Source of the DNA: Gracilaria domingensis
Taxonomy: Eukaryota; Rhodophyta; Florideophyceae; Gracilariales; Gracilariaceae
Assembly (NCBI GenBank): GCA_022539475.1
Contig: VCMS01000065.1
Coordinates: 310,001-374,000 of the forward strand
Direction: 5' to 3'
Length of the DNA: 64,000 nt
Positions 1 through 64,000 of this stretch are shown one piece after another. A program made the position numbers and the translations under genes. How positions within the stretch are numbered: the first letter of the stretch is position 1; the number at the start of each line of letters is the position of its first letter. Under the pieces are notes generated by a model. The model had not been told where the DNA came from. It did not search any database and worked only from the letters and a program-made list of their open reading frames with translations.

Positions 1-2
1 CC

Positions 3-431
3 CTCGCCGACCGTCTTGCGGAAGCGTTCGCCGAGAAGCTCCACGAAGATGTGAGAAACAAGCCTGAGTTCTGGGGTTACACGAAGGGCAACGAAAAGCT
101 CAGTACTGAGGACCTTATTAAGATTCGCTATGAGGGTATTCGCCCGGCTCCTGGTTATCCGTCACAACCCGATCACACTGAGAAAATTCCTATGTGGAAT
201 CTGCTTGACGCCGAATCAAGCGCGGATTTGAGACTCACAGAGAGTCTCGCAATGCTTCCTGCTGCTGCTGTTTCGGGTCTTTATTTCGCGCATCAAAAGT
301 CGCAATACTTCGCCGTTGGCAAGATCACCAAAGAGCAGGCGACAGATTACGGGGAAAAGCGAAAGGGATGGAATACTGCCAAGACTGAGAAGTGGCTTCG
401 CCCAATTTTATCCTACGAGACTGATGTTTAA
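3..431 (+). CDS. metH: Cobalamin-dependent methionine synthase, C-terminal activation domain (5' partial)
   Basis: The reading frame is open from base 3, before the first ATG at 51, so the gene starts outside the window. It encodes about 142 residues of the AdoMet-binding reactivation domain of MetH. Visible family signatures are [10 protein letters not shown] near the window edge, [32 protein letters not shown] and the terminal [11 protein letters not shown]. In the family this domain binds S-adenosylmethionine and, with flavodoxin-type reductants, remethylates oxidised cob(II)alamin so that homocysteine methylation to methionine can continue. The RPAPGYP stretch carries the Arg and Tyr known to contact AdoMet. 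The frame ends in TAA with no lesion. Identity is very secure; whether the upstream modules are intact cannot be seen. Confidence 0.95.
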
Positions 432-831
432 TTCTCTTTGGCAGTTAATGAGTCCGCTTCCTCTCGGTTAGTCCATAGTTAAGTTCCTCCGACCTATACT
501 TTATGCTTGTTACGTAGTTGAACCGATAGACGATCTTAGACTTGAAAATGTAAAGCGAATTGCGAGGAAGCACTCCATACAACATGATGCGCAACAGATT
601 CCCTTAAGTTACTTTCCCTCGACACGCAGGGTATGGCGTACAACTCTGCAATAATTTGTGCTTGCACGTAACCAGAGCTTACGACACCCGTCGGCAAGTC
701 AATGTCCATTCTCACAACCTTCCAAACTATTTTCCGAGAGCAATTTTATTCTCTTCGTGCGTTCGGATTGGGTCTTCTTTCTTCTTTAATGCGGACAGCA
801 GTCCTCAATTACAGGACTGAAGTGAAACTAT
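432..831. other. Intergenic stretch downstream of metH
   Basis: I see no convincing coding, RNA or repeat signal here. The 61-codon open frame at 702-887 has no recognisable content. Confidence 0.5.
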
Positions 832-1444
832 CTACAGATAGTTTTCTCTCGCCAAGAAGGCTAAGAACTGATGAGGATGTTCTCTGATCAACGTCTGCAA
901 ATCTAAATCGCGTTGTTTAGCTAAAACAGGGATCGTGTGTCTCCGGGATGCGTTCGTCAAAGGGCAACGTAGAACATATTGTTCCGCGCTTTTCTTAACA
1001 TTCAAACCGCATTCGCATCGCATCGTTTTCTTTTCCATATGAGAGACAACAGGATGAAGAAAGGAAACATGGCCGGTGTAAAATTGAGCCAGTAAGACTT
1101 CTGCCTTGCGAGCTCTAGCAGAGTTTGCTATAAACTCTGGTACCGTGGGGAGGATACATTTAGCCTTTGACGAGAGTTTCAATTTTGCCTTCACATCCAG
1201 CATATCTTTTTCTACTTTCACTTGCTCGTGAAGAGGGAGATGGAGCCCGCTCTTAGCCAACAAGTCCACACGATCGTTTTGAGATACGCCGCAGTGACTT
1301 GGAGTCCAACACAAGTATACTGTACAGCGTATGCTGATAGTATGTAAGAGTGCGGCAAGTTTCTGAAGATGGTGTGGGATTGGGTCTTATTATCCCTATG
1401 CTGTGCGTCGTAGCTTCTCGCCAAGTTTGGCCGGACATTGTCAT
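832..1444 (-). mobile_element. Non-LTR retrotransposon (LINE) remnant: RNase H and C-terminal zinc-knuckle tail
   Basis: The minus-strand frame 832-1314 starts inside an RNase H domain: WTPSHCGVSQNDRVDLLAK is the conserved last RNase H motif with its His and Asp. It continues into the usual LINE C-terminal region, with YTGH, then CECGL and a later SAEQYVLRCPL, giving a CX1C...H/Q...C-type knuckle. More RNase H-like sequence lies upstream to about 1444, but in other frames, so the copy is frameshifted. No reverse transcriptase or endonuclease domain is present, which is normal for a 5'-truncated LINE copy. It is a relic; its clade cannot be fixed from the tail alone. Confidence 0.75.
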
Positions 1445-1695
1445 ATACGCCTGACAGCGGCTACTGCCATCACATCTACACCGGATATGTAGCCTAGGGG
1501 TTTTTGGGTGATCACAGACATGGGGACTGAGAGAAGCATTGGAGCAGTGCTCGCAGCTGCTCTTCTCTCTCTCTCCCTCTCTAATACGATGTTCTAACTC
1601 CTACATGCCGCAGTGCGTTTCTATTGAAAGAAACGCTCTCTCACCAGGAAAACGAGCACTCTTTCGGGCCATTTCCTATTATCTCTGCTACTGTC

Positions 1696-2254
1696 ATTCT
1701 TCTCTCTCTCTCTCTTTTATGGAGACGGTGGAGCTAATTCCGCTCCTACGCGTGGGTTTGCTCAAGACCCAACCACCCATTATACCTCTACATCGCAACC
1801 ACTGACCACAACGAAGTAGCCGTACTACACTTACTGGACTACTATGAGAAATATTAGATATCTTAGGTGTTTCTGACTGCGGGCGTTTCGTTTCCGACGC
1901 TTATCGCCTTCTTCCTCCCACTACTCTCTTCATTCATGCTCTAGAGACCGTCGGCAGAGGGGCACACCACGACAAGGCGCTCCGCATGTACCACATTGGC
2001 CACTCCAGAAACCATGAGCGACGTTCTTTCCACCCAATCCTCATATCACCGGCGAAACCAGGTGCAAGAAGCAGTCAGTAGCCTTTCACCGTCAGCCAAC
2101 CCTAGTGTAGTCCGTCCGAGAAAACCATGGAAAAACTTTTTTCAGAGGGAAAAGTCAGGGAAACGGCGGTAGGATCTTACGCCAATGACCTTCTCGTGAC
2201 CTACTGCTTATGTGCAGCTAAACGGGGGCAGTATAGCGACGTGCCACCCAGGTC
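1696..2254 (-). mobile_element. SINE-like retroposon, diverged copy 1
   Basis: This stretch aligns by eye over its whole length with 18427-19052. Shared blocks include GGTACACCACGGCAAGGCGCT-type sequence (around 1960 and 18715), GTAGGATC...GTGCAGCTA (2170-2225 and 18965-19020) and the end block CCACCCAGGTC (2244-2254 and 19040-19050). Read on the minus strand, both copies begin at the CCTGGGTGG end and finish in an ATAAA motif followed by a GA-rich tail, as expected of a poly-purine-tailed retroposon. I see no clear target-site duplication at this older copy. No open frame is shared, so the family is probably non-autonomous. Confidence 0.6.
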
Positions 2255-2349
2255 CATGAGGGCGACCAGCGAGCTGACCGACCGCTCGGACGAGTTTAAC
2301 GACCACCGGGTCGCCTGTCATTCTTCGACGGTCTTGACGAGGCTGTAGG

Positions 2350-2713
2350 TACATTATTCTTGAAGCACTCAGAGGATATCGTATAATATAGTGCTCCGCG
2401 TCGTTGATTACGCTCGGTGAACATGCACAAACTGCTTTCTTTCCTGTCAAGTATGGTACCAAAGGGTACAGTCAAGACGTCGCAATTGCAAGGCCACTTG
2501 TGCCTCTCTCAAAGAAACCAGCTTTTCAAACTTATCCTCTACAGCCATCAATAGAGGACGAATCTTGCAGCTGCTCTTCATCGCTGGGGATACGCACATG
2601 CATTGTCGGTCTGGCCAAGTTGCATGCCTGCAGACAGTATACTCAGCGTTGGTGATGACACACCAAGCTATTTCATGGCTTGAACTGCCTTTTCGGCCGT
2701 TGTAGGTCGACAC
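2350..2713 (-). mobile_element. Second degenerate LINE C-terminal fragment
   Basis: Minus-strand frames give LTGKKAVCACS followed by NDAEHYIIRYPL, the same knuckle arrangement as at 832-1314. It joins by a frameshift to an upstream frame (2447-2713). The spacing and sequence match LINE C-terminal tails, but the copy is badly decayed and only the tail can be supported. Confidence 0.45.
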
Positions 2714-3008
2714 TATCCAGAAACTTTAGACGAACATCGATCAGCGATTGGGATGAAGAACAAATATGCACTCTAGCTTGCTACCTCTGCGCGCGTACCA
2801 CACATGCACAATTTGAAAATGTAAAGCGGAACAAGTTTTCCTTTACAATCTGTCTCGCTACATGTAGAGGATTCGTTCCGTTTTCGCATTCCCTCAGCTC
2901 GTTATGATCGATGGAGAAGTGGGAGACTTCCTCGCTTGAACGACGTTTGGCTCATGCCGCTACATGACAATCACCAGCATCATAGCATTCACGAATTAGG
3001 TTCGCAAC

Positions 3009-4295
3009 CTACACTTTAGCGCGACAGAGCGGACATGTCTGCAGCCCAACATTCTGAGACTGATGTTTTGCCCACTCTATCCAGCATTCGTTATGGAAGG
3101 AATGCGCACAGACCAATACCTTGTGTTCCAAGTTTGTATGCATCTCCCCGATGCAAATGGCGCATACTTCCGAAACAGGAAAGGAGTTCTGTTCCCCCTT
3201 CCGGTTCGTCACTGACTGTTCAGCTGCTAGCGGTCGTGTAATCACCTCCATATAGTCGAACTGCGCCTGTCCAGCTTTTGCGCGATCCCAAGTCTCATAA
3301 TGGTCGCCCACTTTTGTCCACGGCAGAGAAAACTCCCTCATACTTCCGCTCTTCATGGCGCGAATTTTGTAGAAGCAGTTATTGAAACCGAGATTTACCT
3401 TCTTCACAATGCTCCCACACATGCAACACCTGGCCTCAACCCCATGTACATCAAAAGTTCCAAAGCGTTGATTGCAGATGACAACCTTTTGATATGCAGT
3501 GCAGTTCTTGTAGGTGCATCGACCTTCAAGGCAGAAACCGTAATCTGCCGCGCGCCACTCAGGAGCCGTCGCGCTCCACTGCACAGTTTTTTTCGCAGAC
3601 TCTTCTTCAACGTCCACTATTGTCAAAGGCAACATCGGACGACCCCCACCTCTCAAACGAATTACCAAGTGCAAAGATGTGCGCCCAGAGATCTTGTAGT
3701 GCCGCAACGTACGTCCATCTTCAAGCTGCTCTCCTTTGTGTATCAGTCGCTGCTGATCTCTTGGTATGCCCTCAATAAACGCTATCCTGTCCTTAACAGT
3801 TTCAACTATGTTGGTTTCTGCTACAGCTAGGGTCAGTGTTTTTCCGGTTAAAGTTTTTACGTACAAGGGCATGTTTTCTCCTCCAAAGGATGCCACGCTC
3901 AGCACAGTCGAGATATACAGCATATGCCGTACAAGTTTGCTACAATCCGTATAAGAAGATAACCAGATTCTGCGGTAGCCATCGGCAATTAGAAAGGTTG
4001 CTTCTTTGTCAGGTGTTGTTGTGAGCAAAAAAAGCTTAAGATCATGTAGCGTTGTGTTGAAGTCACACGACATGGTTATCGTTTCCCATTTCGCTGAACC
4101 GTTGACAAAGCGCAGTTCCAGCGTTGTAGCGGACTTCATGAGAACGTATTGTGAATCTTCGTACGGCACCACGCTCTTTGGCAGACCGGAGCAAGAAAGC
4201 TGTTCCGGGGGACCGAGGAAAAGTAGAATGAATGAATGAATGAATGAATGAATGAGGTAGAGCGTGGCGTGGACGAAGGGTGGCGTGCCGGACAC
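3009..4295 (-). CDS. Ubiquitin fused to a zinc-binding domain and RING-H2 finger (candidate E3 ligase)
   Basis: This intact frame encodes 428 residues. Residues 1-135 include a hydrophobic N-terminus encoded partly by a TGAA/CATT microsatellite and then a weak ubiquitin-like segment. Residues about 142-217 form a clear ubiquitin domain ([29 protein letters not shown], ending RLRGGG). It is followed by a Cys-rich domain with the pattern G-x-C-x4-C-x-A and GTFD plus CCMCG, seen in other eukaryotic ubiquitin-RING fusions. It ends in a C3H2C3 RING: CAIC, then CAHSFHNEC, then CPLC. RING proteins transfer ubiquitin from E2 to substrate. Relative to ubiquitin, positions 48 and 63 are Glu and Gly, while Leu8, Ile44 and Val70 of the binding patch remain. 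The true start is uncertain; Met codons further in are possible. Confidence 0.85.
4229..4256. repeat. Tetranucleotide microsatellite (TGAA)n
   Basis: About six to seven tandem TGAA units lie within the N-terminal codons of the ubiquitin-RING gene. On the minus strand they encode a repeating HSFI-type hydrophobic stretch. Length changes would shift or lengthen the N-terminus, which makes the annotated start doubtful. Confidence 0.8.
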
Positions 4296-4481
4296 TCAGG
4301 CCCATTGATCTATCGTCGGTGCATCATACTGTATGATTCATACACGAAGACAAAATAGATCGTGACTTGGGTATGATCCACGTTACAAGGTCATGGCATC
4401 GGTGTCCACGAAGCAAAGATTCCCAAATTTGGAACTCGGACGACTTTTGGGCAAAAGTTTTGATTTTGCCGATGCCCAAAC

Positions 4482-5723
4482 TTGGGCGCGGCTCTGCCAA
4501 TTGCCATCAGCGAAATACACGCCCTCAGCAACAACGCCACGCCGCCCGTCGTCCCAACGAAGCGCAACTCCTGCGCGCAGATCCGCCGTCGTTCCCTGCC
4601 AGCCACCGTTGCAGGCGTTGCCTCGCTCGTCACCATGCCGACCATGCCTTCCACTTCGCCAGCCGCCCACGTCTTCTCCGGCTCCAGTGAGCTCGACATA
4701 GCACAAGCCGCCACCGCTCTGCGCTCCGGTCACCTGCTAGCATTTCCCACCGAGACTGTGTATGGGCTCGGTGCCAACGCCCTCAACTCCGCAGCGGTCG
4801 CGGCGATTTTCGATGCAAAGGGCAGACCGTCCGACAACCCGCTAATTGTGCACGTATCGTCCTTGAGCGACATCGCACGCCATCGTCTCACGCCCCCGCT
4901 ACCCGCGCTCGCATTGCGACTTGCATCCTCTTTCTGGCCAGGGCCTCTTACGATGGTGCTGCCGCTCTCGCGGCACGCGCTTCTTGCTGCTGCTGTGACC
5001 GCTGGTTTGCCGTCTGTCGCCATTCGAATACCGAAGCATCCTGTGGCTGCGGCATTACTGTCCAAGGCTGCTGTTCCTGTTGCTGCTCCGAGCGCCAATC
5101 TTTCCGGACGACCGAGCCCGACCTCTGCGAAACACGTTCTACAAGATCTTTCAGGAAGAATCCATGCAGTTGTTGATGGAGGAAAGCTACAGGCAGACCA
5201 ATGCGGCTTGGAAAGCACCGTTATTGACTTGACTGACCCAACCTTTCCCACTGTTTTGAGACCAGGCGCAATTTCAGTCGCGCAGCTTGAGAAAGCAACC
5301 GGAGTAGCTTTTACTCGAGTGAAGAACTCTTCAGACAAGCCCAAAGCACCAGGAATGAAATACCGACATTACGCTCCAAAGCCGCCGATGCGTCTTGTTT
5401 CAACCAACATTCCGGATCAGATCTCGGCGCTTCTGGAACAGGGAAAGAAAGTCGGCCTACTAGCAGATGAATCAACTTGCGAACGATTCCGAAACGTCGA
5501 CCGCATGGCAGTTGTTCCGTGTGGAAGAAGAGATGATACGGAAAGCTTTGCAAGAGAGCTTTATGGCGCTTTGAGAGCGTTCGATGGAGAGGGCGACAAT
5601 GCTGTGGCACACGTTGACATTATCATCGCAGTTCCCCCTGCCAATGTGACTGACGGCATAGGCGAGGCGGTCATGAACCGTTTGAAGAAAGCATCAGCCG
5701 GAGGTGATTTGAAGTCAATCTGA
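4482..5723 (+). CDS. SUA5: Threonylcarbamoyl-AMP synthase (Sua5/YrdC family)
   Basis: The protein makes L-threonylcarbamoyl-AMP from threonine, bicarbonate and ATP, the first step of tRNA t6A37 formation. The YrdC core runs from about residue 68 to 270: AFPTETVYGLG, GRPSDNPLIVH, FWPGPLTMVL, AIRIPKHP, PSANLSGRPSPT and GLESTVIDL with LRPG. The Sua5-type linker KAPGMKYRHYAP near residue 290 is followed by a C-terminal Sua5 domain, so this is the two-domain Sua5 form. The core could also start at the ATG at 4635. The 51-residue Arg-rich leader from 4482 may be an organelle transit peptide (inference). The gene is convergent with the EPL1-like gene, with 167 bp between stops, and has no internal lesion. 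Confidence 0.93.
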   Translation: MGAALPIAISEIHALSNNATPPVVPTKRNSCAQIRRRSLPATVAGVASLVTMPTMPSTSPAAHVFSGSSELDIAQAATALRSGHLLAFPTETVYGLGANALNSAAVAAIFDAKGRPSDNPLIVHVSSLSDIARHRLTPPLPALALRLASSFWPGPLTMVLPLSRHALLAAAVTAGLPSVAIRIPKHPVAAALLSKAAVPVAAPSANLSGRPSPTSAKHVLQDLSGRIHAVVDGGKLQADQCGLESTVIDLTDPTFPTVLRPGAISVAQLEKATGVAFTRVKNSSDKPKAPGMKYRHYAPKPPMRLVSTNIPDQISALLEQGKKVGLLADESTCERFRNVDRMAVVPCGRRDDTESFARELYGALRAFDGEGDNAVAHVDIIIAVPPANVTDGIGEAVMNRLKKASAGGDLKSI

Positions 5724-5890
5724 TTTTCGCGCTCTGCCAGTGTTCGTTTACCTCCATACCGGAGGGAGGGAACTAAAGCGCTCAACGTTTAACTTATCGA
5801 CGAAACGGTTTGATGATGTATGAAAGGATCAGTCCGAAACAAGAACGTTGAAAACGGTTTATGTTAATATACAGATTCTTATCTACTAAC

Positions 5891-8103
5891 TCACATTTCT
5901 GATACCAGAGGTTCGTTTCTCGACGCATAAGCGGGTAACTTTGCCCAATCCTCGAACGGGACGACTTGTACGATGCTGCGATTGGCTTGATCGTCCATGG
6001 TCACGCCGTCGTCTTCGTTTCTTGCATCGAACCATGTGATCCTGGTCCTTCGCTGTTTTGGCTCTTCTTTCCGACGGGGCCATGTTTCGCTTACGTCCTT
6101 GGTGGACACCGTATCATTTGGTGATTTTGTCATGGGCTCCATTTCGGGCATGAGCTCCTTCGCTAATTGGACGAGTCTATTTTCATTCAAACTCTTTGTG
6201 CGGAACTCTTCCCCGCCTCCGAGCAGCATCACGTCGCCTAGATCACCCCTTGGATACTCTGCTGCCACTCTTGCGGCATCATGGAAGGGAATGCCTGCCG
6301 TGTACACGCCACCCATCTTAACATTGCCGGGATAACTGGCAGCCCTGAGCCCCTTCTCTCTTTCATATACAACACGGTCAAACATGATTCTACCACCTCG
6401 TCCCACTCGGCCACGTGCCCGGATTGTGCGACGCATCTTGCGTGCTGGTTCACGCGGAAGGGATGGTGTCGGAGGTGTTGTGTTTAGGATATCACGAGCA
6501 ATGTCTTCGGTTGTGACAAATCGACGAGGACCGATCTTGGCCCCGGAGCCGAACCTGCCCCCGAGCCTACCGAAGTTTACCTTTGTACCGGGGATGGTTA
6601 TGGGTGGCGGTTCTCTTGCAGACGCCATCACCGTATTTCGCTCTGTGGCAGCGGCAAACACGCGATGATCGTATGGTGACACACCATAGTTGGCAAAGCC
6701 GCCCGCAAAATAACGCATATGTTTGAGACAGAAGTTTCCGTGGTAATCGTATCCATACATGTCGACGTTTGAAGAGGCGCTCGCAAGCGCGCGCATATCG
6801 ACGGAGGGGGTCGGAGAGCCTTCCTTCTGCCCTCTCTTCTCCGGCAGCTTGACTTTGCGACGATTCTTCTTGGACATCTTATCAGCTCCCATTTTCCTGG
6901 ATACTACGTTTACAGAATCTGGCAAGCTCAGGCCTCTGACCGGCACTATGACAGCTGAGGTTGATGCGGTGTTTGATCCGTAGGTTACTACGGGTTCAGT
7001 GTCACACGAGAAGGCGGCGCGATTGACGGCTTCCATACGTGCGCCGCCGTCCGCGGTTGCGCGAATTCGTTGGGAGAGCATCTTGAGCGCCAACAGCTGC
7101 GCCTTCTTGTTCTCTCGATGCACAACGCGTTGCAGTATCTGACGTAATTGGCGCAGCTCATCGCGTAGAACAAGCGCCTTACGAAAGTTGTCGTAGGTAT
7201 TCATGCGACGCGCAATGCCAGAAGCGGCATCGCGCTCGCGCGGACGGAAGGCAACGGCGGGATCGTGATTCTTTGGGTCGGGCGGCGGTTGAAAAATGCG
7301 AAGGAAGGAGATGGAACGGGATTGGCGGCGGCGAAGCCAGTGCTGGTAGAGCGGTTTGGTGACGATGTCATTGGATGTTAGTGCGGATTTGATGGCAGAG
7401 AAGGAAAGCAGATTGGAAGACTCGGATCGAGCTTGAGCTTTCTCCATGGCATCCATGGCACGCTCAAGCACGTCGAGATCGACATTGTTATCGCGCGCGA
7501 ATTGCTCATCGACGTAGTCGGCATCGTAGTCGACTATGTCGTCGATGAGGTCGAGGTCATCCCTGTCGAAGAGAATGTACTGCTGCGGGCGCTCGAAGGT
7601 GGCGTGAATGACAGGCGGCTGCACGCGGTTGACGATGGGCACGGGGATATCGGCGGTGGCGGCCTTTGCGTTGGCGCCAAACACAGAAGCGAGAAGGGCC
7701 TGTTGCAGATGTCGCTCCTCCTCTTCCGAGGGGTCGACGCCGGAGGCAATGGCCGGCAAGGCGCGGTTGACGACGATGTCATCCTCGTGGCGCAGGTCCT
7801 TGCTGCTCTTGATGACCGGCAGCGGCTTGTTGAGGTCGATTGGACGCGGGCGGAACGACGGGCGAGATGCGGCGTGCGCCGCGCCGCTGTCGCGGCGCGG
7901 CGGCCGCGACGGCGCAATTTTCTTGCGAAAAATTTTGAGGGGCGCGACGCGCCGGGCGGCGCAAATGTGTTTTGCGCCAATTACGGCGCGGCTGCGAGCC
8001 GCGTGGACACGCAGCCAGCGGCGGCGCGCGCGCCGGCGGCGACGAAGGCGGCTGCGAAGCGCGACGGCGCCCGCGGAAGGCGGCGGCGACGGCGGCGGCG
8101 GCT

Positions 8104-8153
<50 letters not shown>

Positions 8154-8470
8154 CGGTGCGCTGCGACGGGGGCGCGGCGACGGCGCGCGACGCTTGCGGG
8201 AGCTGCGAGCGCGCGCGGGCGGCGGCGGCGGCGGCGGCAGCGGCAGACGGGGCGCGCTGCTTGCGAGAGAGTGCGAGCGGGCGGGCGAGCGCTCTGCGCC
8301 GCACCGCTGCGCGCCGGCGGCGGCGCCGCCGCCGGCGCGCTCTTTTTGGCTGACAGCGCGCGCGACGTGGCCGCGTGTGCGCGCTGGCGCGGCTTGCAAC
8401 CACGATGATCTGTCGCTGTTTTGGCGCGCTTTTCGCACGCCACGCCAGCGCGCACGTTGGGAGCCCCCAT
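5891..8470 (-). CDS. EPL1: Enhancer of Polycomb-like protein (EPL1/EPC domain)
   Basis: The EPcA domain is clear from codons near 7858 downwards: SFRPRPIDLNKPLPV, then INRALP-like VVNRALPAIASGVDPSEEEE with HHLQ-like HLQQA, then YDADYVDEQF, LYQHWLRRR and DPAVAFRPRE. In yeast and animals this protein is the scaffold that holds the catalytic part of the NuA4/TIP60 histone acetyltransferase. The N-terminal 200 codons of the open frame are low-complexity Pro/Arg/Ala from a CGG-rich tract and contain no usable Met close to the domain. The real start is therefore probably in a separate upstream exon or further down; an AG acceptor-like site precedes the domain at about 7890. The start and extent above 7858 are unsure, the domain itself is not. 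The gene faces RAD21 head to head. Confidence 0.85.
7990..8160. repeat. CGG-rich low-complexity tract in a divergent promoter region
   Basis: Long runs of GGC triplets (densest at 8100-8152) lie between the conserved parts of the EPL1-like gene and RAD21. All frames on both strands are open here because the DNA is nearly A/T-free, so open frames are not evidence of coding. Confidence 0.85.
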
Positions 8471-8562
8471 CGCGCCGCCGTTGTGCTCTTCAACGCCGCC
8501 GTAGACGGCGCGTCAGCTCGAGCGCTCTGCGTGTGCGAGCACCCGCCGCCGCCGCCGCCGCC

Positions 8563-10602
8563 ATGTTCTACTCGCAGCACGTCCTCACCAAGAAGGGCCC
8601 GCTGGCCAAGATCTGGCTGGCCGCCCACATGCAGAACAAGCTCACCAAGGCCATGGTGTTCTCCACCAACATCCAGAACGCCGTCTCGTCCATCATCTCC
8701 CCCGACGTGCCCATGGCCCTGCGTCTCACCTCCAACCTGCTCCTCGGCGTCGTGCGAATCCTCTCCCGCAAGACCAAGTACCTGCTTCAGGAATCGTCCG
8801 ACGCTATGACGCGTCTCAAGCTCACCTTCCGCCCGCGCGCCGCCGAAACGCTCCCGCATAACACCGCGCCGCTGCCCGCCATCACGCTGCCCACCATCGA
8901 CGCGCTCGAGCCGCCCAACATCGACCTGCAGCTCGTGCCCACGCGCGTCGCCCCGCCGCCCTCGTCCGCCTTTCTGGCCGCCGATCAAGACATCACAATC
9001 GACCAGTTCGCGGGCGGGCTCATGGGCGGTATCATCGACGCCTTCGAGCTCGAGCCCCAGCTCCCGCGCGACGCCGCGCTCGACCTCGACCCGGAACCGC
9101 TGCTGTTCACCCCCAGTCAGCGCCAGCAAGGCACCCCCGTCACCCCCTCCGTGCGCTCCGAGCCTTCTGTCGAGCGCCTTCGCGCCGCCGAAGCGCCGCA
9201 ACCTCCCGAGCCGCCGCAGCTGTCTGTCGAGCGCGAGAGAGCCGACGTTGCCGAACCGCCTGATGAGGAGCCGCTCTTGTTCGGAACGCAGCCTATCACC
9301 GCCGCCGAGCCTGCTTCACCGCGTGAAGCGTCGCCCATGCCCGTCACGCCGACGCGCGAGAGGCTGCCGACCGATCTGGAACAGCCGCTCATGCCGCTGT
9401 CTGAGGAACCGCTGCCGCCGCCTTCGCCGTCCGGTGCGCTGCCCCCGGCGCGTATATCGGTGGGGAGTGATCGCCTTCAACTTGCACCCGAGGCTGAAAT
9501 ATCGCCCGCAGCGGCCACCCCCACGCGCGAACTTGCGCCACAAGTTGAGCCTGCCCAACCGGAGCTCATGCTGCCTTCTCCGCGCGTGACGCCGCGAATT
9601 CCACCGGGCTCGCCCGTGCGGCCTGAGGAGGACGAGGGCGAGCGTCGGGCGGCGTCAGTGGAGGGCGGACCGCCCACGCAGGAAGCTCCGCCCACGCCCA
9701 AGCGCGGCCGCAAGCGAAAGGTGTATGTGATGGCGGACGAGGGCGCGACTGAGATTTCGGCCGCCGAGTTTAGGGCGGCGCTTAATGATACCTCTGATTT
9801 GTTGCGGCAACCAACGCAAAGGAGACGCGTTGGCACGGCGCGCGCCACGCGCTTTGAGGAGCTCATTTCTCGACCCACCGTGCCACTGGCGCCGCAGCTC
9901 ATGGAGTTGTTTACGGCAAACTTTCGGGCCGATGAGCTGATTCTGGCGAGCCCGATTTCGGATGCGGATCTTGGGGAGAGGGTGCCGCGGGAGGAAGAAG
10001 AGCCGGAGAAAGAGGCCGAGGCCGAAGCCGAGGCCGAGAAGGAAGAAGAGCCACAGCCGGAGAAGGAGGTCACGGCAGATCCTTCGCTGGCTCAGCTCGC
10101 TGGGTTGGAAGCAGCGGTGCCGATAGAAGAGGAAGAGGAGATTATGCCTTCTGCTGCAGCGGTGCCAGCGCCTCGCGACACAATATCGCCCGTGCTGCCG
10201 CCGCCAATAGCGGAGATGGAGGAAGCACGGGCGCTCTCTATGGGGCGTGAGTCAGTGGGGGTGTCCGTTTCAGCTGCTCCTGAAGAGGAGGGTGTTTTCA
10301 CGCTGAGGCAGGTGGCGGAGACAGTGGCGCAGGTTGAGAGTGAAGAAAGCGTGACGGAGGCAACGGTGTCGGCGCGAACGCGCAAGATGCAAGAGTTGAT
10401 GCTGTCGCGGCTGGAGGACGGTGAGTTTGACTTTACGGATGCTCTTGCGGAAGTAGGCGGTCGACGCACTGCAGCAAGGTGCTTTTACGAATTGCTCAAC
10501 TTGAGCAACAAGAAGGCTGTTGCGTTGCGACAGGAGGAGGCGTACGGGCGAATATGGGCGCGGCCAATACAGCCGACGTTTAATGCACTCTTGGAGTCGT
10601 AA
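8563..10602 (+). CDS. RAD21: Cohesin kleisin subunit RAD21/SCC1
   Basis: The 679-residue product begins MFYSQHVLTKKGPLAKIWLAA, the typical Rad21/Rec8 N-terminus that binds the SMC3 neck, followed by MALRLTSNLLLGVVRILSRK. The middle is acidic, Pro-rich and probably disordered, with two EPLLF motifs. The last 60 residues (AARCFYELLNLSNKKAVALRQEE) form the winged-helix domain that binds SMC1. The protein closes the cohesin ring that holds sister chromatids together and is cut by separase at anaphase. The ATG at 8563 is chosen over the longer upstream frame because homology starts exactly there. Mitotic (RAD21) rather than meiotic (REC8) identity is likely but not proven. It is convergent with SWC5, with 50 bp between stops. 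Confidence 0.93.
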   Translation: MFYSQHVLTKKGPLAKIWLAAHMQNKLTKAMVFSTNIQNAVSSIISPDVPMALRLTSNLLLGVVRILSRKTKYLLQESSDAMTRLKLTFRPRAAETLPHNTAPLPAITLPTIDALEPPNIDLQLVPTRVAPPPSSAFLAADQDITIDQFAGGLMGGIIDAFELEPQLPRDAALDLDPEPLLFTPSQRQQGTPVTPSVRSEPSVERLRAAEAPQPPEPPQLSVERERADVAEPPDEEPLLFGTQPITAAEPASPREASPMPVTPTRERLPTDLEQPLMPLSEEPLPPPSPSGALPPARISVGSDRLQLAPEAEISPAAATPTRELAPQVEPAQPELMLPSPRVTPRIPPGSPVRPEEDEGERRAASVEGGPPTQEAPPTPKRGRKRKVYVMADEGATEISAAEFRAALNDTSDLLRQPTQRRRVGTARATRFEELISRPTVPLAPQLMELFTANFRADELILASPISDADLGERVPREEEEPEKEAEAEAEAEKEEEPQPEKEVTADPSLAQLAGLEAAVPIEEEEEIMPSAAAVPAPRDTISPVLPPPIAEMEEARALSMGRESVGVSVSAAPEEEGVFTLRQVAETVAQVESEESVTEATVSARTRKMQELMLSRLEDGEFDFTDALAEVGGRRTAARCFYELLNLSNKKAVALRQEEAYGRIWARPIQPTFNALLES

Positions 10603-10652
10603 GGGTAAAGCTGTACAGAGTGGTTTACAATAACGGTTTGACTGAGCCAATG

Positions 10653-11767
10653 TCACCTTTGCTTTCGTTTTCCCTTTTGCTCAAACTCCCATTCTCGCAC
10701 GTCGCTTCGCGCAAGAAAAGCCATTCGATCGGTGTACCTTTCCTTTCCTTTCTTGTAGGTCTCCAGCTCTTCGTTGACGTTGTCATCCTTCTTGAACTGG
10801 TCCCACTGCTTGCGAGTTCCGTCCAGCACGGTGGGCGGTTTCTTGCCGCGCACGAGTCCCAGCACGGCCTCCAGGCCGGTTGCAGCAGCTTGGGTTTCTG
10901 GCGGGGTTTCGGTGTTGGTGAGCTCGGTCTGCTCCTTCTCCAGGTCGTGCAGCATTCGGACCTTGAAGGGCTTGGAGGGTTTTGCAGCGGGCTTCTGAAG
11001 CCAGCTATTGAGCGGCTGGTTGTGCACGTCGGCGCGCTGCTGCGGCTTTGACGCCGCGCCGTTGTTCATCTCAGCCCATATATCGTCGATGCTCTTCATT
11101 GTCAACACACACAGGCACACACACGCAGGGGGGGGGGGGGAGAGGGCCAACACAGGTGGGTCAGACAAGAACGATTTGAACACGAGTGTTCCTTTTAACA
11201 AGAACAGCAAACAAAAAAAAACACACAGTGGTAGACAGACAGAAGAAGGATTGCTAACTCACGTTGTTCGGCGGCGCGACGCGCGCCCTCTTCAACGGCG
11301 GCTGCTCGCCGTTGCTCTCGGGCTTGGCGGCAGCGGCGGCAGCGGGCACGGCGTTGGCGGCGTGCGAGTGTGCGGGCGGGGCGGGCTTGTCCACGACGGG
11401 CGGCGCGCTCTCGGCCACGGTTTGCTGCGACGGTTGCGGCAGCGGCGCCTTCTCCGCGGGCGGCTTGGGCTCCGGTGGCGCGTTGGGTTGCGCGCTGGCA
11501 GGCGGCTCGCTCGCGCGCGCGGCTGCGCTTTCCGCGGGTGTGGCGGCCGGAGCGGACGGAGCCGACGGAGCCGACGGCTCCGACGGAGCAGGCGCGACGG
11601 CGGGCGGGGGGCCGGCAGAGGAGGCGGACGCAGCGGCGGCGGCGGAGGACGCGGCGGCGCCAGAGGCAGACGCGGCGGCCGAGGAGGAGGCGGCAGCCGA
11701 GGCGCGGCGATCCGGCAGAGGGGCGTCGTCGCTGAGCAGGTGGTCGTCGGCGTCGTCGTCGTCGTCG

Positions 11768-11811
<44 letters not shown>

Positions 11812-11946
11812 CGACGGCGGGCGGATGCCCGCGGGGCGGCGGCGCATGCGCGGCTCGGAGCGGTCGGGCTGCGGCGGCGGCACGTAGTCGGCGTCGTCCG
11901 AGTCGGACGACGCCAGCTGCTTGGACGCGAGCAGGCGCAGGTCCAT
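10653..11946 (-). CDS. SWC5: SWC5/CFDP1 (BCNT) family protein, two exons
   Basis: The gene reads as complement(join(10653..11093,11263..11946)). Exon 1 (228 codons) starts MDLRLLASK and carries an acidic N-terminus with a run of 14 Asp followed by more Asp, then low-complexity Ala/Pro/Ser. The donor GTGAGT follows codon AAC at 11263, and the acceptor AAG lies before 11093; the 169-bp intron is phase 0 and joins NN to SIDDIW. Exon 2 ends in the BCNT-C domain: VLDGTRKQWDQFKKD, then YTDRMAFLARSDVREWEFE. Family members are subunits of the SWR1/SRCAP remodeller, which swaps H2A for H2A.Z; the acidic end resembles H2A-H2B binding regions. The predicted protein has 374 residues. The splice sites are inferred by eye but fit in phase and consensus. 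Confidence 0.88.
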
Positions 11947-11969
11947 CTCGGCTGGGGGGTGCGTGGGGA

Positions 11970-11989
11970 GGGGGGGGGGGGGGGGGGGG
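11970..11989 (+). repeat. Homopolymer of 20 G
   Basis: An uninterrupted G20 run sits 24 bp upstream of the SWC5 start, within the divergent spacer shared with the F-box gene. Shorter G runs occur at 11131-11142 (in the SWC5 intron) and near 13879. Confidence 0.9.
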
Positions 11990-12076
11990 CGGCGGAGCGA
12001 TGGGGGCGGCGCTCAGGCGCGCGCCGCGGCGGCAGCGCGGGCGCCGATATGCGGCAGCGCGCGCGGTCGGCGCGGC

Positions 12077-12140
12077 GTGGCGGCGTGGCGGCGTGGCGGC
12101 GTGGCGGCGTGGCGGCGTGGCGGCGTGGCGGCGTGGCGGC
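12077..12140. repeat. 8-bp minisatellite, eight units
   Basis: Eight perfect tandem GTGGCGGC units lie in the 429-bp divergent spacer between SWC5 and the F-box-like gene. Because 8 is not a multiple of 3, overlapping long open frames here are fortuitous. Confidence 0.92.
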
Positions 12141-12375
12141 GTGGGGCGCGGGGCAACGGGCGCGCACGTGGCGGGGCGCGTGCGCGGCGCGCGGGCACGG
12201 CGCGGCACTCGCGAGCGGCGGCAGCGCGGCGGTTGCGTGCGGCGGCGCACGCAAGCGCGCGGCGGCGCGGCGCGGCGCGGCGGCGCGCGGCGGCGGCGCG
12301 CGCGGCGCTTAGGCGCGCGCGCGCGGCGGCGACGCGCGGCGGCGGCGCGGCGACGCGCGCGCGCGCGCACGATCG

Positions 12376-13857
12376 ATGGTGCGCTGCCGCGGGCGCTGCG
12401 CGCCGCACCTGCTGCAGCTGCCCGACGCGGTGCTGGCGCGCGTGGTGCGCGCGCTGCCGCGGCGCGACGCGCTGGCGCTGGCCGAGTGCTCGCAGCGGCT
12501 GGCGGCCGTGGTGGCGGCCGCCGCCGACTGCTGCGTGGACGCGGTGGCGCTGGACGACGCGCTGCTGCCGCTCGCGCGCTCGCACCCCGCGTTCGCGCGC
12601 CGCGACCCCGCGCGCCTCGCCGCCGCCGTCAAGCGCGCCGGCGGCCGCCTGCGCGCGCTGCGCCTGCCCGCGTACGACGCGTCCATGCCGGCCGCGCACG
12701 CCGCGCCGCTGGCCGCCGCCGCCGCGCACGCCGCGCGCCTGCGCGCGCTGTCGTTCGTGGAGCCGCCGCCGCCGCCCGCGCGCGCCGCGCCGCCGCCGCC
12801 GCCGCCGCCGCCCGCGCTGCTGCCCGCGCTGCGCGCGCTGCTGCCGCGGCTGCGCCACCTCGGCGTGGCGGCGCTCACGCGCGCCGCCGTGCTGGACGCG
12901 CTGGCCGCGCCGGCGTTCCGCCCGCGCTCGCTGGCGCTGCACTGCGTGGCCGAGGCGCTGCAGCCGCGGCTGCTGGCGCTGCTGCCGCGCCTGCCCGCGC
13001 TGTCGCACCTGGCGCTGTCGTTCGGCAGCGCCGCGCAGCCCGCGCCGCTGCCGCGCGCGTTCGTGCAGCAGCTGGCCGCGCGCGTGCGCGCCTCGCTGCC
13101 CAACCTGGCGCACCTCGCGCTGCTGCGCGCGCCCGCGCGCGCGCCGCTGCGCGCGCTGAGCGACGCGCCGTCGCAGCCGCGCGCGCGCCGCGAGCTCAGC
13201 CTCGCGCTGCAGCAGCTGGCCGACGCCAAGCGCGCCGCCGCCGCCGCCGCCGGCGTCTGCGCGCTGCGCTCGCTCACGCTGGCGCGCGTGCTGCGCGACG
13301 CGCCGCCGCCGCTGGCGCTGTTCGCGTTCGGCGTGTCGGCGCGCACGCGCGTCAACCTGTACCTGCGCGACGCGTACCTCACGCACGCGCCGCACGGCGG
13401 CGCGGACGGCGCGCCGCCGCCGCCGCCGCAGCTGCTGGCCGCGCGCGTGGCCGCGCCGTCGTCGCACCTGCTGGCGCGCCCGGCGCGCTTCCTGCAGTCG
13501 CTGTGCGCCGCGCCGCGCGTGAGCACGCTGCAGCTGAGCGCCGACGTGCTGCGCTTCCCGTGCACGCTGCTGTACTCGCTGTTCTCGCAGCTGCCGCGCC
13601 TGCAGCAGCTGGTGGTGGCGCCGCCGCTGCGCCACGCCGGGCCGCCGCCGCTGGCCGCGCTGCCGTGCGTGCTGCACGCGCTGCGGCTGTACTGCCCGCA
13701 GCTGCGCGACGTGCGCCTGCAGTACGCCGCGTACGCGCCGCACCGCGGCGGCGCGCGCGAGGCGCTGCGCGCGCTGCGCGCGTTCGGCCGGCTGCGCCCG
13801 CACGTGCAGCTGCACGACTTTGCGGAGCTGCTGGAGCTGTCGCTGCTCAGCGAATGA
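12376..13857 (+). CDS. F-box-like protein with leucine-rich downstream region
   Basis: The 493-residue protein begins with an F-box-like segment at residues 12-48: LLQLPDAVLARVVRALPRRDALALAECSQRL. The rest contains repeated L-x-x-L-x-L segments such as LPRLRHLGVAAL, LPALSHLALSF and LPNLAHLALL, which suggest irregular leucine-rich repeats. F-box proteins bring substrates to SCF ubiquitin ligases through SKP1; that role here is inferred from the domain only. Codon use is extreme, with nearly every third position G or C, as in the next gene. This frame is preferred over several overlapping open frames because it alone gives an organised protein and an ATG next to the F-box. Confidence 0.75.
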   Translation: MVRCRGRCAPHLLQLPDAVLARVVRALPRRDALALAECSQRLAAVVAAAADCCVDAVALDDALLPLARSHPAFARRDPARLAAAVKRAGGRLRALRLPAYDASMPAAHAAPLAAAAAHAARLRALSFVEPPPPPARAAPPPPPPPPALLPALRALLPRLRHLGVAALTRAAVLDALAAPAFRPRSLALHCVAEALQPRLLALLPRLPALSHLALSFGSAAQPAPLPRAFVQQLAARVRASLPNLAHLALLRAPARAPLRALSDAPSQPRARRELSLALQQLADAKRAAAAAAGVCALRSLTLARVLRDAPPPLALFAFGVSARTRVNLYLRDAYLTHAPHGGADGAPPPPPQLLAARVAAPSSHLLARPARFLQSLCAAPRVSTLQLSADVLRFPCTLLYSLFSQLPRLQQLVVAPPLRHAGPPPLAALPCVLHALRLYCPQLRDVRLQYAAYAPHRGGAREALRALRAFGRLRPHVQLHDFAELLELSLLSE

Positions 13858-14086
13858 CCACAGTAAACAGATTTGCGGGGGGGGGGGGGATGGGGCCCAG
13901 CACCACGGACACCGTTACACATGCCTTCATAGATCGCGCGCGCGCTGCGCATGGAGTGGATGCGTTTCTTCTGTTTTGTTCTCGCGTGTGGCGGCACTGC
14001 ACTGAGGAGTTGGCAGCTGGCGCCAACTCGCCGCCGCGTCAGCAGTAAAAGACGTTAGCCAGCACGCCTTCGCGCCGCCCGCCGCC

Positions 14087-15097
14087 ATGGCGCTGTGGTT
14101 CGAGCAGCTGGTCGGCTTTGCCGAGCAGTCGCCGCGCCAGGTGCGCGCGCAGCTGTACGTGCGCGGCGCGCAGCTGCACTCGCGCGTCAACGGCGCGGCG
14201 CTGCGCCACGGCGCGCTGCGCACGCCCTCGCTGGCCGAGCTGCGCGCCGCCACGCGCGCCGCGCCATCGCGCGCCGGCCCGCGCGCCGTCGTGCGCGAGG
14301 CCGTCGCCGACGCGCGCGACCTGCACGCCGACGCGCGCTGCAACGCCGCGCTGTTCCAGGTCGCGTCGCAGTTCAACCTGCTCGAGATGAGCGCGCCCTC
14401 GCTCACGCCCGAGGCCGGCGTCGGCCGCTACCAGCTCGACGCCACGCAGGGCCCCGCCTGCGCCGTCGCGTGCGGCGCCGGCACCATCTTCCGCAACTAC
14501 TTTGCGGACGTGGGCGGCCGCGTGGGGCAGGACGCCGCGCACCAGATCGACTGCCTGGCCGAGCTGGGCGCCGCGCTGGGCAACCGCCGCCAGGCGCTGT
14601 GGAGCATGCAGAACGGCTACGTGTTCGCGACCGCCGCCGGCCTGCGCGCGGTGCACGACCGCCTGCGCGCCGCCGACGCCGCGCGCCGCGACGCGCTGCG
14701 CGCGCTGCTGCGCGTCGGCGTGCAGCACGACACGCAGGTCACGCTGCGGAACAGCGCCAACCGCGTCACGCAGGTGTACTGCGCCGCGCTTCCCGTCGCG
14801 TACTCGCGCCACGCCAGCGCGCTGTGGGAGCCGTTTGCGAGGCTCGTGCTGGAAGCCGCGTACGAGAGCACGCTGCGCGCCGCCATGCTCAACCGGCGCG
14901 ACACCGGCTGCAACCTGGTCTTCCTCACCCTGCTGGGCGGCGGCGTGTTTGGCAACCGCGTCGAGTGGATTGTCGACGCCATGGAGCGCGCCATTGCGCT
15001 CGTGCCGCACTCCGGGCTCGACATCACCATTGTGAGCCACCGCCAGCCGTGCGCCGCAGTCAGACGTCTGCTAACTGTCACCGACGCGCCTGCTTAA
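14087..15097 (+). CDS. Conserved protein of unknown function (336 residues)
   Basis: I recognise this as a conserved family of protists and algae but know no established function. Characteristic segments are FQVASQFNLLEM near residue 90, TQGPACAVACGAGTIFRNYF near 125, and LVFLTLLGGGVFGNRVEWI near 285. The late GGG-x-FGN element followed by a Trp-Ile helix recalls nucleotide-binding loops such as those of macrodomains; that is a guess. The gene is intact, extremely GC-rich and lies just upstream of the amine oxidase. A degraded copy of its 3' part follows that oxidase at 17206, so the two genes were duplicated together. Confidence 0.8.
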   Translation: MALWFEQLVGFAEQSPRQVRAQLYVRGAQLHSRVNGAALRHGALRTPSLAELRAATRAAPSRAGPRAVVREAVADARDLHADARCNAALFQVASQFNLLEMSAPSLTPEAGVGRYQLDATQGPACAVACGAGTIFRNYFADVGGRVGQDAAHQIDCLAELGAALGNRRQALWSMQNGYVFATAAGLRAVHDRLRAADAARRDALRALLRVGVQHDTQVTLRNSANRVTQVYCAALPVAYSRHASALWEPFARLVLEAAYESTLRAAMLNRRDTGCNLVFLTLLGGGVFGNRVEWIVDAMERAIALVPHSGLDITIVSHRQPCAAVRRLLTVTDAPA

Positions 15098-15594
15098 CAA
15101 CGCAACAACAGTTATTTTAACGATGCCCTTTTTGGAGATTCTGCTTTGGAGCCTCAGCTCCCACCATTCTCTCCAACCACTGCTTCGCTGCTCTTTATAC
15201 CGTCGAATGGTAACTGCACTTCAACCATAGCGTCAAAGAGCCGCTCATATATCACGCTGCTTATGAACAACGGCCCAAACCGAATTCCGTTGCAAGCCAG
15301 TACAAATTCGCGTTAATCTATGTATCATCTTCGCTATAATGGTGAGTAGATTCTCTCAAACAATCTACTACCCTCGGACATGCCATTGCAGTATTCATCA
15401 TCAATAAATGATGATGCCCCGGGCCCTGGTTGCATGTAACGAAGCTTTCGGAAGCCTGCCTTTACCGACGGTACGTGCCTGCCTTCAAATGGCAGTTCCG
15501 GTTCACAAAACTTGCCATACTACTTAAAAAAACCATCCTCCTCCTGAGCAATCGAGAAATTCATGCCGAATGCCACACGCACACAAACCACGTC

Positions 15595-17166
15595 ATGCGT
15601 CAGTTAACGTTTGATGGCAATCACAACGCATTCGCAACCTCGCTTCTCTTCATCGTGCTTCTGTCAACTGTGTGCATATCGAATTCACATTCCCACCCAC
15701 TCCAATCTCCGTCCACTCCCTTGGCGGAACGCAATGGGTCATGCCAGGTGCAACCGGTAATAATCATCGGTGCGGGAATCGCAGGAGCTAAAGTTGCCCT
15801 CGAACTATCCAAACGTGACATCCCGTTCATTGTTGTGGAAGCTACGGACAGAGTCGGTGGTCGCATGCGATCAGTTACCATCCAACCACCACAATGCCCT
15901 CAGTGTTCAGAGCTTCGTTCGGGTTTCAAGTTTGAGCTCGGTGCAAACTGGATGCAAGGGTATCGCCAGGGAGTTCCCTTCTTTGACTTTGTCGATAAAT
16001 ACGTGAATCTAAAAGGTACTCCTACTGATTTTGATGATTCCTACTTTGTGGAGAATGGTAAGCTTGTAGAGGATGAGATTGCAGACCCGGTTTGGACTCG
16101 TGCCGAACAAGCCATGGCGAAAGTGTATGCGTTCAAGAACGCAATGACGGCAACAAAGTCTGAGGCGCCCACCATGAACCTCGCCTCTGCGCTACTGTTT
16201 GCAGCTGGATTTGAAGCCAATGACCCAATCGCCACATCAGCTATACGATTTGAAGTCGACTTTGAATACGCGGTGCCAGCCAACGATGTTTCACTCCGCG
16301 GTCTGAGTCCTATTTATGATCCCGAAGCGCCGGACTCTGAAGACTTCTTCGTAGCCGATCCGAGGGGGTACAAGGCTGCAGTTGACATTGCGCTGAAACA
16401 AGCCGGTGTACCAAGCGTGAACCGATCCAGCTCGAAGCTCCTTCTGAATTCCCCCGTTCGGACGATTGTATACGGCGAGAAGAGGGCTTCAGTCATTACT
16501 CGAGACGGGGAAGAAATTGTCGGTTCAGCTGTCGTGTCGACCTTACCACTGGGTGTATTACAAGCATCGCTTTTAGAGAACCCGGAAGACTCCAACGTAG
16601 TTCAATTTGTGCCTCCGTTATCGATAGAGAGAAAGTTGGCTATATCCAAACTTGACATGGCAGATTATCTGAAGATATTTGTGCAGTTCAAACAACCTTT
16701 GTTCACGGACGAGGACCCACTGTTCATGCTGCCTCTAAACTGTGCCGAGGGGGGATTTCTCAACGTGCAAAATCTGAACAAGAAAGAGTACTTTCCAGGA
16801 TCCAATGCGGTTGTAGTTACCTCGACCGACGCGTATAGTAGAGATTTGCTTTGCATGGACAGGGAAAGAGTGCTGGACGACGTTTTAGAGTACGTGTCGA
16901 TGGCGCTTGGACGGAAGTTGCATAGAGACGACGTCGCATCGTTTCAAGTACCGCATTTTCGTCGCGCTGAGTTCTTCAGAGGGTCGTACACAGTTATCTC
17001 GCCGTCAACGACAAAAGAAGATATTGAAGAATTCAACAAACCTAATCGAACACTTTTCGTCGCTGGGGAAGCTCACAACACTCAGGGCTTGAATGGATAT
17101 GTACACGGGGCTTGGGACTCTGGGATGGTGACTGCCAATGCTGTAGCTGAGTTTTTGAAGTGTTAA
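15595..17166 (+). CDS. Secreted flavin-containing amine oxidase (polyamine oxidase-like)
   Basis: The FAD-binding Rossmann motif VIIIGAGIAGAKVALELSKR, followed by VVEATDRVGGRM, sits near residues 54-90. The C-terminal FAD region LFVAGEAHNTQGLNGYVHGAW is also intact, as in polyamine oxidases and LSD1-type enzymes. The ATG at 15595 is chosen because it places a hydrophobic signal peptide (ATSLLFIVLLSTVCIS) at the N-terminus; an in-frame ATG at 15430 would add 55 unrelated residues. Enzymes of this family oxidise spermine or spermidine derivatives, releasing H2O2; the exact substrate cannot be read here. Predicted length is 523 residues, normal for the family, with no lesion and no intron. A partial tandem copy lies at 18209-19416. 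Confidence 0.9.
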   Translation: MRQLTFDGNHNAFATSLLFIVLLSTVCISNSHSHPLQSPSTPLAERNGSCQVQPVIIIGAGIAGAKVALELSKRDIPFIVVEATDRVGGRMRSVTIQPPQCPQCSELRSGFKFELGANWMQGYRQGVPFFDFVDKYVNLKGTPTDFDDSYFVENGKLVEDEIADPVWTRAEQAMAKVYAFKNAMTATKSEAPTMNLASALLFAAGFEANDPIATSAIRFEVDFEYAVPANDVSLRGLSPIYDPEAPDSEDFFVADPRGYKAAVDIALKQAGVPSVNRSSSKLLLNSPVRTIVYGEKRASVITRDGEEIVGSAVVSTLPLGVLQASLLENPEDSNVVQFVPPLSIERKLAISKLDMADYLKIFVQFKQPLFTDEDPLFMLPLNCAEGGFLNVQNLNKKEYFPGSNAVVVTSTDAYSRDLLCMDRERVLDDVLEYVSMALGRKLHRDDVASFQVPHFRRAEFFRGSYTVISPSTTKEDIEEFNKPNRTLFVAGEAHNTQGLNGYVHGAWDSGMVTANAVAEFLKC

Positions 17167-17205
17167 TACTAGGACGGCGAAGAGTGTCAGGTTTCGAGGC
17201 AACCT

Positions 17206-17390
17206 TGTGGGCGCCGTTTGCAGAGCCGGTGCGTAACGCGGCCCATGCGAGCACGCTGCGGGTGGCAAATGCTCAGTCGACGGAACACGGGCTGTAACTT
17301 GGTGCTTCTCACGCTGTTGGGCGGCGGAGGGTTCGGTACTCGCGTGGAATGGATCGGAGCCACAGCGGGCCGTGCACCGCAATCCCAAGA
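17206..17390 (+). pseudogene. Degenerate 3' fragment of the 14087-15097 gene
   Basis: The sequence encodes LWAPFAEPV and ASTLRVA and then, after a frameshift, NTGCNLVLLTLLGGGGFG, matching the last third of the conserved gene at 14087. There is an in-frame stop and at least one frameshift. It begins about 40 bp after the amine oxidase stop codon, so it marks the start of a tandem copy of the two-gene unit. Confidence 0.85.
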
Positions 17391-17400
17391 CGTCTTGATT

Positions 17401-17510
17401 CAATCAAAAAATCGTGCATCTCCACTGTAAGACGTACAGGCCACCACTTCAAGAGCCTTGAAGTGGTGGCTCTGTACGCCTTACAGTGGAGATGCACGAT
17501 TTTTTGATTG
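17401..17510. repeat. 110-bp near-perfect foldback hairpin
   Basis: Two arms of 53-54 bp (17401-17453 and 17457-17510) are reverse complements with about two differences and are separated by only three bases. The outer ends read CAATCAAAAAATCG on the left and its complement on the right. It may be a foldback MITE or a hairpin-RNA source. It sits directly after the decayed gene fragment, and I see no clear target-site duplication. Confidence 0.9.
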
Positions 17511-18208
17511 TGCATATTCATTTCTTTGAACCCAATTCATTGGTTGAGAGGTTGCAACATCACGTGATCGCGCATCATAACTGACAGAAGCACTTTGAAC
17601 ACTTGGCAATCTCATACCCAATTGCTGTCCTCTCCGTCCAATAATAATAATAATCCGCCATCGGCACCAAGGTGACGTTTGATCATCCGCCGGTAAACAT
17701 TCACGCGCACAAGCATATGCGCCCGAGAAGTAACACATCGCGCTTCAATTCTTGTCAAGCTTCTGGTCGTTGTTTATCGTGCGTCACCTGTGCCAGCGCG
17801 CTCCCTTTTCACACGCTCCCCACACTAAGCGCCATGCCGTGTGCAATCGTACACGATGTGGGTGTCACTCAGTTCGCTAATGGCCGAAAACCCTGCACGG
17901 TTTGTTCAAGTGGCCCTCCGGCGCTTCTTTTCGAACCTGACCACGATAACAGACCGCCGTTGGATGCAAATATATACCGTCGTGTACATCTATATCTGGC
18001 TGCCCTCCTGCCCTCCTGCCCTCCAATCTTCTTCGTGCCAACGGCAGTGTTTGAGGCCGTTTAATCAACGGCGTCCATGACTTCACCAATCTGCCTCTGG
18101 GCCTAGAGGGGGAGAGACCCTTGCAGCAAAGTACAAATTCGCCGTTGATCTGGTATAATCGCTTAACGACAACAGTAAAGAAAGTCCTCGAGCGTTTATC
18201 TTTCGGAT
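17511..18208. other. Spacer of the decayed tandem copy
   Basis: There is no coding signal. The block around 18127-18160 (AGTACAAATTCGC...TATAATCGCT) resembles the amine oxidase 5' flank at 15298-15340. This suggests the spacer is the old upstream region of the second oxidase copy, with its 5' coding part deleted. Confidence 0.5.
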
Positions 18209-19416
18209 GTAGTTCAATTTGTGCCCCCGTTATCGATAGAGAGAAAATTGGCTATATCCAAACTTGACATGGCAGATTATCTGAAGATATTTGTGCAGTT
18301 CAAACAACCTTTGTTCACGGACGAGGACCCACTGTTCATACTGCCTCTTAATTGTTCCGAGGGAGGATTTCTCAACATGCATAATTTGAACAAGAAAGAA
18401 TACTTTCCAGGATCCAATGCGGTTATCTCTTCTTCTCTTCTTTATTATGAGCGTGATACGCTTATTGCTCGTATCACGTGGGGTTTTGCTAAGGACCCCC
18501 AGCACTTGTAATGTTTTCCCTATCAACGTAGCTGCTGACTACAAATCTGATTTGTACCGTGTTACGCTCACTGAGCTTTGTGTTAGCAAAAGCATTAACC
18601 TCTAAAGTGTTCTCTCGTCTGCGTGAGCATTTCGTCACCGATGATTCAGCCTCTTCATCTCTCCTTCTTTTTGTAGTACCTCTTCCTTCTTCCTCTTGAG
18701 GTCATCGGCTAAGGGGTACACCACGGCAAGGCGCTCTGCACGTACCTCATTGCGCCGTACAAGAGGTTGTGACGGCTCTCCTTCACTCAGTCCTCATTTC
18801 CTTGGCGACACCAGGCAAAGGAGCAGCCAGGCGCTTCACATCGTTCTTCGGCCCTAGGCATGTGCGTAAAAGCTTTTAGGAAGAAAAACCCTGTAGAAAA
18901 CCGCCACATGGTTGCCTCCGTTGGATGTATCACACCATGGGGAGGGAAAGCCAGGAAAAACATCGGTAGGATCGTTCCCAGTGATCAGCTCGTGGCCTGC
19001 TGCTTGCGTGCAGCTAGTCGGGGGCCTTTTTCTGACTTACCACCCAGGTCGACAATGCGGTTATAGTTACCTCGACCGACGCGTATTGTAGAGATTTGCT
19101 TTGCATGGACAGAAATAGGGCGCTGGACGACGTCTTGGAGTATGTGTCGATGGCGCTTGGGCGGAAGTTGCATAGAGACGACGTCGCATCGTTTCAAGTA
19201 CCGCATTTTCGTCGCGATGAGTTCTTCAGAGGGTCGCACACAGTTATCTCGCCGTCAACGACAAAAGAAGATATTGAAGAATTCAACAAACCTAGTCGAA
19301 CACGTTTCTTCGCTGGGGAAGCTCATAACACTCAGGGCTTGAATAGATATGTACATGGGGCTTGGGACTCTGGGATGGTGACTGCCAATGCTGTAGCTGA
19401 GTTTTTGAAGTGTTAA
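18209..19416 (+). pseudogene. Truncated amine oxidase copy, interrupted by a retroposon
   Basis: Positions 18209-18426 match 16600-16817, and 19053-19416 match the oxidase from about 16804 to its stop at 17166, with only a few percent difference by eye. The first two thirds of the gene are missing, including the Rossmann motif. A 626-bp retroposon splits what is left. The high similarity shows the duplication is recent compared with other debris in the window. The 3' flank also matches for about 15 bp (TACTAGGACGG). Confidence 0.95.
18427..19052 (-). mobile_element. SINE-like retroposon copy 2 with 12-bp target duplication
   Basis: The insert lies inside the duplicated oxidase fragment and is bounded by identical 12-base copies of CAATGCGGTTAT (18415-18426 and 19053-19064). 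The undisturbed paralogue at 16804-16816 has one copy of this site. On the minus strand the element ends in AATAAA plus a GA-rich tail next to the left duplication, as in target-primed retroposition. It is homologous to 1696-2254. No coding capacity is visible. Confidence 0.85.
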
Positions 19417-21487
19417 TACTAGGACGGTGAAGTTGTCATCGCCCTGGGATGTTAAACACCGTGGATCACTACATGTTGTGGTCTCCGATGAGAATACACT
19501 CAAGGCGACAAAGCAGCCTGCCACCTCTGAGTGAGCGTTGAGGTCTGTCAGTTAATGAAATCATCTCGAAGCGGCCCCATCGTATTGGCCTTCTTGTTGA
19601 GAGATTGGTCCTTTCAGAAACGCTCCGCAGCTAGTTCTAGTTAAACTAGCTACGGTGCCCATAAATGAGAGAGATAAAAAGAGCGTCAGGTCTCGAGGTA
19701 ACATTGCCAGGCGGGTACGAAGGATGGCAAACTATGGAAGTCCGAAATGGACCATTTTTAAGATGGACGGTAAGCATTCCTATCCCTGTAGTCCCAGTCA
19801 TATATGCCCCCGACAGCCTCCTATGAATGCCTACATCGGACATGTAACGTAGCTGACATCTTTCTGCGAGAGCTCTTGCAACCTTGGTACTACAAAGTTG
19901 TTAGCCCTCTATCTCTCTTGCAAACTCGAAAATCCAACTGAGGAAACTGTTAGCGATGGCCGTGAGCCAATGCCTGGCTCCTACTGATGCATCCGATGCA
20001 TCCGATGCATGCCACGTTCAAACGTCACTGTGGATAGTGTATCGACCATCTGATCTCCAGCGCAGCGCAGAGCATTGACAAGGCTGCTGTTGGCCTTGGG
20101 ATCTGGGACTGTCAAGCGCAAAGCGCCAAGCGATAGTGGGTATTTGAGTCTCTGGATTTCCACATGTTGATGACATAGACGGCGGCAGTGATGAACGAAT
20201 GAATGGGACGTTCATTAAGGATGGTGATGAAGCTGGGCGTAGAGCTGTTTGCTGGAACAACGCTCTTGAAAGAAGCACAAATCATAGCGCGCATTTCCAA
20301 TACCCTGCTTCCAACTTGTGGACCAAGCAACAGCGACCTCAGCGTTCTAGTTTGACTGGGCCAGAGTGCGTGGATAGTGTTGCATGGTATGTGAGCTCGT
20401 TTATTGACAAGTTGTCAATGACAACCATATCGGCGACTTTCGAAACCAACTGCATTGTTGCACCCGTGTGATCACAAAAAAACACTCGAAAGACTGCACG
20501 TCTGCAAAGGCCAGGATCACGACAAAACGTTCAATTAAGATTGATTGCGTTCGATTTCTGAGTGCTCATTTAACTTTTGATGGTCTGATCCAGAAAGTTT
20601 ACGCTCAATCAAACCTTTTGTTATTGTTGACTAAATGGTTGTCGACCACTAGTGACAAAGCTGGAAGAGATGGTTGATCAGTGAAGTGTGATGCAGCAAC
20701 AAGAGGGTTTATCTCCACAACGGAAGGCAATCACACGGGGGGGGGATGGTACTTTGCAGAACAAGCCTCTTGAGAATCACGAAGAAAACATGTGTTTGGT
20801 TTTTCTCCACAACGTCGTGCCTCATTGAGCGCCATTGGCATCGACAATGTGAACGGCTCCAGTTCAGACGACAGGGTTGATGACATCGTGCGTTGCCCAC
20901 ATTGTTTGCAACGCTCGAAGCGATTAAAGCAAATTTACATTGGCTTATCAGATATCGAAGGAAGTTTTGTGCGAATTGCGTCATGTACAACCGCGGCCTG
21001 GTATCTGTCGAATGTGGTCGTTTGGCAGCCAGGATTATGCATTGAGAGCATCTCGAGAGGGGAATTGGTATTGGATGGATATATCATCACATGCCCTTGT
21101 ATCTTAGATTGTTACCCAGCAATACGCTCGGAACTTCTCCCAATCGTCCATGACAAAGGAATTCCTTCTTTTGCCCAATGACTGTTCTCCAAACGAATTC
21201 TCACTGACTATATCCCATGATACCCTTCATCTGCTGTGTTGTTCTCTAATCTCCGCCGACGCGAGATAATCTTCAAACTCGTCTTATAAGAAACCATTGA
21301 CTTTAAAGGGTATTTGCCGCGTACAAGAGAAGGTCAGAAAAACAACTCCCCAAGTGGTGCTCGATCGGATGCAAAAGAAAGTACTAGCTTCCTGGACCAT
21401 CAATCTGCGAACGTATCGCAACCACAGCATCTTAGCAAATTCAAGGGGAAGTATATCATCTTGTTTAATCTTTCGCTCTCCGTAGAC
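19417..21487. other. Low-information intergenic region
   Basis: A block at 19680-19705 resembles the oxidase 3' flank at 17183-17205, suggesting a further 245-bp insertion at 19433-19680. Three GATGCATCC units occur near 19987. A 129-codon open frame at 20792-21181 contains CPHC and CPCILDC but no recognisable fold. Nothing else can be supported. Confidence 0.4.
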
Positions 21488-22021
21488 ATGCAGGATACAT
21501 TCAAGTTTCTTTCCCACCATACCATACTGCTTCTTCTGTTCGGCACGTCAATCTCACATGGTGCGGAAAAACGAGTCGGATAACTTCGCGAAGCGTTATG
21601 GGTCCCGTCTTCACATAGAATGGCTCGCGGTTCTCTAAGCAACGACAACGAGGAAGTGAGAAAAAATGGAATGAACTTGGACGTAGTGACAACGGGAAGA
21701 CAATATCCTTGGAGAACGTGTTCGGATAGGTACTGCGGTCATGATTTCTTCTGTTGCGATGGTTTGGTTTGTGGACCCGAAAGATACTGCATCCCGGGGT
21801 GCGAAACTACAGCGTGCTCGCATTCTGATGAATGCTGCGAAATCTCTCGTTGCAACTGCGAGGGCATGTGTGAGTATTATTGTCAAGGTCGTTTCCATGC
21901 TGTGATGGATACTGTTGTCAGGGCTACATCGGCATGTGTCAGCGATGTACGACTACGGACTGTGCTAACGGTGACATGTGCGCCAGCCCAGAAGTCCGAG
22001 CGTGACGAGAGTTCTCGGTAG
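21488..22021 (+). CDS. Candidate secreted Cys-rich small protein (possibly broken)
   Basis: A short frame at 21488-21583 encodes a typical signal peptide (HHTILLLLFGTSISHG). In the same frame, after a stop, 21620-22021 encodes a Cys-rich segment with CSDRYCGHDFFCCDG, then CC and several C-x-C pairs, in a disulfide-knot style. A short intron between the two parts would join them, but I cannot fix the splice sites. After about 21880 the Cys-rich pattern continues in a different frame (CCDGYCCQGYIGMCQRC and onward), so either another intron or a frameshift exists. The function is unknown; I assign none. Confidence 0.4.
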
Positions 22022-23370
22022 GGCTGTGATGGCTTCACATCCGCTGGAGCGTGGGGCACCATTGCCATTAAACTACAACAACGACTGGAAGAGAGAGGAG
22101 GGCAGCCGAATGTGTGGTAGGGGATTGGGAAAGATACGAGTGAACTTTTTCACGTAGCTTTCTCCACCTCATGAACCAACGAGGCGTAACTTACCTTTGG
22201 CAGTTTCTCTGGCAGTGCACACGCACATAGCCTTACCCCCTCGCTCCCCCTTCGTAGAAGTAGTAAGGTCAGAAAAGTGAACATTATACTTGTAAATTCG
22301 AATATAGCAAAGCTAATCACGGGGTTGGGTTGAGCGAGAAGCGGCTTCTGTGAATCACTTTGTGAGAAGGTGCGTGTGCCGGTACGGCAGCAAGCGTTGC
22401 ACCCCCAACCAGTGTCCTACGGGGACTCGGTATCTTCGATGATGCCGAACAACTCATCATGAGTGGGCTGCCATCTTGTTCGTTCGTACAACTGTGGGCT
22501 TCGGGACTTGCGCATTTCGATTCATCTGTTTCGTCGGTTCGGGCATGAAGCCGGCCGCATTTGTCGTCTGCTCCTCTCGCCCCCTTCCCTCGTGGGATCA
22601 ATTGCTACCATGTTGCTGCAGAGAGCAACGGAGGTAACAGACTTGATTTGAAAAGAGAGTTGAGCTTGTGTCCCAGCTCCTTTTTGACAACCAGAACTTT
22701 GCATTTAATGCCGAGTGTCAGAGCTAGTTACGTGTTGGTCTTGTAAGACCTTACCTCGCACGGGCTCTCCAACTTTTACGTGTACACGTAGAGAGTCCGA
22801 CAACTGTTCGGTAAGGGCTTACGTGTTCGTGTATCCCAGCGGTAGAGTTATTGCGTCAGGTCAAGCAGACGCCTTTCACTCGCTCAGATACATGTAACGA
22901 TTCGTCCAGCTGATAGTGGCCAGCAGTGACTTGAGAGACAAGTCCTAAAATAAATGCTTTGTTGCCGCCATGTGCATGGCTCTTTCGGTGTACTACACGT
23001 ATCAGAGTACAACATAAAAGGGTTTCGATGCACCGCGCACCTGAGTTCAGCCTGATTCTTCTTTGTTGGCAGTTCATACCATACCAGTTGGCGTATCGAT
23101 TGAGTTCGGCGCAATTTCACAGAGTTGTGACCAAGCTTCATCGCAAAAATCAAGCACATGACGGACATAGAACGCTGGGATTTTCTCAGGATGCACATGA
23201 GAGATTATTTTCGTACTAGCTAGAGTGCATAGTAGTCTCCAAGGAAAGGCTGCTCTAAAAGAGCACAATGTGAAACATTCCATGTTACTCGAGAGACGAA
23301 CAACCAAACTAATATAGCAACGCAGTAGTGCTGCCGACAAAACTACAGCAATTGAAAAACTGGCCATCTC
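22022..23370. other. Intergenic, nothing recognisable
   Basis: Only short open frames without recognisable motifs are present, and I see no repeat structure. Confidence 0.4.
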
Positions 23371-24069
23371 TCAAAGATGTAAAATTCTCTCCAATCGCGA
23401 CTTTAAACGTTTCTTGTGCCTTGAGTTGGAACGATTCTTGGCGTGAAGACTCTGCTTTACCTCGTCCCGCTCCTTACGACGATATTTGTCCTTACGATGC
23501 TCTCGATGCTGAGGTAACGACCGCCGTCGATGGTGATGCTCTCGTCGACTACGGTGTCTATTGCTGTATCTGCTTTTCTTTGGCCCATGGCGATGAGGTC
23601 TCGAACGCCTTCGGTATGGTCTAGATGTACGTGGTGGACTGCGATGGCGAGTGAAACTCTCATCTCCACAGTACACGCAGTCATCTACAGGATCGTACTC
23701 CTGTTTTAATGCTGAGCTGCGGTGTCGGCGACTTCTGACAAGAGCTTTGCGTCCGGCAGTATTTGTCCGAGATGTGCGTTTGTTCTCTCCCTGTGGCACT
23801 GAATGTCCAAAAGCGTTCCTGTCATATTTTTGGTATTCCCGGTGAGAGTCAAAATGCGCTTTGTTTTTACGACTTGATACCCCTCGGTAGGAACAAAACG
23901 AACTCATTGAAGACGTTCCAAAAGCAAAGCTTACACGGCGTCGAGACCGTTTCGGAGGTCGGTAATAATCATTCCGTCCTGGCTGGCGCAGGATGCCTAG
24001 CGAAGGCTCGGCATCTTCATCGAATGAATGACCCGGATTCTTTAGAAACACAACGTCGTACGGAGCCAT
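23371..24069 (-). CDS. Arg/Ser/His-rich basic protein, possibly an SR-like splicing-associated protein
   Basis: The intact frame encodes 232 residues. The C-terminal half is rich in RSRRHR, RRRSRPHRHG and HHHRRRSLP-type stretches that resemble the RS domains of splicing-associated nuclear proteins. One CVYCGDE segment could bind metal. There is no RNA-recognition motif, so the splicing link is only compositional. Low-complexity proteins of this kind often escape homology searches. Confidence 0.5.
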   Translation of the reverse strand: MAPYDVVFLKNPGHSFDEDAEPSLGILRQPGRNDYYRPPKRSRRRVSFAFGTSSMSSFCSYRGVSSRKNKAHFDSHREYQKYDRNAFGHSVPQGENKRTSRTNTAGRKALVRSRRHRSSALKQEYDPVDDCVYCGDESFTRHRSPPRTSRPYRRRSRPHRHGPKKSRYSNRHRSRREHHHRRRSLPQHREHRKDKYRRKERDEVKQSLHAKNRSNSRHKKRLKSRLERILHL

Positions 24070-24807
24070 GTCTGCTGAGATTGAGCTCCAAGATTTCTAA
24101 GGAGAGTGTGGTTATCGTTGTTCTCGAAGAAGGGGCGACAAAGCGTAGGCAGCCAGTCTACCTTCTACTACGTGTACAAGGAAGACCTGAAGCGTGCGTG
24201 ACAGGCATAATAATTCAAAGGAATGTGTGCTTTGGCCTTTAAAACGTTGCCACGCAAACTATCAGAATACACGAAATTTTCATACCTGATTAGGTGGACC
24301 ACCTACACGTGCACATGCGCAGTTCTGACGCGTTGTGGTTTGGTTGACCACTGTTCATATCCCTTACGAAGGAGCGGGAGACATGCCCTGGGTAAGGATG
24401 TAAGAACGTAAGGATTGAAGGCTAAATTACTCCTGGGCAACTGATCTTCTTTATAAAGACATTGGGACGTTTTTGTGAGGTATATGGTGGCAGAAGTACG
24501 ACAGTTCTAGATTTGGATGAAACACATTGGGGACTCCCACTCTGGGAACCGGCAGTATCAGAAGTAGGAGGAACCCTGAATTATTCCTACTCTCAGGGCT
24601 CCACGAGCATAAAAGATATGAGACTAATTTCTTTTGTAATATAGGAGATAATTTCGATGATTGGTCATTATAAACTTGGACAGCCAGTTCCGGCTTTTCT
24701 ACGCTCAATTCTCTTTGAAGTCCCTTGAAAAGTAGAAGGACGTGAGCGTTACCTTTCTGTAGTTGCGATGGGTGCTACCAAAGGTACCAACTGAGACGAA
24801 ATTTCAT
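24070..24807. other. 5' flank of the glutamate receptor-like gene
   Basis: There is no coding signal. The paired blocks GGGACTCCCACTCTGGGAACCGGCAG and AGGAACCCTGAATTATTCCTACTCTCAGGG near 24530-24600 contain short inverted repeats that may fold. Confidence 0.35.
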
Positions 24808-26602
24808 ATGCTTCATGTATTGATGATCGACCCACGCATGCCTAACGTCTTGTTGAGCAACATATTGATATCGTTATTGATACTCCTGAAACCTATCGTC
24901 GCAGAAATCCCAGTATCAAAAGCTCTCTCAGGGACGAAATTGAGATGTTGCGTGGTTCATGAACCTCCAATCGTGTACATGGATCCACAGGTATATAGCA
25001 ACGTAAGTGCAACTTAAGAACGGAATCCCTCGGAGCATTGTTCTGACTTCTTGACAAATTTCTTTTTCTTCAAAAAGGGTGGAATCAACGGATTGATTGT
25101 CAAATACTTGCAAGAGATGCAAGGGCTTCTTGACTGGCAATGTTCATCAATCACTCCGTACAAACATGGAAATGCGACCAGCTTTAATATGTTCATTGAG
25201 ATGATGGATAAATGTACCACAAACGGCTCCATAAGAGATGACCCACAATGCATGTGCGACATCGGAATCGGAGGTTGGTTCCAGACGGTCGAACGAATTC
25301 AAGTCGTTGATATGCTCCCGGCGTTTGTTTTTGACGGCATTCGTGTCGTATTCCATGTCTCTAGATCATTTTCTTCAGGCAAAAGTTTTTTTTTTCTTAC
25401 GACGTTCGACTTGCAAACTTGGGCTTGCATCTTTTCTCTTATTATGCTCTTTTTGCTGGCAAAAATATTGGATCGCCGGTTTATGCCACATATAGGTGAA
25501 CTTGAAGATGGAGATGGTTTTCGCCATATGTGGAACCTCAGTCGTGTAGTAAGCGCATTGAAAAGCATAGGTAAGCAGCATTAGTTAAGGTTCGCGCAAA
25601 GAGTAGTCAATTTTCTGCATCTGATCTAGGGGGTTTATCGTTTTTCTTGGTGTAGTGAATAGAATTCTTCTTCAACCGAGTTCTGATTCTGATCAAAATG
25701 AAGGGGCTTGGCACAGCTGGTTGTTAAATCTTACTCTCGGCATTTGCGGCTTATTCTTGGTTTTATCTTATGAAGCGAAGATGACGTACGTTTCCCTACT
25801 CCAAAAGATGCTGGAAAACTTAGTGTAACATGGCTCTAACGACAAGTTACTTCTCTCTCTGTTTAGGGCGTCTCTTGTCCAAGAATCGATAAAATCGGAA
25901 TACCGGTCCGTAGAGGACTTCAAAACATGTCGCATCAGACCTGAAGAAGTTTGTCTACCGGGGGGAAGTGCCATGGAGACATTTTGGAATACAGCCATTG
26001 CTACTAGGTAAGAATTCTATTGCAACAGTTTGTCACTAGTTTCCATTCTCTACAGTTTTCTGCATGAGTATTGCTAACAAATTTTCATGTTCGTGTTGCA
26101 CTTCGTATTAAGCCACTGTCACCAAGGCACTCATGTTCGACGGGGGTCTTTTGAAACGGTGCTAGAAGCTGTGGAAAATGGAACGTGCAAGTTTGGGCTC
26201 CATCTGGATTCAACCTTGAGCGCTGCAATTGACAGCAATTATTGTGGAAGCCTTCTCAAGAGCGAAAAACTCTTGTACGTCGCGGGATTGGGTATGGTTC
26301 TTCCGAAGAACTCACCACTTACTAGGCCTATGACTTTGGGTACTTTGAAACTAAGAAATGAAGCTTCAAATCCGAGTTTGGATGAATATTTTCAGAAACA
26401 TTCAACATGTAATCTCAGTGTGGAGAGTGAGACGATGTTTTCTAAGCTCCGGATATTCTTTGTCATGGCTTTCGTAGTAGGTGGATACTTTCTAATAGTT
26501 GCGTTTGTTGGAAGGTTTAAGAACAAAAGAAGTAGGGAAAAACTCAGTACCTTTTCAAAGAATCCAGAAGAAAAGTTATCCGGTGCGGAGCTGCAAATGT
26601 AG
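24808..26602 (+). CDS. Ionotropic glutamate receptor-like channel, five exons
   Basis: Proposed join(24808..25002,25078..25570,25656..25785,25867..26007,26113..26602) gives 482 residues, and all introns (75-105 bp) are GT-AG. A signal peptide (LLSNILISLLILLKPIVA) is followed directly by ligand-binding lobe S1: EPPIVYMDP, then GGINGLIVKYLQEM, then ERIQVVDMLPAF. Arg138 there aligns with the Arg that binds the ligand alpha-carboxylate in the family. M1 lies at 175-198. M3 (about 251-273) ends SYEAKMTASLV, the counterpart of the SYTANLTA gate motif. S2 has GLGMVLPKNSPL, and M4 is at 434-455. There is no amino-terminal domain. The M1-M3 segment is polar and does not look like a standard pore loop. 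The predicted role is a plasma-membrane ligand-gated cation channel. The last acceptor (26112) is the weakest splice call. Confidence 0.82.
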
Positions 26603-28407
26603 TTATAAACATTATTGCAGGCCCGTATTCCTGACGGACGACTAGGACTTAGAATACGGTAGTCATCACTGACTGACTACAGAAATATCGATGTAGTCTA
26701 GTCAGATTAGTCATAAGTTCTAGGGATCCACTTTTTGATCGTCTCAGGGCGCCAAATGCGCCGTGAGCTGATCTTCTCGAACATGCAAAGCTAAAAGCAT
26801 AGCATCACTAGAGAAATCATGATGCCAATAATGAAAACTGAGGCGGCAGCTACAAAGTCGACGGTGTTTATGCTCTCTATTAGAGTAAAGTGCTGTTTGT
26901 TGTTCGTATTCAACACATTCCTCGACAACTTATCAGTATCCATAAATGGTAATTTTTGTAGAATACTAAAAAGAAAAGCAATAACACGTATGAAATCAGC
27001 TGCATTTTGTTTTCTAATTGTTTAAGAATTTTGTCTAAAAAATGCTGATTGAAACAATAGTTTTCTAAAAACGTTTTGGTCTACTTTCGTTCAGTCCTGT
27101 TACTTCAATTCTTAGTGACTAATTCATGACTGCTTTTGACTGACTTAAAGCAAAATTCCATGACTTTTGACTTTGTACTTTGTAAAATTAGTCAGTCAGA
27201 TAAATCAGCCTGTATTATTGATCATGCAAGTGATAGGCAGTCTTCGGCCGCACGCAACGTTTAAACGCCGCAGCGAAACGCTTTCTCTTTTATGTCTAAA
27301 AATGTCAAAGTGTAAACATCATTTTTGTAACAAAATAACGCGGGTGGTGACAAACCCAACGCAACTGCTAAATGGTACCAGCGAAATTAATAGCAATCTG
27401 CAGATGTGCACAATAAAATAAAAAACAAATAAAAACGGCTAAAGCCGACGACACAGCTCGACTTATTCGGCAAAAGTTTGTGTCAAACTTTAGACACGAA
27501 TTCAGAATAATAAAAAGAAATAATGGGAGCCAATCCCCAGAGGTACGAAACAAATAAAAAAAACAGGAAAAAAAGAAAGGGCCAAAACCACCAACTTCCG
27601 ATGGGGAAGTGTAACACAATTTAGAAAATCCCACCACACTATAAGAAAAAAAAAAAAAAAATTTTGAAGGTAGCTTGACCGGCAAATGTCGTCCAATATT
27701 TGAGCAATATGATGTTGAAAACGTTGGTGTTTATATGAAAATGTTGTGGGTGGTAGGTGGTTGTAGGGGACGAAAGAATTGTCAACTCGAATGCCACCCT
27801 GCTTATATAGACGATTGTTACCCTCAATTCTAGCTTTTTTTTGAGTGTAACAAAGCGTAGAAACCATTTCTACACATTTTTAATTTCTACTCTATCGCAA
27901 AATTAAGTCTAAACATTTTGTTTCCTTACTATTTCCTTACTAGTTTCTTCTTTGGTGTTTTTAGCCATTCAAAGCCTTCCGACGAGCTTTTTAGAAGTTT
28001 TAAGACATTTTCTTTACGTCCCGAGCCCAGAAATATTTGCCCCAAATCGATCGAAAGAGAATCGGAGAGAAAAATAATTTTTTCGTCCACTTAGGATTTT
28101 CTACGGAGGTTTTTAGAAGCATCAGACATTTTTACACAGCACTCTGGTTATTTCTAAGTATTGCTAGTGTTGCATTGCCCCGTCTTCACGAGTTCTATTG
28201 TCCGTTCTGCCTACCGTGCTGAGAGTGCTTACCGTGCTTACCTTTGCTGAGAGTTCTTAGTTCCGTGTCTGCACTGGAGGTTGCACGGCGACCTGCGTGA
28301 CGTCTCGTTACTCTTCGTAGAACTTGGTTACACGCTTATATTAAAGCGATATCTCAGGACAATCTCGCAGTCACTTCGTCCAGCACCAACTTCTCTTAAC
28401 CTTCTTC
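26603..28407. other. AT-rich spacer with short inverted GACTAGT/AGTCAGTC motifs
   Basis: Blocks rich in AGTCA/TGACT occur at 26635-26715 and 27110-27205 in opposing orientation and might be termini of an old MITE. Open frames are short and unrecognised. An A15 run lies near 27645. Confidence 0.35.
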
Positions 28408-28734
28408 ATGTATTCGTCCATCTCTCCTGTCGATCCGGCCCCCGTTTGCGCCGCAGCCGTCAAGTCCGAGCCGCTCCAGGATAACAATGTCGAATTCGTC
28501 GCGGAGTTCCGTGCTGCCCGCCAAATCCCGGCCTCATCAACCCCCGCGGGGTCCGGCGTGTCCATGTTTCATCTAACGCGTGCTTACTTCGCGGGCTGGC
28601 AGGATGCCTACCGTACTGTGGAGGAATCGAGGTGGCGCCATAGGTCCACCGGGGTCAGCCACACGGCGTTGGTTCGGGCCCTTCGTATGCTTCGTCGTTG
28701 CATTCGTGGCCTAGAGGCCCGTCTGCTTGAATAA
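28408..28734 (+). CDS. Unrecognised small protein (108 residues)
   Basis: The frame is open and has higher GC than the surrounding AT-rich DNA. It encodes a protein with an Ala/Pro-rich front and a basic amphipathic end (LVRALRMLRRCIRGLEARLLE). No family is recognised. The local GC rise supports either a gene or a transferred fragment, but an ORF of this length could still be chance. Confidence 0.35.
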   Translation: MYSSISPVDPAPVCAAAVKSEPLQDNNVEFVAEFRAARQIPASSTPAGSGVSMFHLTRAYFAGWQDAYRTVEESRWRHRSTGVSHTALVRALRMLRRCIRGLEARLLE

Positions 28735-28861
28735 ACGCTTTCACGTTCTTTATACTGCTTCACACTAAGCAAAAACGTTTAATACTGTGCGCCTTTAGAG
28801 ACAAATGCTCTTGTCTAGTGACATCCGTGGAAACATCCTTCTGAAATTTGGTAGTTATATG

Positions 28862-29656
28862 CAGGGGTGTCTTACAATATATTGCTTTTGCAATTTATTG
28901 CAATATGCAATAAATAATACGTATTACGGAATGCTTGAGTATTGCAATTTATATTGAATTTTTTCTTTATTGCAGTCATTATTAAGAAGCGTTCTACATT
29001 ATTGCAATTTATATTGTTGTCTGTACATTGTCATGACACTCACGAAAACCAAAAAAAGATCTGAAAGGAATCCTTTCAGATATTTCCTGACGATGTTGCA
29101 TGCACAGCTGCAGGTGTATCGATACCGACAGAATAGTTCCTCATCAAAATGTAAGAGAACCGACATTACTGTAAATTAAACGCAATTGACTGTTACATGT
29201 AAACACTTCATATCCAAAATTTTGAACGTCATGACAGGTACTCTTGCGATGGCATCCTTAAACTCCATCAGAATATATTCACTGTGACCGGGATACATTA
29301 GACGACGTGCAATAAAAAAATCTTCACACTTCTCAATGTCAAATGCCAAAACCTCTCTTAAACCACGTGCCTTTTTGGCATTTTAACCTTGCCGTTTTGT
29401 TGACTTATTGCGTGAAATATCAATGCTTTTTCTTTTGTTGAGTTTATGCGCAAAATTTCAATGCTTACTTAGGACAAAAGACCCACGTAGTACGGTTATT
29501 GCTATTCTATTGTTTGTCGCAGTGGGTATTGAAAACATATTGCAAAATAAAAGAATTTTTATTGCAATAAATATTGCAGAAGAGATGCAACATTGTATTG
29601 TATTGTTTATTGCGTTTTATGAACAAGACATTGCAATTATATTGTAGACAACCCTG
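28862..29656. mobile_element. Non-autonomous hAT-type MITE with 8-bp target duplication
   Basis: The 795-bp element is bounded by terminal inverted repeats CAGGGGTGTCTTACAATATA on the left and the complement of CAGGGTTGTCTACAATATAA on the right. Direct 8-bp copies of GTTATATG flank it (28854-28861 and 29657-29664). The CAGGG-type terminus with an 8-bp duplication is diagnostic of the hAT superfamily. The interior is AT-rich, full of ATTGCAAT-type words, and has no transposase frame, so movement would need an element elsewhere. Confidence 0.88.
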
Positions 29657-31929
29657 GTTATATGTGTGGTTGATGCTTTGACTTTTGTGAAACATGTTTC
29701 GTCATCGAGAATCAAATCATATTCATAACTATCAACAACTACTGTTAACATAGTACAACGTGAACTCCACCATAATGACTGTATTGAATGCGCTCGTGAT
29801 TTACCCCAGAGTATTTCTTGAATTAATTTATGAAAAAGAGAGCCAAATTAAGAGCCAAATTGAAGCGGTAGTTTACTGTAGACAATTAAAATGAATGTTT
29901 ACGGTATTTGTTGCAGATGCGATGTTGTAACGCCGATTCTTGATTCTATATCTGCCTCACATATGCAGATCGTCGTTGCGCTCTTGCTAAAGGCCATTCA
30001 ACTCCTTACTTACTCTTGAGTAGAAACATTATGGTAACTTCTCTGCAATTACATGTTAATTGCTTTTTCAATACAGCCGTACAATTTATGCTACTGGCAT
30101 TTGACACTCATTGTTTCACTTTGTCTATATTTCGTAGTTTGTAAGCCCCAAGTCGGGTTGTTAAGTGGTTTATAACGCTGAACGTTTATTTTGTGAATTT
30201 TAGCACGCTTTGCTTTGTACGTATTATGAGGTCGCTTCAGAAGACTTACCGAATTTTTCCACTATCGCTGCTCAATCTTGCCTTTTGAATTACTCTCTTT
30301 CTGTTACTTGGCGATGAAATGTATGCCTGTTCCCTTTTTTTATTGTATCATGTTCGGTCATCGACAATCCAATTAAATCGCCAAATGTAAACGACTACTA
30401 CTTTATAATACACTAACCCCTCACTCCATATTTAATGCGTTCACTAGGTCCATTTTCAACAGTGAAATAAGTTTTTAAAAGACTGGCGAGAGTATATCTC
30501 AATGCGTTTTTGTTCAACGTGTTGTTTCAAAAGTAAAATAACTTTTGAAACACACTGTGAGACGACAGAGTAAAGTTAAAAAGGAGACTCACTGTAGACC
30601 ATTTGCTGGAATTTGCTTACGAAATCGTTTGTAGCTAAAATATAGAATGATCACAGTTTGATGTCATAGCTATTCGGTATACGAAGAATTCTAATGAGAC
30701 ATTTTTGAGAAAAGGGCGATGGCCGGATTACTTTAATTCTAGAGACGGTTGTTTGTTTTGTAGATACTGCACATTCCGTAGCTTATTGAAACTCTAGCAA
30801 ATTGTAAGATATGTCGTGATATCATTCTATGCTTTGACTCCTAGCCAGATCGACCATGTCGTGCCCTACAAGAAGAACATAGATGCCATGAATCACTGGA
30901 TCGATGCCAAGAGCTCATCTACTCCTCCAATCAGCAAGTACTCAGTCATTTCGTTGACCCCACCCAGTCGACGTTCTGCGCATCTCTGCTTCTCTTTTCT
31001 CTACCTTCCCTTTGGTTTCCCTTTCATCTCCCTTCCTTCCCGTCCCCCCAGCCCCCCCACCCCTTCGCCGACGCCTTCTCCGGAACCGCCTCCTTTCCGT
31101 CGCTTCTCCCTTCCGTACTCTTACTCATTCAGCATGGAGAGCAACAACAACCCCGATGGGGCCAGAGGATGTTGGTGTGGTTTGAGGATATCATCCACGA
31201 TCTCTACGAGAAGCATCGTCTGGTGTGGGCGTCGTTTCACATCATCTTCGTTTCCATACAGCTTCGGAGGCCGTGATTAACGGAGGAGCTCGCACTGTTC
31301 CTCAGGAAGCTGTTCATTGCCTTCGAAGTTGGCCTGATGGCAGATGTACCTGACGAGTTTCAATGGTATCTCTACGGTTGGATCCTGGATCAGTTTGGTC
31401 ACCTGCGGCCGGGTCGTGAAGACACATTCATGAATTAGGGCGAAGCCGCTGTCGTGCATATCATAGAGCTTCCGGAAGACACCGACATTTCTGAACAGTT
31501 TGAGCCTCGTTCCGATATGGTCCTCTTCCCGAATCCTCTTGGAGTAATCGAGAATCATTCTGTGCAAGATGGAGAGCATGAGCACTAATTGTGTGGCATT
31601 ACTTCTACTCTCGTTGATCGAATATGACTAGTGGTTTTAAAACATAGTTATTTGTTTTGTATTGTGTGGTTAGTATTCTGATCACAAAGTGGGATCTTTT
31701 CTTTTGTGAGGACTTGTTATAAGCCATAATAAACCAATTGTTTTCTTGTTTGTTATGTGTTTTTGTCTGGTGGAAATAAATATAAGAGAAAATTGTGTAG
31801 TCACATCATTGTTGTGGTGCGTCACAAAAGTCTATGGCTTCTTGTAGGACCGGATTAGGTATCGGCGCAAACATCGAATGAATTACAGGCACACCCTGCG
31901 GAGTCGACTCCTCGTCGTGAACTAAAGCA
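29657..31929. other. AT-rich desert with weak open frames
   Basis: Mostly AT-rich DNA without coding signals. A 102-codon minus-strand frame (31277-31585, LKLFRNVGVFRKLYDMHDSG) has protein-like composition but no known family. A pyrimidine-rich block lies at 30980-31090. Confidence 0.35.
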
Positions 31930-32500
31930 AATCATTTCTTTTCCGGACTCTAGATAGTGCGACGTACAGCTGTCTGGCTCAAAAGAAGTTTGATGGCACA
32001 TCCTCTGTCATTCGAGACAAAGTTTGACCCTGTGCCTTGTGAACCGTTGCAGTAAATGGGAGTCGAATCGGGAACTGTCTTCGTATCATACTCACATCTG
32101 CAAGCTTGAACTGAAAGTCGATGCGGTGTAGCAACTGACTGTCCACCACAGCACCAGCTTCGTCGTATCTCGCGACCCGAATTGTTCTACTTCCTATTTT
32201 CGTAAGGATGAAGAGCTTTCGGTTAACCAAATGTGGGTGTAGCATGTTTCGCATGATCATGACAGGAACACACAGCTTAAGATGAAGCCTACGATGTAGA
32301 ACGCTGGTTGGAGCGAAGTTATACGATAGCTCCGAGACAATATTGTCCGAAAAATCACTGTCTGCATCAACTCCTCGATAATTTCGTACTCTTTTTGCAG
32401 ATAACAGAGTCATTCGCGGCCCTGGAAGGTAGATCAGAGCAGTTTTGTTGTGCTCATCTACCTTTTCTTCGTAGATGAGATCAGCATATTGTTGAGACAA
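31930..32500 (-). pseudogene. PIF1/Helitron-type helicase C-terminal remnant
   Basis: Minus-strand sequence shows the terminal helicase motifs typical of Helitron and PIF1 proteins: LHLKLCVPVMIMRNM, then FPIRLPFTATVHKAQGQTL, and last LYVALSRVRKRNDLL. An in-frame TGA just before the last motif interrupts the frame. The N-terminal helicase motifs and any Rep domain are absent, so the copy is truncated. A Helitron origin is more likely than a cellular PIF1 gene because of the VPVMxxRN variant and the repeat-rich setting. No Helitron end hairpin was found. Confidence 0.75.
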
Positions 32501-34090
32501 ACATCTTTTTCTCGCCAGATTTCAGCGATTTCCATATGTATTTGTATCTTCGTCTATCATAGATCCAGTAGACTGCAACTCTAGAGCAGAGATGAATGGA
32601 AATGTATTCCGGGCAATGTTCTGAATTTTAACATGAAAATTACTTGGCGAACTTTTGTTTGTGGTGTTGCTTTTGCACACGTGTGAGTTGGTGCAACTGC
32701 ATACGTCTGCAAATGCTACATCCCAGCAGCAGCAGCAGCAACAGTAGCAGCCAATCAGTGACGAGCTTTGCTGCTGTTGTTGCTGAAAAATTGCATAATG
32801 GAGCGAATTGCTCGTCGTTAAGCGTAATGAGCAGCGCTGACGGGGTCGCCGGCGCTGGTTTTTGCGCGCGAGCGCCCGGAGAGCACGCAGCCCTGGGCGC
32901 TTGTACCAAATTCAATCCTGAGGACATCTCCACCAATGACGACAAAAGTGTAAAACGAAAACGTATTTCGGAGATTTTTTCGGATACGACCATTTCGCTT
33001 CTCCACCGGGGCATGGTCGACTCCAGCGACAACGACAAACGTGTTCGGATCCGCCAAAACTCTCGATATAACATCATTATTGGCGAGATTTCTGGCGGCA
33101 ACGACATATCGTGTCGAGCCAATCAGCTGCCGCCATGACCGAGCAGTACCTCAAGCACCTTTCGCTTTTTTTCCACTATTCTCCTCTTCGAAGTCGCTGC
33201 CGTCCTCCTCTGCTCTGGGCACCATCTCCGCCCGTCACCCTGTTTCACATTCGGAGAGTCATCATTCTAACCGAAGATCTCTCCAGTGCTTTTGTTGGTG
33301 CTCGTCGGTGCAGCGCACAATCAACATGGCGGAAAGAAGGCACTTGAGACACTACCACAGTACTACTCCCGTGATTGCGAGTACCCGTACACTCGCTTTC
33401 TCTACGCAATTGCTCTCTCTCTCTCACCTGAATACCAACCTTTCTACTTTTGGGGTCCGTTGAGCTTCTCCTCGGGAAAACTGCTTTGCCTCTCGTTGTC
33501 GAGTAACCTTTCTTCAGTGTCCAAAGAGAGCTTCAATTTTGCGACACGCTTATAATCTACGCTACAGTCTTGTCTAACCCGAATTGTTTCCACGCGAAGT
33601 ACTGATCATTTTAGGTGACTTATACTGTCTGTTTTGTATCTCATCCACTCTCCAATGACAAATATCGAACACAGCAGTGCACTCCTACCGGTATTACAGG
33701 CTTTTCTTTCTTGTGGCACTTGCACATTTCTTCCCGCAATTTGTGCGCCCCGTCGCTGCCGATACTATGCACTGTCGTGCTCTACTATACCTACTGCTGC
33801 GGAGCTGTTATGCACTCTTTGGTCGTTCTTTGTGTCGTTTCGTCTTTCCCAACCACAAGAAACCCCGTGTACCAACTGCTTTTCTTACTTCCTGCTACGC
33901 GCACTTCCATGTGCTTCTGCATCGAGCTGTTGCGCCCCCCACTCCCCACGCTGGTACTGCCAGCACCGCTTCTTTTTCTTATTCGTTTGACTGGTTGGGA
34001 GGTGCGCTTGGTCCCGTGTTTGTGCTGTTTGACCCGAGTAAAGCGGAAATATTGTTAGTTTCGTAGCCTCTCAGCGTTATTTTCACACGT
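32501..34090. other. Unassigned region with overlapping open frames
   Basis: The plus frame 32644-33138 (164 codons, poly-Ser near the start) overlaps a minus frame of equal length, and neither is recognisable. CAG/CAA triplets at 32727-32752 form a short microsatellite. Open frames at 33600-34060 are pyrimidine-rich and unconvincing. Confidence 0.3.
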
Positions 34091-35106
34091 ATGAACCAGG
34101 ACAATAGAACCGCCAGGGCTCCAAATCTGCCACCGACAACCTCAGAACCATGTGATGGTCCGTCCCAGAAAAAAGATAAGCTGCGACATGAGCCACAGGG
34201 GAGAAGTAGCCGAGGGAAACAGCCGCAGTGGCGAGATTTGGATACTTTGGCAGCTCCAAGGGCAACATTGAGGCTACCGGACGCTTCGATAAATAGCTCC
34301 AAACAAAAAGGGGTACACTGGCATTCCCAGTTGAAGCGTGATTTAGGTCATTTGTTTGGTGTGATGATTCCGACATATCCCGAGTTAAACGATAGGCAAA
34401 AGATGGACGTCTGGAAGAGTAGGTCGTTAGCGTCGGGGATCAAGGGCAGAAGTGCGTAGCTATTTGCAGAAAGTTACGAGTGTGTTCTCGGCTTGTGGAA
34501 GCTCATCCGTTTACTGGAAATCCAACGGATGCTGACAAAATGCGATGTGCTGTAGGATTGTACAACAACCTCATCAAAGTCTCTAATTTCTATGATTTAT
34601 TTAGGTACCCAAAGCTTATCATTGGGAAACCGTTTCCCTTCCATAGGGCATTCGGATGGTTAGGAAAGGAGACAATGGAACTTGATCCTGTCCCGTATGA
34701 TGGCCACGGAAATGCAGAGTGTGATCTATCGGTGACGGAAACGGATAAGGAGGAAGCTGGGAGGCAAGATGTTATGGTTGTGACAACTAATGGCGACGAT
34801 AAAGTAGAGCGGTCACCGGGTCAGGGAAACTCAAGAAAGAGACCACTTGGCGTCAAAGCAGCCAAATAAGAAAAGAAAGCAAAGAAAGAGGCAGATAAGG
34901 AAGACCTGGGACTACAAGAGGCGTTGCAGTCGTTGACAAAAGGATTTGCACAGGCTATTAGTGCCTCGATTAAAGCTGAATACTGGCGAGCAATAGTTAA
35001 TAAAGAACAGTCTGACCGCAACTACGGGCTGCTCAAGGAGACTGACGAACTCGAGGCTGTGCCAGTATTGTTTAATGACGACGATGAAGACAGCAGTGTG
35101 AGATAG
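34091..35106 (+). pseudogene. Broken coding region of unknown family
   Basis: Three successive frames look like one protein. The segment 34091-34459 contains LKRDLGHLFGVMIPTYPEL. It is followed by a frameshift near 34455-34490. The segment 34480-35106 contains NLIKVSNFYDLFRYPKLI and FHRAFGWLGKE, and a Lys/Glu-rich coiled-coil-like end. A single TAA at 34867 interrupts the last part. The composition suggests a DNA-binding accessory protein of a mobile element, but I recognise no domain. Confidence 0.4.
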
Positions 35107-36507
35107 TGCGCGCAAGCGATTACTCAAGTGAATGTCCGGGAACGGTGGTGTGGGTATGCGGCACACGGGGTGTAAGGCCGTGTGAGCTGCCAAATCGGAA
35201 AAGACGGTCGCTGAATATGCGGAGTAGTCCACGGCACTCTGTGGTGAAACCGAGTACGGAGACACGCACAGCCCAAAAAGGTACCACGGGCCTAGCCAGA
35301 GAGACGCTGAAAGGGTAATGATATCGCTGCAGAACAGCCTGTGCAGGTCTTGGAAAAGCTGAGTTCCTACTACGACTTAGGATCCATGCCACGAGAAACA
35401 ATACGAAGAACGTGGTAGGAAGCACCTTGGCTTACTGTCCTAGACGCTAGTGTGGAGCAAAACCTTGCGCTAGACGCGATGGGGAATCTCCACTAGGATG
35501 TCCGAGTCCTACTCCCTGGATGGGATAGAAACAGCGGTAGAACCCTCTGTCCGTGCTCGAGTCGCGAGACAAGCCGGTTGTAAGACCGGAGAAGGTGACT
35601 GGATATACCTACAGAGCTCAGATGCAAAGAAAGGTGTAGATCCAGAGGTGGAGTGTGATCCGAACCTGGAGAGATGGAGACAAAGGGGACCGTGTCAACG
35701 GGGGAAAGCTCACGGTGCAACCCACCGGAGCGGAGCTACGGACCGTGCCAACCGGAGGGAATAGGTCCGATAGCGGAGCGACGCACAAACGCGTGCCAAA
35801 AATATACCCAATACTGGGGCGGAAGCAATATCTGAACCAGGTGAACCGGTGACAACAACAATCACGAAAGTAAACAACAAAATACAATGACAACAACAAT
35901 GGACCGATACAACGGTAGATATAACAAAGATTCCAGAGATGGCAAGATGCAAGCTTCCTAAGTGACCCTGAGGGGTAGTAGCGCCGAAACCAATCGTGGT
36001 TACTCTCCGAGGGGAGTGGTAAACCTACGTAGGCAGCTGTCTACTATAGCCTGGTCCTCAACAGGACGCGACTCAGTTGTCCATTTACTTGGAGGCTCCA
36101 GGGTGAGATCACCCGAGCATATATACTATTACTACTACGGTATCTACAATGCACACCTCCCGAGGGTCATACACGTGGACGAACCACGGTCAGGGTGCAG
36201 GGTATTCCCCAACGGGCGTGGCACAAATATCTAACTAGCCAGCTCCACCACGTGGCCTACTATCACACCTACCAGGCACTTCCCATGCAGGGTCCACCTA
36301 TTAAGGGTCCAACCAAACCATCCCAGCAATACCCAAAATTAAAGGGAGTTCTCATAACTTAGCCACGTCACCGGCCATCGGTACCATCTCATTATGAGAA
36401 CCGTGATGCATCCGATAGCGGAAAGGCGTTGCTCCACATCTTCCCCTCCTTAGGTTCGAGGGCGAGCGCGAGCGCAACGGCGAAGTACCGACATCGGGAG
36501 TATAAAT
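35107..36507. other. Leader-like region before the 36.5-kb coding remnant
   Basis: GC-balanced DNA with short unrecognised frames (for example 35498-35764). A TATAAAT box lies at about 36501, immediately before the ATG at 36508. No LTR, tRNA-primer site or ribozyme core could be identified. Confidence 0.35.
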
Positions 36508-38564
36508 ATGACGTCCCCTCAGGATTCTGCCGAGCACTTGGTTCTTCCACGCAAGCGGCTTTCGCCTCCGACTTCGGATACAACTCCTCCTTCTCCTCCG
36601 ATACCCCGGCGTTCGCTGCCAGTGCCTACTGATCCTTCTTCTTCTTTGACAGGAATGAATCCGAACCCATTCCATACCAACCCGCTCCCGGGGAACTCGT
36701 CGTCAGCTCCGCAAGCGGCGTCTGAGGTGCCCTCGGGCAGTGCGTCGCAACAAGGACATCCTCCTCAAGGCCCCTCCCAATACTTCGGTAGGTTTCAGTC
36801 AGCTCCTCTCCCTCAAGGGAATCCGTACGGTGGTCCGTTCAATCAACCCTACGCGAGGTACAACCATCTCGGGTTCTTCCCTTCTCAGGCGCAAGCTCCG
36901 GTCCCGCAAGCGGTGGCTCCTTTCAGCTTCTACAACGCGTATCCCCATCCGGGTGCTCCTCTTTTGATGCCTCCGGCTCCTCCAGTTGCTCCTACACAGC
37001 AGGCTTTCGATCCTAACGCTATTTCTTGGAATGCCGAGCAGGCTGTCCCGTTGACGGTGAACCCCCGTGGGTGGATTAGTCGTTAGTCCCTCGTGAATCG
37101 GGATATACGCCGCGGGGGTCTTATCATCTCCCGCGCGCCGTGGTTCCACCCGACAGCGCTTACCGATGATGCTCTCATCGATTCTTACGCCGTGAACGGA
37201 ATGCTCCCAGGTGGGATCCCCCGAGATGCAGTACGCTCCCGCGAGTGGCGAACCCGCATTGCGGTGGAACCTCACTTGCTCCGATGTGAACGTGGAGAGT
37301 CCCTTGACCAAGCGCGTGGGGAGATGGCTCGTCTGGCTTACTCCAGGGTTGGAAGGTTGCGATATGATCATCCGATTCCGGCAGAATTCGACTTCGACGT
37401 GTCGCACTATCGTACCTACGGGGAGGTTTCATATGGCAACGCGTTGGCGGAGTTTCCGGAAGCGGAGCATCGGTATCACTTTGGTGAAGTGGATCCTCAT
37501 ATTCTCCTGTGGAGTCGTCCCTTGCTGAGGGCAGAGTTCCGATACCTGTCACGGAGTAGGCGTCACAACCGTGATCTCTATGATTTCGAGAGGAGGGTCC
37601 GGTTCGAGCGGAATGCGCGCTCCCGTCGGGGACTTCTGATTCCGTATCCAAATTTGGAGGTTCATCGTTTGCGCTTCGATGCCTTACCGTCCCGATAAGT
37701 GCGCCTTCCATCGTGGTGGAGTCGGGTAGAGGTCCCTGCGGGGTGTTTCGCTGAACTCCCGCCGAGCATCTACTATATCGGCTCGCGGTTGATAGAAAAT
37801 CCCGACTGGGCTATTGGTCGTTGGTACCCGCCGAGTGGGCTGCCCGCGTCGCGGTTCATCTCTTGTGGGATGTGTACGACCATTACCGATTGTGGTATCT
37901 CCCTCCGAATCTCAGATGGCTCCTCCGAAGGATTGATCTCACGACCCCCTTGGGTTCTGAAGCTAACCAGGAAGAAGTTAGGGACTTGTTGGATGTCATT
38001 GACAGCGTCAATTGGGACCGGGTTCCGGTAGCTTGGCAGCCTGATAGGCGACAGCGCTTCCGAGACCGATCACCGGGGCGAATCTCTACCCGTTCCGGGG
38101 TTTGGGTCTACTACGATCCGTGGGAGCGACAGTTCATCTCCGAGGAGCAAGCTTTGGCGATGGCGGCTATGCCCCGCGCGATGCCGGTAGGTCACCCAAT
38201 GGGGTTCGTGTTCCATGAGGATTACGCCGTTCCTTCGGATGTCCCTGATCCAACGTTGGATAATGACGAGGTTGCAGCCGTTGCCGGACGAGCACAGTTG
38301 ACTGGAGTTCCGAATGCGGACCCGAATGCGGCAGTGGTCCCGATGGAGGGCGCGCAATCCACTGCGGAATGGTCTTTGGCCGTTCCCGACGCGCAGCCTG
38401 CGGGATGGACGGGGAGGGCAGCGTCGCTGCGAGCGGATCTCCAGGCCAATGGCGTTCCTATCCCTCCGGGATTGAACACCATTGCGGGGTTAGCTGCACT
38501 CGCTAGCGAGTATCTGACGCAGAACCCCAACGCGGGAGGCGGTGCTTTTTCCACTGGAGGATAG
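36508..38564 (+). pseudogene. Large unrecognised protein, broken by two stops and one frameshift
   Basis: Frame 1 runs 36508-37083 with a Pro/Gln/Ser-rich, gag-like N-terminus. It continues past a TAG (37084) as a basic Arg/Tyr-rich region (37087-37695) and past a TAA (37696) to about 37830. Frame 3 then carries on to 38564 (AARVAVHLLWDVYDHYRLWYLP, ending NAGGGAFSTGG). Continuity of composition and frame shows one original protein of about 680 residues. It matches no family I know. The front resembles retroelement gag proteins but no zinc knuckle is present. It is convergent with the Gypsy pol and so is not part of it. Confidence 0.5.
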
Positions 38565-39921
38565 CGCTCCGTGAGGTCTCACTCTGTTTAGAATAGTTTG
38601 TGGTGGCGTATAATAAAGCCAACTAGTGGCACTTTCTTCTTATCCCCTTCCTAGGGTTTCATCTCGGCAACGAGCTTCTTCATCTTCTTTCCACTTCCTT
38701 CTCCCTCTTCAAAATCCTCATCTTCCTTCCCTTCCATTCCATGACTTAACATTGTAGATATCTTCTTTCCTTTCCAGGCATGTTCTACTTCTCCGTAATA
38801 CGGAAGTTTCTCGATAATTCAGTAATTCTACTACATCTCTCCTATGATACAGAGGATCTCTTCCTACTTCTTTCTCTTCTTCTTCTCTTCTGAGCATCCT
38901 TCTTCGGACTTCTTACCGCACGGCGGGCATGAGTACTGTAAAGCACACCGGTAAGCGGGCTATCCGATCATCGCGTTATCCAATGTTGGAGGCAATGGCG
39001 TCCGAGTACGGCGATGATACCACATCACCTTGGACCTGGGGAGGTGTTCAATTGGCTCCTAAGTGTCCCCGTCAGGGGGATAGCCGTACCAACGGACTCT
39101 ATAGAGTAGTTTCCCTTCGGGGCTTTCCTCGTGTTCAACGATACGATCTACGACGAATTCTTGTGGGTATACGCCATCTTCGGCTTCTTCCTTGTCCTTT
39201 CCCGACATCCGGGAGTGACCATTAGCAAAATCCAAGCGGGGTAGTAGTTCCTTCGGGCTCTGAACCGGTTCTCGGGGCGGGGACGGGTGAACTGTCGTGA
39301 CCTCCAGCCGTCGCGACGGAGTGCGCTAACTCCCGACACGAGCGTCCAATTGCCTCATAAGTGAGCTCAATCGAAAGCTCTCGATCTCTGGATTCCGGCA
39401 AACTTTTTTCTATCCCAGACGGGCGACTAACCGACAAGCAGTAGCGTCCGTGCTGCGGAGCTACTTTCACTTTGGTCGCGGAAGAGCCGTTGGGACGGAG
39501 AAGTGGTGCACAGCACTGCCTGTGCAAGGCGGCGGAACGTCGGGCCACGGCGCGTGACCTGCGGTGCACTCCATTTTCATTGGATAGTAGGGCGCGCGTG
39601 TGCACGCGTGTGCGCCCACGTCCCGTGAACGGTATCTACAGTGTCAGACCCCGGCCGACGGTTGCCAAGCGGCGTGCACGACTCTCCAGCAATGGCGTGC
39701 GATTACAGCGTGTAATCTCAAATCTCCCGCCAGCGGGCTGCGCATGCACACTATCGGCAGTGCCGCTTACCGTGATTACGGGTCCCACGCGTGGTAGCGT
39801 TCCGTGTTCTTCATTACGCCCTCAAGGGGGACTTCTCCACTTCCTTCTTCAGGCTTTCCAGGGTAATCCGCAAGGATTCTTCTCTTCTTTCTCCTCCCGC
39901 TACGGGCTGTTCTCAGGTGGG
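38565..39921. other. Pyrimidine-rich spacer and probable 3' flank/LTR of the Gypsy element
   Basis: CTTCTT-rich DNA (38630-38890) is followed by sequence that should hold the 3' LTR of the minus-strand Gypsy element. A possible LTR start on the minus strand is TGACACTGTAGATACC after GGCCGGGGTC near 39655. The second LTR is not in the window, so this cannot be confirmed by repetition. Confidence 0.35.
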
Positions 39922-42900
39922 CTATACATCGCTCTCCACGTCGCTTCGTACCACAAAGGGGTCTGCAGAGACTGTGCGTTCGCGCGAGCGAGATGCGGCA
40001 CGCTCCAACGACTTGGATTGCAACCCAATGGGGCTACTAACTTTCTTAGCAGCAGCACTCCCAGCAGAGGATTCTTCACTTCTTCTGACGTCCTTCCTCG
40101 CCGAGCTCTCGGATTCGCGTAAAGCAGCACCAACGTGACCAATCCCAGCGAGGGATTCCATCTCGTTCTGAGATTCAGCACCTCGGTCAGGTTCAGCGAA
40201 TGCCGGAGCAACCGGAGCGCGATTTAAACTGTCCTCTGTCTCCTTAGGGTGCGATACGGCTTCCGCATTTTGCGCCAATACCGTAGACGGAGGGCGAATC
40301 TCATGCAACTCAGTAGAGGGTGTAGGTGTAACCCGTGAGAGTCCGGGGTTATCCTTGAGCAACTCTGTTGTTTCAGGCAAGTCAGAAAGACCGCGCTGCG
40401 GGTGGGGCAAAACTGATGGACGGTTTGCTGCAGTACCCGACTGTTCGGTAACTTGATGCGACGATGGACCGTTTCCGGTACCCGGCGCTGCGATAACTTC
40501 CTGTATACGGCTCGGTGTGCGGTATACGCGATCTCGCGATACCCGCTCGTGCTGATTATCGATATCAAGCACGACGGTAGTCTCTTGTACGGATACAACC
40601 CGATAGGGGCCACTGGCGATTGGAGAGAGCTTATGGCGCTTCTCCTTCTCAGGATTGTAGTACTCCTTCCTGAGAAACACATAATCACCAACCCGCAGCT
40701 GCGGTAGCGGCCTACGGATTCGGCTATCGAAATTGCGCTTGTAGGCGAGTTGAGCTTTCTCCATAGAGCGCTTAGCAATAGGCACCATCGTGGTTAACCA
40801 TTTCTTCCACGCTTCGCGGTGTAGCCTCGGTGTCGAGTATTCGTCCATGGTTGGATGTGCCTCAATGGCAAGAGGAGGTGGTCTCCTTGACAGGACTAAC
40901 TCGAAAGGGGACAACGACGTTACCCGATGTACCTGGGTGTTGTATGCGTAGGTAATGGCGTCTGTGTACAAATCCCAAGTCTCGGGGTGTTCCGCAACGT
41001 ATGATCTCAATGCACCAAGAATGGTTCGACTGAATCTCTCGGCCTGACGATTAGTTTGGGGGTGATACGTTGTTGTAAACAGATTCCTAATGTCGAGGAT
41101 GCGACAAACGTCTTGAAAGAATTTCGACGTGAACTGGGAGCCGTTGTCGGAGAATAAGTGTACCGGTGGTCCATAGAAAAAGACCCAGTGGGTAACAAAC
41201 GCCTGAGCCACAGCGGCAGCAGTTATCCGCTTGAGCGGCACAGTCCGTACCAGCTTTGAGAAGCGATCGGTGATTACCAAGAGGTATTGATTCCCATGCG
41301 AGGTTTTGATCAATTCGCCAAGAATGTCAATTGCGACAGACTCTAGCGGCGCCCTTGCCGGGAATAGCTTCAACTTCTTTGAATGCTTCCTCAGCTTGAT
41401 GTCGTTCTTGGCACATTCCTGACAGGATCGACGTACTGCATAGCAGTCGAATGCCATTGCCGGCCAGTAAAAATCCTTTCTCAATGTGAGATACAACTTT
41501 CTTCCTCCCGGATGGGCTCCCAACTTCACATAGTGAGAGAGGTGAAGAACTCGACTCTGTAAGGAGTGCGGCACCACTATTTGTGGGTTCGTTGACACCT
41601 TTCTTATTAGGTAGCCTTGATTATTCACGTGAAAGGGCAAGTGGTATCCACCGTTCAGACGGGCTCGTACCTGTGTACAGAAGGGATCCATCTGCTGTTC
41701 CCGTATCACCTCCTCGAGCGTGATGGGTATAAATGACCCGGTACCCGGTTCAGCGGATTGTGTGACGAGTATATCGTCACAAAAGTCATCCGTCACAATT
41801 TCCATACTCCCCTCGAGGTCACCAACCATAAAACATGGGATGTCGGCGTCCTCGGTAGGATCGGCTTCAGCTGCTGTGCCCAAACGGGAAAGGGCGTCCG
41901 CCTGGAGGTTAAGGGAGCCTTTCTTGTACACTACTTCGAAGTCGAATTCCGACAGTCGGAGTCTCCAACGCATCAGGCGTCCCGACGGTTCGGTGATTTC
42001 CAGCAGCCAGCGAAGGCACTTGTGGTCGGTGTGTACACGAAAGTGGGTTCCCATCAAATATGGTCTGAGTGTCGATAATGCCCAGACTACGGCAAGAAAT
42101 TCCTTCTCAGAAACTGAGTAATTCCGTTCATGGACGTTTAGCGATCTCGACCAGTACCCAATAGGTTGTCGTTCCCCGGTCTCATGGGTTTGAAACAAAG
42201 CGCACCCAACCTGGTTTGCGCTGGCGTCAGTGTCTACCTCATAGGGTAACCCAGGTTTGGGGAGAGCCAGAATTGGCGGGGACGTCACGGCTTCAACCAA
42301 TGCCGCGAACGCGGAGGTCTCTTCACGTCCAAAGGGCTCCAATTCAACAGGTTTTCCTTTCGTAAGGAGCTTGTTCAACGGTGAAGCAATGTCCGCAAAG
42401 TTCGCAACGAAACGTCGGTATACGTTACACAGTCCTAAGAAGGATCGCAGCTCTGTTTGAGTTCTCGGGTATTTCGCCTCTTTCAAGGATTTGACCCGCA
42501 CTTCATCGACTGAAAGCTTTCCGGGACGGATTATGTGACCCAGATACTTAACCGATTCGGTGAAGAACTCGCACTTCTTGAGTTTCAATGTGATCCCTGC
42601 GTCGCGCAGTACTCTCATAACGTCCCGCACATGGGCCAGATGATCATCCAGATTGTTGGAAAAAACGACCATATCGTCCAGATTCACCAAACATGTGGTC
42701 CACTTAAATCGCGCCAGTAGGATATCGACCGCACGCTGGAATGTAGCGGGTGCATTAGTTAACCCAAAGGGCATTCTCCGGAAACGGTATAGGCCTTGAT
42801 GGCATACGAACGCCGTCTTATCTCGGTCTTTCTCCCTGATGGGAACCTGCCAGTATCCCCAGTTAGCGTCAAGGGTGGTGAACACGTTCGCGCTCCCAAG

Positions 42901-43233
42901 AGAATCGATATATTCGTCCATCCGGGGTATCGGATATACATCTTTCACTTTCATCGCATTCAACTTTCGGTAATCGATACAAAATCTCCAAGATCCATCC
43001 GGTTTCGGAACTAGCACTACTGGTGACGCCCAAGGGGATTGAGCGGCTTCAATAACGCCAGCCCGCAACATCTTCTCAACTTGAGACTTCTCTCCCTCCC
43101 GAGCCTTCGGTCCGGCCCGATAGGGGTGTTGCGCAATCGGCCGAGTATTCGGAAGCAAGTCAATGCAATGCTCAGTTACTCCAATCGTTCCTAGATTCCG
43201 TCCCACATGGGAGTGAATTCCCGCAGCATCTCG
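39922..43233 (-). CDS. pol: Ty3/Gypsy retrotransposon pol (RT-RNase H-integrase), 5' part lost in the assembly gap
   Basis: The frame is open from the gap edge at 43233 to the stop at 39922, about 1,100 residues with no lesion. Domains in order are reverse transcriptase (SPVVLVPKPDGSWRFCIDYRKLN, catalytic LVNLDDMVVF), RNase H (YEVDTDASANQVGCALFQ), the integrase zinc finger (H-x-H then CQEC) and the DDE core (VAIDILGEL, LFSDNGSQF, ERFSRTI with its Glu). The GPYRVV module follows. The last 180 or so residues are a low-complexity Pro/Ser/Glu tail with no chromodomain. Gag and protease should lie beyond the 107-N gap. The uninterrupted frame suggests a recently active copy. Confidence 0.95.
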   Translation of the reverse strand, partial: RDAAGIHSHVGRNLGTIGVTEHCIDLLPNTRPIAQHPYRAGPKAREGEKSQVEKMLRAGVIEAAQSPWASPVVLVPKPDGSWRFCIDYRKLNAMKVKDVYPIPRMDEYIDSLGSANVFTTLDANWGYWQVPIREKDRDKTAFVCHQGLYRFRRMPFGLTNAPATFQRAVDILLARFKWTTCLVNLDDMVVFSNNLDDHLAHVRDVMRVLRDAGITLKLKKCEFFTESVKYLGHIIRPGKLSVDEVRVKSLKEAKYPRTQTELRSFLGLCNVYRRFVANFADIASPLNKLLTKGKPVELEPFGREETSAFAALVEAVTSPPILALPKPGLPYEVDTDASANQVGCALFQTHETGERQPIGYWSRSLNVHERNYSVSEKEFLAVVWALSTLRPYLMGTHFRVHTDHKCLRWLLEITEPSGRLMRWRLRLSEFDFEVVYKKGSLNLQADALSRLGTAAEADPTEDADIPCFMVGDLEGSMEIVTDDFCDDILVTQSAEPGTGSFIPITLEEVIREQQMDPFCTQVRARLNGGYHLPFHVNNQGYLIRKVSTNPQIVVPHSLQSRVLHLSHYVKLGAHPGGRKLYLTLRKDFYWPAMAFDCYAVRRSCQECAKNDIKLRKHSKKLKLFPARAPLESVAIDILGELIKTSHGNQYLLVITDRFSKLVRTVPLKRITAAAVAQAFVTHWVFFYGPPVHLFSDNGSQFTSKFFQDVCRILDIRNLFTTTYHPQTNRQAERFSRTILGALRSYVAEHPETWDLYTDAITYAYNTQVHRVTSLSPFELVLSRRPPPLAIEAHPTMDEYSTPRLHREAWKKWLTTMVPIAKRSMEKAQLAYKRNFDSRIRRPLPQLRVGDYVFLRKEYYNPEKEKRHKLSPIASGPYRVVSVQETTVVLDIDNQHERVSRDRVYRTPSRIQEVIAAPGTGNGPSSHQVTEQSGTAANRPSVLPHPQRGLSDLPETTELLKDNPGLSRVTPTPSTELHEIRPPSTVLAQNAEAVSHPKETEDSLNRAPVAPAFAEPDRGAESQNEMESLAGIGHVGAALRESESSARKDVRRSEESSAGSAAAKKVSSPIGLQSKSLERAASRSRERTVSADPFVVRSDVESDV

Positions 43234-43340
43234 NNNNNNNNNNNNNNNNNNNNNNNNNNNNNNNNNNNNNNNNNNNNNNNNNNNNNNNNNNNNNNNNNNN
43301 NNNNNNNNNNNNNNNNNNNNNNNNNNNNNNNNNNNNNNNN
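43234..43340. other. Assembly gap (107 N)
   Basis: Unknown bases. The gap cuts the Gypsy element in its 5' part, and the sequence on the other side does not continue the element recognisably. Confidence 1.
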
Positions 43341-45004
43341 ATAGTCTGCTTCGCTTTGGAACTAAGCTAGTTTGTCATGGGGCGCGCGAGCTAGCAGAGG
43401 CTGGCACTCAAAAACAATCAAGCAAATTTTGAATATCTAAATTCCATTTCGCGCAGTTTAGTTCTTGGGTCCCCTAGTTTTTGTAGAGGTTCTACTTCGC
43501 CGCACCACCCCATTCACTCTTTTCCGCGACCCTCTCTCAAAACTGCACTCGTGCTAGTTTGCGTTTCCATTTTCCCCATGTTGCAATGCCAATCGCGACT
43601 CATCTCACCTCAATCATCCCATCACTTCTTCCCAGTCCACACCACCCCCGCTATTTTACCCATTACTCGCCCATCAACGCGTTCGCATCCTCTACTCTCC
43701 TGTTCCGGTATAAACGTCATTTTGTAGAAGTCAGTGACAACCCTCCCCCTTCTCGTATATACCGCCCGCCCAAAACGGCTCTCACATCCTCCCATCCTTT
43801 CTCTTCTGTCCACTCTAAATCCTTCGCAGTCCGCCGCTACCTCCCGCACACCTACCCAGTCACCACCGGACTCCGACTCGCCTCCGCCGCACCTCATCCA
43901 CCACTCTTCACTCTCCTTACGCCTCTTCTTCTTCAGCACGCTCTCCATCCACCAACCCACCACCCTTTGTCTTCGGGTTCACAGCGAGACCCTATGCACC
44001 GCCCCCTTCCACACTTCCCTTCTCCGTCTTTCCCTCCACTCCTTTCACCGTCTCTCTTCCACCAATCTTGATGCCTCTTCACAGCTCCTTCACCGCTCCT
44101 TCCTCCAGCACGTCCATACCTCTCGTTCAGAACCCTTAATCTCCCTCCTATGCAAGCTATCATCCAACCTCCCCTTCCGCACGACTCCACTATCCATACA
44201 CATAATTTCTCAGCTCCACTCCCAATACCGACAACGAATTCCGCAGGCTCGAAATCGCCTCAACCGAAACACTACTACCACCCCCACTCAGCACCACACC
44301 GCCCATTTCCGTTACAATCTCCACAATTCCATCGTCCAGTTGCTCCTTCATCACCAACCCCAACATCCCCCACCCTCGCCTTCATCTCCCCACCAAACCG
44401 CATCTCCCTGTCACCCTCTCGCCCCCACTCTCTATCTGGTCTCCAACCTCTAACTGACTCAGATGGACCGCACCCCTTCTCTCCATTGCGACCCCCTCCA
44501 CCTCCAATTCTACACCCTTCTCCACCTCATCACCATCCCTTCTCCTCGCCTCACACTTCTTTCCTTCATCAGCCACTTCGTTCTTCTGCGACATCCGACC
44601 AGCCGCCGTAATCACGTCCTCTTCCCGCTTTGGTGACGGCGTCGGCGGTAATCTCCTCCCCCTCCAACAGCGCTAACAGCTCCTCATCCTTCACGTATCC
44701 GTTCGACATCTTCAGAACAAGAAGTAGTAGTTGGATCGAAGTTCCGCTGCAATACAGTGCAATCGAGCTAAACTGTGCTGGTCCACCCCCACTGTCCAAG
44801 CACACGAGCTATATCCAGCACTATGATTGTCCCTGTTTCCCTCATCCATTTCCCGCCAAAACATCTACTGTACACCTTCGCACCTTCCACTATTTGAGGG
44901 CCACCTCTCTGTCTCCTCTTTCGCGCTCACATAATCCCCACCCACCTCGCCTCGACCGGCAATATTTTTCTCTTCCACCATAACCCACTCGATGGTTATA
45001 GCAA
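43341..45004. other. Strongly pyrimidine-biased region
   Basis: From about 43500 to 44990 the plus strand is dominated by C, T and A with few G, so all open frames are compositional. On the minus strand a short frame near 44712-44569 (MSNGYVKDEELLALLEGEE) looks more protein-like and could be a first exon, but I cannot extend it. Confidence 0.4.
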
Positions 45005-45306
45005 AACAGGAAGATATTGCCAGTGGAGCAAGCTAAGGACTAGTGATTGTACTTAGAGTTGCTCACCCTCTGTCTCGACTGGGGGCATCTTCTTCTTCCG
45101 TCACATCCTTTGTGCGTTGTGACAAAAAAAGAATATGTCACCACTCGACACCGGATGGGTAACTATGATAGCACGTAGAGTAGTTCATCCTCCTCTCCAG
45201 CGTCCACTGGGGATATATTGATGTTCTCTCACATCCTTGACCGGTTGTGATACAAGAGAAATACATCTCCAATGGAGACGGAGAATATAGTCGTGATAAC
45301 ACGTAA
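45005..45306. repeat. Diverged tandem repeat, about 2.4 units of 125 bp
   Basis: The units at about 45055-45178 and 45179-45306 share the ordered words GTTGCTC/GTAGTTCATCC, ACTGGGG, TCACATCCTT, TTGTGA, AGAATATG/AGAATATAG and GATA(G/A)CACGTA(G/A)AG. A partial unit precedes them from about 45005. Confidence 0.6.
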
Positions 45307-45370
45307 AGGTAACAATGTAATAAACAATAAAATTTATGCTACTATCTCTAACCAACCTTTCGAAAACCAG

Positions 45371-45652
45371 CTATGACATGAGCTGGGTTACTCGAGCAAA
45401 GATGGCAGATCCTGCAACTGAAATGTTTGCCCCGGCCTTCACTACTCCTTTCACAGTACTCAGTCCAATACCCCCATCCACCTGTATCCCTATTCTTGGG
45501 TACAACTTCCTTGCATGTCGCACCTTGTCAAGAACACCCTCCATAAACGCCTGTCCTCCAAACCCTGGCTCCACCGTCATCAACAATAACATGTCTACAA
45601 CTCCTTCGTTCATAAGTGCTTCTACGACCTTTATAGACGTATTCGGGCGCAA
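45371..45652 (-). pseudogene. rpe: Ribulose-phosphate 3-epimerase C-terminal fragment
   Basis: The frame encodes the C-terminal 90 or so residues of the pentose-phosphate/Calvin-cycle epimerase: LLLMTVEPGFGGQAFME, KVRHARKLYP, IQVDGGIG, and AGANISVAGSAIF. The VEPGFGGQ loop and the catalytic QVDGG Asp are present. The first 130 residues of the enzyme are not found upstream, where a plus-strand gene begins within 420 bp, and the extreme C-terminus is replaced by an early stop. It is therefore a gene fragment. Confidence 0.88.
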
Positions 45653-46064
45653 TCCAACTCCATCCTTTTAATTATGGCAATCCAAGTGAAGCTATAGAGC
45701 CCGTTCACGTCATTTATAAAGCCAAAATGGCTCCTTTCATCCTGTATTCAAGCTTCCCGTAACTCGTACTTTACAACTACTTTACAACTCAGGTTCGAAA
45801 TCAGTTTCATTCATTGTACACTTTCTACTCTTCCACCTACTTTTCATAAAACATCATCACACTTTGTGGCTTGTCGTCTCATACAAGCCCTATCATTCCT
45901 TCAGTACAATCACATATCATACATTTCGCTCACTTTCACAAAGTGAACCATGTTCCCGTTCTGCGCTTCCCAACCGTTTGTACTTAAGTATCACTCTTTA
46001 CCCCAGCAGTTCTCCGCCCCATCTTCTATTTCTATCGTCACACAAAAACATTCGAACACTTGCA

Positions 46065-46966
46065 ATGAACTCCCAGTCCGACATGCCTCCGACTCCGCCT
46101 CCGACTCCCAGATACTCTGACGTCTCTCAGGCCTCATCTCCCGCCCGAAGGACTCGAGCCGTTATTGTTGGAAGGGGGCGTATAGGTACCATGCTGGCGA
46201 ACGAAGAAGATACAGCCATTTCCGCACTCGAATTCTGCAGCATGGCTGCTACCTCTCATCTTTCTGATGTACCGATACTAGTTTGTGGAAGAACGAACAC
46301 CCTGGAGACCGTAATTCAGGCTTGACCTTATTCGCTCAGAGAGAATCTCGTTTTCTTCCAGAATGGAGACATCATACCATTGCTTTCGAAGCTCGGTGTG
46401 GACAAATGTTCAAAAGTTGTCTTATACGTTGGTGTCCCTCAAGAAACGCAGCTCCGCAGGATGGTGTCACTCCTCAAAGTCCGGATGGTATCACTGTCGT
46501 AACAGGAAAGTGGGCCTCCAACGTTGCAGACAGGTTTAGGTCTATGGGTCTCACTTGCGGGGTTGTCGACGAAGACAAATTTCTCGTAAGCTATTATGAG
46601 AAGCTCGTGTGGCTATCAGCGTTCAACATCGTCGGGGCCTCAAGAGGTTTCATTCCTATGGACGTAGTCGCTACGGAGTGCAGTACGGTTGTGCTCACAA
46701 TAATGAAAGAGCTGTTGAAGATAGTTTCGCTTAAGACAGGTACTACTTTCAACCTGGAAGAGACCGTTGGGCGACTTCTTGCATATGGGAAAACTCTCGT
46801 TGGCTTCCCTACTTCTTTCTCCGACTTTCAGTTTAGGAACGCGTACTTCTACGACTTTTCCCGCCAAGAAAGAAACATTGTAGGCAGTGACCCCGCTCCT
46901 TTTCATACAAACTACGTCAACGTTGTTAAGGAAACGTTATCCACCTCCCCATTTCCCCAGCTTTGA
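46065..46966 (+). pseudogene. Ketopantoate reductase-like Rossmann protein, broken
   Basis: The N-terminal dinucleotide fold VIVGRGRIGTMLA leads to ILVCGRTN. A TGA at about 46323 interrupts the frame, but the same frame continues with ENLVFFQNGDIIPLLSKLG and VLYVGVP. A frameshift near 46440 then moves to the frame with GITVVTGKWASNVADRFRSMG and YYEKLVWLSAFNIVGASRG, which runs to 46966. The NxQNG and K-x3-N-like helices fit 2-dehydropantoate 2-reductase relatives found in algae and plants; the true substrate is unknown. Two lesions make this a pseudogene unless the assembly has errors here. Confidence 0.75.
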
Positions 46967-47597
46967 GGTTAGAACACATGACTTTTCGGTGTTGTAAACC
47001 TTTTAGAGATAGCTAAACATAAAAGTTACTTTATCGAAATGACCTGTTCCTATTACATTACTTATATTGTTCGTCCTTCTGTGGTTCAAATATGCCCCTT
47101 TAAATCCTACATCCCTTATCACTAATACCTGGCTAAGTTTTTGCTAGATGGAAAAGGGTCATTCCACATCATTAAAGTGCACGATACTAGTAACGAAACA
47201 AGTACAAAATTGTGATATTTCTGAAGAACTAAGCCTTTGCAATACTTGGGGCACCCGTATAAAGTAAGGTAAACCTTTTATGGGTTTCAACCCTTAGTGG
47301 AGGTTGTTTTACTGATCATGATTTCTAAGCTCATGTTGTGTTGAAGATATTCATAGTTTTCTTTACCCACTTGAACCCGTACATATAATTTATGACTAAA
47401 TCATCCTTTCTTTACTGCAAATCGATGCAACAGCTTCTCGTCGTAGTAAAGTTTTAGAACAGTGCTACAATACCCGTATATGGTCGTTCTTAGACTATTT
47501 TTATACTACGAAACACCTTGTGAACATCAATCACATCCTTCTCATTCGTATACCCACACTCATTTGCAAAACGAACCCTTTCGAAAGCTTTCAAAAC
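46967..47597. other. AT-rich spacer between two broken genes
   Basis: No coding or structured signal is visible. Confidence 0.4.
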
Positions 47598-48407
47598 ATG
47601 TATAACTCAGAAGTTAGAGCCCAAGAAGTAACTCCTCAGCAGCTGGCTAACGAAATATTCGAAAATGGCTACGCCGTGATTAGTGATATTGACGGTACTC
47701 TGAAAAGAGCTGGGGAGAACATTCCTGCCGAAAGAATCAAATGCATGAAGTACATCAATGCACGCGTTGGTTTCGGAATTGCTACTGGGCGAGATATAGA
47801 GGATGCCGAGAGTTTCATGGAGCACCTGGGTGGTTAAAATTTTGGCATCTCTGGAAACCAAGGCGCACGGGTGAGATTATCCAATGGTACCGAAATTGAT
47901 CAGGACCTTGACAGGAAAGGCTACGAAAGATGTGCAGCCAAACTTGAGAGACTTGCAATCTCCTTAAATGAATCGCACGGACTTCACGAAGAGCGTCAAC
48001 AAGCAGTTGTGAGCACTAGAAATGACAGTGGACTCTCTAACTTCACGTACAATGGACTGTCGAAGTGGAAAACAGAAGTTAACTCCGGTATTTCAAAAGT
48101 GTTGACATCCTTTCCGAACCTGGTTGCGTACCCTCAAGATGAAAACTGTGACATAGCGGACATTCGTTTCACGAAAAATAGTGGGGCGCTAGCCTTGGTT
48201 GAAAACGACCCCCAGTTCGACACACATTTAATCGTTGCTTTCGGGAATGCTTCCAATGATGGCCCTCTATATGAAATGGCAACCCAGGCAGTTCATGTGA
48301 AGGGAGACGACCATCCAGCAGCGGTTACATATCTTGTTGATGGGGTGGAGGACGTGCATGAGACCCATCAGAAGGGTGGCAGAACTGTACGGGTACAGAA
48401 AATATAA
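47598..48407 (+). pseudogene. HAD-superfamily phosphatase, one in-frame stop
   Basis: HAD motif I is SDIDGTLK (two catalytic Asp). The cap-side Thr/Ser motif is FGIATGRD, and motif IV is FGNASNDGPLYEMA, where GNASND replaces the more usual GDxxND. A single TAA at 47835 splits an otherwise continuous frame. The layout (short N-terminus, C2-type cap, late ND motif) resembles Cof or sucrose/trehalose phosphatase-type HADs, whose substrates are sugar phosphates or phosphorylated metabolites. No specific substrate can be named. It counts as a pseudogene unless the stop is a sequencing error. Confidence 0.75.
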
Positions 48408-49115
48408 GTGTCAATGGTTTAGAAATGCTCTTGGAATTTGTTTCAAGTGCTACGATGCCCGTAATACTTAGCTAGGATATGAGATCTCAGTAACAAACCC
48501 TATGAACAGTGTTTCTCGGCCAAATCGGTTCAAAAAACATCCTCAAAGTGTTCAAAAAATAGCAATGAGTGCCGAATAGTACCCACGGGATGGCCTTGTG
48601 CCAACGAGTGATTTTTGAGATTTTTTATTTGGCACCGAACATGTCCGACTGGCGGTCAACGGATTCACGGCCGTCCGGAAAGGGGCCGCCCTAGTCCACG
48701 GCAGTACATCTTCGGCCACCTCTAAGTGTAGTCCACAACCATGCCCTACTTTTGATTCAAATTTATCGCTGTGTTTTGTCTGTGCAGGCGCCCGTTGGGC
48801 ACTTTCCTCACTCGCCTCCTGCACAAGCAGACTACCGTCCCGGCAATCTGAACTTGCTACCATTCGAATCCCAGCCTCCGCAATGACCGTCTACGTTGGT
48901 ACAGCTCATTAGCATCGTCCTACACCCAAACGCTCATTCATTGTGCAGCCACCCTTATGAACACTACCCCAGCCACCTTCATGGGCCCATGATGGGATGA
49001 TCGCCCTCACCGTCAGCCAATCTCAGGCTGAGCTGCCCCACGCAGGCGGGAGCCACGACCAACAGCTCTGCTTCGCCGGTAACCGCGTCAGATAGACTGG
49101 CATCCAACCAGCTAA
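48408..49115. other. Spacer with weak dispersed repeat
   Basis: A block at 48985-49035 (CATGATGGGATGATC...GTCAGCCAATCTCAGGCTGAG) resembles 50305-50355 and may be a small dispersed repeat. There are no genes. Confidence 0.35.
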
Positions 49116-49358
49116 GATGTGATTGTTATAGGTGCCAGACATTGCGGCTGTGCAGCTGCTCTAGCTGCTTCGAAGATCTCCACAAGAACCCTCTTGCTTA
49201 CCATGCATTTCGATAAGATTCCCTGCCACTCTTGTAACCCTGCCGTGGATAGTCCTGGAAAGTCTCACTTGGTACATGAGACCGAAGCCTTAGCCGGCTG
49301 GATTATTGATATATGTACCACCTATCGACGTAACGAACCTGGTTTTGAAGACCTTTGA
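49116..49358 (+). pseudogene. mnmG: MnmG/GidA N-terminal fragment
   Basis: The 80-residue frame encodes DVIVIGARHCGCAAALAAS, TRTLLLT, SCNPAV, GKSHLV and ALAGW, matching the FAD-binding start of the tRNA U34 carboxymethylaminomethyl-modifying enzyme MnmG, normally an organelle protein in eukaryotes. The invariant GGG(H/G)AG glycine loop is altered to GARHCG, and the rest of the 600-residue enzyme is absent, so this is a dead fragment. Confidence 0.85.
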
Positions 49359-49490
49359 ACGAGTGATTGCCACCTACCCATGGTTACTAAGGCTTGCTAC
49401 TAGAGGTATCTGTCTTTATTATATATGTCCTCCATAGCTTGTGGGGAATATATACGACAAAGACCGAGAGCCTCGTACCAAGCGGGATTA

Positions 49491-49556
49491 TGATCAACGG
49501 CTTAAAGTGACGTGTATTCATTCCCTCGGGGAGCGAATACACTTAGCCGTTGATCA
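49491..49556. repeat. 66-bp foldback hairpin
   Basis: The arms TGATCAACGGCT...GTGTATTC and GAATACAC...AGCCGTTGATCA are nearly perfect reverse complements around a CCCTCGGGG centre. It is like the 17401 hairpin in form but unrelated in sequence. Confidence 0.85.
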
Positions 49557-50658
49557 TGTTTTCACTCAGCACCTTACCGTTTTGGTTCTGCTTCAAAGCA
49601 ACCTTAACCAGAACGTTTACGAGGCGTAATATAAGGCTATACCGGCTTTTATCACAAAGCCCGAAACCGAACACACACACATCCACAATGAGAAAGATCA
49701 ATGCAGTTGTCGAAAGCAAAGAGATAAACGAATTGCGAAGCGTGTCTCGATCGTTATCATCAACGTCCAAGTACAATGCAAAAAGCCCTGGGAGGCAAAT
49801 CACCACTCCAGCGATATCATTACCCAGTTAAGCAAAAAGCACTCCTCACGCACAGCAAACTACACAACAATATTGGCAACTGTAACAAACGGTACAAGTA
49901 GTGAGTGTATTCGGGCTTCGAAGCCCGGGTCATTTATTATGGTGTGGGCCATTTCTTTCCGACGAAAGCGACGGCATCGTGCTCCTCCACGAACCTGTAA
50001 ATGTCTCGGTCATGCTATGAGCGGCGACGATATCGTTTGCAGCGACTCGGCTCTGCGAATTCCTTTTCTGCTGCTGCTCTTCTAGCTATGGAAGCGAAGG
50101 GTCTGGAATCGGAGGGGTACGAAGTCACATTCCTTTTTATCTCCATGAGGGTTGAAAGGCGGGATATTTCAGGTCCACGGAAGCGGGATTAACGATGTAC
50201 GAGAAGCCTCATTACCAAATCCTCTGTTCACAGAATAGAGAATCATTCTCCTAGTGTCTACCAATTCATCTCTTCTTCTTTCATGTGGTCATGATGATCT
50301 GCTGCACATGATGCGATGATCTTCCTCGCTGTCAGCAAATCTTATGCTGAGATGTGACCGCAATGTTCGAAAAAATAAGATCTCTAAAACCAATGAGAGA
50401 ACTGCCCATCATACGGAGCATTGATTCACACGTTGTGAATTTCACACAATGTTCGATTAACATGGAATGCCATCACTATCTATCCCCAGCACTGGTAACC
50501 AAAGAAGATGGGGTTTTTCATCGTTACTGCGTCGATACCTGATCTCTTTCTTCGCACAGAACGAAGAAGCAAGTTTGATTGCCCTTACCAGCCCCCGTTG
50601 AACACGGATCCCCTTCACAAGCATCAGGCTATCCAACTATCAGGTATCAAAGACTGAA
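49557..50658. other. Spacer upstream of the aminotransferase remnant
   Basis: Only short unrecognised frames are present. The stretch 49670-49830 (starting MRKINAVVESKEINELRSV) looks protein-like but is too short to support. Confidence 0.35.
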
Positions 50659-51892
50659 ATGTCCAGTTCTATCTTTGAAACCGTGCCCGAGCCCCCACCA
50701 AATCCCATCCTCTCTATATCTGCTGCATATCGAGCAGACCCCTCCCCAAAGAAAGTAAACCTTGGAGTCGGTGCATACCGTACAGATGATGGCTCGCCTT
50801 ACGTACTACCAATCGTTAAGCACTTTGAACAACAGTTTGCAAACGATCTTTCAACTACTCATGAATACTTGCCACAAGACGCTTTGACGAATTTCAACTA
50901 TCATTCCGCAGGGCTTATACTCGGTCATGATAGCAGCGCTCTCAAAGAGGACCGTGTCGTCACCTTACAGGCTCTCTCAGGTACCGGGGCACTTCGGGTT
51001 GGCTTTGCGTTCATAGCCAATTTTATCGGAACCCGTCTCGTGTATATTCCAAACCTCACGTGGTCGAATCATCGAAATGTGGTTCCACAATCTGGATTAC
51101 CTCCAACCAAAAACTATCGCTACTTTGAACCCCACACTCGAGCAGTTGACATTGGAGGACTGTTACAAGATTTGAGCACTGCAATCGAAGGATCCATCGT
51201 TGTGTTCCATGGATGCGCTCATAATCCCACAGGTGCAGACCCTTCAGAAGCTGACTGGCAACGCATTCTTGAAGTCGTCAAATCGAAGAAACTTGTTCCA
51301 TTCTTTGATAACGCCTATCAAGGCTTTGCTTTCGGGAACCTAGACACTGATGCCTGGTCTACTAGACTGTTTGTGGAGTCTGGGATTGACATGTTTGTCG
51401 CTCAATCGTACGCGAAGAACATGGGAATGTATGGCGAACGCGTTGAAGCACTCAACGTAATATTGTCATCATCAGAATCAGTAACTGTAGTCAGAAGTCA
51501 ACTAAAGCATTTGATCCGGGCCATGTACACCAACCCTCTCGTTACACGAAGTTCGTATCGCGGCCGCAATAATGTCCGATAAGGAGTCTTTCCGAAAGTG
51601 GGAAATGGAGTTGGAGAAGATGTCGGCGGGTATTCAGACGATGAGGACTCGATTGAGAGACGCGTTGAACAAAAATAGGGCACCTGGGAACTGGGATCAC
51701 ATCGTGAATCAAATTGGTATGTTCAGTTTTACGGGATTGACGAGTCAGCAAGTTGCGTTCATGAGAGAAAAATAACACATCTATATGACCGGTAATGGAC
51801 GAGTGTCGATGGCAGGTCTGACGGAAGATACGGTTGATTATGTTGCTGATGCAATCAAGGATGCCGTTGAGAGCGTTGTCAAGCAGGACTGA
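50659..51892 (+). pseudogene. Aspartate aminotransferase, broken by a frameshift and a stop
   Basis: Class-I PLP aminotransferase sequence runs across the whole family length of about 410 residues: VNLGVGAYRTDDG, ALSGTGALRVGFAF, YIPNLTWSNH, HGCAHNPTGADP, FFDNAYQGFAFG, and the PLP-lysine segment AQSYAKNMGMYGER. A frameshift near 51540 moves the C-terminal part (SDKESFRKWEMELEKM, GMFSFTGLTSQQV) into another frame, and a TAA at 51773 lies before HIYMTGNGRVSMAGL. The family interconverts aspartate and oxaloacetate. All key residues remain recognisable, so inactivation is recent or reflects assembly errors. Confidence 0.92.
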
Positions 51893-52039
51893 TAAGTCTA
51901 CACTCAAGGTGCGAGGTCGAGGGGGAACGAGTGTGTACTCTCAGTATCATTGAGGCAGGTATGGTTAGTTGGCGTGTGAGGAGTTACGTTGACGAAAGCA
52001 GGTAAATTGTTAGAAAAGCAACGATGCGTTATCTGTCAT

Positions 52040-53120
52040 ACGGGTCCTTGTAGGGCTTGTCGTGGCAACGGTAACTTGTTGAGCATGTATTGAATTCGTG
52101 TATCTACATCATCAATGGTTGCCTTTGTGACGAACTTGTCCTTCTTGACATCTCTGGCATTGATATCCAACGTCTTGAGTTGCGCCAGTCTATGCAGATC
52201 GGTCTTCAGCCCTCAGGAGGAGAGAAAATGTTGGACACCATTTTCAGCATCAGAAACATATTGAAGCCAAGTTTCAATAACATGAACGTTGTTCCACACT
52301 CCTTCCGGATGCTTGTTCTCAATCAGTCTCTTGAGTTCGAGGCCGCGTTATAATACATCGGAATTGTATCCGATCAGAGAATCGATTGGATTGGATGAAT
52401 CTGTGGAATACGAGACATGGCGTTCACTGTCGTGAACCTCGTTGATATCGTAGTACCATACGTTCTTGCCCGAGAGAGCAGGTGAAAACCATCGTAAACG
52501 CCGTTGCGACCATATTGAATCTCTGGCAGGTCTGTGCAGAATGACGACGGAGATGTTGGCGCTGTCTGCCAAGTGATGTAAAACAACGTCTGCAAATGTC
52601 TTGACAAACATATAACTCGTCTCCGCATAGGCAACATTCGGCGCAGTAGCCTCTATAGCTTGTCGAATGGCGGCCAGCTATATCTTGGCTCGTTCGTCAA
52701 ACGTTTTTTTCTCATGCCTTATAGAATGACCCGTTGCAGATAAGAGCCAGTCATCTTAGGCTCCGGTTCATGTTTTGCAATGACATTCTGCGCGACATCA
52801 AGAACGTTTCGCAGGTACTTTGACCCCGATCGTTCGGGAGAAACGCAGAAGATCAAGTGTCGGCCGTGCCAGAAGTGTGTGTCAGTGGCGAACGAAGCCC
52901 TGGTTCTGTACGAATGGGCGGCGCGTTGCGGACTTGGTAGACCGTGCAAGACGTTGATTACGTGCACTGTGACGAGTATGAGTGCCCATATTGCGAAGAT
53001 GAGAGAGAGTGAGATGCGCCTGTTGTTGTATGGCACGCCCTTTTGCACGAGACGCCGCCACGAGCGCCATAATTTTTGGAGCTGGAGCTTTGCGGGCGGT
53101 CTGTCGATTGGCGCGGGCAT
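52040..53120 (-). pseudogene. Type II membrane sulfotransferase-like gene, multiply broken
   Basis: The first frame (53120-52719) has a cytoplasmic basic start, one membrane anchor (LIFAIWALILVTVHVINVL) and the P-loop-like PERSGSKYL followed by KHEPEPKMTG, typical of carbohydrate sulfotransferases that bind PAPS. After a stop, another frame continues with PNVAYAETSYMFVKTFADVV and VVILHRPARDSIWSQR. A third stretch near 52190-52040 gives a plausible C-terminal end. At least two breaks are present. Golgi sulfotransferases of this type fit an alga that makes sulfated galactans, but the acceptor is unknown. Confidence 0.65.
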
Positions 53121-53299
53121 CTGAATGCCGACGGCTCACGCTTATCTTCTACGGCGTGTTGGATGTGCTACGACGCGTCGTGTTGTGTCGAGAGCTGCAA
53201 GGTGGTGCTCCTCTCGTTTTCGGTTTGCACACCACGTGTATGAAGAGTCGAGCGTATTTTTGTTCAACAGTGGACGATACCAGAACGGGGCGAAAACGA

Positions 53300-53483
53300 G
53301 CCCGCGGGGGGGGGGGTCGGTCGTGTTAGGGTAGCTACCCTAACACGACCAGACCCCCCCGCCCGCGGGCATAAAAAAGCACATTTTTTAAAAAACTGGC
53401 CAAAACATGCCCGCAGACGGGGGGGTGCGGTTGAGTTAGGGTAGCCACCCTAACATAACCGATCCCCCCCACGCCGGCGGGCA
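53300..53483. repeat. Pair of GC-rich palindromes with TTAGGG cores
   Basis: Two adjacent hairpins (53300-53370 and 53408-53483) each have the order GCCCGC, G-run, GTTAGGGTAG, C/TACCCTAAC, C-run, GCGGGC. Their central palindromes (TTAGGGTAGCTACCCTAA and its variant) are about 108 bp apart. The two units are related in sequence, so this looks like a duplicated palindromic element. Confidence 0.85.
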
Positions 53484-55254
53484 CGTTCTGGCCACATTTT
53501 TGCACCATTCCGAGATCTCCCAAAACCCCTTCCTCAACACTTCTTGCACTCATTACCATGCACCCGCCGGCGAACACGTTGGCACCGCTGTCTACATGAA
53601 TTGGCGGGATGGCAAAAAGCTGTACATTAATTAGAGTATATCTTGAGTATTAGGAGCGCTTCAAAAAACGCTTGAATGGAAAGCGCTACCATTGTTCGCA
53701 TAAATCTACGTCCACCAAAACCCTTTTCCAGAAGGAACATTTTGAGGCCATTCTGTAGCGTTTTGATACCTCCCGAAACACAATCGGTTGCATTCCTTGC
53801 AACGATTTTGTTGCGAGCTCAGTACAGATCTTTTAGAGATAAATCAACTAGTCTTTTCATCCAATTGATGCTCAACCAGTAGCACAATACGCGACCTTGT
53901 TACAATTTGTGTAGTTTCTGACACACTACACTATCATAGTTAAATGATTTAAACTGATCAAAGTGGCGAAGAGACGTACCACCGAAGCGCACCAACACCC
54001 CTACGCACAAAAGTGGTAATGCGCCGGGATGAGATGCATAAAAACAGAGTGACGACAGTATGTAGCTACTTAAATACTCGCCACCACTTTTTTCGGTGAA
54101 GATACAAATTCTACCGATGATGAAGATAAGGTATTATCTAATAGCATGAGCGCTTCCGCTCTAGCGTTCAATGTATATATCTGAATCTAATTTGTTCGTT
54201 GCGACGGTCTGACAAACAGCGATTAAGGCCTCCAACGACCATATAATACCGGATTTATAGGAGTAATAGAGCGAGCTCTCTGCGAAACACCATAAATAAC
54301 TAAATGGAGTCCTGATAGGCTAGCTACTACATGATTTTCAGAGGTTTAGAGAACGGGGTTTTTAGCAGCTCTTATATGCTAAATTCATTCAGTATAAAAC
54401 TCTATAAAACAGAATGGCGACCAGAGTCGTCGCAAAAAGCAAAACAGATGGTAGCCATGAAAACCGTTCAGCCCGGTGTGCTTGAGCTGGTAGCACATGA
54501 CTATCGTTCCAATTTTGAAATCGTATCGCTTCACCTTCCGTTAACAAGGCCTGTCACCAACAATACAAGAGAAGACATTAATCGACGTGTTGCGGAGATG
54601 CCGTAAAAGGCTGCCAATGGTGTTAGTTTTTCTTCTGTGGAGAATCGAGACAGAACCTCAGACTCCCAGTTCTAGAGCTATGAATTCTTTCCAACGACTT
54701 TGTCGAGGAGCGTTAAAGGCTTCAATCTGCCACCGAAGGGACGAAATAGAGTTTTCGTTACATCATGCGCAACGATTGCACCTATAACTAGTCCAAGCGA
54801 CGCCCGAGTACTGAGAGAAAACTGTTTTGATTGAAGCCCTGTCTTGCGCTCCCTATCAGATTTCAAAGAATTCCTTCACGAAAGGAAAACCATGTCAAGG
54901 TTTTTTTGTATGCTTTGGCCTCCATCATTCAAAGGAGATCTGCCTTGGTGAAAGTTCCATTCAGTGACCTGCCTTTCTTCGGCGTGGACAAATCTACACG
55001 TAAACCTTTTGCAAAAAAGTTGCATTGCATTGGGGATAGATTTGCGCTTGTAAAGTTGCTGATTTGAGTACGTATCGTTCGAAATAAACGTGACGCGGAT
55101 GATTCAATTGCAGTGAGTAGCGTCTCTGACTACAGGTTTTCGATTTCTGGAGTATTAATCAGCTTCAGTATGTCTGGATGCAAGTTGCGTAACTGTTCGA
55201 AGAGAGCTCTCCTTGTTCCCAACAGACTGCATAGAAACAACTTCTGGATCAATC
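53484..55254. other. Spacer without recognisable genes
   Basis: Short frames only. The minus-strand 55130-55351 frame may be further decayed transposase sequence but carries no motif. Confidence 0.3.
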
Positions 55255-56768
55255 CTAACGTCGAGGTGGTTTCGATGAACGAAGGAATAAGAGATATGTA
55301 ATCAGAACGCTTGAGAGTACCGCCTGAGATATACTCTCTCTCGCAAGACATATACTTCTTCCTGCCTCGTCTTTCTTTGCATATTCTAGAATAACTGAGT
55401 ATGTATTTCTAACGCGTTTGGTGTGGTCTTGAGAGGGTCTAGTGAATGAAGTAAGAATACTACTGCATAAAGATGAGGGAGGGGCCTTGAATCTATGACA
55501 GGAGCTCCCCGTTATGGTCACATGAAGAGTTAACAGAATGTCTTTAGCCTCAAAAATATCCGCACGAAAACTTGCAGAGGATGGCACACTCGATTTAGTT
55601 TGTCTTCGCCGATGAACTGAAAACCTTTCTGCGCGAGATTTAGAATGGGCTCCAGGACTTGACGAAGAGATTCTTGAAGGATTTTCATCCTGGACTCGCG
55701 TAGAGACTGGCTAGAAACGAATGGCATTGCGTCTGCTTCAGATGCGGAAACCTCGATCAGTGTGGTAGGGAAGTATGCCACTACTGTGAGGTCATCACGT
55801 ATACACTTACGGCGAAGCTGGTCGGAGAAGTTGAGAAATATGAGGTGAAGAGGATAGGCGGTAACCGATGTTTGGTTTAGAGTTGTTGAAGACTTATCGG
55901 TGTATACCTGCAGAAGACCTACGAAAGATTCACTGTAACTTATTTCTTGGGAGTACCACACTATTCTACTATCCAAAGAGCCCATGACCATTTCCTTAAG
56001 TTTTGAGGTGGCGTCTCTTGCGAGAGAGCCGGACATGGGGTGAGATATTTTCGTGGAGTGGGTCTAAGGTATAGGGTGGAAGAATGTGTTTTCGTTGTTA
56101 GCCAACTGGAACTGTTTCACAAGTGTCTGAACGGGGTCTCTCGTGTAGAGGGTGGCGCTGAACGTACATCCTTCTGGCGAGACAGTTCTGCGATTGAAAC
56201 CGTCCTTTGAGGCGTATCGTTCGAAAATGGCGTTCTTCAGTTCTGTACAGCGCTTGGAACTTGTTATGGTCTCGTTGAATCGCTTTTGCGAGAATCGCGG
56301 GTCCCGAAGTAGCCCAATTAGCTCGTCCGCCTCACGATGACCAAGGTTGGAAGCTACTGAAGCCAGACAAACCGTGAGATAATCCATATGCAAATCACCA
56401 AGGGCCTCCTCAGAAGGCACTGGCCGGGAACTGCTTCCGTGTTCTCGCTCTAATGACGCGGGACCCGGGGAAGGAGAAACACAATGCGAAGTGTCCGGAA
56501 TGGGAGGGGCGCACGGAGTGGCGTCGACGATGTCTTCGGACACCGGAGGCTCGGGAAGGCGACAAGGGGCAGTGACCGTTTCGGAAGATGCGGGCGCGGG
56601 CGCGGAAAGCTTGAGACGCTTGCTTCTCCGAATGGCCCGGCTATTGTCGTTTTCCAGCGCTGCTTTCAGACGAAACGGGCAATGGTTGACATGCTGTTGA
56701 AGAGATAAGACTCCTCGGCGAGTAACGAAGGGGCACCCACGCTTCTTATGTGTACAGTAGTAGACCAT
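55255..56768 (-). pseudogene. Plavaka/KDZ-like transposase remnant
   Basis: The minus-strand frame from ATG 56768 (MVYYCTHKKRGCPF, a Cys/His finger ending QQHVNHCPF) runs to a TAG at 56064 and continues in the same frame with HPMSGSLARD. The region TAYPLHLIFLNFSDQLRRKC, followed by VVAYFPT, is the counterpart of the WPVYLTxGNIPKxxRRKP signature of Plavaka-family (KDZ) transposases. Beyond about 55590 the coding sequence moves to another frame, down to 55255. The catalytic C-terminal part is not seen. A longer frame starts at 56852, but homology favours 56768. Confidence 0.6.
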
Positions 56769-56852
56769 GGGAAGAAGAAATGAACGAGAAACGACGACAA
56801 AGACTGCAAGGGAAGGGCGTCCGAAGGGAGAAGGAGGTCGAGCGACAGTCAA

Positions 56853-57458
56853 TATCGACGTCTTGCTCAGAACGGAGAATATATTTTGAGTTTAAATCAC
56901 GTGCTTTTGTTCAAAAAGGAACGTAGGTACACGTCGACCTCAACACAAGGGTGCACTTCTCGTATTATCTACCACTGGTTATAAACCTGTGGTTTCCCAA
57001 CGTTGTAGGCTGTACACTTGTCCAATCTCGCACAGAAAAATAAATCTCTTCCCTCCGCCGCCGCCGCCGCCCGTCCGACGTCCGACCTTCTGTTACCGTC
57101 GTGATCCGTGTCATCCTCGCGTTCTACTCCGCTCCGTGGTACTTTTTTCCGCCCTCGCACTCGCTACGAAGTGCGAGGGGGGAAAAACGTACGACGGATT
57201 ACGAAGTAGCGTGCTGAGAATGGATTCCATTAAGCGGACATGAAGCGTACCTCATTCTCTTTCTCCGCCCTCGTCGGACGCCTCCATAAAGCGGACAGCA
57301 TCCGTATCTCACGGATGTATTCCGTGCAGTCTTTCCGTGCAGTGTTTTCGTGCGTGCTTCCATTTCCTTCTACGTATCTTTGTTCTAAACTAACCAATCC
57401 TCACCACGTCTCTTCGCCCTCTGCGACATGTAAACGGCAGGAAAAAGGCTTTGGGTTA
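56853..57458. other. Spacer with a foldback at 57141-57188
   Basis: A hairpin with arms ACTTTTTTCCGCCCTCGCAC and GTGCGAGGGGGGAAAAACGT lies at 57141-57188. There is no coding support. Confidence 0.5.
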
Positions 57459-57978
57459 CTTTTGCGAGTTACTAGGTCCCTCGACTTTCCTAGCGCAACG
57501 TTTCTGTTTTGCTCTATCAATGGTACGTTCTATCGCATTTCAACTGTATCCAACGGAGCATTGACTAACTCATTGATACTTTCTGCTTGCGTATACAGGT
57601 AAACGACCAATTTCATTTCGTCTCTCAAGATCGATCTCTGGCTGTTCGGGATAGGCGATTCTGGTACTTGGTTGGGACATAGGCTGCTCTCTCGTTTATC
57701 GCATCTTGCGGTATGTTTTCTGCATGGGCATTCTTGGTGTCCTTGCTTGTGAGTTCTCGCTTCGACACCTTTCGCGCTTTACGATGATGGTGGGCTGGTA
57801 ATCTAACCGATCCCTTTCCTGCTTCTTCTTCCGTTTGCGAGCTATTAGGTCCCTCGACTTTTCTAGCGCAACGTTTCTGTTTTGCTCTTATCAATGGTAC
57901 GTTCTATCGCATTTCAACTGTATCCAACGGAGCATTGACTAACTTATGGATACTTTCTGCTTGCGTATACAGGTAAAT
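57459..57978. repeat. Direct repeat, two about 145-bp copies 373 bp apart
   Basis: Copies at 57459-57605 and 57832-57978 share GGTCCCTCGACTTT, CTAGCGCAACGTTTCTG, GGTACGTTCTATCGCATT and TTTCTGCTTGCGTATACAGG with only a few differences. Each copy ends in CAGGTAAA, resembling an intron 3' end joined to a donor. Confidence 0.9.
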
Positions 57979-58018
57979 GACTTTTGATGCGGACGTAGCT
58001 CACGAGTTGCAGGTGCAG

Positions 58019-58170
58019 GTTCCTCAAGTAGGGAACCATGCATCTGGGCATGGTTCCCTACATGAGGAACGGAGAGGATGAGGCGCTTTGCGCCTCATCC
58101 TCTCGGAGTGCGTATTTGTTCTACCGATACAGCCGATGGTGGACGTGCAGTCTGCGGCATCTGCCGCAGA
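58019..58170. repeat. Cluster of three foldback hairpins
   Basis: Hairpin 58019-58070 has 23-bp arms (GTTCCTCA...ACCATGC), hairpin 58072-58104 is a perfect 15-bp stem around TTT (GAGAGGATGAGGCGC), and hairpin 58151-58170 has 8-9 bp arms (TCTGCGGCA). The first two abut with one base between them. Confidence 0.88.
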
Positions 58171-58605
58171 TTGCGCCTACACCCGCTCCATCATGGGGAT
58201 ATGGTACATGTAATATAGCGAAGTAGTGGTTAGCAAAAGCCGTCGATAGAAGAATAGATACGAATAAAACGGTATGATTTCATAATGAGCATCATCTGTA
58301 CTAGCACTAATATTCCATGCGTTGCAGGGTATCATTCCGCAGAAGGTATCGTGTAATGTGCACCTTAATGGAAACTGAACCTAGACTTCGCGAAATACAG
58401 TTCAGGTAGCCCTCGACTAGAGAACTAGCACGAGTGGAAAACCCACCAGTATTTACTGCACAGCGATTCTGGACGACCCAAGCAATTATCTCCAAATTTT
58501 GAAATAATTGATCTCGATATTTTTTCAAAAAATTTACTGGACGACCCTTGCCAATTTCTGGACGACCCTGGCCAAAAACTAGCATCTGCAAGAGACAGAC
58601 GCGAC

Positions 58606-61248
58606 TCCCAAGCAAGGGGGGAACGAGCTGAACACGTACTGGACCTGGTACACTCTGATATATCGGGTCCAGTGAACGTGAAGTCCTTGGGAGGCTCGCA
58701 CTACTTTATCACATTCATCGATGACCACAGCCGCTACTGCTTCTTGTACATGCTCAAGACGAAGGATGAGGTGTTCCGGATGTTCATCAAGTGGCTCAGG
58801 TTTGTGGAGAACCAGATGGGCAGGAAAGTGTTAACCATCACCGCTCGCAAGAGTGTGTTGCGTGCATTACGCACTGACAATGGTGGTGAGTACTTGTCCA
58901 ATCGGTTCTCCGAAAAGCTTGAGCAGTACGGTATTGAGCATCAACGAACTGTGCCTTATAATCCACAGCAGAATGGGCTTGCCGAGAGGTTCAACCGCAC
59001 ACTCATGGACTTGGTCAGGTCAATGTTGCATCACAAGAATGTGCCAAAAAGCTTTTGGGCTGAGGCTCTGAATGTTTCTGTGTATGTGCGCAACAGAGTG
59101 ACCTGCAAAGCGCTTCCGAGTGACGTGACGCCGTTTGAGCTGTGGCATGGACAGAAGCCTGATCTGAGCAATCTGCGTGTGTTTGGTAGCCGTTGCTGGT
59201 ACAAGGTGGTTGATCACAAGTTGAAGAAGCTGGAAGAGCGTGCAGTGAAGGCCATCTTCATTGGGTACACTTCAGGCTCCCACGGGTACAAGTTGTGGGA
59301 CAGCCAGAAGAAGAAGGTGATTGTGTCACGAGATGTGAGGTTTGACGAGTGCTCTGCAACTGAAAGTGACGAGCACTCTGAAGACGAGGACTATGCGGAT
59401 ATCGACTTGGTCGACAAGTCGGTATCTGCTGAAGCCCCAACCTCCGACACATCCGCCGATCATTCTGAAGATGATCCTTCTGCACCAGCTTCTCATGAGA
59501 GTACCACGAATGCCAGTACGGATGAAGACACAACACCAGTTCCACAAGATGAGCCGGAAGTGACAGAGACGCAGCCCCTTCGTAGATCCACACGTCAGAG
59601 AAAGACGCCATCCTCGTGGTGGCGTGGTGCCAGTGCTTTCCTTACAGCCAGTGATGATACTCCTTCGTCGTACGGTGACGCAGTGTCACGTCCTGATTCC
59701 GAAGCTTGGAAGAAGGCGATGAAGAGTGAGTAACAATCGTTGATGGAGCACGACACGTGGGATCTAGTGCCAAGGCCAGCAGACAGCAACGTGATTTCGT
59801 CCAAGTGGGTGTATGTGCAGAAGTATGAGGTTTCGTCATCTGGTGAACCGACAGTGCGTTACAAGGCTCGTGTGGTTGCAAGAGGCTTCCTGCAGATCGA
59901 GGGTGTGGACTTCTCAGAGACATATGCACCTGTGGTGAAGTTCACATCCATCAGAATGATCCTGTCAGTGACTGCCGTGCGAGACTTTCACTTGCACCAG
60001 ATGGATGTGAAGACTGCCTTTCTGAACGGTGACCTTGACGAGACAGTGTACATGGAGCAGCCAATGGGATTCACACAGCAGGGAAAGGAGGACTTGGTGT
60101 GCCGACTGAAGAAAGCGATCTATGGGCTTAGACAAGCACCAAGACAGTGGCACGCCAAGATATACGCCTTTCTCGTTGGTGAAATGCACCTCAAGCCGAA
60201 TGACGCAGACGAGTGTGTCTACACCGGGATCATACTGGGTTTCTTGGTTATCATTGCTCTGTATGTTGACGACTTGCTGATTGCGAGTCCGAGCATGAAA
60301 ACCGTGGAACGTGTGAAGGCAGAGCTGTCAAGTCGTTTCCGCATGAAGGACCTCAAAGAAGCTCGCATGGTTCTTGGATTTGAAATCCATCGAGACAGAA
60401 CCAAGCGAGAGCTGTACTTGACTCAGTCAGCGTACACCAACAAGGTCCTGGAGCGATTTGGCATGCAGCTGTCGAAACCCGTTGACACTCCTATGGAGTG
60501 CGGTGTGGACTTGTCTGTTGAGGAGGAAGTGCTCACGCATGTACCGTATCGTCAGGCGATTGGCTGCCTCATGTATCTGTCTGTGGGAACTCGTCCAGAC
60601 ATCTCATATGCTGTGGCTAAGCTGGCCAAGTATGTTGAGAAGCCAGGAAACACTCACTGGAAGGCGGTCAAGCGTGTTCTTCGCTACCTCAATGGCACTA
60701 CCACGTTCGGGTTGACGTATGGCTCCAGCACCGATTTGCAACTGCACGGCTATGTGGACTCTGACTGGGCTGGCGATGTTGCCAACCGCAAGTCCACTAG
60801 TGGATACTTGTTCATGATGTGCGGTGGTGCTGTGTCGTGGTCGTCTCGTCAACAGGAAGTAGTTGCTCTGTCGAGTGCAGAGGCTGAGTACGTGAGCTTG
60901 TGCTCTGGCACCAAGGAGGCGATCTGGCTTAGGCGACTTTGGAACGGCATTGGCAGTGTGATTGGCATGGAAGCAGACGGGTCTGTGAAGCTGCTGGTTG
61001 AACCAACTCCCATGTATGTTGACAACCAAGGCAGCATTGACCTTGCTCGAAATGGAGTGGTGAACAGGCGAACCAAGCATATTGAAATTCGGTTCCACTT
61101 CACTCGAGAAGCTCTGCAGGCCAAGTCGATTGTGCTGTTCTACTGCCCGACGGATTCCATGGTTGCCGACATGCTGAATAAGCCGCTTGCACGAGTGAAG
61201 CACGAGAGGTTCCGCGAAGCCGGTGGTGTGATTCACATAGAAGTTTGA
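58606..61248 (+). mobile_element. pol: Ty1/Copia element A: integrase, reverse transcriptase and RNase H, with one in-frame stop
   Basis: The frame starts inside the integrase (DLVHSDISGPV, FIDDHSRYC, RTDNGGEY, YNPQQNGLAERFNR, with D, D and E present), so gag and protease are missing and the element is 5'-truncated. A TAA at 59731 separates integrase from reverse transcriptase, which stays in the same frame: SKWVYVQKYE, catalytic ALYVDDLLIA, then RNase H (VDSDWAGDVANRKSTSGYLF, LSSAEAEYVSL) and VADMLNKPLARVKH. The stop at 61246 is followed by a polypurine tract AGAGGGGGGG and an LTR start. One nonsense codon and the missing 5' half make it non-functional. Confidence 0.93.
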
Positions 61249-61268
61249 AGTCAGTGACAGAGGGGGGG

Positions 61269-62040
61269 TGTTGGATGTTGACCCTGTGCTGTCACTGAAA
61301 ACCAAAAGTGCTGGGGAGCATGGGCTGTTTCGGAGGGTGCCGTTGGAAAAGCGCATATGCGCCTCTGAGCAAACTCAACGTGAAACGGGCTTCTGATTGG
61401 CTACTGCAAATGGTCATATGCATTGTGGTTGGTACAAGTGTTGTGGCGCTAATGGGTTGTTTCCAGGGTACACGTGTGTAGCTAATACACTGGGCATGCT
61501 GTACATAATGCACAGGGTACACACGTATGTACGTGGACATGTAGGACAGCTTCATGTGACTTCGGCACTATGGTGAAGAGTAGATGCGGTGTCAAGAGGA
61601 TTACAGTGTGGTGTTGTTGGTGACGTAGAACTTGGAGTGAGTTTGTGGTGACGTGTTAGTTGGTGAGCTTGTACGTAACTGTTATGGAGGCGTGTACGGA
61701 TTACAGTGTGTTGGCACTATGTGAATCTGTGCATGGTCATGGTTATGTGTAGGCACGTAACTTGATGTGCACGGTTGTGCACTGTTGTGCGTTGTTGTGC
61801 TTTGTTGTTGTAAGCTGTCATGATAGTGTGGCAGTGTTACCATGTTATGTTAAAAGATGATTGGTAGTATTGAGTGTCTCTAGCTAGTGGTTTAGGTATT
61901 GCTTGGAGTTGGATTTGTGCGATGGTTGCGCAAAGAAGTTCTATATAAGCGGTGACTCGAGCGCCTCCAAGTAAATTCCGAGCCAGAGCTGGCGAACTTC
62001 CCTTCATTCCCGTATCCTTTCTTCAACTTTCCCTTTCAGC
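61269..62040 (+). mobile_element. Probable Copia LTR region shared between elements A and B
   Basis: It begins TGTTGGATGTTGACC right after the polypurine tract of element A. A TATATAA box lies at 61943-61949, roughly 100 bp before the leader of element B. The 3' edge is set only approximately, before GCTTCAACCTC. Whether this is one LTR or two different abutting LTRs cannot be decided without the partner copies. Confidence 0.55.
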
Positions 62041-62088
62041 TTCAACCTCTATCACGATACCACTGGTACTGATGGTCAGGGATCCTCT

Positions 62089-64000
62089 GTGGACCCCATT
62101 CGCACATTGGCTAAGCGTGAAAAGGCCTGTGGCATCATCATTTGTGCACTTGGCGATGCTCCGTTGCGTGTCGTTATGGATGTGGATGATGATCCGGCAC
62201 AAATGCTCAAGATGCTCGATGCACGTTATGCATCTAATCGAACTGTTTCCCGCATCGCGGTTCAGACTCAACTATTCCGAATGTCGTACAATTGGCAGAA
62301 CATGTCTGAGTATGTCGGTCAATTCACTGCACTGTTCTCACAGTTGGATCGCATGGGCAAGGATGCTGCCATTCCAGAAACTCATAAGGCTCCTATGCTT
62401 TTGGCTTCTATTGATCCGCAAAGTTTTTTTGGAGTCGACGGCCGCGGCGTTGCGCACTAAAGAAATATCCGAACTGACTTGGGACTACGTTGCTACCACA
62501 CTCATCGATGAGTACAATGCACGTCATATAACCTCTGGGCGTAGTCGCAGCCGCAAGAAGAACAGAGGAAAAGGTTCTGGAAGGCAGTCTGGCTCTTCTA
62601 TGAGTGCAAACAATCGTGATGGACATGACTCCGATGATACTTCTACTGCTCGTGCACTGGCGGCTGGCAGCACCAATGGTCATCACTGCGACTTTTGTGA
62701 TCGTGATGGACACACCCAGGATCGATGCTACATGAACCCGGACAATCCGGACAATCATTTGCCGAAGAGTATTCTGGACAAGTTGGCATTCAAGTCCAAG
62801 GAGAAGCCGAAGACATCTTCAAAATCTTCCGGTAAATCGTCCAAGATCAAAATAGCGGGCATGTGTATGGAGAAAGCAACGGTTCTTCCACCCAAACACA
62901 GAGACATGGACACGTACGCCGATAGTGGAGCGACCTCACACTACTTCCATTCGGCTTCCGCATTCGTTCCCAGTACACTGCATGACGTGGAGGGGCGTGT
63001 TATACAACTTGCAGATAAGACATGTGTGTCTGCAACTCAGCGTGGAGATGTGATTCTACCTTTCGAGAATGTGAACCTACGACTTACAGATGCGTTACTG
63101 GTTCCTTCCATGGAGTACAACTTGGTCTCTGTCGGATGCTTGGCCGACAAACTTATTGAGTCACGTCTCCGTTCGGCAAATGTTCGTCTAATTCATGACA
63201 ATGGTTTGCAAATTGGGTCAGGGAAGCGCGACAAACGTTCCGGACTGTACACCCTCCCGGAACCTGTAGTGCATCTCACTCACGAACACGGTCTTGTCTC
63301 CCGCCAAGTGGACTTAGATTGTGCATTGAAGGCGTCGATGACTGCTTTGACAGAGCTGTGGCACCGCCGACTTGCGCACATGAACTTCAGAGACTTGCAA
63401 GTTGTTCATAGACATGCAGACGGTGTACCAACTGTTACCCAAATGGAGGAGGTATGTCGGCCATGCCGTCTTGGAAAAGCGCACAAACTACCGTTTCCTG
63501 GCTCATTCGTCCGCAAATCATCAGTTGGTGACAAAGTGCACACTAACATCATCGGTCCACTCACTCTGTCGTTCCCGGATAGGTTCAGATATGCATCAGC
63601 ATTTGTGGATGACCACTCACGATATGTTCTCATTGGATTCATGAAACATCGTAGCGAACTCAATGATGTATATGATGCTGTCGCGCAGAAGCTCAAGCAG
63701 CCTGGAGGAGTGGTGGTGAAGAAACTGCACTCGGATGAAGCTAAGGAGTACATTGCGTTGCAAGAGAATCCCGACAATGCATTTGAGGATACTTCTTTCT
63801 CACCTCCGTACACTCCGGAACACAACGCCATAGCCGAGCGCATCAATCGCACCATGGAGGAAGCTGCTCGAGCTATGCCCATCCAGGCTAATCTGCCGGA
63901 AAGTTTGTCGGTGTTTGCGTTGAAACATTTACTGTTCGTGCCGAACCGTGTTCCACATTCAACTACTGGGAGCACTCCGTACTCGTTAATGACTGGCAAC
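62089..64000 (+). mobile_element. gag-pol: Ty1/Copia element B: gag, protease and integrase (runs off the window)
   Basis: Gag is read in frame 1 (62089-62430: LDARYASNRTV, MSEYVGQFTALFSQL). After a T7 run at 62424-62430 it continues in frame 2 without any stop to the window end. Frame 2 has the end of gag, the zinc knuckle CDFCDRDGHTQDRC, the aspartic protease DSGATSHYF, the GAG-preintegrase LWHRRLAHMNF with CRPCRLGK, and the integrase core (FVDDHSRYV, HSDEAKEY, YTPEHNAIAERINR). Its integrase differs strongly from that of element A, so it is another family. The frame change occurs before the zinc knuckle and looks like a one-base indel in the T run. Confidence 0.9.

Follow-up and report, generated by a model that had tools for sequence, protein, structure and literature searches.

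The gene at positions 24808..26602 (+) of the window, by which we mean the whole 64-kb stretch of DNA that was analysed, appears to encode a minimal subunit from a red-algal branch of the ionotropic glutamate receptors (iGluRs), one that has no amino-terminal domain and that probably forms a channel opened by a small amino acid (we give this reading a probability of roughly 0.7). Descent of the protein from iGluRs is hardly in doubt. The gene, which we term the window copy, belongs to a family with at least 18 loci in the assembly; the family had gone unmentioned in an earlier, sequence-only reading of this DNA.

Homology, gene model and gene family

When the 482-amino-acid product of this gene was compared by itself to the PDB, it matched the animal AMPA receptor GluA2 over amino acids 114-473 (E = 2.4e-10). 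A profile of 13 family members matched GluA2 with E = 1.7e-19 and hit 317 distinct sequences at E ≤ 0.01; the 60 listed were AMPA-type or "Glutamate receptor" chains, some of them chimeric. Under the Pfam model Lig_chan, the lone protein scored 18.9 bits (E = 0.0014), which is below the cut-off of 30.8. Across the 13 members, Lig_chan matched 11 at E ≤ 0.1 (best 4.4e-8), SBP_bac_3 matched six (best 0.0044), and Lig_chan-Glu_bd matched two (best 7.4e-4). Thus, the iGluR homology that the sequence-only reading proposed is confirmed; it had named profile matches of the joined protein as the way to judge this, and those to the PDB and with the family profile are significant, but the lone protein stays under the Lig_chan cut-off.

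Over the stretch from M2 to S2, the family profile gave 45.6 bits for GluA2, 23.2 for GluN1, and 18.0 for the plant receptor AtGLR3.4, whereas 600 shuffled iGluR segments (200 per reference) reached 5.5 bits at best. On these alignments, the protein is an iGluR homologue, and by score the animal AMPA receptor seems nearer to it than the plant GLR does, three references being too few for a placement. The 482-aa protein is 19.8% identical to GluA2 (over 399 aligned residues), and the range across the 13 members is 15.4-21.6%. The gate motif at the end of M3, SYEAKMTASLV, is of the SYTANLAAF type; A270 and T273 are invariant (13/13), and most family members have the form SYEASMTAS. Amino acid 271 (25778-25780, the K of SYEAKM) is Lys in the window copy, Asn in GluA2, and Ser in 10 of the 13 aligned members. 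The best single PDB match (8fps, a GluA2 chain) likewise has Lys at the equivalent position.

The gene model has five exons on the forward strand, which join in frame from the ATG at 24808 to the TAG at 26600-26602. Exon 1 (24808..25002) encodes a hydrophobic leader (about aa 13-31) and the beginning of S1. Exon 2 (25078..25570) encodes the rest of S1, including Arg138 (25294-25296), then M1 (about aa 175-199, 25405-25479), the M1-M2 linker, and the beginning of M2. Exon 3 (25656..25785) covers the end of M2, the pore turn LQPSSDSD (Q236 at 25673-25675), and M3 (about aa 247-270 by hydropathy) through SYEAKM. Exon 4 (25867..26007) holds the end of M3 (TASLV) and the initial part of S2 (GGSAMETFW), and exon 5 (26113..26602) holds the rest of S2 (with Asp352 at 26207-26209 and Cys419 at 26408-26410), M4 (about aa 430-455, 26441-26518), and a basic tail. 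The resulting order is leader-S1-M1-(M2)-M3-S2-M4, with M2 placed by hydropathy and position only.

All four introns are GT-AG: intron 1 (25003..25077, phase 0, at aa 65), intron 2 (25571..25655, phase 1, aa 230), intron 3 (25786..25866, phase 2, aa 273), which interrupts the gate motif, and intron 4 (26008..26112, phase 2, aa 320). Their positions and phases are matched in 9, 15, 14, and 13, respectively, of the 17 other distinct loci, an agreement that is not fully independent because the aligner was guided by the 482-aa protein and favours the GT-AG consensus. Intron 1 has the same phase and lies at most 8 residues away in three further loci, and intron 4 is one residue away in one further locus. 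These common sites support the five-exon model, as judged from the paralogues' sequences. Spliced alignment of the 482-aa protein to the window returned the identical four introns, which is a circular check. The sequence-only reading had joined in-phase exons across four introns into a signal peptide, S1, M1, M3 with SYEAKMTASLV, S2, and M4, and the joined protein and its hydropathy bear this out.

Its claim that the amino-terminal domain is absent also stands: S1 directly follows the leader, and the paralogue models start (at hand-chosen codons) a few dozen residues upstream of a conserved LRCC motif. A profile search of the whole assembly for ANF_receptor had no match (7 of 14 control genomes were positive), which is a weak blank because an equivalent search also failed to detect the iGluR genes themselves.

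To enumerate the family, the assembly (77.9 Mb in 680 contigs) was searched with the 482-aa protein. There were 70 matches, which were grouped into 19 places. The copies on contigs C369 and C370 are identical (2201/2201 bases) and were counted once (the duplicate is L012), so that there are at least 18 distinct loci, including the window copy, on 14 contigs: pairs on C154, C22, C140, and C3, and singles on ten others. This is a lower bound because the whole-genome search scores the best candidates only. Two divergent members used as queries found no further place in the assembly at E ≤ 0.01. Whole-assembly searches with the Pfam profiles Lig_chan, Lig_chan-Glu_bd, and SBP_bac_3 found no match (controls were positive in 0/14, 11/14, and 12/14), but these blanks prove little, as an exon-split and divergent family is undetectable by such a search. 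Beyond the assembly, two peptide patterns per search matched 87 stretches in bacterial or archaeal genomes and 37 in viral contigs, none of which was related by tblastn at E ≤ 1e-3.

Fourteen models are free of internal stops (the window copy, L009, L010, L011, L013, L014, L016, L017, L018, L019, L020, L022, L023, and L025). The other four of the 18 loci (L015, L021, L024, and L026) are damaged or partial in their models, which suggests either turnover of copies within the family (birth and death) or errors in the assembly. These four and the duplicate L012 were excluded from all conservation counts. The profile alignment was built from 13 open models, L018 being omitted for its closeness to L019. 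Start codons of the paralogues were picked by hand, end trimming was applied to several members, and the L020 model lacks a start Met. Among the 14 models, a tree (rooted for drawing only) puts L009 and L010 nearest to the window copy by path and gives L025 a very long branch.

Some members lack introns: L011 (C369) is without introns 1 and 3, L013 (C45) is without introns 1 and 4, and L025 (C61) is without all four. This is intron turnover inside one gene family. Introns that the aligner placed outside the four common places (in L013, L018, L020, L021, L023, L024, L025, and L026) were taken as artefacts, as was a shifted first intron in L017; the aligned C-terminal tails of L018, L023, and L025 contain such an artefact.

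The segment between M1 and M3

The sequence-only reading described the segment between M1 and M3 as polar and atypical, and it considered a receptor without a classical pore. The polar character does not hold: aa 222-234 (VVSALKSIVNRIL) form a hydrophobic, M2-like stretch with a mean hydropathy of +1.35. The best 13-residue values are +0.76 for GluA2, +0.32 for GLR3.4, and +1.02 for GluN1, these comparators being shorter, so that fewer positions were tried. M2 hydropathy is above that of GluA2 in 11 of 14 members (the exceptions are L011 with 0.55, L020 with 0.60, and L022 with −0.10). From the hydrophobic stretch to the Tyr of M3 there are 46 residues in the window copy, versus 38-40 in GluA2, GLR3.4, and GluN1. 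With such a stretch ahead of a diverged turn, a receptor without a classical pore is not supported.

What does remain atypical is the turn itself. In the window copy it reads LQPSSDSD, without a QQG motif; L009 has MITQSDSD and L010 has GAIITQPEAD, as compared to GAFMQQGCD in GluA2. By MAFFT, Q236 falls in the column of GluA2 Q587, which adjoins the column of the Q/R site, and Gln is present there in 5 of 13 members (the window copy, L009, L010, L022, and L025), with the caveat that this alignment is uncertain by 1-2 residues and that counting from M3 without gaps would move Q236 to another column. These five, with Gln in the turn, make up one turn type. A second type (L013, L014, L016, L017, L019, and L023) has a turn of Ser/Ala-Asp-Asp/Glu and no Gln. 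Column 238 is acidic in 11 of 13 members (all but the window copy and L025). Between M1 and M3 of the window copy there is no K+-type TVGYG filter. The M1-M2 linker has a net charge of 0 to +9 in all 14 members, which is compatible with the cytoplasmic side; the charges of the M2-M3 loop (−3 to 0) and of the tail after M4 (−4 to +5) give an inconsistent topology signal. Given the hydrophobic stretch and the pattern of Q236 and the turn, it is plausible that a diverged re-entrant M2 loop is present.

Could the protein instead be a ligand-binding receptor or decoy that is descended from iGluRs but does not conduct? Its M2 would have degenerated, and it would signal via partner proteins or conducting paralogues, if at all. 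Several observations point this way. Column 232, in the M2 helix, is Arg in 9 of 13 members, including the window copy (it is Lys in L023, His in L025, and Ala in GluA2), and an Arg here is odd and would argue against an ordinary cation pore. Also, the linkers on either side of M2 are among the least conserved parts of the protein (mean pairwise identity of 0.21 for M1-M2 and 0.27 for M2-M3, with the leader also at 0.27; 78 pairs, L025 excluded), and M2 itself is less conserved than M3 (0.38 versus 0.62). However, M3, which carries the gate, is the best-conserved segment of all (S1, M1, M2, S2, and M4 are at 0.38-0.47), in most members M2 is about as hydrophobic as in conducting iGluRs, and Gln is retained beside the Q/R-site column in the five members of the first turn type. 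We consider a non-conducting receptor unlikely.

We favour a ligand-gated channel, and we propose that it would work as follows. Four subunits would assemble, and the S1/S2 clamshell of each would clamp an alpha-amino acid, with Arg138 on the carboxylate and Asp352 on the amine. Closure of the clamshell would pull open the M3 gate, and cations, perhaps including Ca2+, would pass via the diverged re-entrant M2 loop. Different copies might provide different ligand tuning or form heteromers.

The ligand domain and its likely ligand

The most distinctive feature of the family, which was absent from the sequence-only reading, appears to be a cysteine-rich ligand domain. The ectodomain of the window copy has 12 cysteines, which would leave room for six disulphides, and each of them is retained in 13 or 14 of 14 members (the ectodomain of L025 has just 8). 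The domain is probably heavily disulphide-bonded. GluA2 C773 aligns with Cys419, which is Cys in 13/13, and C364 is invariant and lies one residue off the column of GluA2 C718. We take C718-C773 to be a disulphide in GluA2, to which C364 and C419 would correspond.

The main anchors for an alpha-amino acid seem to be retained. GluA2 R485, which we take to contact the alpha-carboxylate, aligns with Arg138, and this residue is Arg in 13/13, in agreement with the earlier proposal that Arg138 is the family's ligand-carboxylate Arg. GluA2 E705, presumably the contact of the alpha-amine, aligns with Asp352 (Asp or Glu in 12/13, and Arg in L025), and Y450 aligns with Tyr93 (aromatic in 10/13). The amine-binding side is only partly retained, as P478 is replaced by Gly and T480 by a hydrophobic residue in 12/13 (Thr is kept only in L025).

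In contrast, the pocket for a side-chain carboxylate appears to be mostly lost. In GluA2, Ser654 and Thr655 presumably contact the side-chain carboxylate of glutamate. At the S654 column, the window copy has Ser307 and 10/13 members have Gly; at the T655 column, the window copy has Ala308 and 11/13 members have Ala, with Val in GluN1 and Phe in GLR3.4 (the column was assigned by eye). So, the glutamate-selective Ser/Thr pocket of AMPA and kainate-type receptors is not retained as a pair, and a small or neutral amino acid is therefore expected rather than glutamate. Specifically, we would expect glycine, alanine, serine, or 1-aminocyclopropane-1-carboxylate (ACC) over glutamate.

The alternative is a true receptor for L-glutamate, as in GluA2. 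The retained Arg and acidic anchors fit this, as does the Ser at the S654 column of the window copy, and spore release in Neopyropia is sped by 0.1 mM L-glutamate, though not by higher doses (PMC8969420, in excerpt). These points must be set against the Ala at the T655 column in most members, the Gly at the S654 column in most members, and the loss of T480 in 12/13. On this balance, we think that a glutamate receptor is quite improbable.

As for a small amino acid as the ligand, sexual reproduction in Pyropia is promoted by ACC but not by cycloleucine, and the study's authors make a case for an ACC receptor that has yet to be identified (PMC7028691, in excerpt). A more speculative idea, which we hold as tentative at best, is that the whole family consists of cysteine-rich chemoreceptors without an amino-terminal domain, with two main pore types and possible heteromers, that are tuned to glycine- or ACC-like amino acids and that include candidates for the red seaweed receptor of ACC or amino acids. 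In any case, the family is defined in sequence and supplies candidate receptors for ACC, glycine, or glutamate in red seaweeds, with relevance to reproduction and wounding in farmed nori. It also offers a test case for iGluR function when the amino-terminal domain is missing and the ligand domain is rich in cysteines.

Known relatives, origin of the DNA, and the rest of the window

GluA2 (PDB 8fps and 4u1x) shares with the window copy the order S1-M1-M2-M3-S2-M4, the SYxA gate, the ligand Arg, the acidic contact for the amine, and the C-terminal Cys of the ligand domain. It differs in that the window copy has no amino-terminal domain, has 12 conserved ectodomain cysteines, and has a diverged pore turn and side-chain pocket, at the low identity given above. 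Plant GLRs retain the amino-terminal domain. AtGLR3.4 (PDB 7lzh) is similar in M3 (SYTASLTS versus SYEASMTAS in the family) and in having a residue other than Thr at the T655 column, but it has the lower profile score, and the plant turn FFSHREN is missing from the red algal family. Two other lineages share features with the family. Most chemosensory IRs of insects, a separate lineage, lack an amino-terminal domain, and they make up an expanded family whose ligand pockets vary. Many of them have lost the ligand Arg, whereas all 13 aligned members of our family retain it. Bacterial GluR0 also has no amino-terminal domain, but it lacks M4 and has a K+-type selectivity filter; the window copy has M4 and no such filter.

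Multiple gene copies are another feature in common with plants, as Arabidopsis has 20 GLR genes (PMC10281673, in excerpt). The presence of iGluRs in red algae was already known, as red algal GLRs are in print (PMC7028691 and PMC8969420). These homologues, from Pyropia/Neopyropia, Porphyra umbilicalis, and Gracilariopsis chorda, were compared to ours by description only. In the available excerpts, there are two in each of Porphyra umbilicalis and Gracilariopsis chorda (PMC7028691) and three in each Pyropia genome (PMC8969420), that is, 2-3 genes per genome versus at least 18 loci here. Isoforms in P. yezoensis (PMC8079949), 11 GluR genes in the green seaweed Ulva compressa (PMC9266709), and diatom GLRs (PMC11085791) are also mentioned in excerpts. 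In the open-licence PMC literature, as far as its excerpts go, we came across no account of a family that is expanded, cysteine-rich, and devoid of an amino-terminal domain.

The top PDB matches are animal receptors, and the family profile favours GluA2 over the plant GLR on the same stretch, so we considered contaminating DNA, for example from a small animal. This is very improbable. The 18 distinct loci are spread over 14 contigs, one of them 1.0 Mb long, and from this number and length the iGluR contigs probably belong to the alga. The identity to GluA2 is low (19.8%), and the Pyropia GLRs are themselves reported to resemble sequences from Branchiostoma and Octopus (PMC7028691, in excerpt). 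The assembly also includes a red algal plastid contig (C680, 179,836 bp), which has eight near-full-length phycobiliprotein matches. A 164-aa ORF on C680 encodes an R-phycoerythrin alpha chain whose best match is 1eyx (R-phycoerythrin, which we take to be that of Gracilaria), and a 177-aa ORF encodes a beta chain that best matches 8u0f (labelled as a bacterial fluorescent protein) and then 1lia (R-phycoerythrin). Plastid-encoded R-phycoerythrin indicates a red alga, as had been guessed from the window.

The family is under purifying selection: pN is below pS in every pair (91/91) that the 14 open models form, and dN/dS is 0.24 for L018 and L019, a ratio that is usable in few pairs because synonymous sites are saturated in most. 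Hence a dead gene or a chance frame deserves almost no weight despite the four damaged or partial loci, as the window copy is open and shares its splice sites with its paralogues.

Elsewhere in the window, there are two retroelements: a gypsy-like polyprotein of 1150 aa at 39922-43374 (−), with RVT_1, RNase H-like, and integrase domains, and a copia-like element at 58429-61248 (+), with rve and SH3_retrovirus in one ORF, RVT_2 in its neighbour, and an intervening stop. The region 11000-15100 reaches 81% GC, with both strands carrying long ORFs that overlap, and it has numerous short tandem repeats; of its ORFs, four were scanned, and none had a Pfam match at E ≤ 0.001. An ORF at 7939-10602 (+), in GC-rich surroundings, has the N- and C-terminal domains of Rad21/Rec8 (cohesin kleisin), and another at 3009-4295 (−) has a ubiquitin-like domain and a RING finger. 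Finally, the most extreme GC skew of any 2-kb step in the window (−0.44) is at 44001-46000.
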